Positions 1 through 50,518 of a DNA stretch of 50,518 bases are shown here, in pieces. The stretch's first letter is position 1; every line of letters starts with the position of its first letter. The DNA is from a virus, in IMG/VR virus record IMGVR_UViG_3300042402_000227, positions 1 through 50,518 of that record; one strand, written 5' to 3'. A model generated the notes under the pieces. That model had not been told where the DNA came from. It saw only the letters and a program-made list of their open reading frames with translations, and searched no databases. Made by a program: the position numbers and the translations under genes.

Positions 1-705
1 GACGCTTAAGTTGGTATTATATCTGATTTTTATATTAGTTTTACCCATGTCTATCAATAGTTGCAAGAATTCATAATGTTCTTCTTGCATCATGGGCTCG
101 CCACCGCTAAAATGTATCTCTGTATATTCATCACACATATTGACCATATCGATGAGATCAGTAGTCATATGCGGTATCTTGGTATTAGTCAATAAACTGG
201 CTTTGACGGGTAATCCCATCTTCATCACTTCTACTGCCCAACTTGTGCTAAGACCCGGGCCGCAACTACGGCATTTGAAGTTGCATAGGCTATTAAAGAT
301 GATATCTATAGTGGCTAACTTTATTCCGGCTACGCTCCCATCACTATTAGTGTATTTTACTATATCTTTATACTTGTCATAGTTATTATGATTGGTATGA
401 TCGGGAAATTGACTATAGCGTTTATTGAAAATCATACGCATACTATCGATACCGCTATCTTCTTCTTTCCAGCATCGTGTACAAGCGTCTGGTTTTTTAC
501 CTTCTAAGAAATCTTTTCGTAACTGGTTCCACTTATCGTTGTGGAATATATCTACTATCTTACTCTCGTTCCAGTTACCTAATTTATGCCTATAATCATG
601 ACTATAGTAACAACAAGGCATCACCTTGCCATCAGGCTCGGTATGAATCTGCAACCAAGGAACACTACAAAAATGCTCAGGAAATTTGTCGTTTTCTAAT
701 GCCAT
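1..705 (-). CDS. Radical SAM protein, type B N-terminus (partial, 3' end outside window)
   Basis: Reading from an ATG at 705 leftward gives 235 open codons that run off the window edge. The radical SAM cluster-binding motif CNFKCRSC (C141, C145, C148) and the SAM-binding motif SGGEP (about 200-204) are both present. The first 80 residues carry C13 (CSVPW), the pair C31-C32 and C75/C78 (CTRCW), a Cys pattern expected to bind an auxiliary Fe-S cluster, as in the N-terminal twitch-type radical SAM proteins of phages. It is the sixth and last visible member of the array; its ATG lies 6 nt after the upstream stop, so it is probably co-translated. The family generates a 5'-deoxyadenosyl radical to modify a substrate; which substrate is not visible here. 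The C-terminal half is missing. Confidence 0.88.
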   Translation of the reverse strand, partial: MALENDKFPEHFCSVPWLQIHTEPDGKVMPCCYYSHDYRHKLGNWNESKIVDIFHNDKWNQLRKDFLEGKKPDACTRCWKEEDSGIDSMRMIFNKRYSQFPDHTNHNNYDKYKDIVKYTNSDGSVAGIKLATIDIIFNSLCNFKCRSCGPGLSTSWAVEVMKMGLPVKASLLTNTKIPHMTTDLIDMVNMCDEYTEIHFSGGEPMMQEEHYEFLQLLIDMGKTNIKIRYNTNLSV

Positions 706-711
706 GATGTA

Positions 712-2004
712 TTAGTAAATCCATCCATCAAGTTCGGGGAACACATTAGTGAAGTTTCTATCTCTACGATTGTCATACTCAGTAGTGAACTTCTTGAACT
801 GGTCTGTTCTCCATTCACGCTCAGTATCATTCATAGTTGACTTACGGGCTTTCCAGAAATCATAGACCATAGCCCATGTTTCTTTCTCTACGCTCTTGAT
901 CAAACTATCATTTTCTTTCATGAAGTTATTTGTATCTTCAAAATAACTATCAGCACTATCAGGTAATATACGCAAGTCAAACTGTTTAGGATCTACTAAT
1001 CGTGCGCAATTAAACATGATGTCAATACCATCTTTGCGGAACTCAATAACTTTCTTAATAAATGTCTTAAAGTTGAAAACGCTCAACAATCCAAATGTGA
1101 CCATGATACGAATAGGTACATGGAATGTTGTGCTGACTTTGCGAACAGTATCTTCCCACTGTGCTACATCTAGACCATCACGGATATACTCTGCTTGTGG
1201 TCCCCATGTATCCATGCTTGTATATACTTCAAGACCCTTGATAGTTTTAGCATTCAATAATGTCGTAGCCTTCTCAAAGAACATCTTTAGATTCTTCTCA
1301 GGTACGCATAAGTTGGTGTTGATAACTAATGTCAAGTTAGGATTGTGGTTCTGTGCTACGAAATCTAATAGTTTCATGAAGTTGCGTGTGGCGAGTGGTT
1401 CACCACCGGTGATTCTTAGATAACGCAAATCTTTGTATGCGTCGGGTAACCACTTCCAGAATGCATCGATATATGGGTTATCATCTTCTGGCAACATGTC
1501 GTGCATCTTGTCTTTATGCACAGTAGGATCTTCGATAGGATAACTACCGAATTTACGAACTTCATGCTCCCATCGTGAACTCTGTCCCGGACTGCAATAA
1601 CTACATGCAAAGTTACAAGTGTTTGCGAAACTAATCTCTAAGTAGCTAGGATTGATCGGCTTGTCATAAGGTGCATTCAATATTTCTGCTCTGCGCTCAA
1701 TAGCCCAGGACTCGTTAGTAAAACGCTTTCTATCGCTGATGACATCGGGGTTAATCGCTTCCATGTCAAAACAGTAGTAGCACTCTTTAGGCTTCTCACC
1801 ATTCATCATCTGACGGCGTTGCTCAATCTTATGTCCAGTATTATGTAATGCTGAAGGGTCTTTGTCAGTCTCTTCACGCTTCCAACGATGTATCGGTGGA
1901 TGATAACAACTGTGGTTCTCGCCCATACCGAAATGCATAGTGACCATAAGCCATTTTGCCGCACAAAAACTGTTTTGAATCTTAATTGGAATTTCTACAC
2001 TCAT
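712..2004 (-). CDS. Radical SAM protein, type A N-terminus
   Basis: A 430-aa radical SAM enzyme. The core motif CNFACSYC supplies C130, C134 and C137 for the 4Fe-4S cluster, and TGGEP (about 199-203) is the SAM-binding strand. The N-terminus has the type A signature shared with two neighbours: CAAKW (C14), SCYHPP (C33) and ECYYC (C75/C78), then SDR, which I read as an auxiliary-cluster twitch domain. The C-terminus ends with an RR..NF..FPEL motif, also conserved in the other type A members. The start at 2004 overlaps the previous stop by 4 nt (ATGA) and is preceded by AGGTGA. The reaction is unknown; peptide or glycan modification is possible but not shown. Confidence 0.9.
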   Translation of the reverse strand: MSVEIPIKIQNSFCAAKWLMVTMHFGMGENHSCYHPPIHRWKREETDKDPSALHNTGHKIEQRRQMMNGEKPKECYYCFDMEAINPDVISDRKRFTNESWAIERRAEILNAPYDKPINPSYLEISFANTCNFACSYCSPGQSSRWEHEVRKFGSYPIEDPTVHKDKMHDMLPEDDNPYIDAFWKWLPDAYKDLRYLRITGGEPLATRNFMKLLDFVAQNHNPNLTLVINTNLCVPEKNLKMFFEKATTLLNAKTIKGLEVYTSMDTWGPQAEYIRDGLDVAQWEDTVRKVSTTFHVPIRIMVTFGLLSVFNFKTFIKKVIEFRKDGIDIMFNCARLVDPKQFDLRILPDSADSYFEDTNNFMKENDSLIKSVEKETWAMVYDFWKARKSTMNDTEREWRTDQFKKFTTEYDNRRDRNFTNVFPELDGWIY

Positions 2005-3179
2005 AATATTTCACCTAATTCTGGTATATAATCTTTGTAACTTAAAGTTCTTGCCTTGTCTACTGCGTTGATGAACTGACTTGCCTTCGTCAATAACTTG
2101 GGATCATGCTCTATCATTAATTTAGCATACAATTCATTACGCTGCCATTCATGCAATTTATCTTTATAATAATCCCTGATCTTGTCTTTATAACTCTCAG
2201 GTAATGCGGCGAGACTTAGATAGTCTGGATACAATACATAATTGTGATGAGGTATCTTGTTATAATTTGTTTCTAGCCAAGTATTTAACACATCCAAATT
2301 CAATATGTTTAGTATGCTTACAGTCTGTGTGACATGCCAATATACATTATCTACTTTGTTTAATTTCTCTATGCTAGTGACAGTTTCATCCCATTGTGTA
2401 GGATATCTGATATAATAGTTTCTAATATCGTAATCATCGATGCTTGCATTGACTGTGACTTTCATGAATGACTTCCACAATTCTATCAGATTATCAGGAA
2501 TGTCCATCATGTTTAGGCTATATACAAGATGTACTTTTTGTGCTGTACCATTATCGATTAGATTTTGCAGATAGCGGAAGTGTGCTTTGATCAATGTGGG
2601 TTCACCACCATTGATGTATATTTCTTCTACACCTTCGCTATACTTTGTCAACTCGTCATAGAACTCTGGATCTTCGAACCACTTAAAGTTCTCTACGGGT
2701 CTTAGAACGAACCAAGGTAAGTCTTTGCTTATTTTCTTTTCGTCTGGATACCATTTGCTACTACTATAACTGTTACAAGTCAAGCAGGCATTATTACACA
2801 CATTGCCTAAACGCAATTCGATATAACGATAATTAGGTCTCTTGATGAAAGATGTTTTCTCAAGTTGATCTATGATGTGTGCCCAGCGTTTGTTTTCGTA
2901 CTGTCTTTTGCTTTCTAGTCCTGCATCTTCATCACGCCAGCATCCTTCACATTCGATAGGGCGTCTGCCGTCGATCATATCTTGTCTTACTTTGATAAAC
3001 TTATCGCTGTTGATGACATCATCGAGGCTGTCATTATCTAATGTAACAAGGCTGTTAGTACCTTGTTTCTTAGCCCAACTAACTGCATCATTATGATTGC
3101 TACGGCAACAAAGGCTGACACCACCGTTAGGGTGTGTCGCTAGATGCATCCAAGGTAGCACACATAATGTTTTACTCAT
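2001..3179 (-). CDS. Radical SAM protein, type B N-terminus
   Basis: A 392-aa radical SAM enzyme with the motif CNNACLTC (C128, C132, C135) and NGGEPT (about 190-195). The N-terminus has the type B pattern: CVLPW (C6), a C24-C25 pair, then G-R-R-P and CEGCW (C77/C80), likely ligands of an auxiliary Fe-S cluster. The C-terminus closes with an IPEL motif reminiscent of the FPEL ending of type A members. It is the shortest complete member of the array. Both ends overlap neighbours by an ATGA, so it belongs to the same translationally coupled chain. The substrate is unknown. Confidence 0.9.
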   Translation of the reverse strand: MSKTLCVLPWMHLATHPNGGVSLCCRSNHNDAVSWAKKQGTNSLVTLDNDSLDDVINSDKFIKVRQDMIDGRRPIECEGCWRDEDAGLESKRQYENKRWAHIIDQLEKTSFIKRPNYRYIELRLGNVCNNACLTCNSYSSSKWYPDEKKISKDLPWFVLRPVENFKWFEDPEFYDELTKYSEGVEEIYINGGEPTLIKAHFRYLQNLIDNGTAQKVHLVYSLNMMDIPDNLIELWKSFMKVTVNASIDDYDIRNYYIRYPTQWDETVTSIEKLNKVDNVYWHVTQTVSILNILNLDVLNTWLETNYNKIPHHNYVLYPDYLSLAALPESYKDKIRDYYKDKLHEWQRNELYAKLMIEHDPKLLTKASQFINAVDKARTLSYKDYIPELGEIL

Positions 3180-4573
3180 ATCTTATCCCACCATTCTAAC
3201 AATTTAGGATGACGGCTATAGATATCACGCAATGTTAATTTAGCCTCGCGTATCTGTTCTAGTCTATGAACCCAACCTTTACCGTTCTTAGCTGCCTGGC
3301 GGAATGTGTCGGGCCATTCTTCTTCGTGTGTTTTTCTAGTATATTTCAATGCTTCTAAGTTAGCGATCAAAGTACCATGACGCCATTCATCTGCTTTAGG
3401 TCTGATATAATCAAGTATATCATCGCATACTTCATTCAGTACTTCTCTAGGCCAACTAGTTGGACTCCACATGATGTCAGGATGGAACGCGAATGTGATC
3501 TTTGTCTCAATCTTTACGCCCAACTCATTACTCAAATCAAACAAATCTTTCAATGCGAACATACCGGGTGCTGTGATAGTCAAATCTAATACCATCTTTT
3601 GTCTGCCACCGGGCAATTCACAACCACGCTTGAAGTTTTCTAACCAACGATCCCACTTGATACCTGTGCGTATATATTCAACGATTTCACCCGTGCCGTC
3701 AATACTTGCGCACATCATCCAATCTTTGAAATGCGGTAGATAATCAAATAAGTTCTTATCACCAAATTGAACGCGGCTTAAGTTACTATTGTATCGCATG
3801 AAACAATTCTTTGCGCTACCATTCTTTAACATTTCTTCCAATGTCCACCAATGCACATCATACATCAATGGCTCGCCACCTACCCAGTACATTTCTTCAA
3901 CGATACCGCGACTTACTGCATCACGAAACTCTGGCTCGACAACCTCAGTCTGGAACTTCTCCATAGCAGTCTTGATCTCTGGGACCATGAATGGTTGATT
4001 CTTGGGAGTCCACATATTGTTGATCTTCTTTTCAGATTCCCATGAACTGCTTAACTGCTCACCGCACATGCGGCATTTGAAATTACATAGATTGCTGAAA
4101 CGGTAATCGAATGATATAGGTTCCATAGTGGTATGACCTGTATCATCGGTCTTGTCGAATGCCTCTTGTATCTTATGCTTGAATAGTGTGCCTGTGAACC
4201 ATCCGCGATAACTGTGACCTTCCATCAATAGATTCTTGTTACAGACATCGCATTGTGGAATCTCTTCTCCGCGCATTAACTTTACACGGATATCACGCAT
4301 ATATGGACTGTTCCAATGTTCTTTCAATGACATTGGTCTATATTTGTCTAGTGATGTCTCACTATCCTTTACTGCGCCATAACGCTCATCATTACTGCTG
4401 TCGATATATTGCTTTTGAAAACTATGTTCTTCACGGCTAGCACAACATAATCTGCGTTCGCTTTGTGGACTTATGTATGTGTGCGTCCATGGAGCCATGC
4501 AAAAGACTTTGTTTTCGCTGTCTTTTGCTGGCTTCGCATCATCACCCCATATCGGAATTATCTTATTTGTCAT
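3176..4573 (-). CDS. Radical SAM protein, type B N-terminus
   Basis: A 465-aa radical SAM enzyme. CNFKCRMC gives C163, C167 and C170, and VGGEPL lies at about 231-236. The N-terminal part holds CMAPW (C25), C43-C44 and CDVC (C108/C111), the type B pattern with a longer spacer before the last Cys pair than in its neighbours. The start overlaps the end of the upstream gene by 11 nt and has no clear Shine-Dalgarno of its own, so translation probably depends on coupling. The C-terminus ends in a Trp-rich tail (LLEWWDKI). Phage twitch-type radical SAM proteins of this kind lack an assigned reaction, and nothing in the sequence fixes one. Confidence 0.9.
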   Translation of the reverse strand: MTNKIIPIWGDDAKPAKDSENKVFCMAPWTHTYISPQSERRLCCASREEHSFQKQYIDSSNDERYGAVKDSETSLDKYRPMSLKEHWNSPYMRDIRVKLMRGEEIPQCDVCNKNLLMEGHSYRGWFTGTLFKHKIQEAFDKTDDTGHTTMEPISFDYRFSNLCNFKCRMCGEQLSSSWESEKKINNMWTPKNQPFMVPEIKTAMEKFQTEVVEPEFRDAVSRGIVEEMYWVGGEPLMYDVHWWTLEEMLKNGSAKNCFMRYNSNLSRVQFGDKNLFDYLPHFKDWMMCASIDGTGEIVEYIRTGIKWDRWLENFKRGCELPGGRQKMVLDLTITAPGMFALKDLFDLSNELGVKIETKITFAFHPDIMWSPTSWPREVLNEVCDDILDYIRPKADEWRHGTLIANLEALKYTRKTHEEEWPDTFRQAAKNGKGWVHRLEQIREAKLTLRDIYSRHPKLLEWWDKI

Positions 4574-6104
4574 TTTCTAAGTCAGGGTTGACGAACACTT
4601 CCTTGCTAGGATCTTCAGGTGGATGCTCTGGTACTAAGTCCATACCTTCACGATAGTTACCTGTGATGATCTCTGCACTAGTAGGTACTTCAGTATCGAT
4701 ACTGTCGAACCAATCAACGAATTCCTGGGGGAAAGTCTCACGGAAATTCTTTGCACGGCGTACATCATACTGACTATAGAACTGTTTGAAGTCTCGTTTA
4801 TTCTGCTCAGGATCCTTCACATTCTTGTGAGGAGTCTTGATGACGTCAAGATAGTCAATCAATCTTTGAGTCTGCTCACGCTCAATAGCAGTCAACAATG
4901 GTTCACCGTTTGTAGTCTTCTCGTTGAGATGAACATAATGATTCAACCAATGTTGTAATTTTTCGCTATACTTCTGACGAATCTCCATAGGCAACATCGC
5001 GCAACTCTGGAAACTTGGGAAACGCAAGATGTTCAATGACATAGTTGGATATGTAGAATCATGCTTACGCTTGAAGTTCATGATCTCTGTCATGAATTCT
5101 GTGATGCTCGACAAGCAGAGGCTATTGATAGTCATCATGATATGTGTGCGCTTGACATTGCCTTCTGTGTGCAATCTTTCTAGGTTGCGCAACCATATAT
5201 CCCAATTGAATCCATCGCGGATATACTCAGCATGTTTGCCGGTCGCTTCACAGCTAGTATAAACTTCTAGCCAAGGAACATAATGGCTCAATTCGATAAA
5301 ACGATCCATGATGTCATCTTTAGGTACGAGGTTACTATTGATAGCATAACGCATGACCTTGCCGTCTGGACGATTCTTTACACGCTCTTGATTTGCTTTG
5401 AACCATTCGAACAACTTCCATACACCGGCAGCCATTAATGGCTCACCGCCAGTGATACGAATCTCTTCTAGGTTATCAGCAAGACCATTCTCTTGTTCCC
5501 ACCAGCGCCAGAACGCTTGTGTGTATGGGTTCACATCATCAGGCAGTGGCTTGGCATGATCTGCTTTGTTGATGAAGTGACTACGGGCGTCACCGTTGAT
5601 GTTACGATATGGTCCGAACTTGACGATATCCTTTACCCATGTCGTGCTGAAACTTGGATTGCAGTATGAACATGCGAAATTACAAGTTCTATCGAATGCG
5701 ATCTCAAGTGTACGCAACATAGTATTTTCTTGCCAGTCTGCTTTGGCAGTCTGTGCGATATACTCTTCTTGGTGTACAGCAGTCTTATATACACGGTCTG
5801 AGATAGATCCGCGACCTAGGTCTTCGATCTTCCAACAATATTCACATTCTTGTGGACGAGTACCTTCCTGCATCATTTTACGCATCAATTTCTTGTGCGG
5901 AGTATTATGAATAGCAGTTGGGTTATCTTTCAACTCATTAGCATCGATCTGATGTCCTAATGGGTGGTGACAACTTGCTGTCTGTCCATTGCCTAACCAA
6001 ATAGTAGCGTTTAGCCACTTGGCTGCACAATAACTATCGCTAACGATGTCAATGACTCGCTTCTTATAGTCTGCGTATGTTTCTTCCGGTCTTTTACCTG
6101 CCAT
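4563..6104 (-). CDS. Radical SAM protein, type A N-terminus
   Basis: A 513-aa radical SAM enzyme with CNFACSYC (C141, C145, C148) and TGGEP (about 218-222). Type A N-terminus: CAAKW (C26), SCHHP (C45), an AIHNT..K segment and CEYCW (C87/C90), followed by SDR. Between the core motif and GGEP is a segment with PYTQAFWRWW, matched by PYIDAFWKW and PYVEAFWKWW in the two other type A proteins, so the three are clear paralogues. The RR..NF.ETFP motif is followed by about 45 extra residues rich in Glu, Pro and Asp that the 430-aa paralogue lacks. ATG at 6104 is preceded by a GAGGA ribosome site. Substrate unknown. Confidence 0.9.
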   Translation of the reverse strand: MAGKRPEETYADYKKRVIDIVSDSYCAAKWLNATIWLGNGQTASCHHPLGHQIDANELKDNPTAIHNTPHKKLMRKMMQEGTRPQECEYCWKIEDLGRGSISDRVYKTAVHQEEYIAQTAKADWQENTMLRTLEIAFDRTCNFACSYCNPSFSTTWVKDIVKFGPYRNINGDARSHFINKADHAKPLPDDVNPYTQAFWRWWEQENGLADNLEEIRITGGEPLMAAGVWKLFEWFKANQERVKNRPDGKVMRYAINSNLVPKDDIMDRFIELSHYVPWLEVYTSCEATGKHAEYIRDGFNWDIWLRNLERLHTEGNVKRTHIMMTINSLCLSSITEFMTEIMNFKRKHDSTYPTMSLNILRFPSFQSCAMLPMEIRQKYSEKLQHWLNHYVHLNEKTTNGEPLLTAIEREQTQRLIDYLDVIKTPHKNVKDPEQNKRDFKQFYSQYDVRRAKNFRETFPQEFVDWFDSIDTEVPTSAEIITGNYREGMDLVPEHPPEDPSKEVFVNPDLENDK

Positions 6105-6111
6105 ATTATCC

Positions 6112-7677
6112 TCAATTTTGTGTATATGCTTTCACACACTCTTTCCAATAGTTCTTAAACTCAGGAAAGGTGAGTAAAAAGTTAGTGCCCCGTCTTTTGT
6201 CAAACTCTTTAATGAAAAGATAGAAATTTCTTTTATTTATAGACTTTTGATTTTGGGGTAAAGATTCCTTCATCACAGCCAAATCTCGCTTGACTTTAAG
6301 AATCTCATAGGGCTTGAACCCCTCGAATGTCTCAAGGTAATCATCACCCTGTACATTATCTTCCATGAACTTTAAGCAACGCTCTACTTCTTCTATCTCT
6401 TTCTCCGTCGCATTGGTCACGCTGAACCAAGGAGGGAAACGCAGTATAGGGATGTCAAAGAACACTCTTTGGAACTTCTTTTGTGTGTAAACTTTATGCA
6501 CGATTCCATGCTCTTTTTCTGTTTCAGTTTGCTCGGGCGCTATAGTGAATTCTGTCTGCGCACGACCACCGAATTCACGGCGTAGTTCCAATATCATCTC
6601 TAAGAACTTGTATAGGCTAGGGATGCTCAACAAGTTAAAAGTATTGATGAAACTCACAGTGGTATACTTTGTTTCACGCAAGAAAGTCCTGATATTATTC
6701 AGCATCCTATCAAATTCTAGGCCTGTACGCATATATTCTGCTTGTGGGCCTACACCGTCTAGTGATACGAATAACCAGAAATGCTTGAAGCCTTTGTCTA
6801 CATACCAGTGATTTCCGCTGAACTCATTGAAGTTTTCCTTGTCTTCATATGTACGCAACTCTTCGATAGCCTTGACCTTCTCAAGGAACTTGTCGAATAG
6901 TTTCTGATCGGGCGGGCACATGTTGCTTGTGATGCTCAACTCAAGTTGACCATGTGGATTATTGTTCACATAGTCTAATACCTTGAATGTGTTCTTATCC
7001 ATGAGTGGCTCACCACCTGTCATGCGGAACACACGCAACTTTCTATAGATAGTAGGCCACCATTTCCAGAATGCCTCGACATAAGGATTTTCCTTCTGTG
7101 CTACTCTGATGGGCATGAGTCCCTTTTGTTCTAATGATGGTAGATCATTATGAACATAATTATCTAATACGAATCCGCCATACTTTCGTACTTCTTCTTC
7201 CCATGATGTTGACAAATGTGGGCTACAATACATACACTTGAAATTACATGCTTGATTAAAGTTCACTTCAACATAGCGGGGAGTCACATCATAGTCCCAA
7301 GGATTACCGGTGACTTCATCAAATGTAGGTGCGTTCCACCATTCACTACTGCGATAATGACGATCACTCAAATGTCCTTTGGGGTCTTCACTTTGTGCGT
7401 CTTCTACTCGCCAGCAATATGCGCAGCCATCAGGGCGTTTGCCCTCAATCATCATCTTGCGCTCTGCTATCTTCTGCGGCGTGTTGTGTAGTGCGCTTGG
7501 TTGCTTTTCTAGTAATTCGACAGGTATCTTGTGTGTAGGTGGATGATAACAACTCTGTGTCAATCCTTGCGGTAAGTGTAAACTAACCTGTTGCCATTTT
7601 GCTAGGCATAAAGAAGGACTGACCGCATTTAAGCGGTCTCGCATGTCCCTAGCAAATTGATCGTATTCTCCTGCCAT
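6112..7677 (-). CDS. Radical SAM protein, type A N-terminus (first of the array)
   Basis: A 521-aa radical SAM enzyme, the largest and the promoter-proximal member of the six. CNFKCMYC supplies C144, C148 and C151, and TGGEP lies at about 220-224. Type A N-terminus: CLAKW (C24), SCYHPP (C43), SALHNT and CAYCW (C85/C88), then SDR. It has a longer central insert (about 260-300, Glu/Lys-rich) than its paralogues and ends with RR..NFLLTFPE. The start codon at 7677 shares a base with the preceding stop (TAATG). The family uses SAM and a 4Fe-4S cluster for radical chemistry; the substrate here cannot be inferred from sequence alone. Confidence 0.9.
   Translation of the reverse strand: MAGEYDQFARDMRDRLNAVSPSLCLAKWQQVSLHLPQGLTQSCYHPPTHKIPVELLEKQPSALHNTPQKIAERKMMIEGKRPDGCAYCWRVEDAQSEDPKGHLSDRHYRSSEWWNAPTFDEVTGNPWDYDVTPRYVEVNFNQACNFKCMYCSPHLSTSWEEEVRKYGGFVLDNYVHNDLPSLEQKGLMPIRVAQKENPYVEAFWKWWPTIYRKLRVFRMTGGEPLMDKNTFKVLDYVNNNPHGQLELSITSNMCPPDQKLFDKFLEKVKAIEELRTYEDKENFNEFSGNHWYVDKGFKHFWLFVSLDGVGPQAEYMRTGLEFDRMLNNIRTFLRETKYTTVSFINTFNLLSIPSLYKFLEMILELRREFGGRAQTEFTIAPEQTETEKEHGIVHKVYTQKKFQRVFFDIPILRFPPWFSVTNATEKEIEEVERCLKFMEDNVQGDDYLETFEGFKPYEILKVKRDLAVMKESLPQNQKSINKRNFYLFIKEFDKRRGTNFLLTFPEFKNYWKECVKAYTQN
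6234..6241 (-). promoter_or_regulatory. Possible internal late promoter (TATAAATA)
   Basis: A perfect TATAAATA on the minus strand lies inside the 3' end of the first radical SAM gene, about 130 nt before the next start at 6104. It could give the five downstream radical SAM genes extra late transcription. It is inside coding sequence in an AT-rich genome, so chance is a real alternative. Confidence 0.3.
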
Positions 7678-8630
7678 TACCAGCCTTCGATCCTTCTGAT
7701 CACATCCATCTCTGTGACAAGCGGTCCTAGATTATGCTTATCACTATTATAATGACGCTTGAAGAATTTGCTTTGCTCAGGTGACAATGTACAGATAGGC
7801 AAGCCTAACTTATTTTCTAAGTGCGCGCCTGCATCTTCCATAGCGACTTTAGGATCTTTACCTTCAGCATATTCTTTCCATAACTCAGGATAGTTATCGA
7901 ACCACTGAACATTTGTGTGATCCCATTCACTCAACATAGTTAAGTATGTTCCCAATCTTGCGCCATACATAGCCCAATAACCGTTCTCAACATCACTACC
8001 AACATTCTGCCAGATAGTGAGATTATTCAAGTTTCTGCTAGCCACTGTCTCTTTGAATTCTTCTACTGTAGGTACAGCGCCTTTATTCAAGCACATCTTG
8101 ACACCTTCACGAAAGCCTGCACGCCATGCTTGAAAAGGTGTATAGTTAGGATATGTTGTTGAATAGCAATCATACATAGCCCAATAGAGGCTGTCTTTGC
8201 TATCTAAACAGAAATCAGCGATTCGTGATACATCGCCTTCAGTCTGATGCTCATGTGTCTTCATCTCACGCACATAAGTCTTAGTCCAACTGCTCATGCC
8301 ACCATTGCCATAACGCAGTCCATTGATAGCATTGATCGCTTTCCAGCGAAACTGTGCTAATTTGAATTTAGGATCTTTGTCTGTGAAGTCTAACTGAATG
8401 TTGAAGAAACTCTCGTCAGGCATATTGTCGCCGTCGATCAATATGAATCTTTCTGTGTCGCTTGCTTCACCTGCGGCTTTGTGTGCGGCATCGCTACCCT
8501 TGACACCGTCTACGCGCTTTGCCCAAGGAACCATGTTTTGAATTTGTAGCCAGAATTCTTCTTTCTGTGGCTCATCATAACTTAGGTAAATGCAGTCGAG
8601 TTCTGCAACATCTACAATATCATAACTCAT
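7677..8630 (-). CDS. Glycosyltransferase-like protein with LIDGDN motif
   Basis: A 317-aa protein from ATG at 8630. A longer in-frame start at 8669 would be GTG and lies deeper inside the upstream gene; I prefer 8630 because it is ATG, has GGAAG 10 nt upstream and gives a natural N-terminus (MSYDI..). The segment FILIDGDN (D66-G-D68) preceded by beta strands fits the metal-binding DXD motif of GT-A fold glycosyltransferases, and YLSYDEP near the start fits the nucleotide-sugar strand. Proteins of this type are common in marine phages and are usually annotated only as glycosyltransferase-like. It sits directly before the radical SAM array and overlaps the upstream gene by 11 nt. The sugar and acceptor are unknown. 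Confidence 0.6.
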   Translation of the reverse strand: MSYDIVDVAELDCIYLSYDEPQKEEFWLQIQNMVPWAKRVDGVKGSDAAHKAAGEASDTERFILIDGDNMPDESFFNIQLDFTDKDPKFKLAQFRWKAINAINGLRYGNGGMSSWTKTYVREMKTHEHQTEGDVSRIADFCLDSKDSLYWAMYDCYSTTYPNYTPFQAWRAGFREGVKMCLNKGAVPTVEEFKETVASRNLNNLTIWQNVGSDVENGYWAMYGARLGTYLTMLSEWDHTNVQWFDNYPELWKEYAEGKDPKVAMEDAGAHLENKLGLPICTLSPEQSKFFKRHYNSDKHNLGPLVTEMDVIRRIEGW

Positions 8631-8976
8631 GTGTATGTAACTTCCATTTTTGTTGATCTGCGTAGTCACTATTTACTACCACGCTGACATCTGTTTTTGC
8701 AGTAGGTTGACCTTCATCGTCTGGCTTGAGTTTAGAGTAAGTCATACCTGGAATGATCTTTTTGATCTGACCATCAACTACTTTGATATCGTAGCGCATC
8801 TCGGCAAAAGTATTCTTATCGATTATGATATACTTGCCTTCTGGTTTTTCGCAGGTATAAAAGTCTACACTACCATCGTCTTTGTAGTATAGTCTAAATT
8901 CAACGGGTTCTGGTACAGTCTCTTCAGCCACTAGATATTCTACCCCGTTTATCTCTATTACTTTAAGTCTTTCCAT
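8620..8976 (-). CDS. Small conserved-type phage protein, unknown function
   Basis: A 118-aa protein that I do not recognise beyond its resemblance to small unknown proteins next to glycosyltransferases in marine phages. It begins with a short strand-rich part (VIEINGVEYLV), then EFRLYYKDDG and a CEKPEGKYIIID segment, and looks all-beta with no signal peptide or membrane segment. It overlaps the gene before it by 14 nt and the gene after it by 11 nt, so it is a true member of the operon. It might be an accessory subunit of one of the flanking GT-like enzymes, but that is only a guess from position. Confidence 0.6.
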   Translation of the reverse strand: MERLKVIEINGVEYLVAEETVPEPVEFRLYYKDDGSVDFYTCEKPEGKYIIIDKNTFAEMRYDIKVVDGQIKKIIPGMTYSKLKPDDEGQPTAKTDVSVVVNSDYADQQKWKLHTHEL

Positions 8977-9766
8977 ATACTTTTTCTATTTTACTACAAA
9001 AGTCCTTGATATGATAATGAAAAGGATACATTTGTGGTATAGTATTGACTCTTAGTGTATCAGGTAATATTTCATAGATCAACTCATTAGTCCAATCTTC
9101 GGTCTTGAGATGGTTGATCATCTGTTTCATATGTACCATACTGAATTCGGTAAACATAGGCATCGTTGTTTTCTCTCTGCCTATGATATTGCAAGCGATG
9201 GCATATACCCAATCAGTAGTCGCTTCTTCGTCTACTTTACATTGCAGTAAAGATTTATAATCATCCCAATTCTCAAATATATGTCTGACCAACTTGAAAA
9301 AATATTCAGCAGTTTCGCTTTTCTTGAAATAAGTTATGGCATTGTAGCAATCAGGAAGATTGTTATTGTCGATGAATTTTCTATAATATCTGACATTAGA
9401 TAATTTCTGATTGTAACTTCTGATGTTAGTGCTGACTACCACATCAAGTTGTGAACAAACATCAAAATAATATTCTATATTTTGAGGTATGAATAAGTCT
9501 GCTTCTAATTTGATAGTATGATCATATGGACTGGCTTCATATACTTGCCAGTCGTTTATCAGTTTCCACTTGCTATCTTTTGCTAGATCGCCATATGGTA
9601 ATGCAATAACACTGTCAAAGTAAGGACTCGCTTCTATATCATCTGTAAGTAATGAAACATGCATGTTTGGCATAGTTTTCTTTATGCTTCTTGCCAACAC
9701 TTCTGCGCATTTGATATAATCGACATCAGTGGTGTTTTGTGCTAAGACTAAAAAGCCCTTGTTCAT
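8963..9766 (-). CDS. Glycosyltransferase-like protein (GT-A type)
   Basis: A 267-aa protein from ATG at 9766, which overlaps the upstream stop as ATGA; a frame extending further upstream would lie inside the previous gene and is not needed. The N-terminus (KGFLVLAQN) and SLLTDD at about 38-43 match the nucleotide-sugar binding region of GT-A enzymes, and KLEADLF (E88-A-D90) sits where a DXD motif belongs. It is a paralogue of the gene just upstream: both have YE.SPYD.TI followed at once by the acidic motif. Cytoplasmic, with no membrane segment. Sugar donor and acceptor are not predictable. Confidence 0.65.
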   Translation of the reverse strand: MNKGFLVLAQNTTDVDYIKCAEVLARSIKKTMPNMHVSLLTDDIEASPYFDSVIALPYGDLAKDSKWKLINDWQVYEASPYDHTIKLEADLFIPQNIEYYFDVCSQLDVVVSTNIRSYNQKLSNVRYYRKFIDNNNLPDCYNAITYFKKSETAEYFFKLVRHIFENWDDYKSLLQCKVDEEATTDWVYAIACNIIGREKTTMPMFTEFSMVHMKQMINHLKTEDWTNELIYEILPDTLRVNTIPQMYPFHYHIKDFCSKIEKVYGKT

Positions 9767-10575
9767 TTTGTTAACTCCACAAATATGTCTTTGTTTATCA
9801 CATGGAAGTCCATGTCTTTTAATATGATGTATTCTTTTTTGATCTTGCCGCGCATCCACTTGTCATAAATGACTGTGTATTCTGTGCAAAATTCATCATC
9901 GTTATTTTTATAAACGAATGTCTTGGGACCTATATGTGTAAGATTCCAAGGTATGATATCTGATCTAACATCGCTATGACCATTCACGATCCTGTGTGCT
10001 AATGTCAATCCATAATCGTTGCGGTATGTGTCGCAGGAGAACTTATGTATATTTCCATAATGACGATAGTTCTCTTGAACCATCTTTAAACATTCAAAGA
10101 TGTTTTGTACTCGTTTTGTCTTTTTGAAGCCTACTACTGTAGCCCATAATGCAGGTATCGTCAAATCATTTGAGAAATCTAAATGTTCTTTTTTATCATA
10201 CCCATTCATCAAAAAATTTATTGATTCGTGGCAACAGAAATCATCCATGACATCAAAAACTTTTAATAATGAATCGCTGTTTACTACATAATCCACATCT
10301 AACAATATTGTCTCATCGTATGGGCTAAGTTCATAACTGCGGTAACGACCTTTGTTCAACCATACTCTTCCCTGAAAAGTATTATTGGGATCGCTGTCTA
10401 TCGTATACACATTATCGAATTTATAACCAGTGTTAGTTGCTACAGAATTGTTATCTGTTACTATGCTTACTGGAAGATTGAGGAAGTGGTTCACACGCTT
10501 TGCAGTGAATTCTGCCATGTGATAGTAATTGTATTCTGGAGAATTGAAGGCGAAGAGCAGTACACCTTTAGTCAT
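9763..10575 (-). CDS. Glycosyltransferase-like protein (GT-A type)
   Basis: A 270-aa protein with KGVLLFAFNSPEY at the N-terminus, SIVTD at about 37-41 and LLDVDYVV (D93-V-D95), a good DXD motif for divalent metal and nucleotide-sugar binding. The stretch before it, YELSPYDETI, matches its downstream paralogue. ATG at 10575 overlaps the preceding stop as ATGA. Together with the other two GT-like genes it makes a sugar-handling block at the head of the radical SAM operon; the natural reading is late glycosylation of a virion or cell-surface component, which is inference. Confidence 0.65.
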   Translation of the reverse strand: MTKGVLLFAFNSPEYNYYHMAEFTAKRVNHFLNLPVSIVTDNNSVATNTGYKFDNVYTIDSDPNNTFQGRVWLNKGRYRSYELSPYDETILLDVDYVVNSDSLLKVFDVMDDFCCHESINFLMNGYDKKEHLDFSNDLTIPALWATVVGFKKTKRVQNIFECLKMVQENYRHYGNIHKFSCDTYRNDYGLTLAHRIVNGHSDVRSDIIPWNLTHIGPKTFVYKNNDDEFCTEYTVIYDKWMRGKIKKEYIILKDMDFHVINKDIFVELTK

Positions 10576-10877
10576 CGTTTAGTCTCTGTCTCTTTAAACT
10601 CTTTAAGATATGCTGCCATATTTTCTTGATAAACAGATTTTAGTTTATCTAACAGAGAAAGTCTATCGACTTCTACAGGTCTATTATGCGTGTCTAATAA
10701 TACAACCTTTTCACTATCAAAACTCTGTAAAAAGGTAATGGTCGTGGCGTCTGCTATCCACAAACCATTTTGATCGGCTACTAGAAATTTGTTTTTGTAT
10801 TTTTCCCTAAGGTAATCTTTAGCGGAATTATGTGCGAATCTTGCTTTTGCTTCAGATAGAAGACTTTGGATATCCAT
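10572..10877 (-). CDS. Small unknown protein, first gene of the GT/radical SAM operon
   Basis: A 101-aa protein of unknown function. The N-terminal 30 residues look helical and charged (LLSEAKARF, DYLREKYKNK), followed by a strand-rich part (FLVADQNGLWIAD) and a C-terminal helix rich in Lys and Glu (AAYLKEFKETETKR). No catalytic motif is visible. It is the promoter-proximal gene: its ATG at 10877 has AGAGG upstream and lies about 13 nt downstream of the transcription start predicted from the TATAAATA site. Confidence 0.6.
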   Translation of the reverse strand: MDIQSLLSEAKARFAHNSAKDYLREKYKNKFLVADQNGLWIADATTITFLQSFDSEKVVLLDTHNRPVEVDRLSLLDKLKSVYQENMAAYLKEFKETETKR

Positions 10878-10895
10878 ATAAACCTCTCTTCCGAG

Positions 10896-10903
10896 TATTT
10901 ATA
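10896..10903 (-). promoter_or_regulatory. Late promoter TATAAATA for the GT/radical SAM operon
   Basis: A perfect T4-type late promoter motif on the minus strand in the short gap between two genes. In T4 the motif spans -13 to -6, so transcription would start near 10890 and give a leader of about 13 nt containing AGAGG before the ATG at 10877. The phage encodes gp55, the factor that reads such sites. This places the whole leftward operon in the late class. Confidence 0.75.
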
Positions 10904-10933
10904 TGGTGCTAGACTACGCTAAAAATTAGGTGA

Positions 10934-11881
10934 TCAGGATACTACGTTAGAGCCGGCTAATGTGATAGTGCCCCAGCTATTTGCAATATTAGTTGTTGAT
11001 GGAGGAACTAAAGTACAAGTGACGCTTGATCCGCTACCTAAAGTACCGTTACCGCTGATCTTGTCGAACAAGCAATGTACTGTAACTACTGAACCGTTGT
11101 CACCATTTGAACCTTGTACACCATTAGTTCTTGCTAGATATTGAATCTGAACAGTAGTAGTGTACGGCGCTGTACCTGAATCTTGGTCAAAGATTGTTGT
11201 GTTTCCAGTGCTTAGTCCGAAATAACCTGAGTTAGTTGAGACTGTTGCTGAACCGCTACCGCCTGTCTTTGTTACACCGGTGTATGATGTACCTGCGATT
11301 GTGCGTGAACCTGAGTTTTGACCGCTAATGTTCAATGTACCACATGCAGTTGCCAATGTATTCATGGCTGCATTGATACCTGCTTCAGTATTTGAGTGTG
11401 AAGCTGAAAACTTCAACTGACCGCCTGCATTAAAGAAATAACGAGCGGCATCACCGTTTGCGAATGTGCAAGTGAATGTGAAGTTCGCATAGTCTGTCCA
11501 TGCTGAAACTGTTGTCTGTGTGTTTGAACTTGTAGTACCTTGAGCAGCGGCGTTGCCTTTGCTTGCCCAAATTGTTTGTAAGTTTGTAGGAATTGCGGCG
11601 ATATAAGTTACTAGACCACCTGCTACCGGAGCAGTTACGCTTGTGATGCTACTGCCTTGGTGTGCCGCGGCGCTTGCTGTGTTGTTTACTAGGCTAGCCC
11701 AACTAGTAGCGGCGACCACTTGACCAGTTGCGACGTTTGCTACAGCAGTCTGACCATACCCGCCCTGACCGCTACCCGTTGCCCAAGTAGCATTCAATGT
11801 ATTAGCAGTACTGGTAGGGTTACCTCCAACCAAGGTGTTAAAGTCTGTTGCTTCAATCAAATTAAATTGTGCGTAGCTCAT
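10934..11881 (-). CDS. Tail fibre or other virion structural protein
   Basis: A 315-aa protein rich in Gly, Ser, Thr and Ala with few charged residues, typical of phage fibres or decoration proteins. The segment ARYFFNAGGQLKFSASH is a motif I associate with phage fibre-type proteins, and the N-terminal part has a GYGQ motif and a WASLVNNT stretch. No enzyme motif or membrane segment is seen. It has its own promoter (GATAAATA at 11910-11917) and an AGGA ribosome site. Possible roles are a distal fibre part or an adhesin; assignment to a particular T4 protein is not possible. Confidence 0.65.
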   Translation of the reverse strand: MSYAQFNLIEATDFNTLVGGNPTSTANTLNATWATGSGQGGYGQTAVANVATGQVVAATSWASLVNNTASAAAHQGSSITSVTAPVAGGLVTYIAAIPTNLQTIWASKGNAAAQGTTSSNTQTTVSAWTDYANFTFTCTFANGDAARYFFNAGGQLKFSASHSNTEAGINAAMNTLATACGTLNISGQNSGSRTIAGTSYTGVTKTGGSGSATVSTNSGYFGLSTGNTTIFDQDSGTAPYTTTVQIQYLARTNGVQGSNGDNGSVVTVHCLFDKISGNGTLGSGSSVTCTLVPPSTTNIANSWGTITLAGSNVVS

Positions 11882-11909
11882 GTTTTAAATTCCTATCAAT
11901 CTATAGTTT

Positions 11910-11917
11910 TATTTATC
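11910..11917 (-). promoter_or_regulatory. Late promoter GATAAATA
   Basis: GATAAATA on the minus strand overlaps the stop codon of the upstream fibre gene. Predicted start of transcription is near 11904, leaving about 23 nt of leader with AGGA before the ATG at 11881. It differs from the T4 consensus only in the first base, as at several other gene starts here. Confidence 0.6.
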
Positions 11918-12863
11918 TTATTATGACGATTGCTTCGACCTCACCCAAGTCTTGGGTAGCCTTGTCTTCTAGACTTCGTCCTATAGTGTTAAATGCTGTG
12001 GCCTCACCATTTTTAGCTGATCTTGCGGTACCTTCGCCCGCGCTTACTAGACGATCACCCTTGGCTACTGTGCCTATAACTTTGACTTTTACTCGTCCGG
12101 ATACTGCTACAGCAGGGTGTGTCTTATCTGATCCTGCCCCTGCGTTCATGAGATATGCGGCTGTGTTTGATATAACCCCGAACACATCTTCACTTAATTC
12201 ATAGCGTACTGCTCTGATCTCTTTTTGACCGCCCAATTCTACTACTGTACCCGGAGACAATTCTGTTTCTGATTCAAATCTCTCAGCCAAGTCAGCGTAT
12301 GTCGCTTCCATTCTGGAGTTTCCTACTAAAGACCATGTACCTGTGATAGTACCTGCAGTAGTGTTTCCGCCGGTCGTAATCACAGAAGTCAAAACTGTAG
12401 TAGCATTTGCTATCGTGCAATTGATGTTACCTGCGTTGACATTTCCTGATGCTGTAAGACCTACAGTTGCGATATTACCTGAAACAGACAGATTACCGGC
12501 TGCGGACATGTCACCGCCTACCGTCAAGTCTGAACCTATCGATACATTACCGAAACTTGTAGTACCAGTTGAACTAGTTGCAGTCAATACTAACCAGTTG
12601 CTAGTAATTGTTTCGCCATCTGATGGGCATACGCAAAGAGTATTGTTGTTGGTATTAAACCATAACTGACCGCGTATTGGATTTGGGGGAGGGGTGCTGT
12701 CTGCGAAATTCTCTAAGACATGCACGAAATTAGTGTCAAGCACTTGGCCGTATCCTGCGTAGTTACGACCAGGAAGCCCTAAAGAAGTACTTGTTGTGTT
12801 AATTTGTCCGTCAGCGATGGTTGTAAGTACTTGTCCGTCGCTTTTAACAATCGTATATGCCAT
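11913..12863 (-). CDS. Tail fibre-like protein with Gly-rich repeat shaft and conserved C-terminal domain
   Basis: A 316-aa protein. The N-terminal 90 residues (GYGQVLDTNFVHVLENFAD, then PIRGQLWFNT) look like a phage fibre attachment domain. Residues about 105-170 are strand repeats of the type SIGSDLTVGGDMSAAGN and SVSGN, as in a beta-helical shaft. The C-terminal third begins ADLAERFE.ETELSPGTVV and continues DVFGVISNTAAYLMN and SGRVKVKVIG, a domain I have seen at the ends of fibre proteins in marine phages. A possible role is host recognition. It is preceded by its own GATAAATA site and GGAT before the ATG. Confidence 0.7.
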   Translation of the reverse strand: MAYTIVKSDGQVLTTIADGQINTTSTSLGLPGRNYAGYGQVLDTNFVHVLENFADSTPPPNPIRGQLWFNTNNNTLCVCPSDGETITSNWLVLTATSSTGTTSFGNVSIGSDLTVGGDMSAAGNLSVSGNIATVGLTASGNVNAGNINCTIANATTVLTSVITTGGNTTAGTITGTWSLVGNSRMEATYADLAERFESETELSPGTVVELGGQKEIRAVRYELSEDVFGVISNTAAYLMNAGAGSDKTHPAVAVSGRVKVKVIGTVAKGDRLVSAGEGTARSAKNGEATAFNTIGRSLEDKATQDLGEVEAIVIIR

Positions 12864-12883
12864 AGTTTATTATCCGCTAATTT

Positions 12884-12891
12884 TATTTATC
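12884..12891 (-). promoter_or_regulatory. Late promoter GATAAATA
   Basis: GATAAATA on the minus strand ends two bases after the stop of the upstream gene. Predicted transcription start is near 12878, about 15 nt before the ATG at 12863. Same spacing style as the site at 11910-11917. Confidence 0.6.
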
Positions 12892-12892
12892 A

Positions 12893-13507
12893 TCACAAAG
12901 TTATCTGATTTGTGAGGCTTTGTATTCTCACTGTATAGTCAATCTGTATCTGACGGTTCAATGATTTCTGCACTGGGTGGAATATGACATGGGTCAACAA
13001 TCGTGTTATGATGTTTCCATCACTGTCAGTTCCATAATTTGCAAGTAATCCCAATTCGTCAAAAATGTAATCTGAGTCAGTCTGTGTGCTGTTATCGAAT
13101 GCTCCTTGACCTGAAGGCTCACCGTAATCTAACAAACACTGCACTAAGATATCTGTGTACAATCTACCTGAAGTATGATTGACAGTCATCTTGTTTCTTG
13201 TAGGGTCTTGGTTGAAGACGCTGGTATCGTCAACGATCTTAGCATAGGTTTCGTTATAAAGAGCGGCGTTTTGCCCTGTTGTATTGGGCGGCAGATATGT
13301 AATGATACCTGTTTCGTCTACGCTAGCACCACCGTTGCCGAAGGCCATTTGATAAATCTCGCCGAACCCGCGATTGCTAAGTGTGTCGGCAAGAGCCTCA
13401 CTCATATTTTCATAATTGATGGCATTTTTCTTATCTACGAATACTTCCAAACTATTTGGATCATAGATTTTCAAAAATCCCTCAATCTTATAAGATAGTG
13501 TTATCAT
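12893..13507 (-). CDS. Conserved T4-like marine phage structural-type protein
   Basis: A 204-aa protein with no enzyme motif. The N-terminal region FLKIYDPNSLEVFVDKK followed by AINYENMSEALADTL is a module I associate with virion-linked proteins of marine T4-like phages; the middle has a YLPPNT.G...LYNETY segment and the C-terminus TRLLTHVIFHPVQKSLNR. It probably belongs to the tail or baseplate because it is encoded between the giant structural gene and the fibres. The ATG at 13507 shares a base with the stop of the 54-aa ORF before it (TAATG), and AGAGGG about 10 nt upstream is a good ribosome site. Confidence 0.6.
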   Translation of the reverse strand: MITLSYKIEGFLKIYDPNSLEVFVDKKNAINYENMSEALADTLSNRGFGEIYQMAFGNGGASVDETGIITYLPPNTTGQNAALYNETYAKIVDDTSVFNQDPTRNKMTVNHTSGRLYTDILVQCLLDYGEPSGQGAFDNSTQTDSDYIFDELGLLANYGTDSDGNIITRLLTHVIFHPVQKSLNRQIQIDYTVRIQSLTNQITL

Positions 13508-13671
13508 TAATCGTCAGCCCTCTTTTGCACAAAAACTTCCTTTGTGTTAGGATCATAAATCTTTATATGTGACGACAGATAAACCCCGTTATTTTCATTG
13601 GGTTTCTTGGGCTGGATTTCCGGCTTTTTATCGTCTGATTCCGATTTTTTTCCTACAGAATTATTTATCAT
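13507..13671 (-). CDS. 54-aa ORF sharing a motif with the following gene
   Basis: From ATG at 13671, one base after the stop of the giant gene, 54 codons run to a TAA that overlaps the next ATG (TAATG). The first half is Lys/Pro/Glu/Asn-rich and looks disordered (KKSESDDKKPEIQPKKP). The last 20 residues, IKIYDPNTKEVFVQK then RADD, match the N-terminal segment LKIYDPNSLEVFVDK of the next protein. Tight packing at both ends and this similarity support a real gene. It may be a minor structural or linker peptide; function unknown. The codons M-I-N-N are formed by the sequence ATGATAAATAAT, so the start also contains a late-promoter-like string. Confidence 0.6.
   Translation of the reverse strand: MINNSVGKKSESDDKKPEIQPKKPNENNGVYLSSHIKIYDPNTKEVFVQKRADD
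13662..13669 (-). promoter_or_regulatory. GATAAATA at the start of the 54-aa ORF (possible late promoter)
   Basis: The motif overlaps the start codon of the 54-aa ORF. If used, transcription would begin near 13656, inside that ORF, and would serve the following gene at 13507 but not the ORF itself. It may be a coincidence of coding sequence, although the same string heads four other genes. Confidence 0.35.
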
Positions 13672-16600
13672 TTAAGTAACATCCACTTTTAAGAATCTTG
13701 CCCCTGCAGTATCAGCGATCTGCAATGGATCTCCTTGTGTCTCGTTATATATGCCCGGGATAGGGTTCCATACACTAATATAGTTAGATTCTGTCATCTT
13801 GTTGTATTCAAGCAAACCAAACACAGTCGTGTATATCGGTATATTTGGACTGATGATCGATCCTAATACGCCTCTTTGTACGCTTATTATGTTGGCTTCT
13901 TCATCGACATTCAATATCTGCATATATTCACCGTTGACATATAACAATTTACCTTCCAATGAAGTGATGGTTAAATTATCGCCGGTTTCTATCCAGATAC
14001 CTGCTTGTATCGATACGAATGCTCCTTGACCGCTTGAACTCAATATCAGATAATCTTGATCTATATACTGACCCTTAGTGTCGTTATATACCGTGACTTG
14101 TATTAAGTCTAGTCTGTTAGCGATCAACGGTACCTTATGATATCCATATTCTTGAGCAGGAGTTACTGATTCCTGAGTCACAGTATTTGTCAACTTTGAA
14201 GCATCCCCTACTTTTATAGAAGTGCTATATTCACCTACTGCCTCACGCAACCAAGTTCTTGTCTCTGTGTTTGCGCGGTATACATCTGCTTGTCCTGCAA
14301 CATTGACGATCTGTAGATAAGTCTGTTGATCAGGTGTTGATGAAGGCATCATGCTTGTGATGATGACATCATCGCCGGGCAATACTTCAGTCAATATGCA
14401 TACTTCGTTAGCATCATGGAGTTTTAGATTACTGCTTGCAACGCGCTTGCCGTTAACAGTTACCCACAATCTGTCAACATTAGTCTGCTCCCACTGTGTG
14501 ACCTTGATGTTCAAACCACTTTGTACTGACAATGTTTTTGTGACACCGTTTCTAGTCTCAGAGATGCTAAACTTATCATCGAGGCTATCGATCTCAACAA
14601 CCTGTTTGATATAATACTTCTGACCAGCAATGATTTGCGGTATGTTTGTTGGCTTACCAAGATCGATACCATCTTCTGTGAAGTATACCGGAGTGCCTTC
14701 TACTAATCCTGTCACTTTACCAACTGTTATGAACTCGCTATCGCTGGCAGTTGCTGTCTTATTGTACAACACATAACTTTGATGTAATGAAACATAACCG
14801 CCACTCACATAAGTGTTGACATCAGTTAATGGAACTGATGCAGTATATGGTACATCTGCGATATACTCGTACAATGCAAATTCGTTAGGACCTAATACAT
14901 TGATAGTAAACATTTGACCGTTCAACTGTACAGAACCCTGAACTCCTTCGATTCTCACTACATCGTTATCTGATAAGTTGTGAGGTATGCTTGTAGTTAC
15001 TGTTGCAGGTATCACTACATTATTGACATATGATATAGGTGATACTTGTTGTCCTGTATATTCATTAGTAAACAAGTATTGTCTTTCTGTATCATTGTAA
15101 GTAGTCACAGCGATAGTATCTGATATACTTGGAGCCAATGAATTGAACACCAATGTTGATGTTGTATAGTTTACATTATATTCTGTAGGACTTCTTCTTT
15201 CGCCATTTACTTCAACGATAGCATTTTGCGGATTATCGCCTTCTAGATTATTGACTAATGTGTATGGTCCAACTGTACCATTACCTAAGAACTGCTGTGT
15301 CTGAGGTACTGCATATCCATACTGTACAGGTTGTGTCTCACCAAAGAATGAATATGAGATATAATCTGTCTCTGGATCATAATGATCTGCAAATACGATC
15401 TTAGCATTGATCTGATTATCAGCAGGCATAGCCGCATAGTCTTGTGTGACGAATACTGCTGTTCCTGTAGCACCTGTCAATGTCACAGGATTACCAAACT
15501 GATCCTTGATAGTGAATGTAGTTGGTGACAACACTTGATCGATATAATAACTTGTCAATGGAGTGATATCCCCGAATATAGTATCGCTGAAAGTGACTCT
15601 TTGATCAGATGCTAAACCAACTGTGCTGAATACTGTGACGGAGTTATTGACTGCGCTAGTAGCGATAACATAGTTCGCTAATCCAGGTACTAACTTCTGT
15701 CCGTTATAGAATACTGCTGGTTCTGTATAAAACACACCATCAGTATCAACTTGTACGATACCACCACCGTTGTAATCTAAATTAGTATAATTGCAATCAA
15801 GTGAAATCTCATCAAAACCTGTAGTTGTATTGATCTCTATAGGATCGTTGTCAGTATTTGATTTGACTAACTGATCGCCATTGCCGATCTCGTAAACATC
15901 TATGCGTAATTGCTGTCCTGATGTCAATGGATTGATCAATGTGACAGTCTTGTTATACCAGTTAACTGTATAATCATTGTTTTCATATAGTGTCACGCTC
16001 AAGCCGTCTATCAACAAGAACACATTGATCTGCGCAGGAGTCTGCGTGGCAGAACTGAAATCATATTCGTTTGATGTTTCTAAATCTAATTCAAGTGATA
16101 CAACTTTATAACCAACATGTGCATATTCACTTGCTGGCCAGTTAGTGCCAGGTCTTGTGTTTACAGTCATCACTAATTGATCTGATACGATGCCAGGAAC
16201 CATTTCTTCTGGACCATAACCGAACATGAATGGATCACCTTGTACAACATATTCACTCTGTCTTTCTTGGAACACATTAGTGTTGCTCCAATATACGGGA
16301 GTACTTGCTATATCGCCGGTCTGCAATACTGTGTTATTATCTCCGACTATAGTATATTCATTCTTTTCTTGTACATATATCACGCTGTTCAAGTTTTCTG
16401 TTACACCAGTGGTTACAGTCGTGAAGTTTAATCCATCACTTGATCTCTTTACGACACCGTTGTTTCCTGCAAGAACTAATACACCGTTTGCAAAGTATAC
16501 ATCATTGTAAACTATACCTGTCTCTGTTATGTCAGTCCAAGTAGTACCATTAGTACTATAAGAGATTATCTGGTTACCTACAGCATAGATTCTACCAAAC

Positions 16601-19600
16601 GCAGAAGTTACCGCATTGTATGCTCTGTTGAATGTACCTGATACCTGATTCCAATTTAGTCCATCTAGACTTCTATAGATTATACCACCTGTTGCTGTGC
16701 TACCTACAGTGATGAATCCATTGAATCCTGAAGCCGTAACATAAGAAACATCATTCAAACTATTTGTGGATACTACAGCAGGCAATCTTGCTTGCCAGTT
16801 TACTAAATCAGTACTTGTGACAATATTTGGATTTACTGCTATCCATAAACCATTGTGATAAGTTACTGCCTTGAATGCCTGATTTGCGGAGATCATCTTT
16901 ATCTTGAAGAAATCGATCAAATTCGCACTAGTACCAAACGGTATATAGAATGAATCTGTTCTCCATGTCATTTGATCATCACTAGTGAATAATGGAATCG
17001 CGCTATTTGATGATGTCATAACATAATTGTTATCTTGCTTGACGATATCAGTTATAGATAAAGTCTCGTCTGCCAATTTGAACAATGACCAATCATTTTG
17101 TATCTCAATGTCAGCGATCACACCTGAGTAATTAGGTAGATTTGCAGGTGCTACATAATTCGTACCATCAAATGTTATAGCAGGTATGTTTACATTAGTT
17201 GCATTGAATGATTGATTGATGAGTTGTGTATCTAGTGGATACTGCTCATCAGGATTGAATTCATTGCCCTTGTATGTAGTGTTAGGATAGACCAATCCAG
17301 TGAACAACTGTGTCAAATCACGACCAGGCATGTTGATGCTAGGTGCATACCAACCTTCTGCTCTGTCAAGTGCATTCAATCTGCGATCACCTGCGTTCAA
17401 TTCTTCCCACTTACCAAACACGAATGTTGGATCATTGTTTGATACTACGCAGATATAGACTCTATTATTGTATCTAACAATGCTTGGATCGAAATAGAAC
17501 GGTTCTGGCAACGTCATGAATGAGCCTGCTCTTGCTACAGTCATATTTGTGAGTTGTCCGCTTATTATAGTTAGCGGTGCGCCGCCCGGGTTAGTTGTGA
17601 TAGTTATAGTGTTTAATAATGGCGTGTCAACCGTCTTCACATAGTAAACAACACCCATCTCTATTTCTGTCGGTAATGTTGTTCCAGTAAAGACGACTGG
17701 ATCATTGACTGAGAATCCTGCAGTGCTTGTCACTACTATAGCGTTACCTGAAGTAGTGCTAGATGATGTAGTCAATGTATAACCATTATATGTGAAATCA
17801 TCCCCGCTGACTGGTACTTGGAACAACGGATCATTATAAACTTCTAATGTGTTCGCGTTGATTACCTTCAAGTAGTATTCAGCAGTTTCACCTATAGGTG
17901 TTCCTTCAGTAATTAACTTAGTGATAGCACCGTCACTAGTGACCGGCAATGACCAACTATATGCGCCTGGCACTATAGGATTGATTCTTGATACAGTCAA
18001 AGTCAAATCGTTTGTTGGGCTAGTTCCGCCTAAATCATTACCTAGTATAGTGATAGTATTATTCTGAGTGAATCCTAGACCACCTGAACCTATCAATACA
18101 TTATATCCGCCTAGAACATAACCAATATCGAATATAGGATCTGCTATGATCTCTTGTGTCATAGTGACATTGCCTGATTCATCATTCAATATAACTGTTG
18201 CTTGTCCTGTGCCTGTTTGTGCGACATTGTTGCAAGTAAAGTTTGCAACATAGGCATCGCCAGTACCTGAACCAATTCCTGTAGCTACGAATATTACATC
18301 AATCTCATTTGCTTCTGCACCTATAGCGGTGAAATCAGTATTACCTAAACTGTTGATGATATAAGTATTTCCGATTACGAACGACCCAGCATTAACTAAT
18401 GTTGAACCAACATCGTCCCAGTTACCTGTACCTACTTGCTTGATCTGATAATCTTTGTTGAATACTAGATCGCCCATGTTTTGATAAACTTTGAACGATG
18501 CGCTGCCTTTAGCAGTCAATGATCCTGCGCCTGTGACTAGGTTCAATGCGCCTTGATTCTTTTGCTCAGAGATAGTGAATGTTGAGCCATTAATGATATG
18601 TCTCACATAATAATCCGTATCCAGTTCTAATCCACCGAATACTAGACCACCTGTGAATGTGAATGGCATACCTACATATATGTTATCTGTGTTATAATCT
18701 GATGACAATGTTACTATGCCATTATCTGCGGCTAGGTCTGTTCCTAATGTTGATGGTAGATATGGTTTGTTTATGATATAGTCACCGTTTCCACCTGGAC
18801 CTGACAAGATATAAGTATTATCTTCTATCTCTGTTCCCGTGAACACACTTCCTGGATATAGATTTCCACCACTGATGTTAGATACTGACATCACATTTCC
18901 ATTAAATGTAGCATCGAAAGTTACAATACTATCTGTGCTTAATGTACATACGAATGGGATCTTACCCACATCATAAGCATAGTAAGTATTATTAGTTTCT
19001 AACTCACCTATGTTATCGCTAACTGTGAATGAGAATCCATTATAAAGTTGGCTAGTGTTTCCAGTTATTGCTACTGTGTTATCTACCAATGTCTGTTCTA
19101 TAGTCTTGGTCGCAAGATTACCATAAATCAGTTTAGATCCCGTAATATCAGCATAATTGTTTGATGATGGGTAGAAAGTGAACTTCTGACCATTCACTTG
19201 ACCAGGGCTTACTGGTAATGATATATTGACTATCATGCTACCGCTAGCCGCTGATAGATCAACGACTTGTGATTGACTTGTGATGAAGCAATAGTTACCA
19301 GAACCTGCTGTCTGAGTAGTGGTTGTGAATACTGCTCCGCCCGGTGTAGTGCTGATAGTGATCGTGTTGTTTACACCGATCTCCTTGACATAGTAAATCG
19401 TCTTAGGACTGATTCCACCAAAACTAGTTACCGCTATATTATCGACATACATCGTGTCAAATACTATAGCATCTCCTACTTCTAATCCATTAGTAGTCTC
19501 GACACCAATATTGCCGAATGCGTCAGTAGCAGTAACTCTGATATATGTTGAATCTGTGTTCTCGCTAATAGTAAATGACTCAGCACTTAGTACCGATACT

Positions 19601-22600
19601 ACATAATAAATCTTGTTTTCTTCGATACCGCCGAACACATCACCTGTGAACACTACTGGTGCATTTAAGTATAGACCAGTCGCGCCACCTGTACCTATAG
19701 GATTCAATGGGACGATCACAGTATTGTTGCTTGAGTTAGTACCTGTGACTGTTCTAATACCAGGATATGCTGTAGTGATTCTGGCAGCATTAGTGACCTT
19801 GGCAGTATAGCATTTCATATCTGCAGGACCTGACGGACCTAATACTAATGGTGCACCATCAGGTGTTGCGCTGACAAAGAATCTTGTTAGACTTGTGATA
19901 GAACTCACATAATAGACAGTATTCGCTGATAGACCACCGCTAGCACTAGAGAACTTCACTGGCATATTGACTGTCATGCCTAATGTAGAACCTGAAGGAT
20001 TGCTTATGCTTGGTTCTACTGCAAGTTCTATACCTAACGGACCGGTGCTTGCTACTCTTCTTTCAAATCCTGACCATACAACACCTGCGCTATCTGAAGT
20101 AGTGATCGTTGTAGGATTATTAGACACCGAGATGATTGGGAATACGGTCCCGCCTGCGCTTGACAATATGTTATTGATATCTGGCTGTGTGCTTGACATC
20201 AACATGCTTGAGCCAGAACTATCTTGGTAATAACCTACGAATTCGCTAGCATAGAATGAGTTTGGAGCCCAGTCTGTGATTTGAGTATCATAACTTGTTC
20301 TATCAAATTTGATAGTGATATTGTTTTCTCTTACAGGACTACTTGATGTTACTGCTAATGCTCTAGCACCAACCTTGAAACTCTGCGTGCCTGAACCTTG
20401 AGAAGAATACTCAACTCTGTTTTTATCTTCTATAGCATCTAGGTAACTATCATATAGTGCTATGATTGTGACTGGACTTGAATCTAATACATTGATATAG
20501 TAATATTCATTGTCAGCGAGGTTACCTATGTTAGTAGTACCTTCTACATATCTTACCATATCACCAGTAACGAATGTAGGTGCATCCAATGTTATAGTGT
20601 TTGTTTCTATGTTGACATTACCACTAGCAAATGTATATGTGGCTGCTTCTTCGATCACAATATCAGGTGTTACTGCATATCCTTCACCTGGATTTATGAT
20701 GTTGATCGTAGATACTTTGTCAAGGCTCATAGTAACTTCTAACTGAGCCTGAACTCTTGGTTCTGGATATATACTTGTATCTATGATCGCCAATGCTCTT
20801 GGTGGGTTAGCATAGTTCTTACCGCCATCCAACACTATGACAGGAGGTAAATCCATGTATACATTAGTGCCAGGCAAGTGTACTGCTACAGTTGTCTGGT
20901 TTATACCTCTCGTTAATCCTGATAGTTCGCCGGTAGCTCTGTTCACGCTAGCATAACTTATCAATTCATCGTTGATCTTGATAGTACCGTTGATTGGATA
21001 TCCTTGAGCATTATCAACAATGATAGAATTGCTTACCAAAGTAACATAAGATAACAATTCGCCCATGAGATAATCTGGTTGACCTGTGAGGCTTAATCCA
21101 TAATTGTTAAACCATTCTTTATATTTTTCAGTCTTCCATATTGGGCTGTCTGGTAAGAATTCGTATTCTGTATCAGCATTGTTGTAAACTAATTGTGGGC
21201 TTACAAACTTATCTATGTTAGTATCATATTCTGCAGGAACATCAAAGTCTGTGATAGTACCTGGATATACATCGCCACCTGTGTAATCAAACAAGAATTC
21301 TTTGATAACCACATGATATGGCTTAGTCTCATTGACATAGCCACTTAAGAACTCTTGATTGTCTGATATGAAATTCTGCAATGGTTTCAATTCACGAATC
21401 TTATGTGAGACATCTACTAATGATGTCTTGTTTAGCCATGGCAGATAATTTTGATTTTCAATAGTCTCTTCTTGGATGTATTCAAACATCAATATGAGGC
21501 TCTTGTTTCTATGAATCAACAATTCATCAGTATAAATCTGTTCGTTCAATGATCTAATGATCCAGCGTGTAGGCTGACTTGGGAACACATCATAACTGTC
21601 TGTATCGTAGAATGTGCCACCGAATCCAAATCCACCTGCATCATAGTCATATAGTTCAGATTTAAATCTGATAGTGCCGTTTTCAAGGCCTATTCTAGTC
21701 CAAACATTGTCACCATCATAAATATAAGTTTCACTTAAACCTAAACCGTTCTTAGATACTGTTACTATAGTACCTGCCGCAACATTCAATGTTGATAGAT
21801 CGGCGTATACAGGCACTTGCAATACTGATCGTGTGTTGTTGTCAAAGCCGACTGCCCACCAGTTTACATATTCCCAGTAATCTGCTGTGTCATAATATGT
21901 GCCTGATTCGAATAAGAAATCAAATGAACGAATCTCGGCTATAGGATATTGCTCCATTATGCTGTTAGCATACTGCAAGTAATTCTTTAATGCCGCGAAT
22001 CTGTCATAGAAGAAAGTCTGTCTTGGTCTTGCTAATACACCTGACTGTACAGCCTTAGGTAAGAACGGATCAGGTACTGAGTTGCCTGATTCATCTACAC
22101 CGCTGAAACTATCTAAGAATCTATCATATAATGATTCTGGTTGTGTGATACCAAATGAGCCGGGTACGCCAGGCAAGAAATCATCAGCAAAGTTGCTTCT
22201 AATCAAATCAAACTGCTGGTGTGCTGGATTGTTTTCTTGACCTGTAGTGAATCCAACATGCAATACACTACTGTTAGCGTTGATGAACGGTTTGCAATTA
22301 TAGATAGCAAATATGTTTGTTGACAATGTGGCAAGATAACTTATACCGGAACCTTGTGGGTTGCTGATATAGTTGGCGATATTGATATCTGCTAGATTTT
22401 TGTTAGATGCTATCACCCCAGTATTTCTAGCCCAGAAATAGTACACAGGAACAACAGTGTTATTTGAATTTAATGCTGTTTGTACTGTGAATCTTGATAT
22501 ATCTTTTGGTATGCCAGGACCTTGATATGCTGTAGGAGGTACAGTACTTGCTACCCATGTGCATACTGCAACATCACTGCCTGGGAACAATTGTCCCCAA

Positions 22601-25600
22601 TATCTTGCATTATATTCATTATCATTTTGATGATAGTTTAAGAATCTAATGTTAGTTGTGTCGAACCATATCTTACCAACTTGATCTGCACCCCATACTA
22701 AGTTAGGTGCTACTGCGTTAGTATTGTTATAACCTGCAGGATCAATGTTGCTGATATAATCTATGTTTTGTCTTACAGCACCTAAGATTTTGCCTTGTAA
22801 TGGGTCGATATAATCTAGGTTTATTAAAGTATTATTAGTCTCGGCGTCGAATATCTGTAGATTCTCAACACGGTCGATATCAACGACCGGGCTAGTTTGT
22901 CTAAACACTGTCCAGTTTTGTTCACCTACATTGTTGATGTAAGTCACTACTTGACCATCTATCACAGTAGGTCTGAAACCAGGCGCACCGATCACAATTC
23001 TATCTTCGTTCCAGTCTAACGCATAACCATAAGTTGGTTGTGCGCCGTATACTAGATTCTTAGCATTAACACTTTGACCATATGTATATGATCCTATGTT
23101 GTTCAACGATTCGTTGTAATTGCCTAGATAATCGAAAATGTATACTGCGCCAGCATTGTCGAATACATCAGTAAATTGTGTTGAGTTGTTATCAAAGATA
23201 GTATCGTTGTCGTTTATATTGTCATCAACGAAATCAAAAGTAGTTAATGTATATCTGTCACCTACTGGTGCGCTTACTGCTACACTGTTGAATTCATTGA
23301 ATTTAACTGTCGTACCAAACTGGCTAGCACCCACTGGATGTGGGCAACTTATGATTTGAGTTTGAGTGTAAAGTTTTAATCCAAGTTCAGTTAATGTGAC
23401 TGGATTATTAGTTGATACTAACAACTCTTGATTGATATTTGCAAGATTTTGATTTGCTAGTGTGATCACTAATCTGTTTTCTTGAGCCGATGCGATAATA
23501 TTAGGTACATTGGCTGTGTTGATTGCTGTCGCCGCTACAGTAGCATTACCTGCAGGTATAGTGACTAAGAAACCATTTATCAATATTTGTCTGGTTGCAG
23601 TAACATCGACTTCTTCGACACCTATCACAGTGCCGAATCTCGCGCCACCACAAGTATATCTAAACACAGCACCTTCTGCGTTAGTTGCGCTCAAGTAGAA
23701 AGGAGCACCTACTAATATCTCAGTACCGAAATTGTTAGCATCTAGGCTATATCCAAACTGTACACCTATTCTTGGTGTCTGCTCGTTAGTCAATGTTTGT
23801 ACTAATACAAATTCATTGCCGCCGATAGTTAATATATCACCGTAATCAAACTCGCCACTATATGTGAAAGTAGTACCTGATACTGAGTATAATGAAGTGT
23901 CTACTAATATACCATTCTTAGTTACTGTCAATGGTAATAGAGGATTTGGGCTCCATATCAAAGTGAATGTAGCAGGAGTATCTTCATCGTATGCTTGATT
24001 GATCTCAATGTTTTGTACCAATCTGTCATAGATATAACTGTTACCATAATTTGCTAATGCACCTTCATCAACATTTGGTGCGCCGACAACTAATGTTGTA
24101 CCATAATGATTTGTACTAATTGAGTGGCCGAACTTATCAACAACTGTTGAAGGGCCGTTTATAGTAGTCATGTACTGATAATCACACTGTGTAGCAGAAC
24201 CAGTACCTGAGCCAACTCCAGTGGCTCTGAAGTATATACCTACTTCGTTTGATACTGCGCCTATCGATGTAAATTGAGGGTTGCTTCCTAATGAAGTTAT
24301 TTGATATGTGGCTCCAGATACAAAACTTCCAGCATTTGTTTCTACATTTCTTCTACGATAAACATGAACCTTGTTTCTTGCAACAGGTGTTGTTTCATTA
24401 TAATCGCTGATGTATAACCAATTCAAATCACCAGACAATGCTAGACTGCTACCGAAATTAGTTGAACCTGATGTTGCTGATTCTGATGAAGCAGATATCA
24501 ACTGATACAACTCTAATTCGTCACTTACTGTTGTGTTGTTTAATGTATAAATCTCTACCTTAGGGCTTGTAGTAGGTTGGCTGATGACATACAAATTGTC
24601 TTGATGTATGACCGCTGTACCAAAACTTGCACTGCCTGATAATGTTTCGGTATTTGTATATTCATTTGTGATGACATCTAGGCTATATCTGTAAACATCG
24701 CCTTCACCGCTATCAGCGAATAGATAACCAACATCTGAATCATATGCCACTGCATTACCGAAATTGATACTGCTTGGCTGATAATATTCATTATCATACA
24801 GATAATTGATGCTCTTCAAATATACTGCCCAGCTACCGTCAGTATTAGTATCTACCCAAACTTTGTTCTTGACGAATTCTGTGTCAGTCAATGGTAGTGA
24901 GTTCACATCGCCGGGTTGTTCTACTCGTTGTGTGCCAAATTTCAATCCTATACCTTGACCAGTCAATATTTTAGTTGATCCTGGCAATGATAGTGTGATT
25001 AATATCTGTCTAGGATTGATGATAGTATTCGCTACAAAGTATCCGTTCACCGCAGTATCAAAGTTGATGATAGCAAAGATATCATACTGTGATAGATTAT
25101 GTTCTTCTTTGAATGTTACCGTGCAAGTACCGTTTAAGTTGCTACGAACTTGTAATACTTGTCCAACGCTAGTAGGAGTCAATACTTGCCAGTTTGACTG
25201 ATAATCAGCGATCCATATAAAATCATTGACATAAAGATTACCTAACGGTACGACTATGCCATTTTTATCTACAGCAGTCGGTAAATTGCTGTAGAAGTAT
25301 GCTGACATCTTGACATCATCGATGTTTACATATCCTGCGTTTGGATATACTCTGTTAGGTGTATCTAACGCTAAAGTAGGTAATATGTAAGGGGTCGTTA
25401 TCGGTCTACCATAGTTATATAAACTGTATAGAGGAACTAATTGTTGTGCATCAGGCACATCATTACCATTAGTCAATCCTATGATACCTGGATTACCGGT
25501 TAACTGACTCTCATTCAATTTGAATTCAATGAAATTATCGTTTAGTGTACCACCGAATGTACCTTGCAATATAGCCCAGTTTTCATAGACATCGTAATCG

Positions 25601-28600
25601 ATACCGCCCTGAGGCAAGTTTGCGCCCTTGAATGCTTTGACAGAATTCAAAGTACCTTTTTCTTTGATTAGGTTCTTATAAACATTGACCTGAGTGATGT
25701 CTGTCAAGTCTGCGCTTGCCATGTATTCTCTTGGTCTGAAACCGATCAAACTAAATGATAACAGATCGGCATCTGTCTCTAAATTGGCTGAATCACTGTT
25801 ATAGTACAATGCGCTTTCGAAACTGCGTGTGCTACTGTTAGGCAACAATCCTTTTTGTATCTCATCATAATCAGTTACCTTCCACTGATTCTGATTGAAC
25901 TTAGGATTAGGCTGAATTATCTCTAGTGCTGTGAAATATTTGTTCTTGTACTTGACGATCTCGCCCTTAGTATATTTGAGATCACCAGTCCATTCTTGTA
26001 TATTATCCTGATTGTATATGAAGCCGCTAGCAAACACAGTGCCGTTCCACTCTGCGCTCTTAGTTCCGCGAACAAATATACGGCTCTGTCTCAAACCTGA
26101 TACTAGATTATAGATCACATCATTGAACAATGTCTCGTTCTGGAACACGATACCATGTTCGATGTTGCTTAGATTGAATTGTCCATAACCTATAGCGTCG
26201 CCCTCGTTCAATGGTTTGATAGAAAAATATGTTGAATCTCTTTCAATACACAAATCTTTATTTTGTATTGGATATAAATTATTATTCAACACAAAATTTG
26301 TTTGATTGTAAGTCAACGGTTGAACAATATAATTTTCTTTATCGATTGATAACTTCTTGGCAGAAGGATTTAATGTTATCACGCTACCTGAAGTGAATCC
26401 TATCTGTGTCCAATATAGGAACTCAGCAGCCATCTGATTCCAGTTGATTACGACATCTTGTATTTGATCATCAAATATTGCACCTCTGCTAGTTAACCAT
26501 GCACCATAATCGATCAAGAATTGACATACATCATTTATTGTATAATAAGTCGTTCCATATGGTACTAATATTTCAGACTGATAATGATCTATTGCGACCT
26601 GCACAGTCAAATCTTGTACTGTGATTTTGTCTTTAGGTCCGCTGATGATAGGACGCAATGTTCTGAAATAGGCGCTGTTCTGACTATTGCCGAATACAGA
26701 ATATCCGTTAGTAGTTTTTTGTACGACTACTCCAGAATATACAAGTTTGAAACTTGGTTGATTTTCATACAACAACACCTGATAACTTTCATCAGGAATC
26801 ATCAAACTACTGTTATTTGAGCCCGGTGTGCCTTTTTCAACAAAGAACTTCAACAAGGCTTTATCACTAAAGCCTGCAAGTCTGTGTACTAGTCTTACAT
26901 CAAGGTTGTTGAGCAACTTAGTGATATTATCAGTAGCATTTATACCTAATTGTTTTGTATAATCTACTATCCAATTGATATAACTCGTCTTTGCTGTGCC
27001 ATTACCATATATCTGAATCTGATTTGGAACGAGGTGAGTTCTACCATTCACTAAGAATTGGTTGAATTCTGCATCGTATTTGTAATTGTCTAGGTCAACA
27101 CCTAAGTTATAAAAGTCTGCTGGCTTCAATAATGATTGCAAGCGCATCAAGTCGAATGGATATGTAGAACTCTTTCTATATGAGAATTCTACGGGAGCAT
27201 CATCACCTACAATCCAATCACGCTTGAATGTCAATTGATTGTAATTTGCGATCAATGTTTCTAGTGGTGCTTTAAGATTTCCTTGATCATCTACTGGGAT
27301 GATGTTCAGCAATCCAGGTCTTGCATACAATGGTCTTACTACAGGGTTGCCGCCGTTATAGTCTATACCATCCTGTAAATCATTCCATAATATCAAGTTT
27401 TGATTTGTCCATGGTGCGGGACCATAACGATCTACCCACCAGTCAGGTTGAATAGCATAACCGATCATTGCCCATGGCGTCAAGTTTGGAGTAGAAGTAT
27501 CATATACATACTGGTATATGCCTCTCCAATTGCCTTGCAATACTAAACTATTATCAAGTTTTAATGTGCTTTCTCTATAGTTGTAAGTATACTCATCGGT
27601 CGATCTATATAATTGAGTCTTGTAATCTAATCTGTTCTGTCCTACCCAATCAAGGAAATTTTTGCTATAAATTTCTGTGTATTCGACATAACTCAATGTG
27701 TTAGTTCTGAAATAACCAGGAGTAGTCAATGCAAGATCGATAGGTAATGATCTGCTTAATTTAATATTATTGTAAACTCTAGTCTCATATTCAAGCAATG
27801 CTTGATCTCTAAAGTCTAATGGCATTCCATATACTTCGCTATATTCTCCGTATAGTTTATTATATGAACCATCGTGTCCTTGTATGAAATAAGTAGGCTC
27901 AGAGTAAGTATCGTCTATCAATACTTTTGGTGTATATAGAGGATATAAGCCTAACTTAGATGGTGTGTTTGGTATATAAGAACCATAAGTCTGATTATAC
28001 TCTTTAACGATGATGCTATCGTTCGCCTGCAAGAATACATTCACTCTAACGCTTGGGCTATCTGTGCTGACCACATATTCTGTGCCGCGCAACAACTGTT
28101 TTATGACTGATACTCCATTTATCTTTCTAGAAAGATAAACTAACACACCGTCATAATTTGCAGTAGTAAAATCATAAATCTTGCTTAATGGGAAGTTGCT
28201 TACTTCTGCTTGGTTAGCAAAATTATAACTATTGGTTGCGAACGGTGCCTTGCTTGGTATCATGTCTGACCAGAAGAAAGGTTGTTCTTGATTCTTTACA
28301 CTTGTAATAATATCGATGGCTTCGTCAAGCAACATTGCAGGATCGAATTTTTGATCTGCCGCTATCTGATTTACTGTATCAACTAACAAATTCTTAAACT
28401 TGATGTATTCTCTGCTGTTGAATAGTAATGCATCTGATAGATTATATTGAGGATCGCGCAAGAATGCGCCGGGTAATACAAGGCTCGCGCTATTCTGTAT
28501 GATCGCTGTTCCCCATGGTACTAAGTTTCCTAGATCACGGAAGTTGTTAGGACCGAATACAGGACCTGTAGTATCAGGGTTATTTTGGAAAATAGATTGA

Positions 28601-31600
28601 TATTGACCTCTGATATCTCCGATGTCTACACTTGTTGGATCAGTATTGAATGGGTTATTAGCGAGGTTGATAGGTATAGTGTAATATGCGTTCTCACTAG
28701 TCTCGTTGCTTAATATCAATACTTCAATAGGAGTATCGACATCTTCAGTCAACTTGATAGTGATGATAGTTTCTGTCGCAGTATTTTCTACAGTATAATC
28801 TGTGCCTAAAGTTAATATATTATTATTATTGAATACTTGCAAACTAGGCCAAGTAGTATCTTCTACACTTGCTTGAGGAATATCGACTACAACTGTATAA
28901 TCTATGCTTTCATCAGCATTCAATATTAATGGAGGATTATTGGCTGTATAATCAAATTGGAATACTTGATATTGGCCGCTTTGTGCTACGGCAGTCTGCC
29001 AGCCGGTTAATCTTGTATATTCAGTTCTTGAACTATAATCATAAACGAAACCATTCTTAACATCGCTAGTGATTGAATTACCACCGGTCACATAATCAAA
29101 TTGTTGTGTATATAATGATATTTCAAAACTTATATCACCCACATTGTTGATAGAACTATAACTGATAGGGAAACCTAATACGCTATCACTTATACCAACA
29201 CCTAATTTATAATTGAATAATTTGCAACCATCAAATGTAGTTGATGGATATACAGAATTATTTCCATAACTAATTCCGTTTTCATCGAACAAGTCAAATC
29301 TTGGTGCTTGGTTTACAGTAGTCTTTTGCTGTGCCTCAGCAAAATCGTTTACTGTACCTGAATAGTATTCGCCGTTAAAGTATACTACTAGACCTTCAAA
29401 ATTAAATCCATTTTTAACTGAGAACTGATCATCTATTAATACTGGGCTATCCACAGCTTCAGTCAATGTGATTACCGGAAAACTTGCTGCACCGGTATTA
29501 TTGAACTCAGCGACATATATTTTGTTTCTTACATTTAAGTTAGTATCTTTTGCGAAAACAACTCTTGCTCCCGGGAACAATTGCAAATCTGCATTATCTC
29601 TTGGGTTCGCTATAAAAGAAACATTTGCGCTTGATGATACTGAATCGCTAGGTATAGGCCAATATACAGTCATCTCAAAGTTAGGACTGGTATCTTGGAT
29701 AGATAGTATTCTTGTGCCTGTTGGTAATACACTAGCGGCATCGATCTTTACATCGTTGATCCATAACCCTTGACTAAATGTACCTGAAACAATATCGGCA
29801 GCAGGGATAGTCACTGTTGTAGTAGTCTTTTGTAGTACTTGACCAGTACCTTGAGTTGCTAGGCCTGTACCATATACAGTTAATGTTGTTCCTAAACCTA
29901 TAGGCCAATTTGCAGTAAATGTATCACCTACTTGAGGTGCATCACCGGGATAGTCCGCTATCCATCCTATATTTGTCCATAATGTGTTGCCTACTTCTGC
30001 GATAGTATATTGATAACCATATACGAAAGTATTTTGAGTGTAGCCTTGACCTGTTGCTTTAAACAATAACTTGAATGCTTCGCCGTCGCCGACAGTATCA
30101 CCTGTTGGTGCGCCGCAAGTGAATATCTCGTCTACAACATAAGGGCTATACCCTACTGCTGTATATCTTTTAACTTTACCTGTTCCCCCTGCAGGGCCGG
30201 TCGCTTGGAATCTAACGCCGGGAGCAGGAGTAGTAAAGCATCCAGCAGATGTCCAATCTGTGCTGCCTACGATCAATATCTCATACCATACTCCGGCAAC
30301 GATCTCATCACTGAATATATTGTTAGTACCGGCTATAATGCTCCAGTCATCTTGTGTTGTAGTGCCTAGATTATAGATTACATATTCAGTGCCGGTTAAA
30401 AAGTTACCATCAACATCTAATTCTGCGCCTAGATTTAACCAAGTATCTTTTTGTGTATTTCCTAGACTATCAATCTGATAATATTGATCTTGTAATATAC
30501 CTGATAGACCTATAGATGCTGAGTTTGAATTTACTGTGCCTGTATATTCAGTATATGTCTGAACATCAGGGTAATAAGTCTGCTGACCTTCTACGAAATC
30601 GAAAGCATTCTCAGTTCTATTATCTAAGAAATCGATGTTATCTTTACCGATTATACCATTGTTGAATAATCTTAAGTTAGGATAAAATTCAATGATAGGT
30701 CTTTTTGCTTTATTTTCAGGCAATGCTAAATCAGTCGCTATTTGCGGATTATTATTATAATCTGCGGTCGCATTGATGACATCAATATGGAACCAGCGAT
30801 TACTTCTTGACCATGCATTTTTATTGATACTATTTCTTGCTATAGTGATATAGTCAGGTGTTGTAGGAATATTCAAGCCTTCATCATAAGGACCAATATC
30901 ATAGTTCAATATGTCATATGGGCTTGCTGCCTGAGTAGTGAATGGTTCTGGCACATTCAATGATTCTACTGGAATCAATTCAATCGCGGTGCCTACACCT
31001 TCTACATAATATTCACCTTGCAAGTAACTTACAGGTATCACATCACCGTCAAATTCAACTTTTAAACCATTAGTGAATACTACACCATTTTTACTTGTAT
31101 AATTCTTTTTACCTAATATGTCATTGTTGACATCAATAGTATTTGTTTCGTTGTTTTCAATTAACTGTATAGTGCCAACTCTATTAGCATTAGTACCGTC
31201 TTGATAATACAAGGTATCTAGTACTGCTGATATATAAGGAACCTGTGTGATAACACCGGCTGCTGATTTGTAGAAATTCAATCCAGCGTAATCATTACCA
31301 TATAACACAGTTATTTTTTGTTCTGTCGGTATCAATCCCGCCGGGGTGATGAATGAGAGCAATCCTCCGAACACTCGTATAGTAAAGAAATAATCACTGA
31401 CTTTATAATCTATACCGCCTATAGTTACAACTTCATCGGGATCTCCTGTGTTATAGAACATCACTGTTCTTAAGTTAAGGAAGGTTACTCCATCGATACC
31501 GTCACCTACAGGTTGACCAATCAGTTCACTATATGGTTTAGTGCTGACTAAACCTACAGTATTGTTCCCTGGAAAATTGTATTCGTCTTGCGCATCTTTT

Positions 31601-32322
31601 TCGGGAACAGTAAATGTCACTACCCCTTGGCTTGCGCCGTTATTAGTGACCCCGAACACATCTCTTACATATAGATTTTCTTGAGTGGCGCTATAACCGC
31701 TTAATCCTGGTTCACCTTGTATCCAAAATTGACTATCTTGATCTACTATAAAGTTATATGTACCGCCACGCAATAATACAAGATTAGGATTGTTTGTAGC
31801 CTCTGCACTACCTAAGGCCTTGATGCTGTATGAACTGGCTTCAGGCGTGACTATGAAATCATCAGTGTTATAAACTGTTGATGCTGACACACTTACTGCG
31901 GGAGGTCCTGTTGGAATCCAGTAGTACTGGTTGTAATTAATGATCTTATCAAGATCAGTGAAACTATCCCAACTATAAAACTGGCTAGAAAATAGATTGG
32001 TGTTGTTAGTTGTTATAGAACCTTGCTGTTGTAAAGCGTCTAGTATTCCTGGATAACTTATGAAATCTTTAGCAGTAGTCTCATTTTCTTTGACAAAGAC
32101 TACACCAGGATCTAACTGATAATCGCGTCTGACTTTGTTTGGTTCTGTTACATAATAATCTTTGGCATCTACGCCATAACCAACTTTACTTCCTATGAAA
32201 CCTTGTATCTTTTTAGTGACTGGTGGATTGACCAATTGGTCAAGAGTCGCGCCCAAGAACTGACTATTTGTTTCAGTCTGGAATATCTGCGGTAAAAACT
32301 CAAGTGTTCTTATTCTAGTCAT
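13672..32322 (-). CDS. Giant repeat-built virion structural protein, 6,216 aa
   Basis: One uninterrupted frame of 18.65 kb, about 680 kDa. The start (TRIRTLEFLPQIF, QFLGATLDQLVNPP, QGFIGSKVG) and a later KPYHVVIKEFLFDY region resemble the giant structural proteins of marine T4-like phages. Visible blocks: an N-terminal domain with FYSWDSF..YYWIP (to about 130); SGTG-type modules near 674-807, 2661-2710 and 4644-4690; an FG-GAP-like beta-propeller (about 2510-3115) with FG..V and VVGAP/VIGAP repeats; a GLTRG-containing domain near 3757-3900; at least nine YYV modules from about 3930 to 5950; and a kelch/BNR-like propeller with SxDGxxW repeats near 5150-5340. ATG follows the gp6 stop by one base. 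The position after gp6 suggests a tail or baseplate-attached fibre. No protease or lysozyme motif was seen. Confidence 0.8.
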   Translation of the reverse strand: MTRIRTLEFLPQIFQTETNSQFLGATLDQLVNPPVTKKIQGFIGSKVGYGVDAKDYYVTEPNKVRRDYQLDPGVVFVKENETTAKDFISYPGILDALQQQGSITTNNTNLFSSQFYSWDSFTDLDKIINYNQYYWIPTGPPAVSVSASTVYNTDDFIVTPEASSYSIKALGSAEATNNPNLVLLRGGTYNFIVDQDSQFWIQGEPGLSGYSATQENLYVRDVFGVTNNGASQGVVTFTVPEKDAQDEYNFPGNNTVGLVSTKPYSELIGQPVGDGIDGVTFLNLRTVMFYNTGDPDEVVTIGGIDYKVSDYFFTIRVFGGLLSFITPAGLIPTEQKITVLYGNDYAGLNFYKSAAGVITQVPYISAVLDTLYYQDGTNANRVGTIQLIENNETNTIDVNNDILGKKNYTSKNGVVFTNGLKVEFDGDVIPVSYLQGEYYVEGVGTAIELIPVESLNVPEPFTTQAASPYDILNYDIGPYDEGLNIPTTPDYITIARNSINKNAWSRSNRWFHIDVINATADYNNNPQIATDLALPENKAKRPIIEFYPNLRLFNNGIIGKDNIDFLDNRTENAFDFVEGQQTYYPDVQTYTEYTGTVNSNSASIGLSGILQDQYYQIDSLGNTQKDTWLNLGAELDVDGNFLTGTEYVIYNLGTTTQDDWSIIAGTNNIFSDEIVAGVWYEILIVGSTDWTSAGCFTTPAPGVRFQATGPAGGTGKVKRYTAVGYSPYVVDEIFTCGAPTGDTVGDGEAFKLLFKATGQGYTQNTFVYGYQYTIAEVGNTLWTNIGWIADYPGDAPQVGDTFTANWPIGLGTTLTVYGTGLATQGTGQVLQKTTTTVTIPAADIVSGTFSQGLWINDVKIDAASVLPTGTRILSIQDTSPNFEMTVYWPIPSDSVSSSANVSFIANPRDNADLQLFPGARVVFAKDTNLNVRNKIYVAEFNNTGAASFPVITLTEAVDSPVLIDDQFSVKNGFNFEGLVVYFNGEYYSGTVNDFAEAQQKTTVNQAPRFDLFDENGISYGNNSVYPSTTFDGCKLFNYKLGVGISDSVLGFPISYSSINNVGDISFEISLYTQQFDYVTGGNSITSDVKNGFVYDYSSRTEYTRLTGWQTAVAQSGQYQVFQFDYTANNPPLILNADESIDYTVVVDIPQASVEDTTWPSLQVFNNNNILTLGTDYTVENTATETIITIKLTEDVDTPIEVLILSNETSENAYYTIPINLANNPFNTDPTSVDIGDIRGQYQSIFQNNPDTTGPVFGPNNFRDLGNLVPWGTAIIQNSASLVLPGAFLRDPQYNLSDALLFNSREYIKFKNLLVDTVNQIAADQKFDPAMLLDEAIDIITSVKNQEQPFFWSDMIPSKAPFATNSYNFANQAEVSNFPLSKIYDFTTANYDGVLVYLSRKINGVSVIKQLLRGTEYVVSTDSPSVRVNVFLQANDSIIVKEYNQTYGSYIPNTPSKLGLYPLYTPKVLIDDTYSEPTYFIQGHDGSYNKLYGEYSEVYGMPLDFRDQALLEYETRVYNNIKLSRSLPIDLALTTPGYFRTNTLSYVEYTEIYSKNFLDWVGQNRLDYKTQLYRSTDEYTYNYRESTLKLDNSLVLQGNWRGIYQYVYDTSTPNLTPWAMIGYAIQPDWWVDRYGPAPWTNQNLILWNDLQDGIDYNGGNPVVRPLYARPGLLNIIPVDDQGNLKAPLETLIANYNQLTFKRDWIVGDDAPVEFSYRKSSTYPFDLMRLQSLLKPADFYNLGVDLDNYKYDAEFNQFLVNGRTHLVPNQIQIYGNGTAKTSYINWIVDYTKQLGINATDNITKLLNNLDVRLVHRLAGFSDKALLKFFVEKGTPGSNNSSLMIPDESYQVLLYENQPSFKLVYSGVVVQKTTNGYSVFGNSQNSAYFRTLRPIISGPKDKITVQDLTVQVAIDHYQSEILVPYGTTYYTINDVCQFLIDYGAWLTSRGAIFDDQIQDVVINWNQMAAEFLYWTQIGFTSGSVITLNPSAKKLSIDKENYIVQPLTYNQTNFVLNNNLYPIQNKDLCIERDSTYFSIKPLNEGDAIGYGQFNLSNIEHGIVFQNETLFNDVIYNLVSGLRQSRIFVRGTKSAEWNGTVFASGFIYNQDNIQEWTGDLKYTKGEIVKYKNKYFTALEIIQPNPKFNQNQWKVTDYDEIQKGLLPNSSTRSFESALYYNSDSANLETDADLLSFSLIGFRPREYMASADLTDITQVNVYKNLIKEKGTLNSVKAFKGANLPQGGIDYDVYENWAILQGTFGGTLNDNFIEFKLNESQLTGNPGIIGLTNGNDVPDAQQLVPLYSLYNYGRPITTPYILPTLALDTPNRVYPNAGYVNIDDVKMSAYFYSNLPTAVDKNGIVVPLGNLYVNDFIWIADYQSNWQVLTPTSVGQVLQVRSNLNGTCTVTFKEEHNLSQYDIFAIINFDTAVNGYFVANTIINPRQILITLSLPGSTKILTGQGIGLKFGTQRVEQPGDVNSLPLTDTEFVKNKVWVDTNTDGSWAVYLKSINYLYDNEYYQPSSINFGNAVAYDSDVGYLFADSGEGDVYRYSLDVITNEYTNTETLSGSASFGTAVIHQDNLYVISQPTTSPKVEIYTLNNTTVSDELELYQLISASSESATSGSTNFGSSLALSGDLNWLYISDYNETTPVARNKVHVYRRRNVETNAGSFVSGATYQITSLGSNPQFTSIGAVSNEVGIYFRATGVGSGTGSATQCDYQYMTTINGPSTVVDKFGHSISTNHYGTTLVVGAPNVDEGALANYGNSYIYDRLVQNIEINQAYDEDTPATFTLIWSPNPLLPLTVTKNGILVDTSLYSVSGTTFTYSGEFDYGDILTIGGNEFVLVQTLTNEQTPRIGVQFGYSLDANNFGTEILVGAPFYLSATNAEGAVFRYTCGGARFGTVIGVEEVDVTATRQILINGFLVTIPAGNATVAATAINTANVPNIIASAQENRLVITLANQNLANINQELLVSTNNPVTLTELGLKLYTQTQIISCPHPVGASQFGTTVKFNEFNSVAVSAPVGDRYTLTTFDFVDDNINDNDTIFDNNSTQFTDVFDNAGAVYIFDYLGNYNESLNNIGSYTYGQSVNAKNLVYGAQPTYGYALDWNEDRIVIGAPGFRPTVIDGQVVTYINNVGEQNWTVFRQTSPVVDIDRVENLQIFDAETNNTLINLDYIDPLQGKILGAVRQNIDYISNIDPAGYNNTNAVAPNLVWGADQVGKIWFDTTNIRFLNYHQNDNEYNARYWGQLFPGSDVAVCTWVASTVPPTAYQGPGIPKDISRFTVQTALNSNNTVVPVYYFWARNTGVIASNKNLADINIANYISNPQGSGISYLATLSTNIFAIYNCKPFINANSSVLHVGFTTGQENNPAHQQFDLIRSNFADDFLPGVPGSFGITQPESLYDRFLDSFSGVDESGNSVPDPFLPKAVQSGVLARPRQTFFYDRFAALKNYLQYANSIMEQYPIAEIRSFDFLFESGTYYDTADYWEYVNWWAVGFDNNTRSVLQVPVYADLSTLNVAAGTIVTVSKNGLGLSETYIYDGDNVWTRIGLENGTIRFKSELYDYDAGGFGFGGTFYDTDSYDVFPSQPTRWIIRSLNEQIYTDELLIHRNKSLILMFEYIQEETIENQNYLPWLNKTSLVDVSHKIRELKPLQNFISDNQEFLSGYVNETKPYHVVIKEFLFDYTGGDVYPGTITDFDVPAEYDTNIDKFVSPQLVYNNADTEYEFLPDSPIWKTEKYKEWFNNYGLSLTGQPDYLMGELLSYVTLVSNSIIVDNAQGYPINGTIKINDELISYASVNRATGELSGLTRGINQTTVAVHLPGTNVYMDLPPVIVLDGGKNYANPPRALAIIDTSIYPEPRVQAQLEVTMSLDKVSTINIINPGEGYAVTPDIVIEEAATYTFASGNVNIETNTITLDAPTFVTGDMVRYVEGTTNIGNLADNEYYYINVLDSSPVTIIALYDSYLDAIEDKNRVEYSSQGSGTQSFKVGARALAVTSSSPVRENNITIKFDRTSYDTQITDWAPNSFYASEFVGYYQDSSGSSMLMSSTQPDINNILSSAGGTVFPIISVSNNPTTITTSDSAGVVWSGFERRVASTGPLGIELAVEPSISNPSGSTLGMTVNMPVKFSSASGGLSANTVYYVSSITSLTRFFVSATPDGAPLVLGPSGPADMKCYTAKVTNAARITTAYPGIRTVTGTNSSNNTVIVPLNPIGTGGATGLYLNAPVVFTGDVFGGIEENKIYYVVSVLSAESFTISENTDSTYIRVTATDAFGNIGVETTNGLEVGDAIVFDTMYVDNIAVTSFGGISPKTIYYVKEIGVNNTITISTTPGGAVFTTTTQTAGSGNYCFITSQSQVVDLSAASGSMIVNISLPVSPGQVNGQKFTFYPSSNNYADITGSKLIYGNLATKTIEQTLVDNTVAITGNTSQLYNGFSFTVSDNIGELETNNTYYAYDVGKIPFVCTLSTDSIVTFDATFNGNVMSVSNISGGNLYPGSVFTGTEIEDNTYILSGPGGNGDYIINKPYLPSTLGTDLAADNGIVTLSSDYNTDNIYVGMPFTFTGGLVFGGLELDTDYYVRHIINGSTFTISEQKNQGALNLVTGAGSLTAKGSASFKVYQNMGDLVFNKDYQIKQVGTGNWDDVGSTLVNAGSFVIGNTYIINSLGNTDFTAIGAEANEIDVIFVATGIGSGTGDAYVANFTCNNVAQTGTGQATVILNDESGNVTMTQEIIADPIFDIGYVLGGYNVLIGSGGLGFTQNNTITILGNDLGGTSPTNDLTLTVSRINPIVPGAYSWSLPVTSDGAITKLITEGTPIGETAEYYLKVINANTLEVYNDPLFQVPVSGDDFTYNGYTLTTSSSTTSGNAIVVTSTAGFSVNDPVVFTGTTLPTEIEMGVVYYVKTVDTPLLNTITITTNPGGAPLTIISGQLTNMTVARAGSFMTLPEPFYFDPSIVRYNNRVYICVVSNNDPTFVFGKWEELNAGDRRLNALDRAEGWYAPSINMPGRDLTQLFTGLVYPNTTYKGNEFNPDEQYPLDTQLINQSFNATNVNIPAITFDGTNYVAPANLPNYSGVIADIEIQNDWSLFKLADETLSITDIVKQDNNYVMTSSNSAIPLFTSDDQMTWRTDSFYIPFGTSANLIDFFKIKMISANQAFKAVTYHNGLWIAVNPNIVTSTDLVNWQARLPAVVSTNSLNDVSYVTASGFNGFITVGSTATGGIIYRSLDGLNWNQVSGTFNRAYNAVTSAFGRIYAVGNQIISYSTNGTTWTDITETGIVYNDVYFANGVLVLAGNNGVVKRSSDGLNFTTVTTGVTENLNSVIYVQEKNEYTIVGDNNTVLQTGDIASTPVYWSNTNVFQERQSEYVVQGDPFMFGYGPEEMVPGIVSDQLVMTVNTRPGTNWPASEYAHVGYKVVSLELDLETSNEYDFSSATQTPAQINVFLLIDGLSVTLYENNDYTVNWYNKTVTLINPLTSGQQLRIDVYEIGNGDQLVKSNTDNDPIEINTTTGFDEISLDCNYTNLDYNGGGIVQVDTDGVFYTEPAVFYNGQKLVPGLANYVIATSAVNNSVTVFSTVGLASDQRVTFSDTIFGDITPLTSYYIDQVLSPTTFTIKDQFGNPVTLTGATGTAVFVTQDYAAMPADNQINAKIVFADHYDPETDYISYSFFGETQPVQYGYAVPQTQQFLGNGTVGPYTLVNNLEGDNPQNAIVEVNGERRSPTEYNVNYTTSTLVFNSLAPSISDTIAVTTYNDTERQYLFTNEYTGQQVSPISYVNNVVIPATVTTSIPHNLSDNDVVRIEGVQGSVQLNGQMFTINVLGPNEFALYEYIADVPYTASVPLTDVNTYVSGGYVSLHQSYVLYNKTATASDSEFITVGKVTGLVEGTPVYFTEDGIDLGKPTNIPQIIAGQKYYIKQVVEIDSLDDKFSISETRNGVTKTLSVQSGLNIKVTQWEQTNVDRLWVTVNGKRVASSNLKLHDANEVCILTEVLPGDDVIITSMMPSSTPDQQTYLQIVNVAGQADVYRANTETRTWLREAVGEYSTSIKVGDASKLTNTVTQESVTPAQEYGYHKVPLIANRLDLIQVTVYNDTKGQYIDQDYLILSSSGQGAFVSIQAGIWIETGDNLTITSLEGKLLYVNGEYMQILNVDEEANIISVQRGVLGSIISPNIPIYTTVFGLLEYNKMTESNYISVWNPIPGIYNETQGDPLQIADTAGARFLKVDVT
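14500..20540 (-). repeat. Tandem-dispersed protein modules with YYV core in the giant gene
   Basis: At least nine copies of a module of about 50-60 residues follow the pattern PV.FTG..FGG(I/L)E.NT.YYV..I...TFTIS....G. Clear copies encode VFGGIEENKIYYV, VFGGLELDTDYYV, SGGLSANTVYYV, IGELETNNTYYAY and IFGDITPLTSYYI. Spacing is irregular, with other domains between copies, so this looks like old duplication and not a recent DNA repeat. Confidence 0.7.
22980..24770 (-). repeat. FG-GAP-like beta-propeller repeats in the giant gene
   Basis: Five or more repeats of the form FG.S(V/L)......LVVGAP are visible: INFGNAVAYDSD, ASFGTAVIHQDN, TNFGSSLALSGD, DKFGHSISTN..TTLVVGAP, VQFGYSLDANNFGTEILVGAP and YGYALDWNEDRIVIGAPG. 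FG-GAP repeats fold as beta-propellers and often bind ligands or surfaces. Boundaries are approximate. Confidence 0.65.
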
Positions 32323-32323
32323 T

Positions 32324-35300
32324 TTATGCTACTTGCAATTGGTCTGGTGTTAAAGCTGCGATAACTCTAATGTCATTCGCTGTTGCCGCGTTTACAAAAA
32401 TCTCAAATGGTTTACATTTGATCTCATATAATGTGCCGAATGGTTCTGTTGGATCGTTAGGTACTAATACAGCACTACTGATGATATCACCTAATTGATT
32501 GTGTAGATAGGCGCTGAGTTCACTAAAGAAGAATGTATCGCCGAAATTCCAATTATTGATATCAAAATAATTATTCATGGCTGTCAATACCGCACTCTTA
32601 ATGTCACTGTCACTGGCAGTAGTATCGCTGGTCTTGATGACTTTGATAGTACCACGCAATGCGCTTTGTGCTTTAGGACCAAATAATGGTTTAAACACTA
32701 CACTATTTAATACCACAGAATCACTCAACATTTTGTAATCTTGCAATTGTCCATACTCTGCATTCAACTCATTGATAGTTGGTCTGCTTGGCATAGGCAC
32801 AGTGTTTGCAGTGTCTTGAATATAATTTTGATATGCGGTATAATATGCCTGTGTCACTACATACAAATCGATTATGTTTGTAGTCGATGGATCTATTCGT
32901 GTAGTGTTGTTACTATTATGTCTATATAGGTAACTCAAGCCTTGTCTACCTGGCTTGACCGAATAATTAGTCTGTTCTACAAGAGTGTAACTTGTTTGTG
33001 TTACTGTAGCATCTTGAACTGACTTATAGAATTTATTATCTGTCGTAGCATAGTACAATTGTCCGACAGGATAATCATACTTGATCACTTCGATTTGACT
33101 CTTGATGGCATATGAATATATGATATCGGTGCTAGGAACTATCTGCTCTCTAGTTAGATTTACTGCATCTTGTATAGTTTCAAAGAACACATATTTACCA
33201 GTATTTGCTGATCCCGGAACTACTCCTGTTATCTCAGTAAAGAAATCAGGATTCACAACAAGCAAATTATTGTTTACATCTGTGCTTGCTACTTCAACTT
33301 CAAAATCATTTACATAACCGTCACTTTGTGTTGTTTGACCAATGATGTTTACTGGTATGTCATTGCCCAATGCAGTAGCACTATTTGGTTGAGTGTTTAT
33401 ACCCAATACATTAATGAAGTCTTGTAAAATCTTACCAGAGAATGGATCGTATACAAGTTCGTTCAATGCATATGTAAAGCGTGTCTCATCTACGCTACCA
33501 AAATAATAACGCAATGAACGGAACTGTACCACATATGTATTGTCTGCTATATTATTAAAATATACGAACCAGTCACTATCTTGCCCCAACTCGATAGACC
33601 AGCGACCATTGTCGATTCTGCTATTGTTATATACCAAACTAAAATCTTGTTGTAACTCTATTCTTAATATGGCTTCTTGTATGATGCTAACAGGTAAACT
33701 GTTATCCCAAGCAGGTATCACGCTATTGAGTACTGAACCGTCAGGCACATAACCATTTAGTGTCACAGGACCTACTCCATTACTGAAGTTACCTTGACCA
33801 GTATTGCTACCATCACCTGATACATTTAATACAGTAGTCCATATATAAGATTTATTTGTGGCGCTTGCTGTAGTAGTCAATCTATTATTCTGATCGAAAC
33901 TATAACCTATAGGTGCTACAAATTTACACAAAGCACCCTTAGAGATATACTTTCTGTTGCTATCTGTATTTGCGCCTAGCATAACAGGAGTTTCGATAGT
34001 ATTATCTAAAATATAGAAATAACCATTGACGCTATTTCCATTTACATTACTAGTATTGAAATAAGTGACATTAGTTCCTGATGGGAAACTATAGCGTTTA
34101 TACCAAGTCTGTGAAGAATCTGCGGTAGCGTTTATATAATATTGTATAGTTCTGTTGTCAGATAATATAGCAGCCAGAGTTTCTGTAAAGAATGATATGA
34201 CGCTACTTGAGTTTAAAACATTTAAGTTTACTGACCCAGGAGTATCATCTTCCCATAATCCACCGTCATTGCCTAGATTATTGATGCTACTATATTTGCC
34301 AGTTGGATCTAATAGATCAAGGTTCTTGCTGACACCTATACTTGAGCGATTTACTGCTTTTGATTTGATGATTGATGAATATAATGTGAATGGGAAGTTA
34401 TTATAATCTTCACCATTTACCATTCTATTCTGTGTATAATATCTTGTAGGTGCTCTTTGCTTTATGCTAGCGATACTTTCACGCGCCTGACCATTACTTA
34501 CAGGCTGTGTCAAAGATAGACCTAAAGTCAAAGTCTCTGATCTACCTGTGCGGCTGATGTAAGTGAACGCCACGCTTATACCTTGCATCTCATTGATGTC
34601 AATAGTATATGTCAAGCCATTACTTGCACGAACATATGCTCTGAAAGTACCTACTGGGATATTGCTGAATACGCCATCTCCAAACACATATGTTACTTGA
34701 TCGTTGAATCGTGAGTTGACGCTAAAAATATTCTTTTTGCTTGTCTCAGTTTGTAGATATGCGTCGGCATAAACATTATCGACCTTTTCCCAAACTAATC
34801 TACTGTTGTTATTGAGATTCAATTGATATAACCAAGTATCTGTATTATTGATACCTTCGATATCAATATTCACAGCCTGGTTGCTAATCTGCTGTTCTAA
34901 TACAAAATCATAATTATTCAATATACCTTGCTTGAAGTATACGAAATATCCTGTGTTACTACTAGCAAAACCCAACTTATCATTCTTATATAAGAAATTA
35001 AATTTACCTGTTGGTGCAGGTGGAATCTCATATAGATAGTCCTCATCAACACTAGTCACGCTGACAAGTTCAAAATTCATAGTCGTGCCATCTACTGTGC
35101 TAGTGAATGGTACGATAGGTAAACTTCCGTCCGGTATCTGCATACTATATTCAGCAGTAGTGACTCCTAATATATCAGAAACATTGCTAGGGCGACCTAT
35201 TCTCTGAGAACTGATTAATGTAGCATTTAAAATAGTGTTGAACTGTTCGAACCAGTTAGCATTAGCAGGGTCATTCCATAATATAGGAACATTGCTTAGA

Positions 35301-35707
35301 TTGACCCCATTGAAATCTGTGATATCCTGACTAGTCTGTATGCTAGTGATCTTCAGTGTGCCCTCAGCACATATATTTCTTTTAGGTGTATAACTGACAA
35401 GATTGGCTAACTTGATCACGCTATCACGGCGTTCGGCAGTGTCTATAAAGTTTTCACGCGCATTCAAGTCATTTCTAAAAGCAAGACCTTGACCCATGAA
35501 CGCCATGACATCAAGCAATGCGATGAATTCTGACGATTCGATGTAGTCGTTATAAGTTTCGGGATAGTAGACACGCAGGTAGTCGATGAAACTCTTGCGT
35601 AGTGTCTCGTAGTCGTAACTTCGGAAGTCTACTTCACGGAATGTTTGGTAGATTGCTTTCCAATCGTTGACCCCGAATAATGCTGCCTGTCTTGAACTTT
35701 TAGCCAT
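32324..35707 (-). CDS. gp6: Baseplate wedge protein gp6
   Basis: A 1,127-aa baseplate wedge protein. The N-terminus is highly characteristic of gp6 in marine T4-like phages: FREVDFRSYDYETLRKSF, EFIALLDVMAFMGQ, then NARENFIDTAERRDSVIKLA and YTPKRN. In T4, gp6 dimers form the iris-shaped ring of the wedge. The 1,127 residues exceed the 660 of T4 gp6, with extra strand-rich sequence in the middle and C-terminal half; the region near QRAPTRYYTQNRMVNGEDY is also typical. It is headed by a GATAAATA promoter and GAGAG before the ATG at 35707. Confidence 0.9.
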   Translation of the reverse strand: MAKSSRQAALFGVNDWKAIYQTFREVDFRSYDYETLRKSFIDYLRVYYPETYNDYIESSEFIALLDVMAFMGQGLAFRNDLNARENFIDTAERRDSVIKLANLVSYTPKRNICAEGTLKITSIQTSQDITDFNGVNLSNVPILWNDPANANWFEQFNTILNATLISSQRIGRPSNVSDILGVTTAEYSMQIPDGSLPIVPFTSTVDGTTMNFELVSVTSVDEDYLYEIPPAPTGKFNFLYKNDKLGFASSNTGYFVYFKQGILNNYDFVLEQQISNQAVNIDIEGINNTDTWLYQLNLNNNSRLVWEKVDNVYADAYLQTETSKKNIFSVNSRFNDQVTYVFGDGVFSNIPVGTFRAYVRASNGLTYTIDINEMQGISVAFTYISRTGRSETLTLGLSLTQPVSNGQARESIASIKQRAPTRYYTQNRMVNGEDYNNFPFTLYSSIIKSKAVNRSSIGVSKNLDLLDPTGKYSSINNLGNDGGLWEDDTPGSVNLNVLNSSSVISFFTETLAAILSDNRTIQYYINATADSSQTWYKRYSFPSGTNVTYFNTSNVNGNSVNGYFYILDNTIETPVMLGANTDSNRKYISKGALCKFVAPIGYSFDQNNRLTTTASATNKSYIWTTVLNVSGDGSNTGQGNFSNGVGPVTLNGYVPDGSVLNSVIPAWDNSLPVSIIQEAILRIELQQDFSLVYNNSRIDNGRWSIELGQDSDWFVYFNNIADNTYVVQFRSLRYYFGSVDETRFTYALNELVYDPFSGKILQDFINVLGINTQPNSATALGNDIPVNIIGQTTQSDGYVNDFEVEVASTDVNNNLLVVNPDFFTEITGVVPGSANTGKYVFFETIQDAVNLTREQIVPSTDIIYSYAIKSQIEVIKYDYPVGQLYYATTDNKFYKSVQDATVTQTSYTLVEQTNYSVKPGRQGLSYLYRHNSNNTTRIDPSTTNIIDLYVVTQAYYTAYQNYIQDTANTVPMPSRPTINELNAEYGQLQDYKMLSDSVVLNSVVFKPLFGPKAQSALRGTIKVIKTSDTTASDSDIKSAVLTAMNNYFDINNWNFGDTFFFSELSAYLHNQLGDIISSAVLVPNDPTEPFGTLYEIKCKPFEIFVNAATANDIRVIAALTPDQLQVA

Positions 35708-35726
35708 AATTACTCTCTGATTTGAT

Positions 35727-35734
35727 TATTTATC
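35727..35734 (-). promoter_or_regulatory. Late promoter GATAAATA for gp6
   Basis: Minus-strand GATAAATA in the 53-nt gap between gp25 and gp6. Predicted transcription start is near 35721, leaving about 14 nt of leader with GAGAG before the ATG at 35707. The same gap holds a short AAAAC/GTTTT inverted repeat with a CACG loop just after the gp25 stop, too weak to call a terminator. Confidence 0.65.
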
Positions 35735-35760
35735 AAATCCTAAAACCGTGGTTTTTAAGA

Positions 35761-36210
35761 TTATTGGAGGGCGGCGGTATTAGTCGTGCTATCGAGGAAC
35801 ACGCTTAAAAGTGAGGCTTCATTGAAAGGCTGTACGGCCAATTCTACTTCAAGCAATATACCATTCTCTTGCGGATAGGCTCTGACATAGTTTAACACTA
35901 TTCTAGGGTCTTGGCTAGCGATTCTTGCTATCTCATTTTCGAGGCTAAATTGAACATCAGGAGTGTTAGGTTCGAATACAAAGTTCCACAATGTGGTGCC
36001 ATAATCAGGTTGGCCTACTTTTTCGCCTTGTCTGATGTTCAAACTATTCACAAAATCTTGAACTACTAGATTTTCGTCTGTCAATTTAAACTTTTTACCG
36101 GGATATACAGGATTGACCAAAGATCCTACACCGCCGTCAATGCCCGGAAATGCATTTGTTGTTTTTGGTTTGCAAGCGTTAAGTGTAGTGAATCCGTTAT
36201 ATTGTGCCAT
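35761..36210 (-). CDS. gp25: Baseplate wedge protein gp25 (GPW/gp25 family)
   Basis: A 149-aa protein of the lysozyme-like gp25 family, which joins the wedge to the sheath and is conserved in contractile injection machines. The region VQDFVNSLNIRQGEKVGQ followed by PDYGTTLWNFVFEP (about 50-80) is the family core, and RIVLNYVRAYPQENGILLEV follows as expected. Its length is near the 132 residues of T4 gp25. There is no Shine-Dalgarno sequence before the ATG at 36210, and a perfect TATAAATA sits just upstream, so the message may be leaderless. Confidence 0.92.
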   Translation of the reverse strand: MAQYNGFTTLNACKPKTTNAFPGIDGGVGSLVNPVYPGKKFKLTDENLVVQDFVNSLNIRQGEKVGQPDYGTTLWNFVFEPNTPDVQFSLENEIARIASQDPRIVLNYVRAYPQENGILLEVELAVQPFNEASLLSVFLDSTTNTAALQ

Positions 36211-36215
36211 AATTA

Positions 36216-36223
36216 TATTTATA
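36216..36223 (-). promoter_or_regulatory. Late promoter TATAAATA at the gp25 start
   Basis: Perfect TATAAATA on the minus strand ending 5 bases before the gp25 ATG. With T4 geometry (+1 six bases after the motif) transcription would start on the A of that ATG. It lies in the 20-nt gap after the gp5-like gene. Confidence 0.6.
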
Positions 36224-36230
36224 GTTTAAA

Positions 36231-39200
36231 TTATGCGTTGCCTGTCACTACCCTAGTGGTTATTGAACTAACCGTAGTATTGCTTGTGCTTGCAGAATTC
36301 GTGTTTGACGATGCATTACCATATATAGCCAATGCCACAGCAGGGAATTCTTCATTTAGTTTCACTATCTTATCTTGTGCCGCTGTATATTCTGCGATTG
36401 CTGAGTCATATCCTGCTTTGGCTATATCGATTCCCGGATCGCCTGCAGGAAGATTTTGCTGGGCCTTGAGATATTTGTCTAGTTCATCTATCATTTTGCT
36501 TTCTGCTTTGTTAGATTCTATCAACAATTCACCTTGTTTTACGATATAATCAAACTTTTGCTTTTCAAAATCTTCGATCTTGCTCTTAGCGGCCTCACTC
36601 ACTTCTCCGAAATTAGGAGCAGGTATATCAGGATCTCCCAACTGACTTGTTATAGCCCCTGTTATGCTACTTCTATCTGTAGTATTGAGTGCAATGCTAG
36701 GTACCTTGATTCCAGATCCGGCGCTTGCTATAGATCCTAATGCACTTTGCAATTCAGCGGCTGCGCCAGCCGGTAAGCCTGATGTGACTAATGATGTCAA
36801 TGAGTCTGCGGTACCCTGTGCTTTAGCAAGTAAGTCATTTGCTTTACCAGTCAATCCACCTGCTATATTATTAAGTTTGTCTGTTGATGCACCTGCTATG
36901 GCTGACTTCAAATCACCTATACCAGGCATGCTAGGTACCGCTCCTTTAGCGAGATTAGTGATGCTTGATACGGCTGCTTGCCCGCCCGGTAGATTTGACA
37001 AACCGCTAGCAATTGTTGATGTTGCCGCGGCTACTGCTCCACCCTTAGCAGCCGCAGCCGAAGTCAATGCCGCGGCTCCGGACGATATTGATCCAGCAAA
37101 TGCTGTGGCTGCTGTCTCTACTGATTTGCCTGCGCTTGATAATAAGTCTTTACCGGATCCTATTAATGATGATGTAGATGTACCACCACTAGCGGCTTGC
37201 ATTAAACTATCTGCAACACTGCCTGCTGATGGTAACAATTTACTAGCGCCTCCCAAGATGCTACTTGCGGCACCACTGGCTGCTCCGCTTATCACACCAC
37301 CTAGTGCGGGGCCTACGGCTTTGCTTACTGCTCCACTTACAGCAGAAGATATGGCTGAACCAACTTTTCCTGTAGCCATGCTAGCAAGTTGACTACCCGA
37401 CCCTGTTAGTCCCTGAGATACTGCATCTTTTAAGCCTGATGCTTTGCTTGCTAATGAACCTGCGGCTTGTGACAACTCATTCGTTGCGCTTGATGCGCCT
37501 GCTTCAACAGTGGCTTCTGCGGCCTTCTTAGCCAATGCTGTTAAGTTTTGTGGCACTCCTGCTTCCATAGGCTTGAATGAAGAGGCTATCGCGCTGAATG
37601 CCCCTGCTGCCAAGCCTTTCGCTTGATCAGCCACTGCCTCAAGACTAGGTGATTTGACTGCGGCTTCTACAGAACTTTGTAATCCAGACAATGCGCCGGA
37701 TATTCCTTCGCCTACTGAGGCAGCAAAATTACCTGCTGATATATCTTTCATCACTGAATCTAATTTTCCTGCAGGTAAGTTTGGTAGTCCTGGTATAGAA
37801 CCTGCCGCACTCTTGATGGCATCGACTGTTGCGCCTACACCATTCTTTGCGGCGCTCATGACCATACCGCCTAGTTGACTTGCCGTCTCATTACCTGTTA
37901 TAGCGCCACTTCCTTGTAGAGCAGTTTGTGCTTGTTGTAAATTAGTAGTCAAAGCCTTAGCCTGTGCCTCTACACTACCTACTAAACTTCCTAAATCTTT
38001 GGCTCCATCTTTTCCGGTAAACAAGTTGTTTGGCATGCTTGCCGCTATATTACCAGTAGCCGATGCCAAACTAGTTACTAGCGCGGCAGAGCCTTGTTTG
38101 ATAGTGCCTGCTTGTTCTAAGGCTTTAGAAGTTAGAGCAAATTTACCTACACCTACTTCTGTTCCGGCGGCTGTTTGCGCAATTGCTGTGCCTTTACTTA
38201 CCGCATCTTTTAATGGTCCGGCAGCAGCCGCTTGTGCTACTGCTCCTGAAATTGCCTGAGTCGCTTGAGGAGTTAATGCCTTACTTGCTCCACCAACTGA
38301 TGGAGCAGTCGCGGCTGATGCTGTGGTTACAGGGTTATCTAGAGATGCAGCCGCGACAGTATTTGTTTGTTGTACGCTTGTGGCAGGTGATGCCGGCAAT
38401 GCGCTACTTGCATTCAAGTCGGTCTTGACATCTACGCCTTGACCTGCATTAGCCCATGGTGCATGAGCAGGTGCTCTGCTTGTGATACTGACTAATTTTG
38501 CAGGAGCCGCTAAGAAACCTTTTTCTTGATCGAATAATGTATCTGTGTGCAATGTCTTATCGATAGCAGGAACTTCAGCAGGCTGTGTTGATGTTTTACC
38601 GCTATTCAAATTAACTTTGCTACCATTGACAAACGCTTCTGCTCCACTTGCCATACTTGCTTGTCCACCTGAGTTGACACTATATGCCCCACCCACTTTA
38701 GTAGTATGTTTACCAGTAGTGAAAGTCTGATGATCTGCGCCAGTTCTTTGTTTAAATTCTTTTTCACTATTGATGTGAATATTCTCGCCTTGTATGTTTA
38801 GATTTTTTGTAGCATGTATGTTTACATTGTTATCGGCATGTAAATTTAAATCACCTTGTGTGCGCAAGTTGATTGAGTTAGTCGAATAGATATCAACAGT
38901 TCCTTCTTTACCTAATTCGATATAACTTTGTCCATTACTATGAAGTACCATCAATGTCTGACCGTCATCGCTCATCAATATCTGATGACCAAGTGCTGTT
39001 CTTATTCTTACTAGTTGGTCGCGACCAATTATGTCACCGTCATCCATGACGATGCTATGACCACCTCTGCGTGATACTACACGGAGTTCTTTGCTTTTAT
39101 CTGCCTTTAAGTTTTCTGCTACAGATGTATCATCAAATCCACCTTCATAGATAGGACGACCCGGAGTGCTGACACCCCAACCAACTCTTGAGGGACTTTC

Positions 39201-39839
39201 ACGCTGGCTACTAGAACTGATGGGGCCGCGAATAGGATCACGCAATATACCCTGCTGGAACATTATAGTTGCGCTATAACTATGTACAGGCTTGGCTGCT
39301 GTCAAATATTCACTGCTATCAGCAACATCTTTATTGTTAGTATTGATGTTTGTTACTGGTAATCTTTTAGCACCACCATAACTTTTTGCTTCGCCTTCGT
39401 TTGGTATGATATTATCAGTAGCACCTATAGCAGGAACCATTTGCAATGCCTCTGGTTGCATGACGCAACCAACATAATAGCCATAGTTCATGTCACCATC
39501 AACGAACAAGCATAATACAGTTGTTCCAATATCAGGTGGACTCATCCACATACCATAACTGCTTGGATTAGTCTTAAATGTACCTAATTCAGTGTCGCCT
39601 GCGTCCGGTCTCGTCACACCATAGAAGGGACTGAGCATAGTGACTGGGCGCCAGTTATCTTTGTTCTCAGGGTCAAGACCACTATTGTCTGTGATATAGA
39701 CCATGATCTGACCGCTACGCTTAGGATCGACATTATCTTTGACGATGCCTAATGCAGGCACCATGCGTGGGTTGGCACCACCTGCGTCAGGACTACTTCT
39801 CTTAAGAGGACCTTTTGGTTTGATTACATCTTGTGCCAT
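36231..39839 (-). CDS. gp5: Baseplate central spike protein gp5 (VgrG-like) with long Ala/Gly/Ser-rich extension
   Basis: A 1,202-aa protein. Residues about 25-130 form the OB-fold (MVPALGIVKDNVDPKRSG, MWMSPPDIGTTVLCLF, GDMNYGYYVGC). Residues about 268-365 form a triple-stranded beta-helix spike (IRTALGHQILMSDDG, then INLRTQGDLNLHADNNVN and IHATKNLNIQG). No lysozyme domain is seen between them, unlike T4 gp5. After the spike come about 600 residues very rich in Ala, Gly and Ser (about 460-1066) and a charged coiled-coil-like segment near 1085-1170. In T4, gp5 with gp27 forms the membrane-piercing device. The ATG at 39839 has GGGGGTGG upstream. Confidence 0.85.
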   Translation of the reverse strand: MAQDVIKPKGPLKRSSPDAGGANPRMVPALGIVKDNVDPKRSGQIMVYITDNSGLDPENKDNWRPVTMLSPFYGVTRPDAGDTELGTFKTNPSSYGMWMSPPDIGTTVLCLFVDGDMNYGYYVGCVMQPEALQMVPAIGATDNIIPNEGEAKSYGGAKRLPVTNINTNNKDVADSSEYLTAAKPVHSYSATIMFQQGILRDPIRGPISSSSQRESPSRVGWGVSTPGRPIYEGGFDDTSVAENLKADKSKELRVVSRRGGHSIVMDDGDIIGRDQLVRIRTALGHQILMSDDGQTLMVLHSNGQSYIELGKEGTVDIYSTNSINLRTQGDLNLHADNNVNIHATKNLNIQGENIHINSEKEFKQRTGADHQTFTTGKHTTKVGGAYSVNSGGQASMASGAEAFVNGSKVNLNSGKTSTQPAEVPAIDKTLHTDTLFDQEKGFLAAPAKLVSITSRAPAHAPWANAGQGVDVKTDLNASSALPASPATSVQQTNTVAAASLDNPVTTASAATAPSVGGASKALTPQATQAISGAVAQAAAAGPLKDAVSKGTAIAQTAAGTEVGVGKFALTSKALEQAGTIKQGSAALVTSLASATGNIAASMPNNLFTGKDGAKDLGSLVGSVEAQAKALTTNLQQAQTALQGSGAITGNETASQLGGMVMSAAKNGVGATVDAIKSAAGSIPGLPNLPAGKLDSVMKDISAGNFAASVGEGISGALSGLQSSVEAAVKSPSLEAVADQAKGLAAGAFSAIASSFKPMEAGVPQNLTALAKKAAEATVEAGASSATNELSQAAGSLASKASGLKDAVSQGLTGSGSQLASMATGKVGSAISSAVSGAVSKAVGPALGGVISGAASGAASSILGGASKLLPSAGSVADSLMQAASGGTSTSSLIGSGKDLLSSAGKSVETAATAFAGSISSGAAALTSAAAAKGGAVAAATSTIASGLSNLPGGQAAVSSITNLAKGAVPSMPGIGDLKSAIAGASTDKLNNIAGGLTGKANDLLAKAQGTADSLTSLVTSGLPAGAAAELQSALGSIASAGSGIKVPSIALNTTDRSSITGAITSQLGDPDIPAPNFGEVSEAAKSKIEDFEKQKFDYIVKQGELLIESNKAESKMIDELDKYLKAQQNLPAGDPGIDIAKAGYDSAIAEYTAAQDKIVKLNEEFPAVALAIYGNASSNTNSASTSNTTVSSITTRVVTGNA

Positions 39840-39843
39840 TTAA

Positions 39844-42234
39844 TTATCCACCCCCTCTCGGGTTACCATCTAAGCCTTTCAAAGTTCCTTTTTCTAAACC
39901 GGTGTTAGGATTTTGATCGTCATTTGCCGGAGAAGGAGTTGCTGTAGTTGGACTTGAGCCTGAAGGAGTATCATCAGTGATATCCTCTGCTGTATCAAAC
40001 TGTGTACCTCCTAAATCTAAGACCTGTTCGAATTTACCATTGCTAAATGTGCTATGAACTTTCAGAACTTCCCAGATTAATGCTCCTTGCACCATATCTT
40101 TTATGTATTGCGGATAATTCAAGAAAAATATATTTTCATTGATTTCCATCAATCCTGTGCTATGTTTATAATCAACTGCCTCTTTAAATGCAACTTCAAT
40201 GAAGACTTGTCCACCATTGGCACTTATCGTATATCCATCAGTGTCGTAAAATTTATTGTATAATTCTTGTATCGATGTGGTAGCATCACGCACTAAGAAA
40301 TCGGGATCACCCAATATTTTAAGTTTGCCATTTGAATAAGCACCTATATCGTGCAAACTAGTGACTATGCTATTCTGAACTTCAAGACCAACTGCTAATG
40401 TTCCTGTTCTATCTCCGGGAGATTTCACTCCTGTTTTTACAGAAGTACCACCTGCTTTCGCTGTACCTGCACTAGTATCTTTTTGTCCCGGCGGCGGGGC
40501 ATCTGCTTTTTGTCCTGTATTTCCCGCAGTAGTCTTGGTGTTGCCTGTAGATGATCCAGATGAAGTTGGTGTGGCTGTTTGCCCTTCTCTTTCTGCTCCA
40601 GGATTAGAACTCTTTGCTAAACTAGTAAAGTCTTGTTCTTCAATACCTAACACGGTATTGAAATAAAGATTATCGAATGTCAATTGATAATCAAGTATCT
40701 CGCTATTTTGTCCGGTGAACCAATAATCATATCTTTTATGACAACCATAATATCTTGACATGTTAGGTGCGTATGGTGTCGCTACGCTAGGTATCTCGTA
40801 TACTGCTATGATGAATTCTTGCTCGTAAGCCCAATCACCTATTTTTGTGTCCCAAGTGCATTTCACTATATTAGAATTAACGCTGAACCATGCTAACGGT
40901 AAAGGATTCTCTCGCTTGACTTGAGGGTTATTCTTTTGTTTAATGTCTGGTTCTTTGGTGTTTGCATATATCGTCTTCAAAGCATTTGCCATATATGCGC
41001 TTCTTTTAATAATGATCTCAATGGCTTGCACTATTGAAGTATCGTTATTGACGACTATCATGCGTTCATTTGGATCAGGTGGTTTAGCACTTTTAGCATC
41101 AGTTGATTCAGATGTTGTGGCAGCGCCTGAACCCGGCCATTTGATCTTGTCTAAATCTGCTTGCGTGACCATGCTGGCTTTACCGATCCTATTCTCAGCA
41201 TCACCTACATATTTGATAGAATATTTGTTTGGCACCATAGCATCAGCAGGATTCTTGTTGGTCTTTTCTATTTCCATTTGATTTAATTTTGTTATTAAAC
41301 CATCAGGACCCTGCAATGCATCATTTACTGATTTGCCTTGCACTTTAACACCAGTGGGTATTCTGCCTCTTTTTGTACCTAATAATGCCTGTGCGTTGAT
41401 ACTCACCGCTTCAACATTGTATACTACGGTCTTACCATCAAGTTTAAACTTGATGTTAGAGATTTCCATATCATAATAATTTTCGAACAATGCGTCTGAA
41501 CCTGCAGGATCTATGGGTTCACCGAACACCTTATCTTGAGGTTTGATAAGATTTCCATTAATATCATAGCCGTAGAATCTTATACCTAATATAAAAATGT
41601 TTTTAAACTGATTACTTTGATCTTTATATGAAGTGCTATCGCTATATGCTTTTAATGCGTCACCTGCTCGTTTAAGATTGGTTAAAAAACTAAATCCATA
41701 TGGTTCAGTGATTTGAAAATTTATAGTAGAGACTGCGCTAGTATCTGTGCCTGTTCCTTTTGAACCCATCAATGTCTCAAATCTTAGATTATCAATATAA
41801 TAATCTAACTGAAAGCCAGGTGCTCTGCGCTGTGTGGTGTTGTTTATGCCACCGCTTTGTGCTATCACATATGCTCCTGCTCCTGCGCCTGTAGGATTCG
41901 CATCGCTCACAGGACCTGCAGTTTTTAATGCGTCGATGTTCTTTCTACCAGTATTGACAAACTCTGCATAAGCGTCCGGAGTTATCATATACCAAGATAT
42001 CTGATAAGTGTAACTTGCTAATTTAGATAGTGGGTTGTATAATCTTTTTCCGGGTCTCTCAGAACCGCCCATGCCAGCGGGGCCAGGACTTGCGGCAGTG
42101 CCAGTGGCTACTCCTGTACTAGAAATATTAGTTGCTACTGACGATCCTGCAGGAATAACATTTTGTTTTTGATTTAAGTATGATACTGCTAGGTTATTAA
42201 GATCGTCATCAACCTGATTAACACTTATTGCCAT
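39844..42234 (-). CDS. Baseplate hub-like structural protein, 796 aa
   Basis: A 796-aa protein without a certain T4 counterpart. After a Ser/Thr/Gly-rich start it has LYNPLSKLASYTYQISWYM, then YVIAQSGGINN, PGFQLDYYIDNLRFETL and EPYGFSFLTNL, a set I recall from structural proteins of marine T4-like phages. A low-complexity linker rich in Thr, Gly and Pro (about 540-600, with PPPGQKD) separates a C-terminal domain ending VHSTFSNGKFEQVLDLGG, a strand motif seen in hub and tail proteins. It lies directly before the gp5 spike, where a gp27-type hub partner would fit, but that is inference from position. The ATG overlaps nothing and follows the gp53 stop by three bases. Confidence 0.6.
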   Translation of the reverse strand: MAISVNQVDDDLNNLAVSYLNQKQNVIPAGSSVATNISSTGVATGTAASPGPAGMGGSERPGKRLYNPLSKLASYTYQISWYMITPDAYAEFVNTGRKNIDALKTAGPVSDANPTGAGAGAYVIAQSGGINNTTQRRAPGFQLDYYIDNLRFETLMGSKGTGTDTSAVSTINFQITEPYGFSFLTNLKRAGDALKAYSDSTSYKDQSNQFKNIFILGIRFYGYDINGNLIKPQDKVFGEPIDPAGSDALFENYYDMEISNIKFKLDGKTVVYNVEAVSINAQALLGTKRGRIPTGVKVQGKSVNDALQGPDGLITKLNQMEIEKTNKNPADAMVPNKYSIKYVGDAENRIGKASMVTQADLDKIKWPGSGAATTSESTDAKSAKPPDPNERMIVVNNDTSIVQAIEIIIKRSAYMANALKTIYANTKEPDIKQKNNPQVKRENPLPLAWFSVNSNIVKCTWDTKIGDWAYEQEFIIAVYEIPSVATPYAPNMSRYYGCHKRYDYWFTGQNSEILDYQLTFDNLYFNTVLGIEEQDFTSLAKSSNPGAEREGQTATPTSSGSSTGNTKTTAGNTGQKADAPPPGQKDTSAGTAKAGGTSVKTGVKSPGDRTGTLAVGLEVQNSIVTSLHDIGAYSNGKLKILGDPDFLVRDATTSIQELYNKFYDTDGYTISANGGQVFIEVAFKEAVDYKHSTGLMEINENIFFLNYPQYIKDMVQGALIWEVLKVHSTFSNGKFEQVLDLGGTQFDTAEDITDDTPSGSSPTTATPSPANDDQNPNTGLEKGTLKGLDGNPRGGG

Positions 42235-42237
42235 TTA

Positions 42238-42552
42238 TTATATACCCAATGCTTGTTTCAGTGTATCCATAGTAGGTACATATAACTCAGTACCAGTAAC
42301 AAAATTAAAATATGGATCTGGCCCTAATCGATTAGGGTTTCTAGCGGCGAACACCCACCACAAACGAGGATCACCATACAAATCAAAGGCTAACATATCA
42401 GGACGATATTGATAAACTTCTGCTAGTATGATTTGTATATCGCTAGGCTGGCTAGGTATAGGTCTGTTGACCATGAAGTCTAAAAACTTTTTATTAAAGA
42501 TTTCAGTTTCTTTATATGGGCTAGTTCTAGGATATATCGCATTGCTTGCCAT
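42238..42552 (-). CDS. gp53: Baseplate wedge protein gp53
   Basis: A 104-aa wedge protein. The pattern YQYRPDMLAFDLYGDPRLWW followed by VFAARNPNRL is diagnostic of gp53 in T4-like phages, where it joins neighbouring wedges. I start it at ATG 42552, which shares a base with the preceding stop (TAATG) and has GGAGGA about 9 nt upstream; a TTG two codons earlier is less likely. T4 gp53 is longer (196 aa), so this is a minimal form, as in other marine relatives. Confidence 0.85.
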   Translation of the reverse strand: MASNAIYPRTSPYKETEIFNKKFLDFMVNRPIPSQPSDIQIILAEVYQYRPDMLAFDLYGDPRLWWVFAARNPNRLGPDPYFNFVTGTELYVPTMDTLKQALGI

Positions 42553-44057
42553 TACCAAATTCCTCCGCCTGCGTTCTTGACGCCATTTAACAATTTACCG
42601 CTAGCATAATCTTTGACGCTGAATCTATTGCTAATGTCATATCTACTTACTATCGGTACTGCGCTTATGCTAATATTAATCTTTGTAGGTACATAAGTAG
42701 GATCTTTAGTACCTGGAGGCACAGTTGAATTAAATCCTGTATCATTCTGTGACCCGTTGAAAGATGGACCTGCTAATATGCCGCCGGGAATAACTTTCTT
42801 CAATATACTCTGTGCTGTACCACCCAATTTACTTACTGCGTTTTGTGCTAATCGTTCTGCTACTGCTTGAAATGGACCTGATCTTTTAGATTTTTTAGGG
42901 TCACCGCTCGGTGCTCTGTTGACCCCGGCACCTGCTGTTATCGCTCCGGCTCGAATATAATCAACATCAGTAGGTAAGTTATAACTAAAACTTGTTATGG
43001 CTAATGGATGTGCATTGAATTGAAACTCACCCAATCCAAAAAGATAACAGAGCGGAGGTGGTGTGCCTGGTTTTGGAAATTGATCTTGTCCATAAAACAT
43101 CTTTGTCACGCTACGGAAAAAATGAATTACTGCTAGTACATAATTTGCTTCTTCAGTATCCTGCGCTGTAAAGTCGCAGGTTATGCTAAGTGAATCTACT
43201 GAACTACCTTCATATTGAAATAATTTATAGTTGCTATGCGCCGGTTGAGTTGGACTATAACTGGCAGCATAGTTAACTGAGATAGCAGGAGTATATGGAA
43301 ATATCACTCCGTCAGTAGCAGCCAACGGTGCTAGTATGCCCGGGGTGTCTGAATAGTATAGATATTTTGCTTGCGCCGCGCCAGGACTCAATGCTAGTCT
43401 AACACGCCAGTCTTTACGCTGTTTGAAGTTAGTAGTATCTTGTAATGTAGCCTGCGCTCTTGTGTTTTTGATGTCACCAGAAAGACCTCTATTAGTATTA
43501 CCTGCGGCAGGGTCTGTTGCTGGTACCGGGGTATATGGTTCACCTGTCTCAGGGTTGATCGCTTGTCCGGTTTTTACACCGGGATCTGTTTTTATGTTTA
43601 ACTTTTCAGGTGTTGATTTGGCTAGTGCTTCTTGTTTAGCAATTTCATCAGGATCGGTTGGTACTGCTACAGGTGCGGGCACTGTTGTTGTGGGCTTGGT
43701 TGCGGCTTCCCCCTCACCTGCTGTTCCGGGAGTACCTGTGCCTGAGTTATTCTCTTTCTTGGTTGCTTCTTCTGCTTCAAATCTTTCTATTAAATTTGTA
43801 AAATTACTTACTCTAGTATTTTGCTCATCTCTCTGTAACAGTAAATTTGTCTTTTCAGCAGATAATCCTGCTATCTCAGCATCCCTAGCTAGGTTTATAG
43901 GATCGTTAGGATTGTAATTAGGTGATTCCTGGTCTCTTGCTCGTTGTTTTCTTAATTCTAGAACTCTTTTTTCCAGTGCTGAATACTGGGCTCCATATTC
44001 GGCGGCTAATTGTTTAGCCTCCGCCAAGAGTTTTCTATATTCATCTAAACTGGCCAT
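42552..44057 (-). CDS. Baseplate/tail-tube cap protein, gp48-like
   Basis: A 501-aa protein in three parts. Residues 1-100 are a long coiled coil (ALEKRVLELRKQRARDQE, KTNLLLQRDEQNTRV). Residues about 105-215 are a Gly/Thr/Pro-rich linker. The C-terminal 285 residues contain VIFPYTPAISVNYAASYSP, THFTAQD-type strands (SLSITCDFTAQDTEEANYV), HFFRSVTKMFYG and CYLFGLGEFQFNAHPL, which match what I know of gp48-type tail-tube caps in marine T4-like phages. gp54-like is the main alternative. An N-terminal coiled coil fused to this domain is unusual. First gene of the leftward late operon; CAGGA precedes the ATG at 44057. Confidence 0.6.
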   Translation of the reverse strand: MASLDEYRKLLAEAKQLAAEYGAQYSALEKRVLELRKQRARDQESPNYNPNDPINLARDAEIAGLSAEKTNLLLQRDEQNTRVSNFTNLIERFEAEEATKKENNSGTGTPGTAGEGEAATKPTTTVPAPVAVPTDPDEIAKQEALAKSTPEKLNIKTDPGVKTGQAINPETGEPYTPVPATDPAAGNTNRGLSGDIKNTRAQATLQDTTNFKQRKDWRVRLALSPGAAQAKYLYYSDTPGILAPLAATDGVIFPYTPAISVNYAASYSPTQPAHSNYKLFQYEGSSVDSLSITCDFTAQDTEEANYVLAVIHFFRSVTKMFYGQDQFPKPGTPPPLCYLFGLGEFQFNAHPLAITSFSYNLPTDVDYIRAGAITAGAGVNRAPSGDPKKSKRSGPFQAVAERLAQNAVSKLGGTAQSILKKVIPGGILAGPSFNGSQNDTGFNSTVPPGTKDPTYVPTKINISISAVPIVSRYDISNRFSVKDYASGKLLNGVKNAGGGIW

Positions 44058-44106
44058 AAGTTATCCTGTAGTAAAAAGAGACCGCATAAATAGCATGTCT
44101 GTGTAT

Positions 44107-44114
44107 TATTTATC
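44107..44114 (-). promoter_or_regulatory. Late promoter GATAAATA for the baseplate operon
   Basis: Minus-strand GATAAATA in the divergent control region. Predicted transcription start is near 44101, giving a leader of about 44 nt with AGGA before the ATG at 44057. No separate promoter was seen before gp53, the hub-like gene or gp5, so this site probably serves all four. Confidence 0.65.
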
Positions 44115-44146
44115 GCCCTGAAAATCACCGTTTTTGTAATATAGGC

Positions 44147-44175
44147 TTGACATAATCTGCCAGGCCGTGTATCAT
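44147..44175 (+). promoter_or_regulatory. Sigma70-type promoter for the gp55 operon
   Basis: TTGACA at 44147-44152 and TATCAT at 44170-44175 are separated by exactly 17 bases: a perfect -35 and a one-mismatch -10 box of the host housekeeping type. Transcription would start near 44182, about 20 nt before the gp55 ATG. It is back to back with the leftward late promoter at 44107-44114. A plus-strand CATAAATA at 44085-44092 might add late expression, with low certainty. Confidence 0.75.
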
Positions 44176-44202
44176 TTACGCAACACAATTACAAGAGGAA
44201 CT

Positions 44203-45102
44203 ATGTCTATAACAACAAAGAAGCCAGTCAATTATCTAAACAATAAAGATATCTTAAAAGAGATACATGCCAGCAAGTCAAGTTACTGCTGTTTTTCAAA
44301 GCAAGAGTATCATCAATATGATCTAATCGTAGATACCCCGCAGAATTCATTAGAAAAATCATTAGAGCAAATCACAAAGCCCAAAAACATCAAGGCTGCT
44401 AAAGAAATCAGAGCCGCACGAATTTTGGCACAGACCGGCGAAGAAGTAAAACTCAAAGACATTCCAGTAACAGATTTAGTTTTCCGTGTCATGACCTGGG
44501 AACATATCCCCATGAATCCAAAGCAACCAAGAAAAGTCGTAGTAAAGAAAACCGCTAAAGATATCTTGGAATTTGATGATATAGATGAAGATAGCCTCTT
44601 TGCAGACTTGGAAGACGAAAAGACCAAAGATGAAGTCGATGACATGGTTCATGTCAAGGTTAACTTCCCGCCATTCCAACATTATAAGATTGATGAAACC
44701 GGTAGCGCAGTATGTGTTGGCAAGAGCCACTGGACAGGTGGTGTCAAGACCGGAGAATTCAGCAAGGATCATGGTAAGATCACAGACAAACTAGCCCGTA
44801 TGTTCATCATGCTTTGTGAAAAGTATGCCATGAAATATAATTGGCGTGGCTACACATACAATGATGAAATGCGCAACAGTGCCATTCTACAGTTGACTTA
44901 TGTTGGATTGCGTTTCAATGAAGCGAAATCGGCAAACCCATTCGCTTACTACACAGCCGCTATCACAAATAGTTTCTGCCGTGTATTGAATACCGAAAAG
45001 CGTAATCAAAACATCCGTGATGACATCCTTGAGATGAACGGCTTGAACCCAAGTTACACAAGGCAGATGTCCGGTGCCAAGTTTGATAGTTACGAAGAAT
45101 AA
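44203..45102 (+). CDS. gp55: Late-transcription sigma factor gp55
   Basis: A 299-aa protein from ATG at 44203, supported by AGAGGA just upstream; an earlier in-frame GTG at 44167 lies inside the promoter. The C-terminal half has the gp55 sigma signature: YNWRGYTYNDEMRNSAI, then RFNEAKSANPFAYYTAAITN and SFCRVLNTEKRNQN, corresponding to the sigma region 2-like core that recognises the late -10 motif. The N-terminal half is charged and Lys/Glu/Asp-rich and longer than in T4 (185 aa total). In T4, gp55 acts with gp33 and the sliding clamp to direct host RNA polymerase to TATAAATA sites; this window has several such sites before virion genes. Confidence 0.88.
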   Translation: MSITTKKPVNYLNNKDILKEIHASKSSYCCFSKQEYHQYDLIVDTPQNSLEKSLEQITKPKNIKAAKEIRAARILAQTGEEVKLKDIPVTDLVFRVMTWEHIPMNPKQPRKVVVKKTAKDILEFDDIDEDSLFADLEDEKTKDEVDDMVHVKVNFPPFQHYKIDETGSAVCVGKSHWTGGVKTGEFSKDHGKITDKLARMFIMLCEKYAMKYNWRGYTYNDEMRNSAILQLTYVGLRFNEAKSANPFAYYTAAITNSFCRVLNTEKRNQNIRDDILEMNGLNPSYTRQMSGAKFDSYEE

Positions 45103-45130
45103 CCATAACAATTGCTATTTTAACATAAAC

Positions 45131-45143
45131 GATATAAAATATC
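45131..45143 (+). promoter_or_regulatory. Inverted repeat before gp47
   Basis: GATAT-AAA-ATATC lies three bases before the gp47 ATG, where a Shine-Dalgarno sequence would be expected and none is present. It could be a translational operator or part of a weak promoter (TTGCTA at 45112, 17 nt, TAAAAT at 45135). AT-rich sequence makes chance a fair alternative. Confidence 0.3.
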
Positions 45144-45146
45144 TGA

Positions 45147-46163
45147 ATGTCTAACCTATTTAAAAAGGCAGCGTGTTTTACTGACATACATTTTGGTCTG
45201 AAGAGCAATAGTCTTGAGCATAATCAGGACTGTTCAGACTTTGTTGATTGGTTCATTGAGACTGCCAAAAAAGAGAACTGCGATACTTGTATATTCTTGG
45301 GTGATTACAATCACCATCGCGCAAGTATCAATATACATACCATGCAATATGGATTGAGGGCATTAGAACGCCTGAACGATGCATTCGATCATGTATATTT
45401 TATCCCGGGTAATCATGACCTTTACTATCGTGACCGTAGAGACATTCATAGTGTTGAATGGGCTAAACATTTACCCAATGTAACAATCGTCAATGATTGG
45501 TATAAAGAAGGTGATGTAGTCATCGCGCCATGGTTAGTAGGTGAAGATTACAAGAAGTTAGCAAAGATGGGTGGCAAATATTTGTTCAGTCATCTTGAGT
45601 TGCCACACTTCTATATGAACGCTATGGTCGAGATGCCTGATGTGGGTGAGATCAATGATACTCATGTCACAGGATTCGAACAAGTATACTCAGGACATTT
45701 CCATAAGCGTCAAGCAAGAAAAAACATCTGGTACATGGGTAATGCATTCCCACACAACTATGCTGACGCAGGTGATGACGCAAGAGGCATGATGATATTA
45801 GAGTGGGGTCAAGACCCTGTATTCAAATCATGGCCCGATCAGCCTCGCTTCCGTGTTTATAAATTAAGTGAAGTGTTAGATAATCCAGAAGGTTTGCTAT
45901 TGCCTAGAAGCAGTATTCGTGTTCATTTGGATATCGATATCAGTTATGAAGAGGCAAACTTCATCAAAGAACAATTGATACCAAAACATAAATTGCGTGA
46001 GATGGCACTGATACCTATGAAGTTGGAACAACATCAACTTGATCTTGCTCCCGGCGAACTTAAGTTTGAAAGCGTAGATCAGATCATCATGGATCAGATC
46101 AGTAATATTGAGAGCCAGTTCTACGATCAGAAATTACTTTTAGAAATTTATAAGAACCTATGA
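45147..46163 (+). CDS. gp47: Recombination endonuclease subunit gp47 (Mre11/SbcD family)
   Basis: A 338-aa metallophosphoesterase with all core motifs: TDIH (D13, H15), GDYNHHR (D53), GNHD (88-91), SHLE (H149) and SGHFHKR (G183-H186). These bind two metal ions in the nuclease active site. In T4, gp47 pairs with gp46 to process DNA ends for recombination-dependent replication. Length equals that of T4 gp47 (339 aa). It follows gp55 by 44 nt and overlaps the next gene by an ATGA, so the two are coupled. Confidence 0.95.
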   Translation: MSNLFKKAACFTDIHFGLKSNSLEHNQDCSDFVDWFIETAKKENCDTCIFLGDYNHHRASINIHTMQYGLRALERLNDAFDHVYFIPGNHDLYYRDRRDIHSVEWAKHLPNVTIVNDWYKEGDVVIAPWLVGEDYKKLAKMGGKYLFSHLELPHFYMNAMVEMPDVGEINDTHVTGFEQVYSGHFHKRQARKNIWYMGNAFPHNYADAGDDARGMMILEWGQDPVFKSWPDQPRFRVYKLSEVLDNPEGLLLPRSSIRVHLDIDISYEEANFIKEQLIPKHKLREMALIPMKLEQHQLDLAPGELKFESVDQIIMDQISNIESQFYDQKLLLEIYKNL

Positions 46164-46834
46164 GGGAAATACATTATAGGAATATAGGTTTTCCTAAAAC
46201 TGGTACTAATTGGTTGTGGATGCAACTACACGCGCATCCGCAACTAGACGGTAGATTTACTGTGTTTTATAAAGAACACAAGGCAAATGATTTAAAATCG
46301 TATAGTAAATTATATTTACCTTATGATAAGACTTATAATTTAGATCCGCATGCTTTTATGAAGCAGGAAGAAGGACATTATCTACGACCTGAAAATATAC
46401 ATGAGCATGCCACGCACTTGACTATGATTTTACGCAGTCCATATGAAGTTTTAAACTCTATGTATAACATGTTTAATAACAATGATCGAGGTTTTATTGT
46501 ATCCAAACCTGATTACATAGATATTAAAAATAATATGGTTAAGATGTATTCTAATTTAAGCGAGTTATTTGATTACTGGGACAACTGTAAAGTGCCGGTA
46601 AAATATTTGTTCTATGATGATTTAAAATCTGATCCAAAAAAATTCATGCATACTATATGCGAACATTTAGGCATCAGACCTTTTTATGATCCTAGCAAAG
46701 GTATCATATTCGCAACAGATATCAATGATCCCTTAGTCTTTGACAATAGAGACACTATAGATTATATTAATAGAGAAATATCTGTGGTAGAAAATCGTTT
46801 TGATCGTGATCTATCACATTGGAAGAAACAATGA
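46160..46834 (+). CDS. Sulfotransferase-family protein inserted between gp47 and gp46
   Basis: A 224-aa protein of the PAPS-dependent sulfotransferase fold. GFPKTGTNWLW (PKTGTNW at 12-18) is the 5'-phosphosulfate binding loop, and LRSPYEVLNSMYN (R92, S100) is the 3'-phosphate binding motif. YLFYDDL with DPKKFM and HLGI near the C-terminus also fits the family. Such enzymes move a sulfo group from PAPS to a sugar, lipid or protein hydroxyl. Both ends overlap gp47 and gp46 by ATGA, so it is translated as part of that operon. Its A+T content looks higher than that of gp47 and gp46. Acceptor unknown; a surface glycan or fibre sugar is a reasonable guess. Confidence 0.85.
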   Translation: MREIHYRNIGFPKTGTNWLWMQLHAHPQLDGRFTVFYKEHKANDLKSYSKLYLPYDKTYNLDPHAFMKQEEGHYLRPENIHEHATHLTMILRSPYEVLNSMYNMFNNNDRGFIVSKPDYIDIKNNMVKMYSNLSELFDYWDNCKVPVKYLFYDDLKSDPKKFMHTICEHLGIRPFYDPSKGIIFATDINDPLVFDNRDTIDYINREISVVENRFDRDLSHWKKQ

Positions 46835-48594
46835 TTAAACTAAAGAACATCACACTAAGAAACTTTTTGTCGATTGGTCAAGTCACTCAAGCCGTGAACT
46901 TTGATAGCAAGGAACTTACATTGATTTTAGGTGAGAACCTTGATCTAGGCGGTGACGGGGCCAGAAACGGCACTGGTAAGACCACATTGATTCAAGGATT
47001 GAGTTATGCGTTGTTTGGTACTCCCATCAATCAGATTCGCAAAGACAATCTAATCAATCGTACCAATGCTAAGGGCATGTTGGTTACATTAGAGTTTAGT
47101 TGTAACGGCATCGATTATAAGATTGAGCGCGGTCGTCGCCCAAACATTCTTAAGTTTTATGTTGATAACAAAGAAGAAGAAACAGTCAACGATGCTCAAG
47201 GTGAGAACAAAGAAACTCAAGAGCATATCGAACGCGCCATAAACATGACTCCTGATATGTTCAAGCAGATCATTGCATTGAACACATACAGCGAGCCATT
47301 CTTGGCAATGAAGGCTAACGATCAGCGCAACATCATAGAGCAGTTGCTCGGTATCACATTGCTAAGTGAGAAGGCTGAGATGATCAAGACCTTGATCAAG
47401 AATACCAAAGACACTATAACCGAAGAAGAGTTTCGTGTCAAAGCTGTTGAAGAAGCCAACAAGCGTGTGCAAGAACAAATTGAAAATCTAAAGCGCAGAG
47501 CAAAACTCTGGGATACCAAGCATGATGAAGATTTAAAGAAACTTAAAGACGACCTAGAAGAGTTGCAGAAATTAGACATTGAAAAAGAACTTCAAGGTCA
47601 TAAGGATCTATCGGCGTACAATCAAAAGAAGAAAGATATCGCAGACTTAGATAAGACTATTGTCCGAACCCAAGATGATTTAGATAAAGAAGAAAAATCA
47701 TTAAAGAAAGTGGAAAAGGAACTAGCGCAGTTGAAAGAACACAAGTGCCATACTTGTGGTCAAGACTTCCATGACGAAAAGCACGCCAAAGTAACAAAAG
47801 AAAAAGAAAAGAGTAAGAAAGAGAATGAGAAAAACATCAAGGAATTCAATAACTTACTAGAACAATTAAAATCTGCTAAAGATGAATTAGGCCCATTGGG
47901 CAAGCAACCAAAGCTATATTATGATACTGAACAAGAAGCATTTCAGCATCGTAGTTTGGTTGATGCATTGGTCACAAAGATCGATGAAAAAGATAAAGAA
48001 TTAAATCCATACACTGATCAGATCAATGATATGGAAAATCAGGCATTACAGGAAGTAAGTTTTGATAAGATCAATGAACTTACTAGAATGAATGACCATC
48101 AAAAATTCTTGCTTGACTTATTGACAAGCAAAGATAGTTTCGTCCGCAAGAAGATTATCGACCAAAATCTAAGTTACCTCAACGCAAGGCTCACACACTA
48201 CCTTGACAAGATCGGATTACCTCATCAAGTGATATTCTTAAACGATCTTACTGTTCAAATCACAGAGTTGGGTCGTGAATTAGATTTCGATAATCTTTCT
48301 CGCGGCGAACGCAATCGACTGATATTGGGTCTATCGTTTGCGTTTAGAGATGTATGGGAAAGTCTATACAGCCCGATCAATACATTGTTCATCGATGAGT
48401 TGATTGATAGTGGTATGGATAGCATGGGTGTCGAGAACAGCATGGCTATCTTGAAGGACATGAGCCGTAATAGAAATAAATCTGTATGGCTCGTAAGTCA
48501 CCGAGAAGAGTTGGCTGGTCGTGTACCTAGCGTATTAAGAGTAGTGAAAGAGAATGGCTTCACTACATATAACACCAGTCACGATCTAGTATGA
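46831..48594 (+). CDS. gp46: Recombination ATPase subunit gp46 (Rad50/SbcC family)
   Basis: A 587-aa SMC-like ATPase. The Walker A region GENLDLGGDGARNGTGKTT (34-52), the ABC signature LSRGERNRL (about 488) and Walker B TLFIDELIDSGMD (about 517-529) are all present. A long charged coiled coil separates them, with a zinc hook CHTCGQ (about 305-310) at its apex. In T4 it forms the DNA-end processing complex with gp47. I start at ATG 46831, which overlaps the previous stop; a TTG four codons earlier is less likely. Length is close to the 560 aa of T4 gp46. Confidence 0.95.
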   Translation: MIKLKNITLRNFLSIGQVTQAVNFDSKELTLILGENLDLGGDGARNGTGKTTLIQGLSYALFGTPINQIRKDNLINRTNAKGMLVTLEFSCNGIDYKIERGRRPNILKFYVDNKEEETVNDAQGENKETQEHIERAINMTPDMFKQIIALNTYSEPFLAMKANDQRNIIEQLLGITLLSEKAEMIKTLIKNTKDTITEEEFRVKAVEEANKRVQEQIENLKRRAKLWDTKHDEDLKKLKDDLEELQKLDIEKELQGHKDLSAYNQKKKDIADLDKTIVRTQDDLDKEEKSLKKVEKELAQLKEHKCHTCGQDFHDEKHAKVTKEKEKSKKENEKNIKEFNNLLEQLKSAKDELGPLGKQPKLYYDTEQEAFQHRSLVDALVTKIDEKDKELNPYTDQINDMENQALQEVSFDKINELTRMNDHQKFLLDLLTSKDSFVRKKIIDQNLSYLNARLTHYLDKIGLPHQVIFLNDLTVQITELGRELDFDNLSRGERNRLILGLSFAFRDVWESLYSPINTLFIDELIDSGMDSMGVENSMAILKDMSRNRNKSVWLVSHREELAGRVPSVLRVVKENGFTTYNTSHDLV

Positions 48595-49604
48595 GTTTAG
48601 CACTTTGGCATTGGCATATCGAAGTCAGTAGCAAATGTACTTTGCGCTGTCCTCGTTGCGCCCGTACCGAAGTACCTGACTCATTGATCAATACAGAATT
48701 AGATTTAGATTTCTTCAAAAAGAATTTTACTCCTGAGTTCATAAGCAACCATGTTGAAAAGATAACATTCTGCGGTGATGACGGAGATCCTATCTATGCG
48801 CATGATCTAGTGCCTATCATACAATATATCAAATCATATAAAGATGTAGCCATAGTGATAGTCACTAACGGCAGTTATAAAAAGGCAGACTGGTGGTTAA
48901 GTTTAGCAAATGTCTTGACTGATGTTGACCATGTACATTTTAGCCTAGATGGCTATGATCAGTTCAGTAATGAGCAATATCGCGTCAATAGTGACTGGGA
49001 TAGCATCATGATGGGTGTCAACACTTTGCGTAAAAATAGCGATTGTTATATGACATGGGATAGTATTGGATTCAAATTCAATGAGAATCACATAGATCAT
49101 ATGCGTGATATGGCTAGAAAATTGGGTTTTGATCAATTTCAACTCACTCTTAGCACGAAGTTTGGGAGTAAGTATGAACACTATGGTCGAAACGATAGAT
49201 TCGAACCAGATAACAAGAATTTGATAAGTTCTACCCATAGGTTTGAGAGACAGATCACGAACCTATCAGGTAGACTATTGCGTGAGAGTTATAAAGAAAC
49301 TAATTTAAGATTATTCGAAAACATCCAAGCTATAGGTGAGATCAAGCCCATTTGTCATATAGGTAATAAAGGTTTGTTCATCAATAGCAAGGGAGACTTT
49401 TATCCTTGCTGTTGGGTAGCCAATCGTTATGGTCACAACAAACATTGGAATGAGTTAGGAAAGAAATATAATTTATATGACAACTTGTTGACTGATGTTG
49501 TCAATGATATTTTCTGGAAAGAAAAATTCATAGAAAATAGTTTCGAATGTAATTTGAAGTGTAAGAATAGTGTAGTAGATAAAAATTATGCCACTGAGTG
49601 GTAA
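48591..49604 (+). CDS. Radical SAM/SPASM-type protein coupled to gp46
   Basis: A 337-aa radical SAM protein different from the leftward array. CTLRCPRC (C16, C20, C23) binds the 4Fe-4S cluster. In place of the usual GGEP it has FCGDDGDP (about 60-67). The C-terminal part has ICHIGNKG (C about 256), FYPCCW (about 272) and ECNLKC, a pattern expected for a SPASM or twitch auxiliary cluster. SPASM enzymes often modify peptides. ATGA overlap with gp46 shows tight coupling within the recombination operon. Substrate unknown. Confidence 0.82.
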   Translation: MSLALWHWHIEVSSKCTLRCPRCARTEVPDSLINTELDLDFFKKNFTPEFISNHVEKITFCGDDGDPIYAHDLVPIIQYIKSYKDVAIVIVTNGSYKKADWWLSLANVLTDVDHVHFSLDGYDQFSNEQYRVNSDWDSIMMGVNTLRKNSDCYMTWDSIGFKFNENHIDHMRDMARKLGFDQFQLTLSTKFGSKYEHYGRNDRFEPDNKNLISSTHRFERQITNLSGRLLRESYKETNLRLFENIQAIGEIKPICHIGNKGLFINSKGDFYPCCWVANRYGHNKHWNELGKKYNLYDNLLTDVVNDIFWKEKFIENSFECNLKCKNSVVDKNYATEW

Positions 49605-49620
49605 GTGAATACATATTAAC

Positions 49621-50196
49621 ATGCCTAATCCACAGAAACAAAAAGGAAACAGTTTTGAGCGTGAGGTCGCAATACACCTCAGTAAACTCTATAATGAGAG
49701 TTTTATTCGCGCTCCCGGATCCGGTGCGTATGTAGGTGGTAAAAATCAAGTACGCACTCAAATACTACACGAAGGGCAGATTCGTAGTTTCAAAGGCGAC
49801 ATAGTACCCGGGCAGAGTTTTAGCAAGATGAATGCAGAATGCAAGAGTTATGCTGATTTTCCGTTTCATCAAGTACTTGCAGGTGAATGCAAGACATTAG
49901 ATGCATGGATAGATCAGATGATGTCTGTTGCTGAGACAGATGATTTAAACATTCTGTTTATGAAATTTAACCGCAAGGGTAAATTTGTATGTGTTCAATC
50001 TAAACTTACTTGGGTCACTGATCATTTCTTATATTACTCATCAAAAGCATATAAAGATTGGCTCATAATCGAATGGGATAATTTTTTCAGGCTCAACAAA
50101 GACCTACTTAAAGCATACTGCTCAGGTATAACAGAGACCAACTCCAACATCATCAACATTTCTGCCGAAACTTTAACAACATTACATCAGTTATAA
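49621..50196 (+). CDS. PD-(D/E)XK nuclease, possible Holliday-junction resolvase
   Basis: A 191-aa protein. KGNSFEREVAIHLSKLY at the N-terminus provides the acidic helix (E13, E15), RAPGSGA follows, and GDIVPG (D60) with ECKSY (E73, K75) complete the PD-(D/E)XK catalytic core. This arrangement is seen in Hjc-type resolvases and in phage nucleases annotated as resolvases. The C-terminal 60 residues are divergent. It ends the visible plus-strand recombination operon, 16 nt after the radical SAM gene, so a role in resolving recombination or packaging intermediates is plausible. General phage endonuclease is the alternative. Confidence 0.75.
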   Translation: MPNPQKQKGNSFEREVAIHLSKLYNESFIRAPGSGAYVGGKNQVRTQILHEGQIRSFKGDIVPGQSFSKMNAECKSYADFPFHQVLAGECKTLDAWIDQMMSVAETDDLNILFMKFNRKGKFVCVQSKLTWVTDHFLYYSSKAYKDWLIIEWDNFFRLNKDLLKAYCSGITETNSNIINISAETLTTLHQL

Positions 50197-50200
50197 ACAA

Positions 50201-50518
50201 TTTGCTGGTCGGGTGCCGACCCTCCTTGAGGAAGCGTGAAAGACCGCCGACGGATCTGGAGTAAGCGTAGAATAACATCTACGGAAAACCGAGAGGGCAA
50301 TCGACAGGTTTGCGAACCCTCAATGAGTCTATAGTTCACTTTGTCTTGCGACTATAGAACATGCGTTGCCGAGATATGTAACAGTATCTCACTACAGTCC
50401 CATAAACTTTACAGGGCAACCGGTAGCAACATACAGCAAACAGGCTAGTGTGTTGGGGAATAGACAACATGGGTGATAGGGCATGGCAATGTCTTTACCA
50501 ATGGTAGTGCTGAATAGC
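50201..50518 (+). ncRNA. Large structured RNA, 5' part (possible GOLLD-class phage RNA; partial)
   Basis: The last 322 nt contain no reading frame of note but many nested complementary segments. TTTGCTG (50201-50207) pairs with CAGCAAA (50434-50440) and closes a 240-nt domain. Inside are GGTCGG/CCGACC (50207-50212 with 50216-50221), CGTAG/CTACG (50266-50270 with 50279-50283), GGTT-TGCG-AACC (about 50308-50319), TCTATAGT/ACTATAGA (50328-50335 with 50351-50358), and GTTGCC/GGCAAC (50365-50370 with 50415-50420) enclosing GAGATA/TATCTC (50371-50376 with 50385-50390). A further GTGTTG/CAACAT stem follows. The plus strand is assumed from the neighbouring gene. TATAAACA at 50192-50199 is a one-mismatch late motif. 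Size and phage setting suggest a giant ornate RNA such as GOLLD; I cannot confirm the family. Confidence 0.6.

Follow-up and report, generated by a model that had tools for sequence, protein, structure and literature searches.

Ordered arrays of N-twitch radical SAM paralogues behind glycosyltransferase-like genes in uncultured viruses: a candidate pathway for stepwise glycan editing

To our knowledge, SPASM/twitch radical SAM enzymes are known mostly singly or a few at a time. BtrN is an aminocyclitol dehydrogenase with a C-terminal twitch domain, and NeoN and AviX12 are radical SAM epimerases of oligosaccharides in which an extra active-site cysteine serves as the hydrogen donor. Many radical SAM genes have been described in T4-like marine phages: 12 in the genome TARA_ERS488813_N000010 (Nishimura 2017, PMC5332604), and cassettes in the host-recognition cluster of pelagimyophages (Zaragoza-Solas 2020, PMC7029224), a region of the same kind as the one analysed here, with GT8 genes present. 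Both are likened to the present locus by description; the passages of the two papers that deal with these genes give no conserved module, order, orthogroups or mechanism, unlike what is reported below. A prior description of this module was not found in the open-licence PMC literature.

The window, that is, the whole stretch of 50,518 nucleotides that was analysed (IMG/VR record IMGVR_UViG_3300042402_000227), carries at positions 1-7677 six minus-strand open reading frames, each with CxxxCxxC and GGEP, as a sequence-only reading had listed them. All six exceed the curated cut-off (170 bits) of NF033640 (NCBIfam N_Twi_rSAM), their common NCBI subfamily with an N-terminal twitch domain (Table 1), and the N-termini of both types, A and B, together with the RR..NF..FP motif at the C-terminus of type A, were present as that reading had them. 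Translational coupling, likewise proposed, is borne out by overlaps of 4-11 bp or gaps of 6-7 bp between neighbouring window genes and by the spacing of adjacent array pairs in related contigs (234 of 249 within -60 to +20 bp, most frequently -4). The description as two alternating paralogue types held in part. In a FastTree phylogeny with long branches the type A genes group in one supported clade dominated by viral sequences, whereas the type B genes are dispersed among bacterial lineages, a placement by which two clean types are ruled out for type B; nor is the alternation strict, the order leftward from 6112-7677 being A, A, B, B, A, B, followed by B, A beyond the window.

The array had been suspected to continue to the left, and it does: contig G001, which spans the window (99.7% identity) and a further 28.5 kb leftward, holds eight radical SAM genes in an unbroken row (25339-36186), all above the NF033640 cut-off (244-353 bits for the leftmost three, each at full length). 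All eight members have the domain order and cysteines of NF033640; that model names no substrate, whereas here ordered arrays of distinct paralogues stand behind glycosyltransferase-like genes. Related records contain up to 17-20 radical SAM matches each (E<=0.001). The sequence-only reading had set six such genes far beyond the single copies usual in phages; the array is not unprecedented, however, in view of the 12-gene T4-like marine genome (PMC5332604).

Table 1. Features of the glycosyltransferase-like and radical SAM module and of its upstream flank (window coordinates unless marked G001).
Feature	Position	Strand	Remarks
Ser/Thr/Asn-rich fibre-like protein	10934..11881	-	just upstream of module; 52 loci
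T4 late-promoter-type octamer TATAAATA	10896..10903	-	18 bp before start codon of first module gene
First module gene, 101 aa, conserved	10572..10877	-	cluster 2, 58 loci
GT8-like glycosyltransferase, 270 aa	9763..10575	-	family profile A3 matches glycogenin
Second GT8-like glycosyltransferase, 267 aa from ATG	8963..9766	-	same GT8-like family
Small conserved protein, 118 aa	8620..8976	-	cluster 14, 13 loci
GT-A-like protein, 317 aa from ATG	7677..8630	-	invariant D66 and D68 (DGDN); model pTM 0.82
Radical SAM, orthogroup B, type A	6112..7677	-	NF033640 289 bits
Radical SAM, orthogroup A, type A	4563..6104	-	NF033640 296 bits; extra invariant C330
Radical SAM, orthogroup C, type B	3176..4573	-	NF033640 312 bits; extra invariant C288
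Radical SAM, orthogroup D, type B	2001..3179	-	NF033640 341 bits; AlphaFold pLDDT 93, pTM 0.89
Radical SAM, orthogroup E, type A	712..2004	-	NF033640 295 bits; extra invariant C333
Radical SAM, orthogroup I, type B, window-edge fragment	1..705	-	NF033640 209 bits for fragment
Orthogroup I, full gene, 436 aa	G001 27904-29214		extra invariant C316

Relatives were sought by genome scans: a first scan with D gave no matches, an alignment of all six window genes was too diverse for searching, and a scan with a type B alignment (D plus further type B members) picked up 212 stretches. The same arrays, for which a search of marine phage genomes had been proposed, were recovered, the gene order B-A-C-D being repeated in dozens of related contigs. 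Recent tandem duplication of the array is ruled out by the identities (20-33% between array paralogues and approximately 50-98% between orthologues), and gene decay by dN/dS values of 0.02-0.08 wherever computable among the five full window genes, which indicate strong purifying selection. Neither scattered or degraded genes nor lost cluster cysteines, which the sequence-only reading had set against a joint pathway, were seen in relatives; order, constraint and cysteines are kept. Co-inheritance values from Mantel tests (r 0.78-0.94) agree with joint descent but were not counted as support, since whole-genome vertical inheritance would also yield them. Outside the B-A-C-D core, orthogroups H, I, F, G, K, L, M, S, O and others are present or absent from one related contig to the next. 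This coming and going would suit paralogues that serve as alternative enzymes, diversifying the product between phage strains rather than acting in sequence, but most contigs share a single core order and strong constraint acts on all five full window genes individually, so that such a role is considered quite improbable.

Conservation of the seven cysteines, four N-terminal and three in the core, is 98-100% among 283 non-redundant viral relatives, the N-terminal twitch cysteines being spaced CX18CX52CX2C. A profile match places the N-terminal domain near the auxiliary-cluster domain of BtrN, and the ligand spacing is similar; the twitch domain is C-terminal in BtrN and N-terminal in the array enzymes. 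Orthogroup B has exactly seven invariant cysteines (37 non-redundant sequences), whereas five paralogues (A, C, E, I and G) each have one extra invariant cysteine at a putative active-site position that differs by paralogue (C230 being the fifth, beside the four of Table 1). It is present in all 49 non-redundant sequences of orthogroup A, in 30 of 30 of C and in 8 of 8 of E; on the D model, which was built without SAM, the extra residues fall within strands 4-7 or a short way behind them. Judged by cysteine conservation alone, the paralogues may divide into epimerases, for which NeoN and AviX12 serve as a model likened by the cysteine only, and dehydrogenases.

The radical SAM array forms the tail end of a fixed module in which three glycosyltransferase-like genes are followed by 8 to 12 radical SAM paralogues, in the order small gene, GT8-like, GT8-like, small gene, GT-A-like, radical SAM array. 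The GT8-like family profile matches glycogenin with E 3e-5 over its N-terminal 115 positions, and of its DxD residues D95 is invariant and D93 nearly so; neither 8963-9859 nor 9763-10575 reached the Pfam PF01501 gathering score, and neither had any Pfam match over threshold. The first module gene has no PHROG match. The 118-aa small protein has no Pfam family and is replaced by a 201-aa protein (cluster 4) in 47 other loci. The third glycosyltransferase-like gene is assigned as GT-A-like from its invariant acidic residues and a weak fold match: its best Foldseek matches are GT-A enzymes (E 2e-4, TM approximately 0.3), and a PDB sequence search with its profile returned chance matches only. In 67 loci the first radical SAM gene is its direct or close neighbour. 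An independent search with this gene gave 80 loci, all 80 with a GT8-like gene upstream; in 73 of 74, an N-twitch radical SAM gene was among the next three genes downstream.

The genes that interrupt or follow the radical SAM row encode UDP-sugar dehydrogenase, NeuB, DegT, cupin, C-methyltransferase, SDR, class II aldolase, carbamoyltransferase, GDSL-type proteins and SAM synthetase. The glycosyltransferase module and these sugar-tailoring inserts argue for a glycan rather than for virion protein side chains as the substrate. Modification of such side chains, in the manner of sactipeptide or sulfatase maturases and with the glycosyltransferase-like enzymes acting on the same proteins, would be in keeping with the nearest solved folds (the peptide-modifying anSME, CteB and SkfB at the top of the structural neighbours, as well as SuiB), with the placement of the module after tail-fibre-type genes and with the TPR domains fused to N-twitch enzymes in an Elusimicrobia genome, which suggest a protein partner. 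BlsE and MoaA, counted for the glycan reading, are also among the nearest folds. Peptide modification is nevertheless judged unlikely: the inserted genes are those of sugar enzymes, and no small conserved precursor-like gene was seen inside the array in the window or G001, whereas in RiPP systems with radical SAM maturases the precursor peptide adjoins; the small genes that stand among the glycosyltransferase-like genes belong to no known family.

The best reading, held with slightly more belief than doubt, is the stepwise radical editing of a glycan by a late-expressed phage pathway. The two GT8-like and the one GT-A-like glycosyltransferase would build a short sugar chain, individual carbons of which the N-twitch radical SAM enzymes would then edit one after another. 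In each of them, cleavage of SAM would give the 5'-deoxyadenosyl radical, which would take one hydrogen from a C-H bond. In B, D and F, with the seven cluster cysteines only, an electron may pass to the N-terminal auxiliary cluster and an alcohol become a ketone, as in BtrN; in A, C, E, I and G the extra cysteine may return hydrogen from the other face and invert the stereocentre, as in radical SAM epimerases. Further decorations would come from the variable inserts (dehydrogenase, aminotransferase, carbamoyl-, sulfo- and methyltransferases, SGNH proteins). A stepwise pathway is favoured by the conserved order, the ancient and constrained paralogues, the coupled frames and the differing extra cysteines; the sequence-only reading, which had proposed such a pathway, thus gains support on these points, but it had missed the glycosyltransferase module and the sugar-tailoring inserts. 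The fullest version, tentative and on balance doubtful, is that the enzymes work one to a step and in a fixed sequence, altering stereochemistry and oxidation state carbon by carbon along a phage-made, virion-displayed glycan and so converting a simple chain into a sugar structure foreign to the host, with related chemistry in the surface-polysaccharide loci of predatory and other uncultured bacteria.

Either the tail fibres of the virion or the envelope of the host would probably carry the edited glycan. Position and conservation across loci are what argue that TATAAATA, a consensus match, may act as a late promoter: variants of [TAC]TAAATA occur within 60 nt upstream of the first module gene in 67 of 114 related loci, and upstream of other genes in 1 of 248 cases for GT8-like and 31 of 582 for radical SAM genes. 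Across the window TATAAATA shows no overall enrichment, and a sigma-70 promoter scan gave no more matches than shuffles did. The fibre-like protein, conjectured to be a possible acceptor, has no PHROG match; its family has a median Ser+Thr+Asn content of 33%, compared with 18% for all genes.

Radical SAM and sugar genes occur in small-molecule and in DNA-hypermodification pathways, and this was counted for a pathway that makes a small molecule or hypermodifies phage DNA bases, as was a thymidylate synthase-like gene approximately 24 kb to the left of the array in G001. The module has a late position, adjoining tail genes, and no nucleotide-specific enzyme was seen inside it; that account is highly improbable. 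The same glycan chemistry might instead be directed at host lipopolysaccharide or capsule during infection, blocking other phages or the adsorption of progeny, a sub-case of the best reading to which, as its share for that target, a rather unlikely rank is given. Such a role has been proposed for pelagimyophage glycosyltransferases (Zaragoza-Solas et al., PMC7029224), Vibrio phage K566 has a PagP lipid A gene near its cluster, and bacterial relatives stand in surface-polysaccharide loci; the late-promoter-type motif and the place behind tail genes, however, fit virion decoration better, and no lipid-carrier or export genes were recognised in the module of the window. The neighbours of the bacterial relatives, which count for the glycan reading itself, comprise GT2 enzymes, carbamoyltransferases, NDP-hexose 2,3-dehydratase, FdtA, sugar epimerases, DegT and an ABC-2 exporter. 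N-twitch genes are expanded to tens of copies in Bdellovibrionota and in the Elusimicrobia genome; in the tree, recent tandem duplication does fit the TPR-fused arrays of the latter. In two Bdellovibrionota-type contigs, of 328 and 937 kb, the same GT-A-like family occurs in the vicinity of N-twitch genes.

The carriers of the module are a widespread group of uncultured water-borne viruses of bacteria. No phage isolate with the module was found among 50,697 records, and searches of phage isolates gave no close relatives of the GT-A-like gene or of B, A and D, the one partial match being an unannotated single-cell contig. The 8 to 12 old, individually constrained paralogues stand in a row, in fixed context, in many viral contigs, set against the single or few copies known elsewhere. 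If glycans are indeed edited, the arrays would amount to a large and unexplored repertoire of enzymes that modify sugars, and phage-host surface biology would gain a new layer. The array genes are modular and can be tested singly, and a divergent version occurs in the sequenced Vibrio phages K566 and K567; the stretch examined there is without the GT-A-like gene and the first small gene, and the K566 record holds four N-twitch members together with two Pfam GT8 genes and a GT4-like gene.

Each of the six open reading frames that the sequence-only reading had assigned to a row of radical SAM genes (orthogroups B, A, C, D, E, and I in the table) exceeded the cut-off of NCBIfam NF033640, a radical SAM family with an N-terminal twitch (auxiliary-cluster) domain, called N-twitch here. 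The suspected continuation of the array to the left was borne out by contig G001 (IMGVR_UViG_3300044617_000226), which spans the window, that is, the entire virus record of 50,518 bp, at 99.7% identity and provides 28.5 kb more on that side: eight genes follow one another uninterrupted and are succeeded, in this order, by two SGNH-like genes, a weaker radical SAM protein, an SGNH-like gene, and a carbamoyltransferase. On the minus strand of the window, the baseplate genes lead via the gene of a 6,216-aa protein and fibre-like genes to the array, which forms a module with the genes immediately upstream of it.

Features of the window and of contig G001 (module genes in order of transcription)
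Record	Feature	Position	Strand
Window	Baseplate genes, upstream end of the run into the array	32324-44057	minus
Window	Module, 101-aa gene	10572-10877	minus
Window	Module, GT8-like	9763-10575	minus
Window	Module, GT8-like	8963-9766	minus
Window	Module, small gene		
Window	Module, GT-A-like	7677-8630	minus
Window	Array, B	6112-7677	minus
Window	Array, A	4563-6104	minus
Window	Array, C	3176-4573	minus
Window	Array, D	2001-3179	minus
Window	Array, E	712-2004	minus
Window	Array, I	1-705	minus
Window	Recombination-type gene, looks like gp47	45147-46163	
Window	Sulfotransferase-domain gene between the recombination-type genes	46160-46834	plus
Window	Recombination-type gene, looks like gp46	46819-48594	
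Window	SPASM-type radical SAM gene, family other than N-twitch, after the recombination-type genes	48591-49604	plus
G001	Radical SAM gene	12574-13605	
G001	Adjoining SAM decarboxylase gene (PF02675)	13607-13981	minus
G001	2,048-aa repeat protein (L088/L089), left of the window	13995-20141	minus

The module of glycosyltransferase-like and radical SAM genes is conserved, and its paralogues are ordered, constrained, and intact. A search with one array member as query gave 220 relatives in viral contigs, 80 of which were kept; related records held up to 20 family matches each and yielded a conservation set of 513 full-length proteins (283 non-redundant). Among the latter, the four N-terminal cysteines and CxxxCxxC were present at 98-100%, and GGE, one Asn, two Ser, and one Arg were also kept. 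Mutual identities of only 20-33% mark the array members as old paralogues. By orthogroup, most contigs show the sequence B, A, C, D; in relatives of the window, E, I, and the further orthogroups F and G come afterwards, with additional members or unrelated genes interspersed. For the five full window genes, dN/dS against near relatives was 0.02-0.08 where computable, silent sites being saturated in more distant pairs. Adjacent same-strand radical SAM genes were spaced by -60 to +20 bp in 234 of 249 pairs, most commonly with a 4-bp overlap.

The GT-A-like family was present in 67 loci, usually one gene ahead of B. To avoid bias from the radical SAM starting query, this family alone was searched against viral contigs (80 loci kept): GT8-like genes lay upstream in all 80, and an N-twitch gene was located at most three genes downstream in 73 of the 74 loci with enough sequence. 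The GT8-like profile matched glycogenin at 3e-5. The D-x-D pair of the GT-A-like protein is invariant (DGDN in the window), and its confident predicted model had GT-A enzymes as best matches, but with low TM-scores. The repeat protein of G001 carries about 20 aromatic FDFSW-type repeats, spaced mostly by 64-68 aa, and ends in a domain that belongs to the GT-A-like family (75 bits) but no longer has the acidic DGD motif; four other contigs encode relatives of 1,357-2,248 aa.

The window has three copies of TATAAATA, the T4 late promoter octamer. Each lies on the minus strand; the first module gene follows one of them at 18 bp, and a baseplate gene (35761-36210) follows another at 5 bp. An upstream [TAC]TAAATA motif at a distance of at most 60 nt was present for the first module gene in 67 of 114 loci, for 1 of 248 GT8-like genes, 29 of 135 GT-A-like genes, and 31 of 582 radical SAM genes. 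From this distribution, the module is probably a single late transcription unit, with a possible additional start ahead of the GT-A-like gene in some related loci. In the related loci L077, L062, L051, and L060, a terminator-like stem (GCCAGTT...AACTGGC TTTTTT) directly precedes the TAAATA motif with which the module begins, and this hints at a sharply defined operon boundary.

That the module builds and edits a glycan is, in our judgement, slightly better than an even chance. Among the genes inserted in related arrays are those for UDP-sugar dehydrogenase, NeuB, SDR, DegT and class I aminotransferases, cupin, C-methyltransferase, class II aldolase, carbamoyltransferase, GDSL-type proteins, and S-adenosylmethionine synthetase. 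Nine related contigs, among them L061 (8277-9377), have the synthetase gene within the array region, as if to meet the SAM demand. The predicted model of D (pLDDT 93) shows a radical SAM barrel with anSME, CteB, SkfB, BlsE, and MoaA as nearest folds, and the N-terminal part resembles the BtrN auxiliary-cluster domain by profile match. The main alternative, modification of a peptide, is considered rather unlikely.

Members B, D, and F contain cluster cysteines only, with a CC pair at one position in members with the type B N-terminus. One additional invariant cysteine each is found in A, C, E, I, and G (the last three judged from just 7-8 sequences), corresponding to D positions 291, 244, 312, 303, and 225; in the D model, most are situated within or close behind strands of the barrel's second half. 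Some epimerases employ cysteine as hydrogen donor, and by analogy we infer that the array may combine two types of step, oxidation and inversion. The enzyme family and its multi-copy occurrence are already known (PMC5332604, PMC7029224); no description of the module, the gene order, or the cysteine pattern was found in open-licence papers.

With respect to the site of the putative glycan, virion display is somewhat favoured by the late position of the module, and a change of the host surface is somewhat favoured by the contexts in bacteria and in Vibrio phage K566. This phage (L288; OZ196521.1 155934-174884), a possible laboratory model, has four N-twitch members, two above and two below the NF033640 cut-off, accompanied by two GT8 genes, a GT4-like gene, and a nearby PagP gene. 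Bacterial N-twitch relatives were found chiefly in MAGs of Bdellovibrionota, Elusimicrobia, and Acidobacteria, plus a few isolates, with GT2, carbamoyltransferase, GDSL, NDP-hexose 2,3-dehydratase, and FdtA among the nearby genes; the neighbourhood in one genome includes an ABC-2 transporter, sugar epimerases, and DegT. Contigs of 937 kb and 328 kb also carry the GT-A-like family close to N-twitch genes, and in locus L144 such a pair is adjoined by two flagellin genes. Some of the MAG contigs that carry the complete module (L137, L138, L146, L166, and L168) probably come from phages and were binned with bacteria. In an Elusimicrobia MAG of 2.9 Mb (G028; L192, L162, L184, L185), the N-twitch family is matched at least 78 times; many of the matches are fusions with long TPR arrays and stand in overlapping tandem rows of recent duplicates. 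On a chromosome contig of a Bdellovibrionia MAG (L280-L281; G026 C1:745513-774880), about 13-15 N-twitch genes occur within 30 kb, interspersed with unknown genes.
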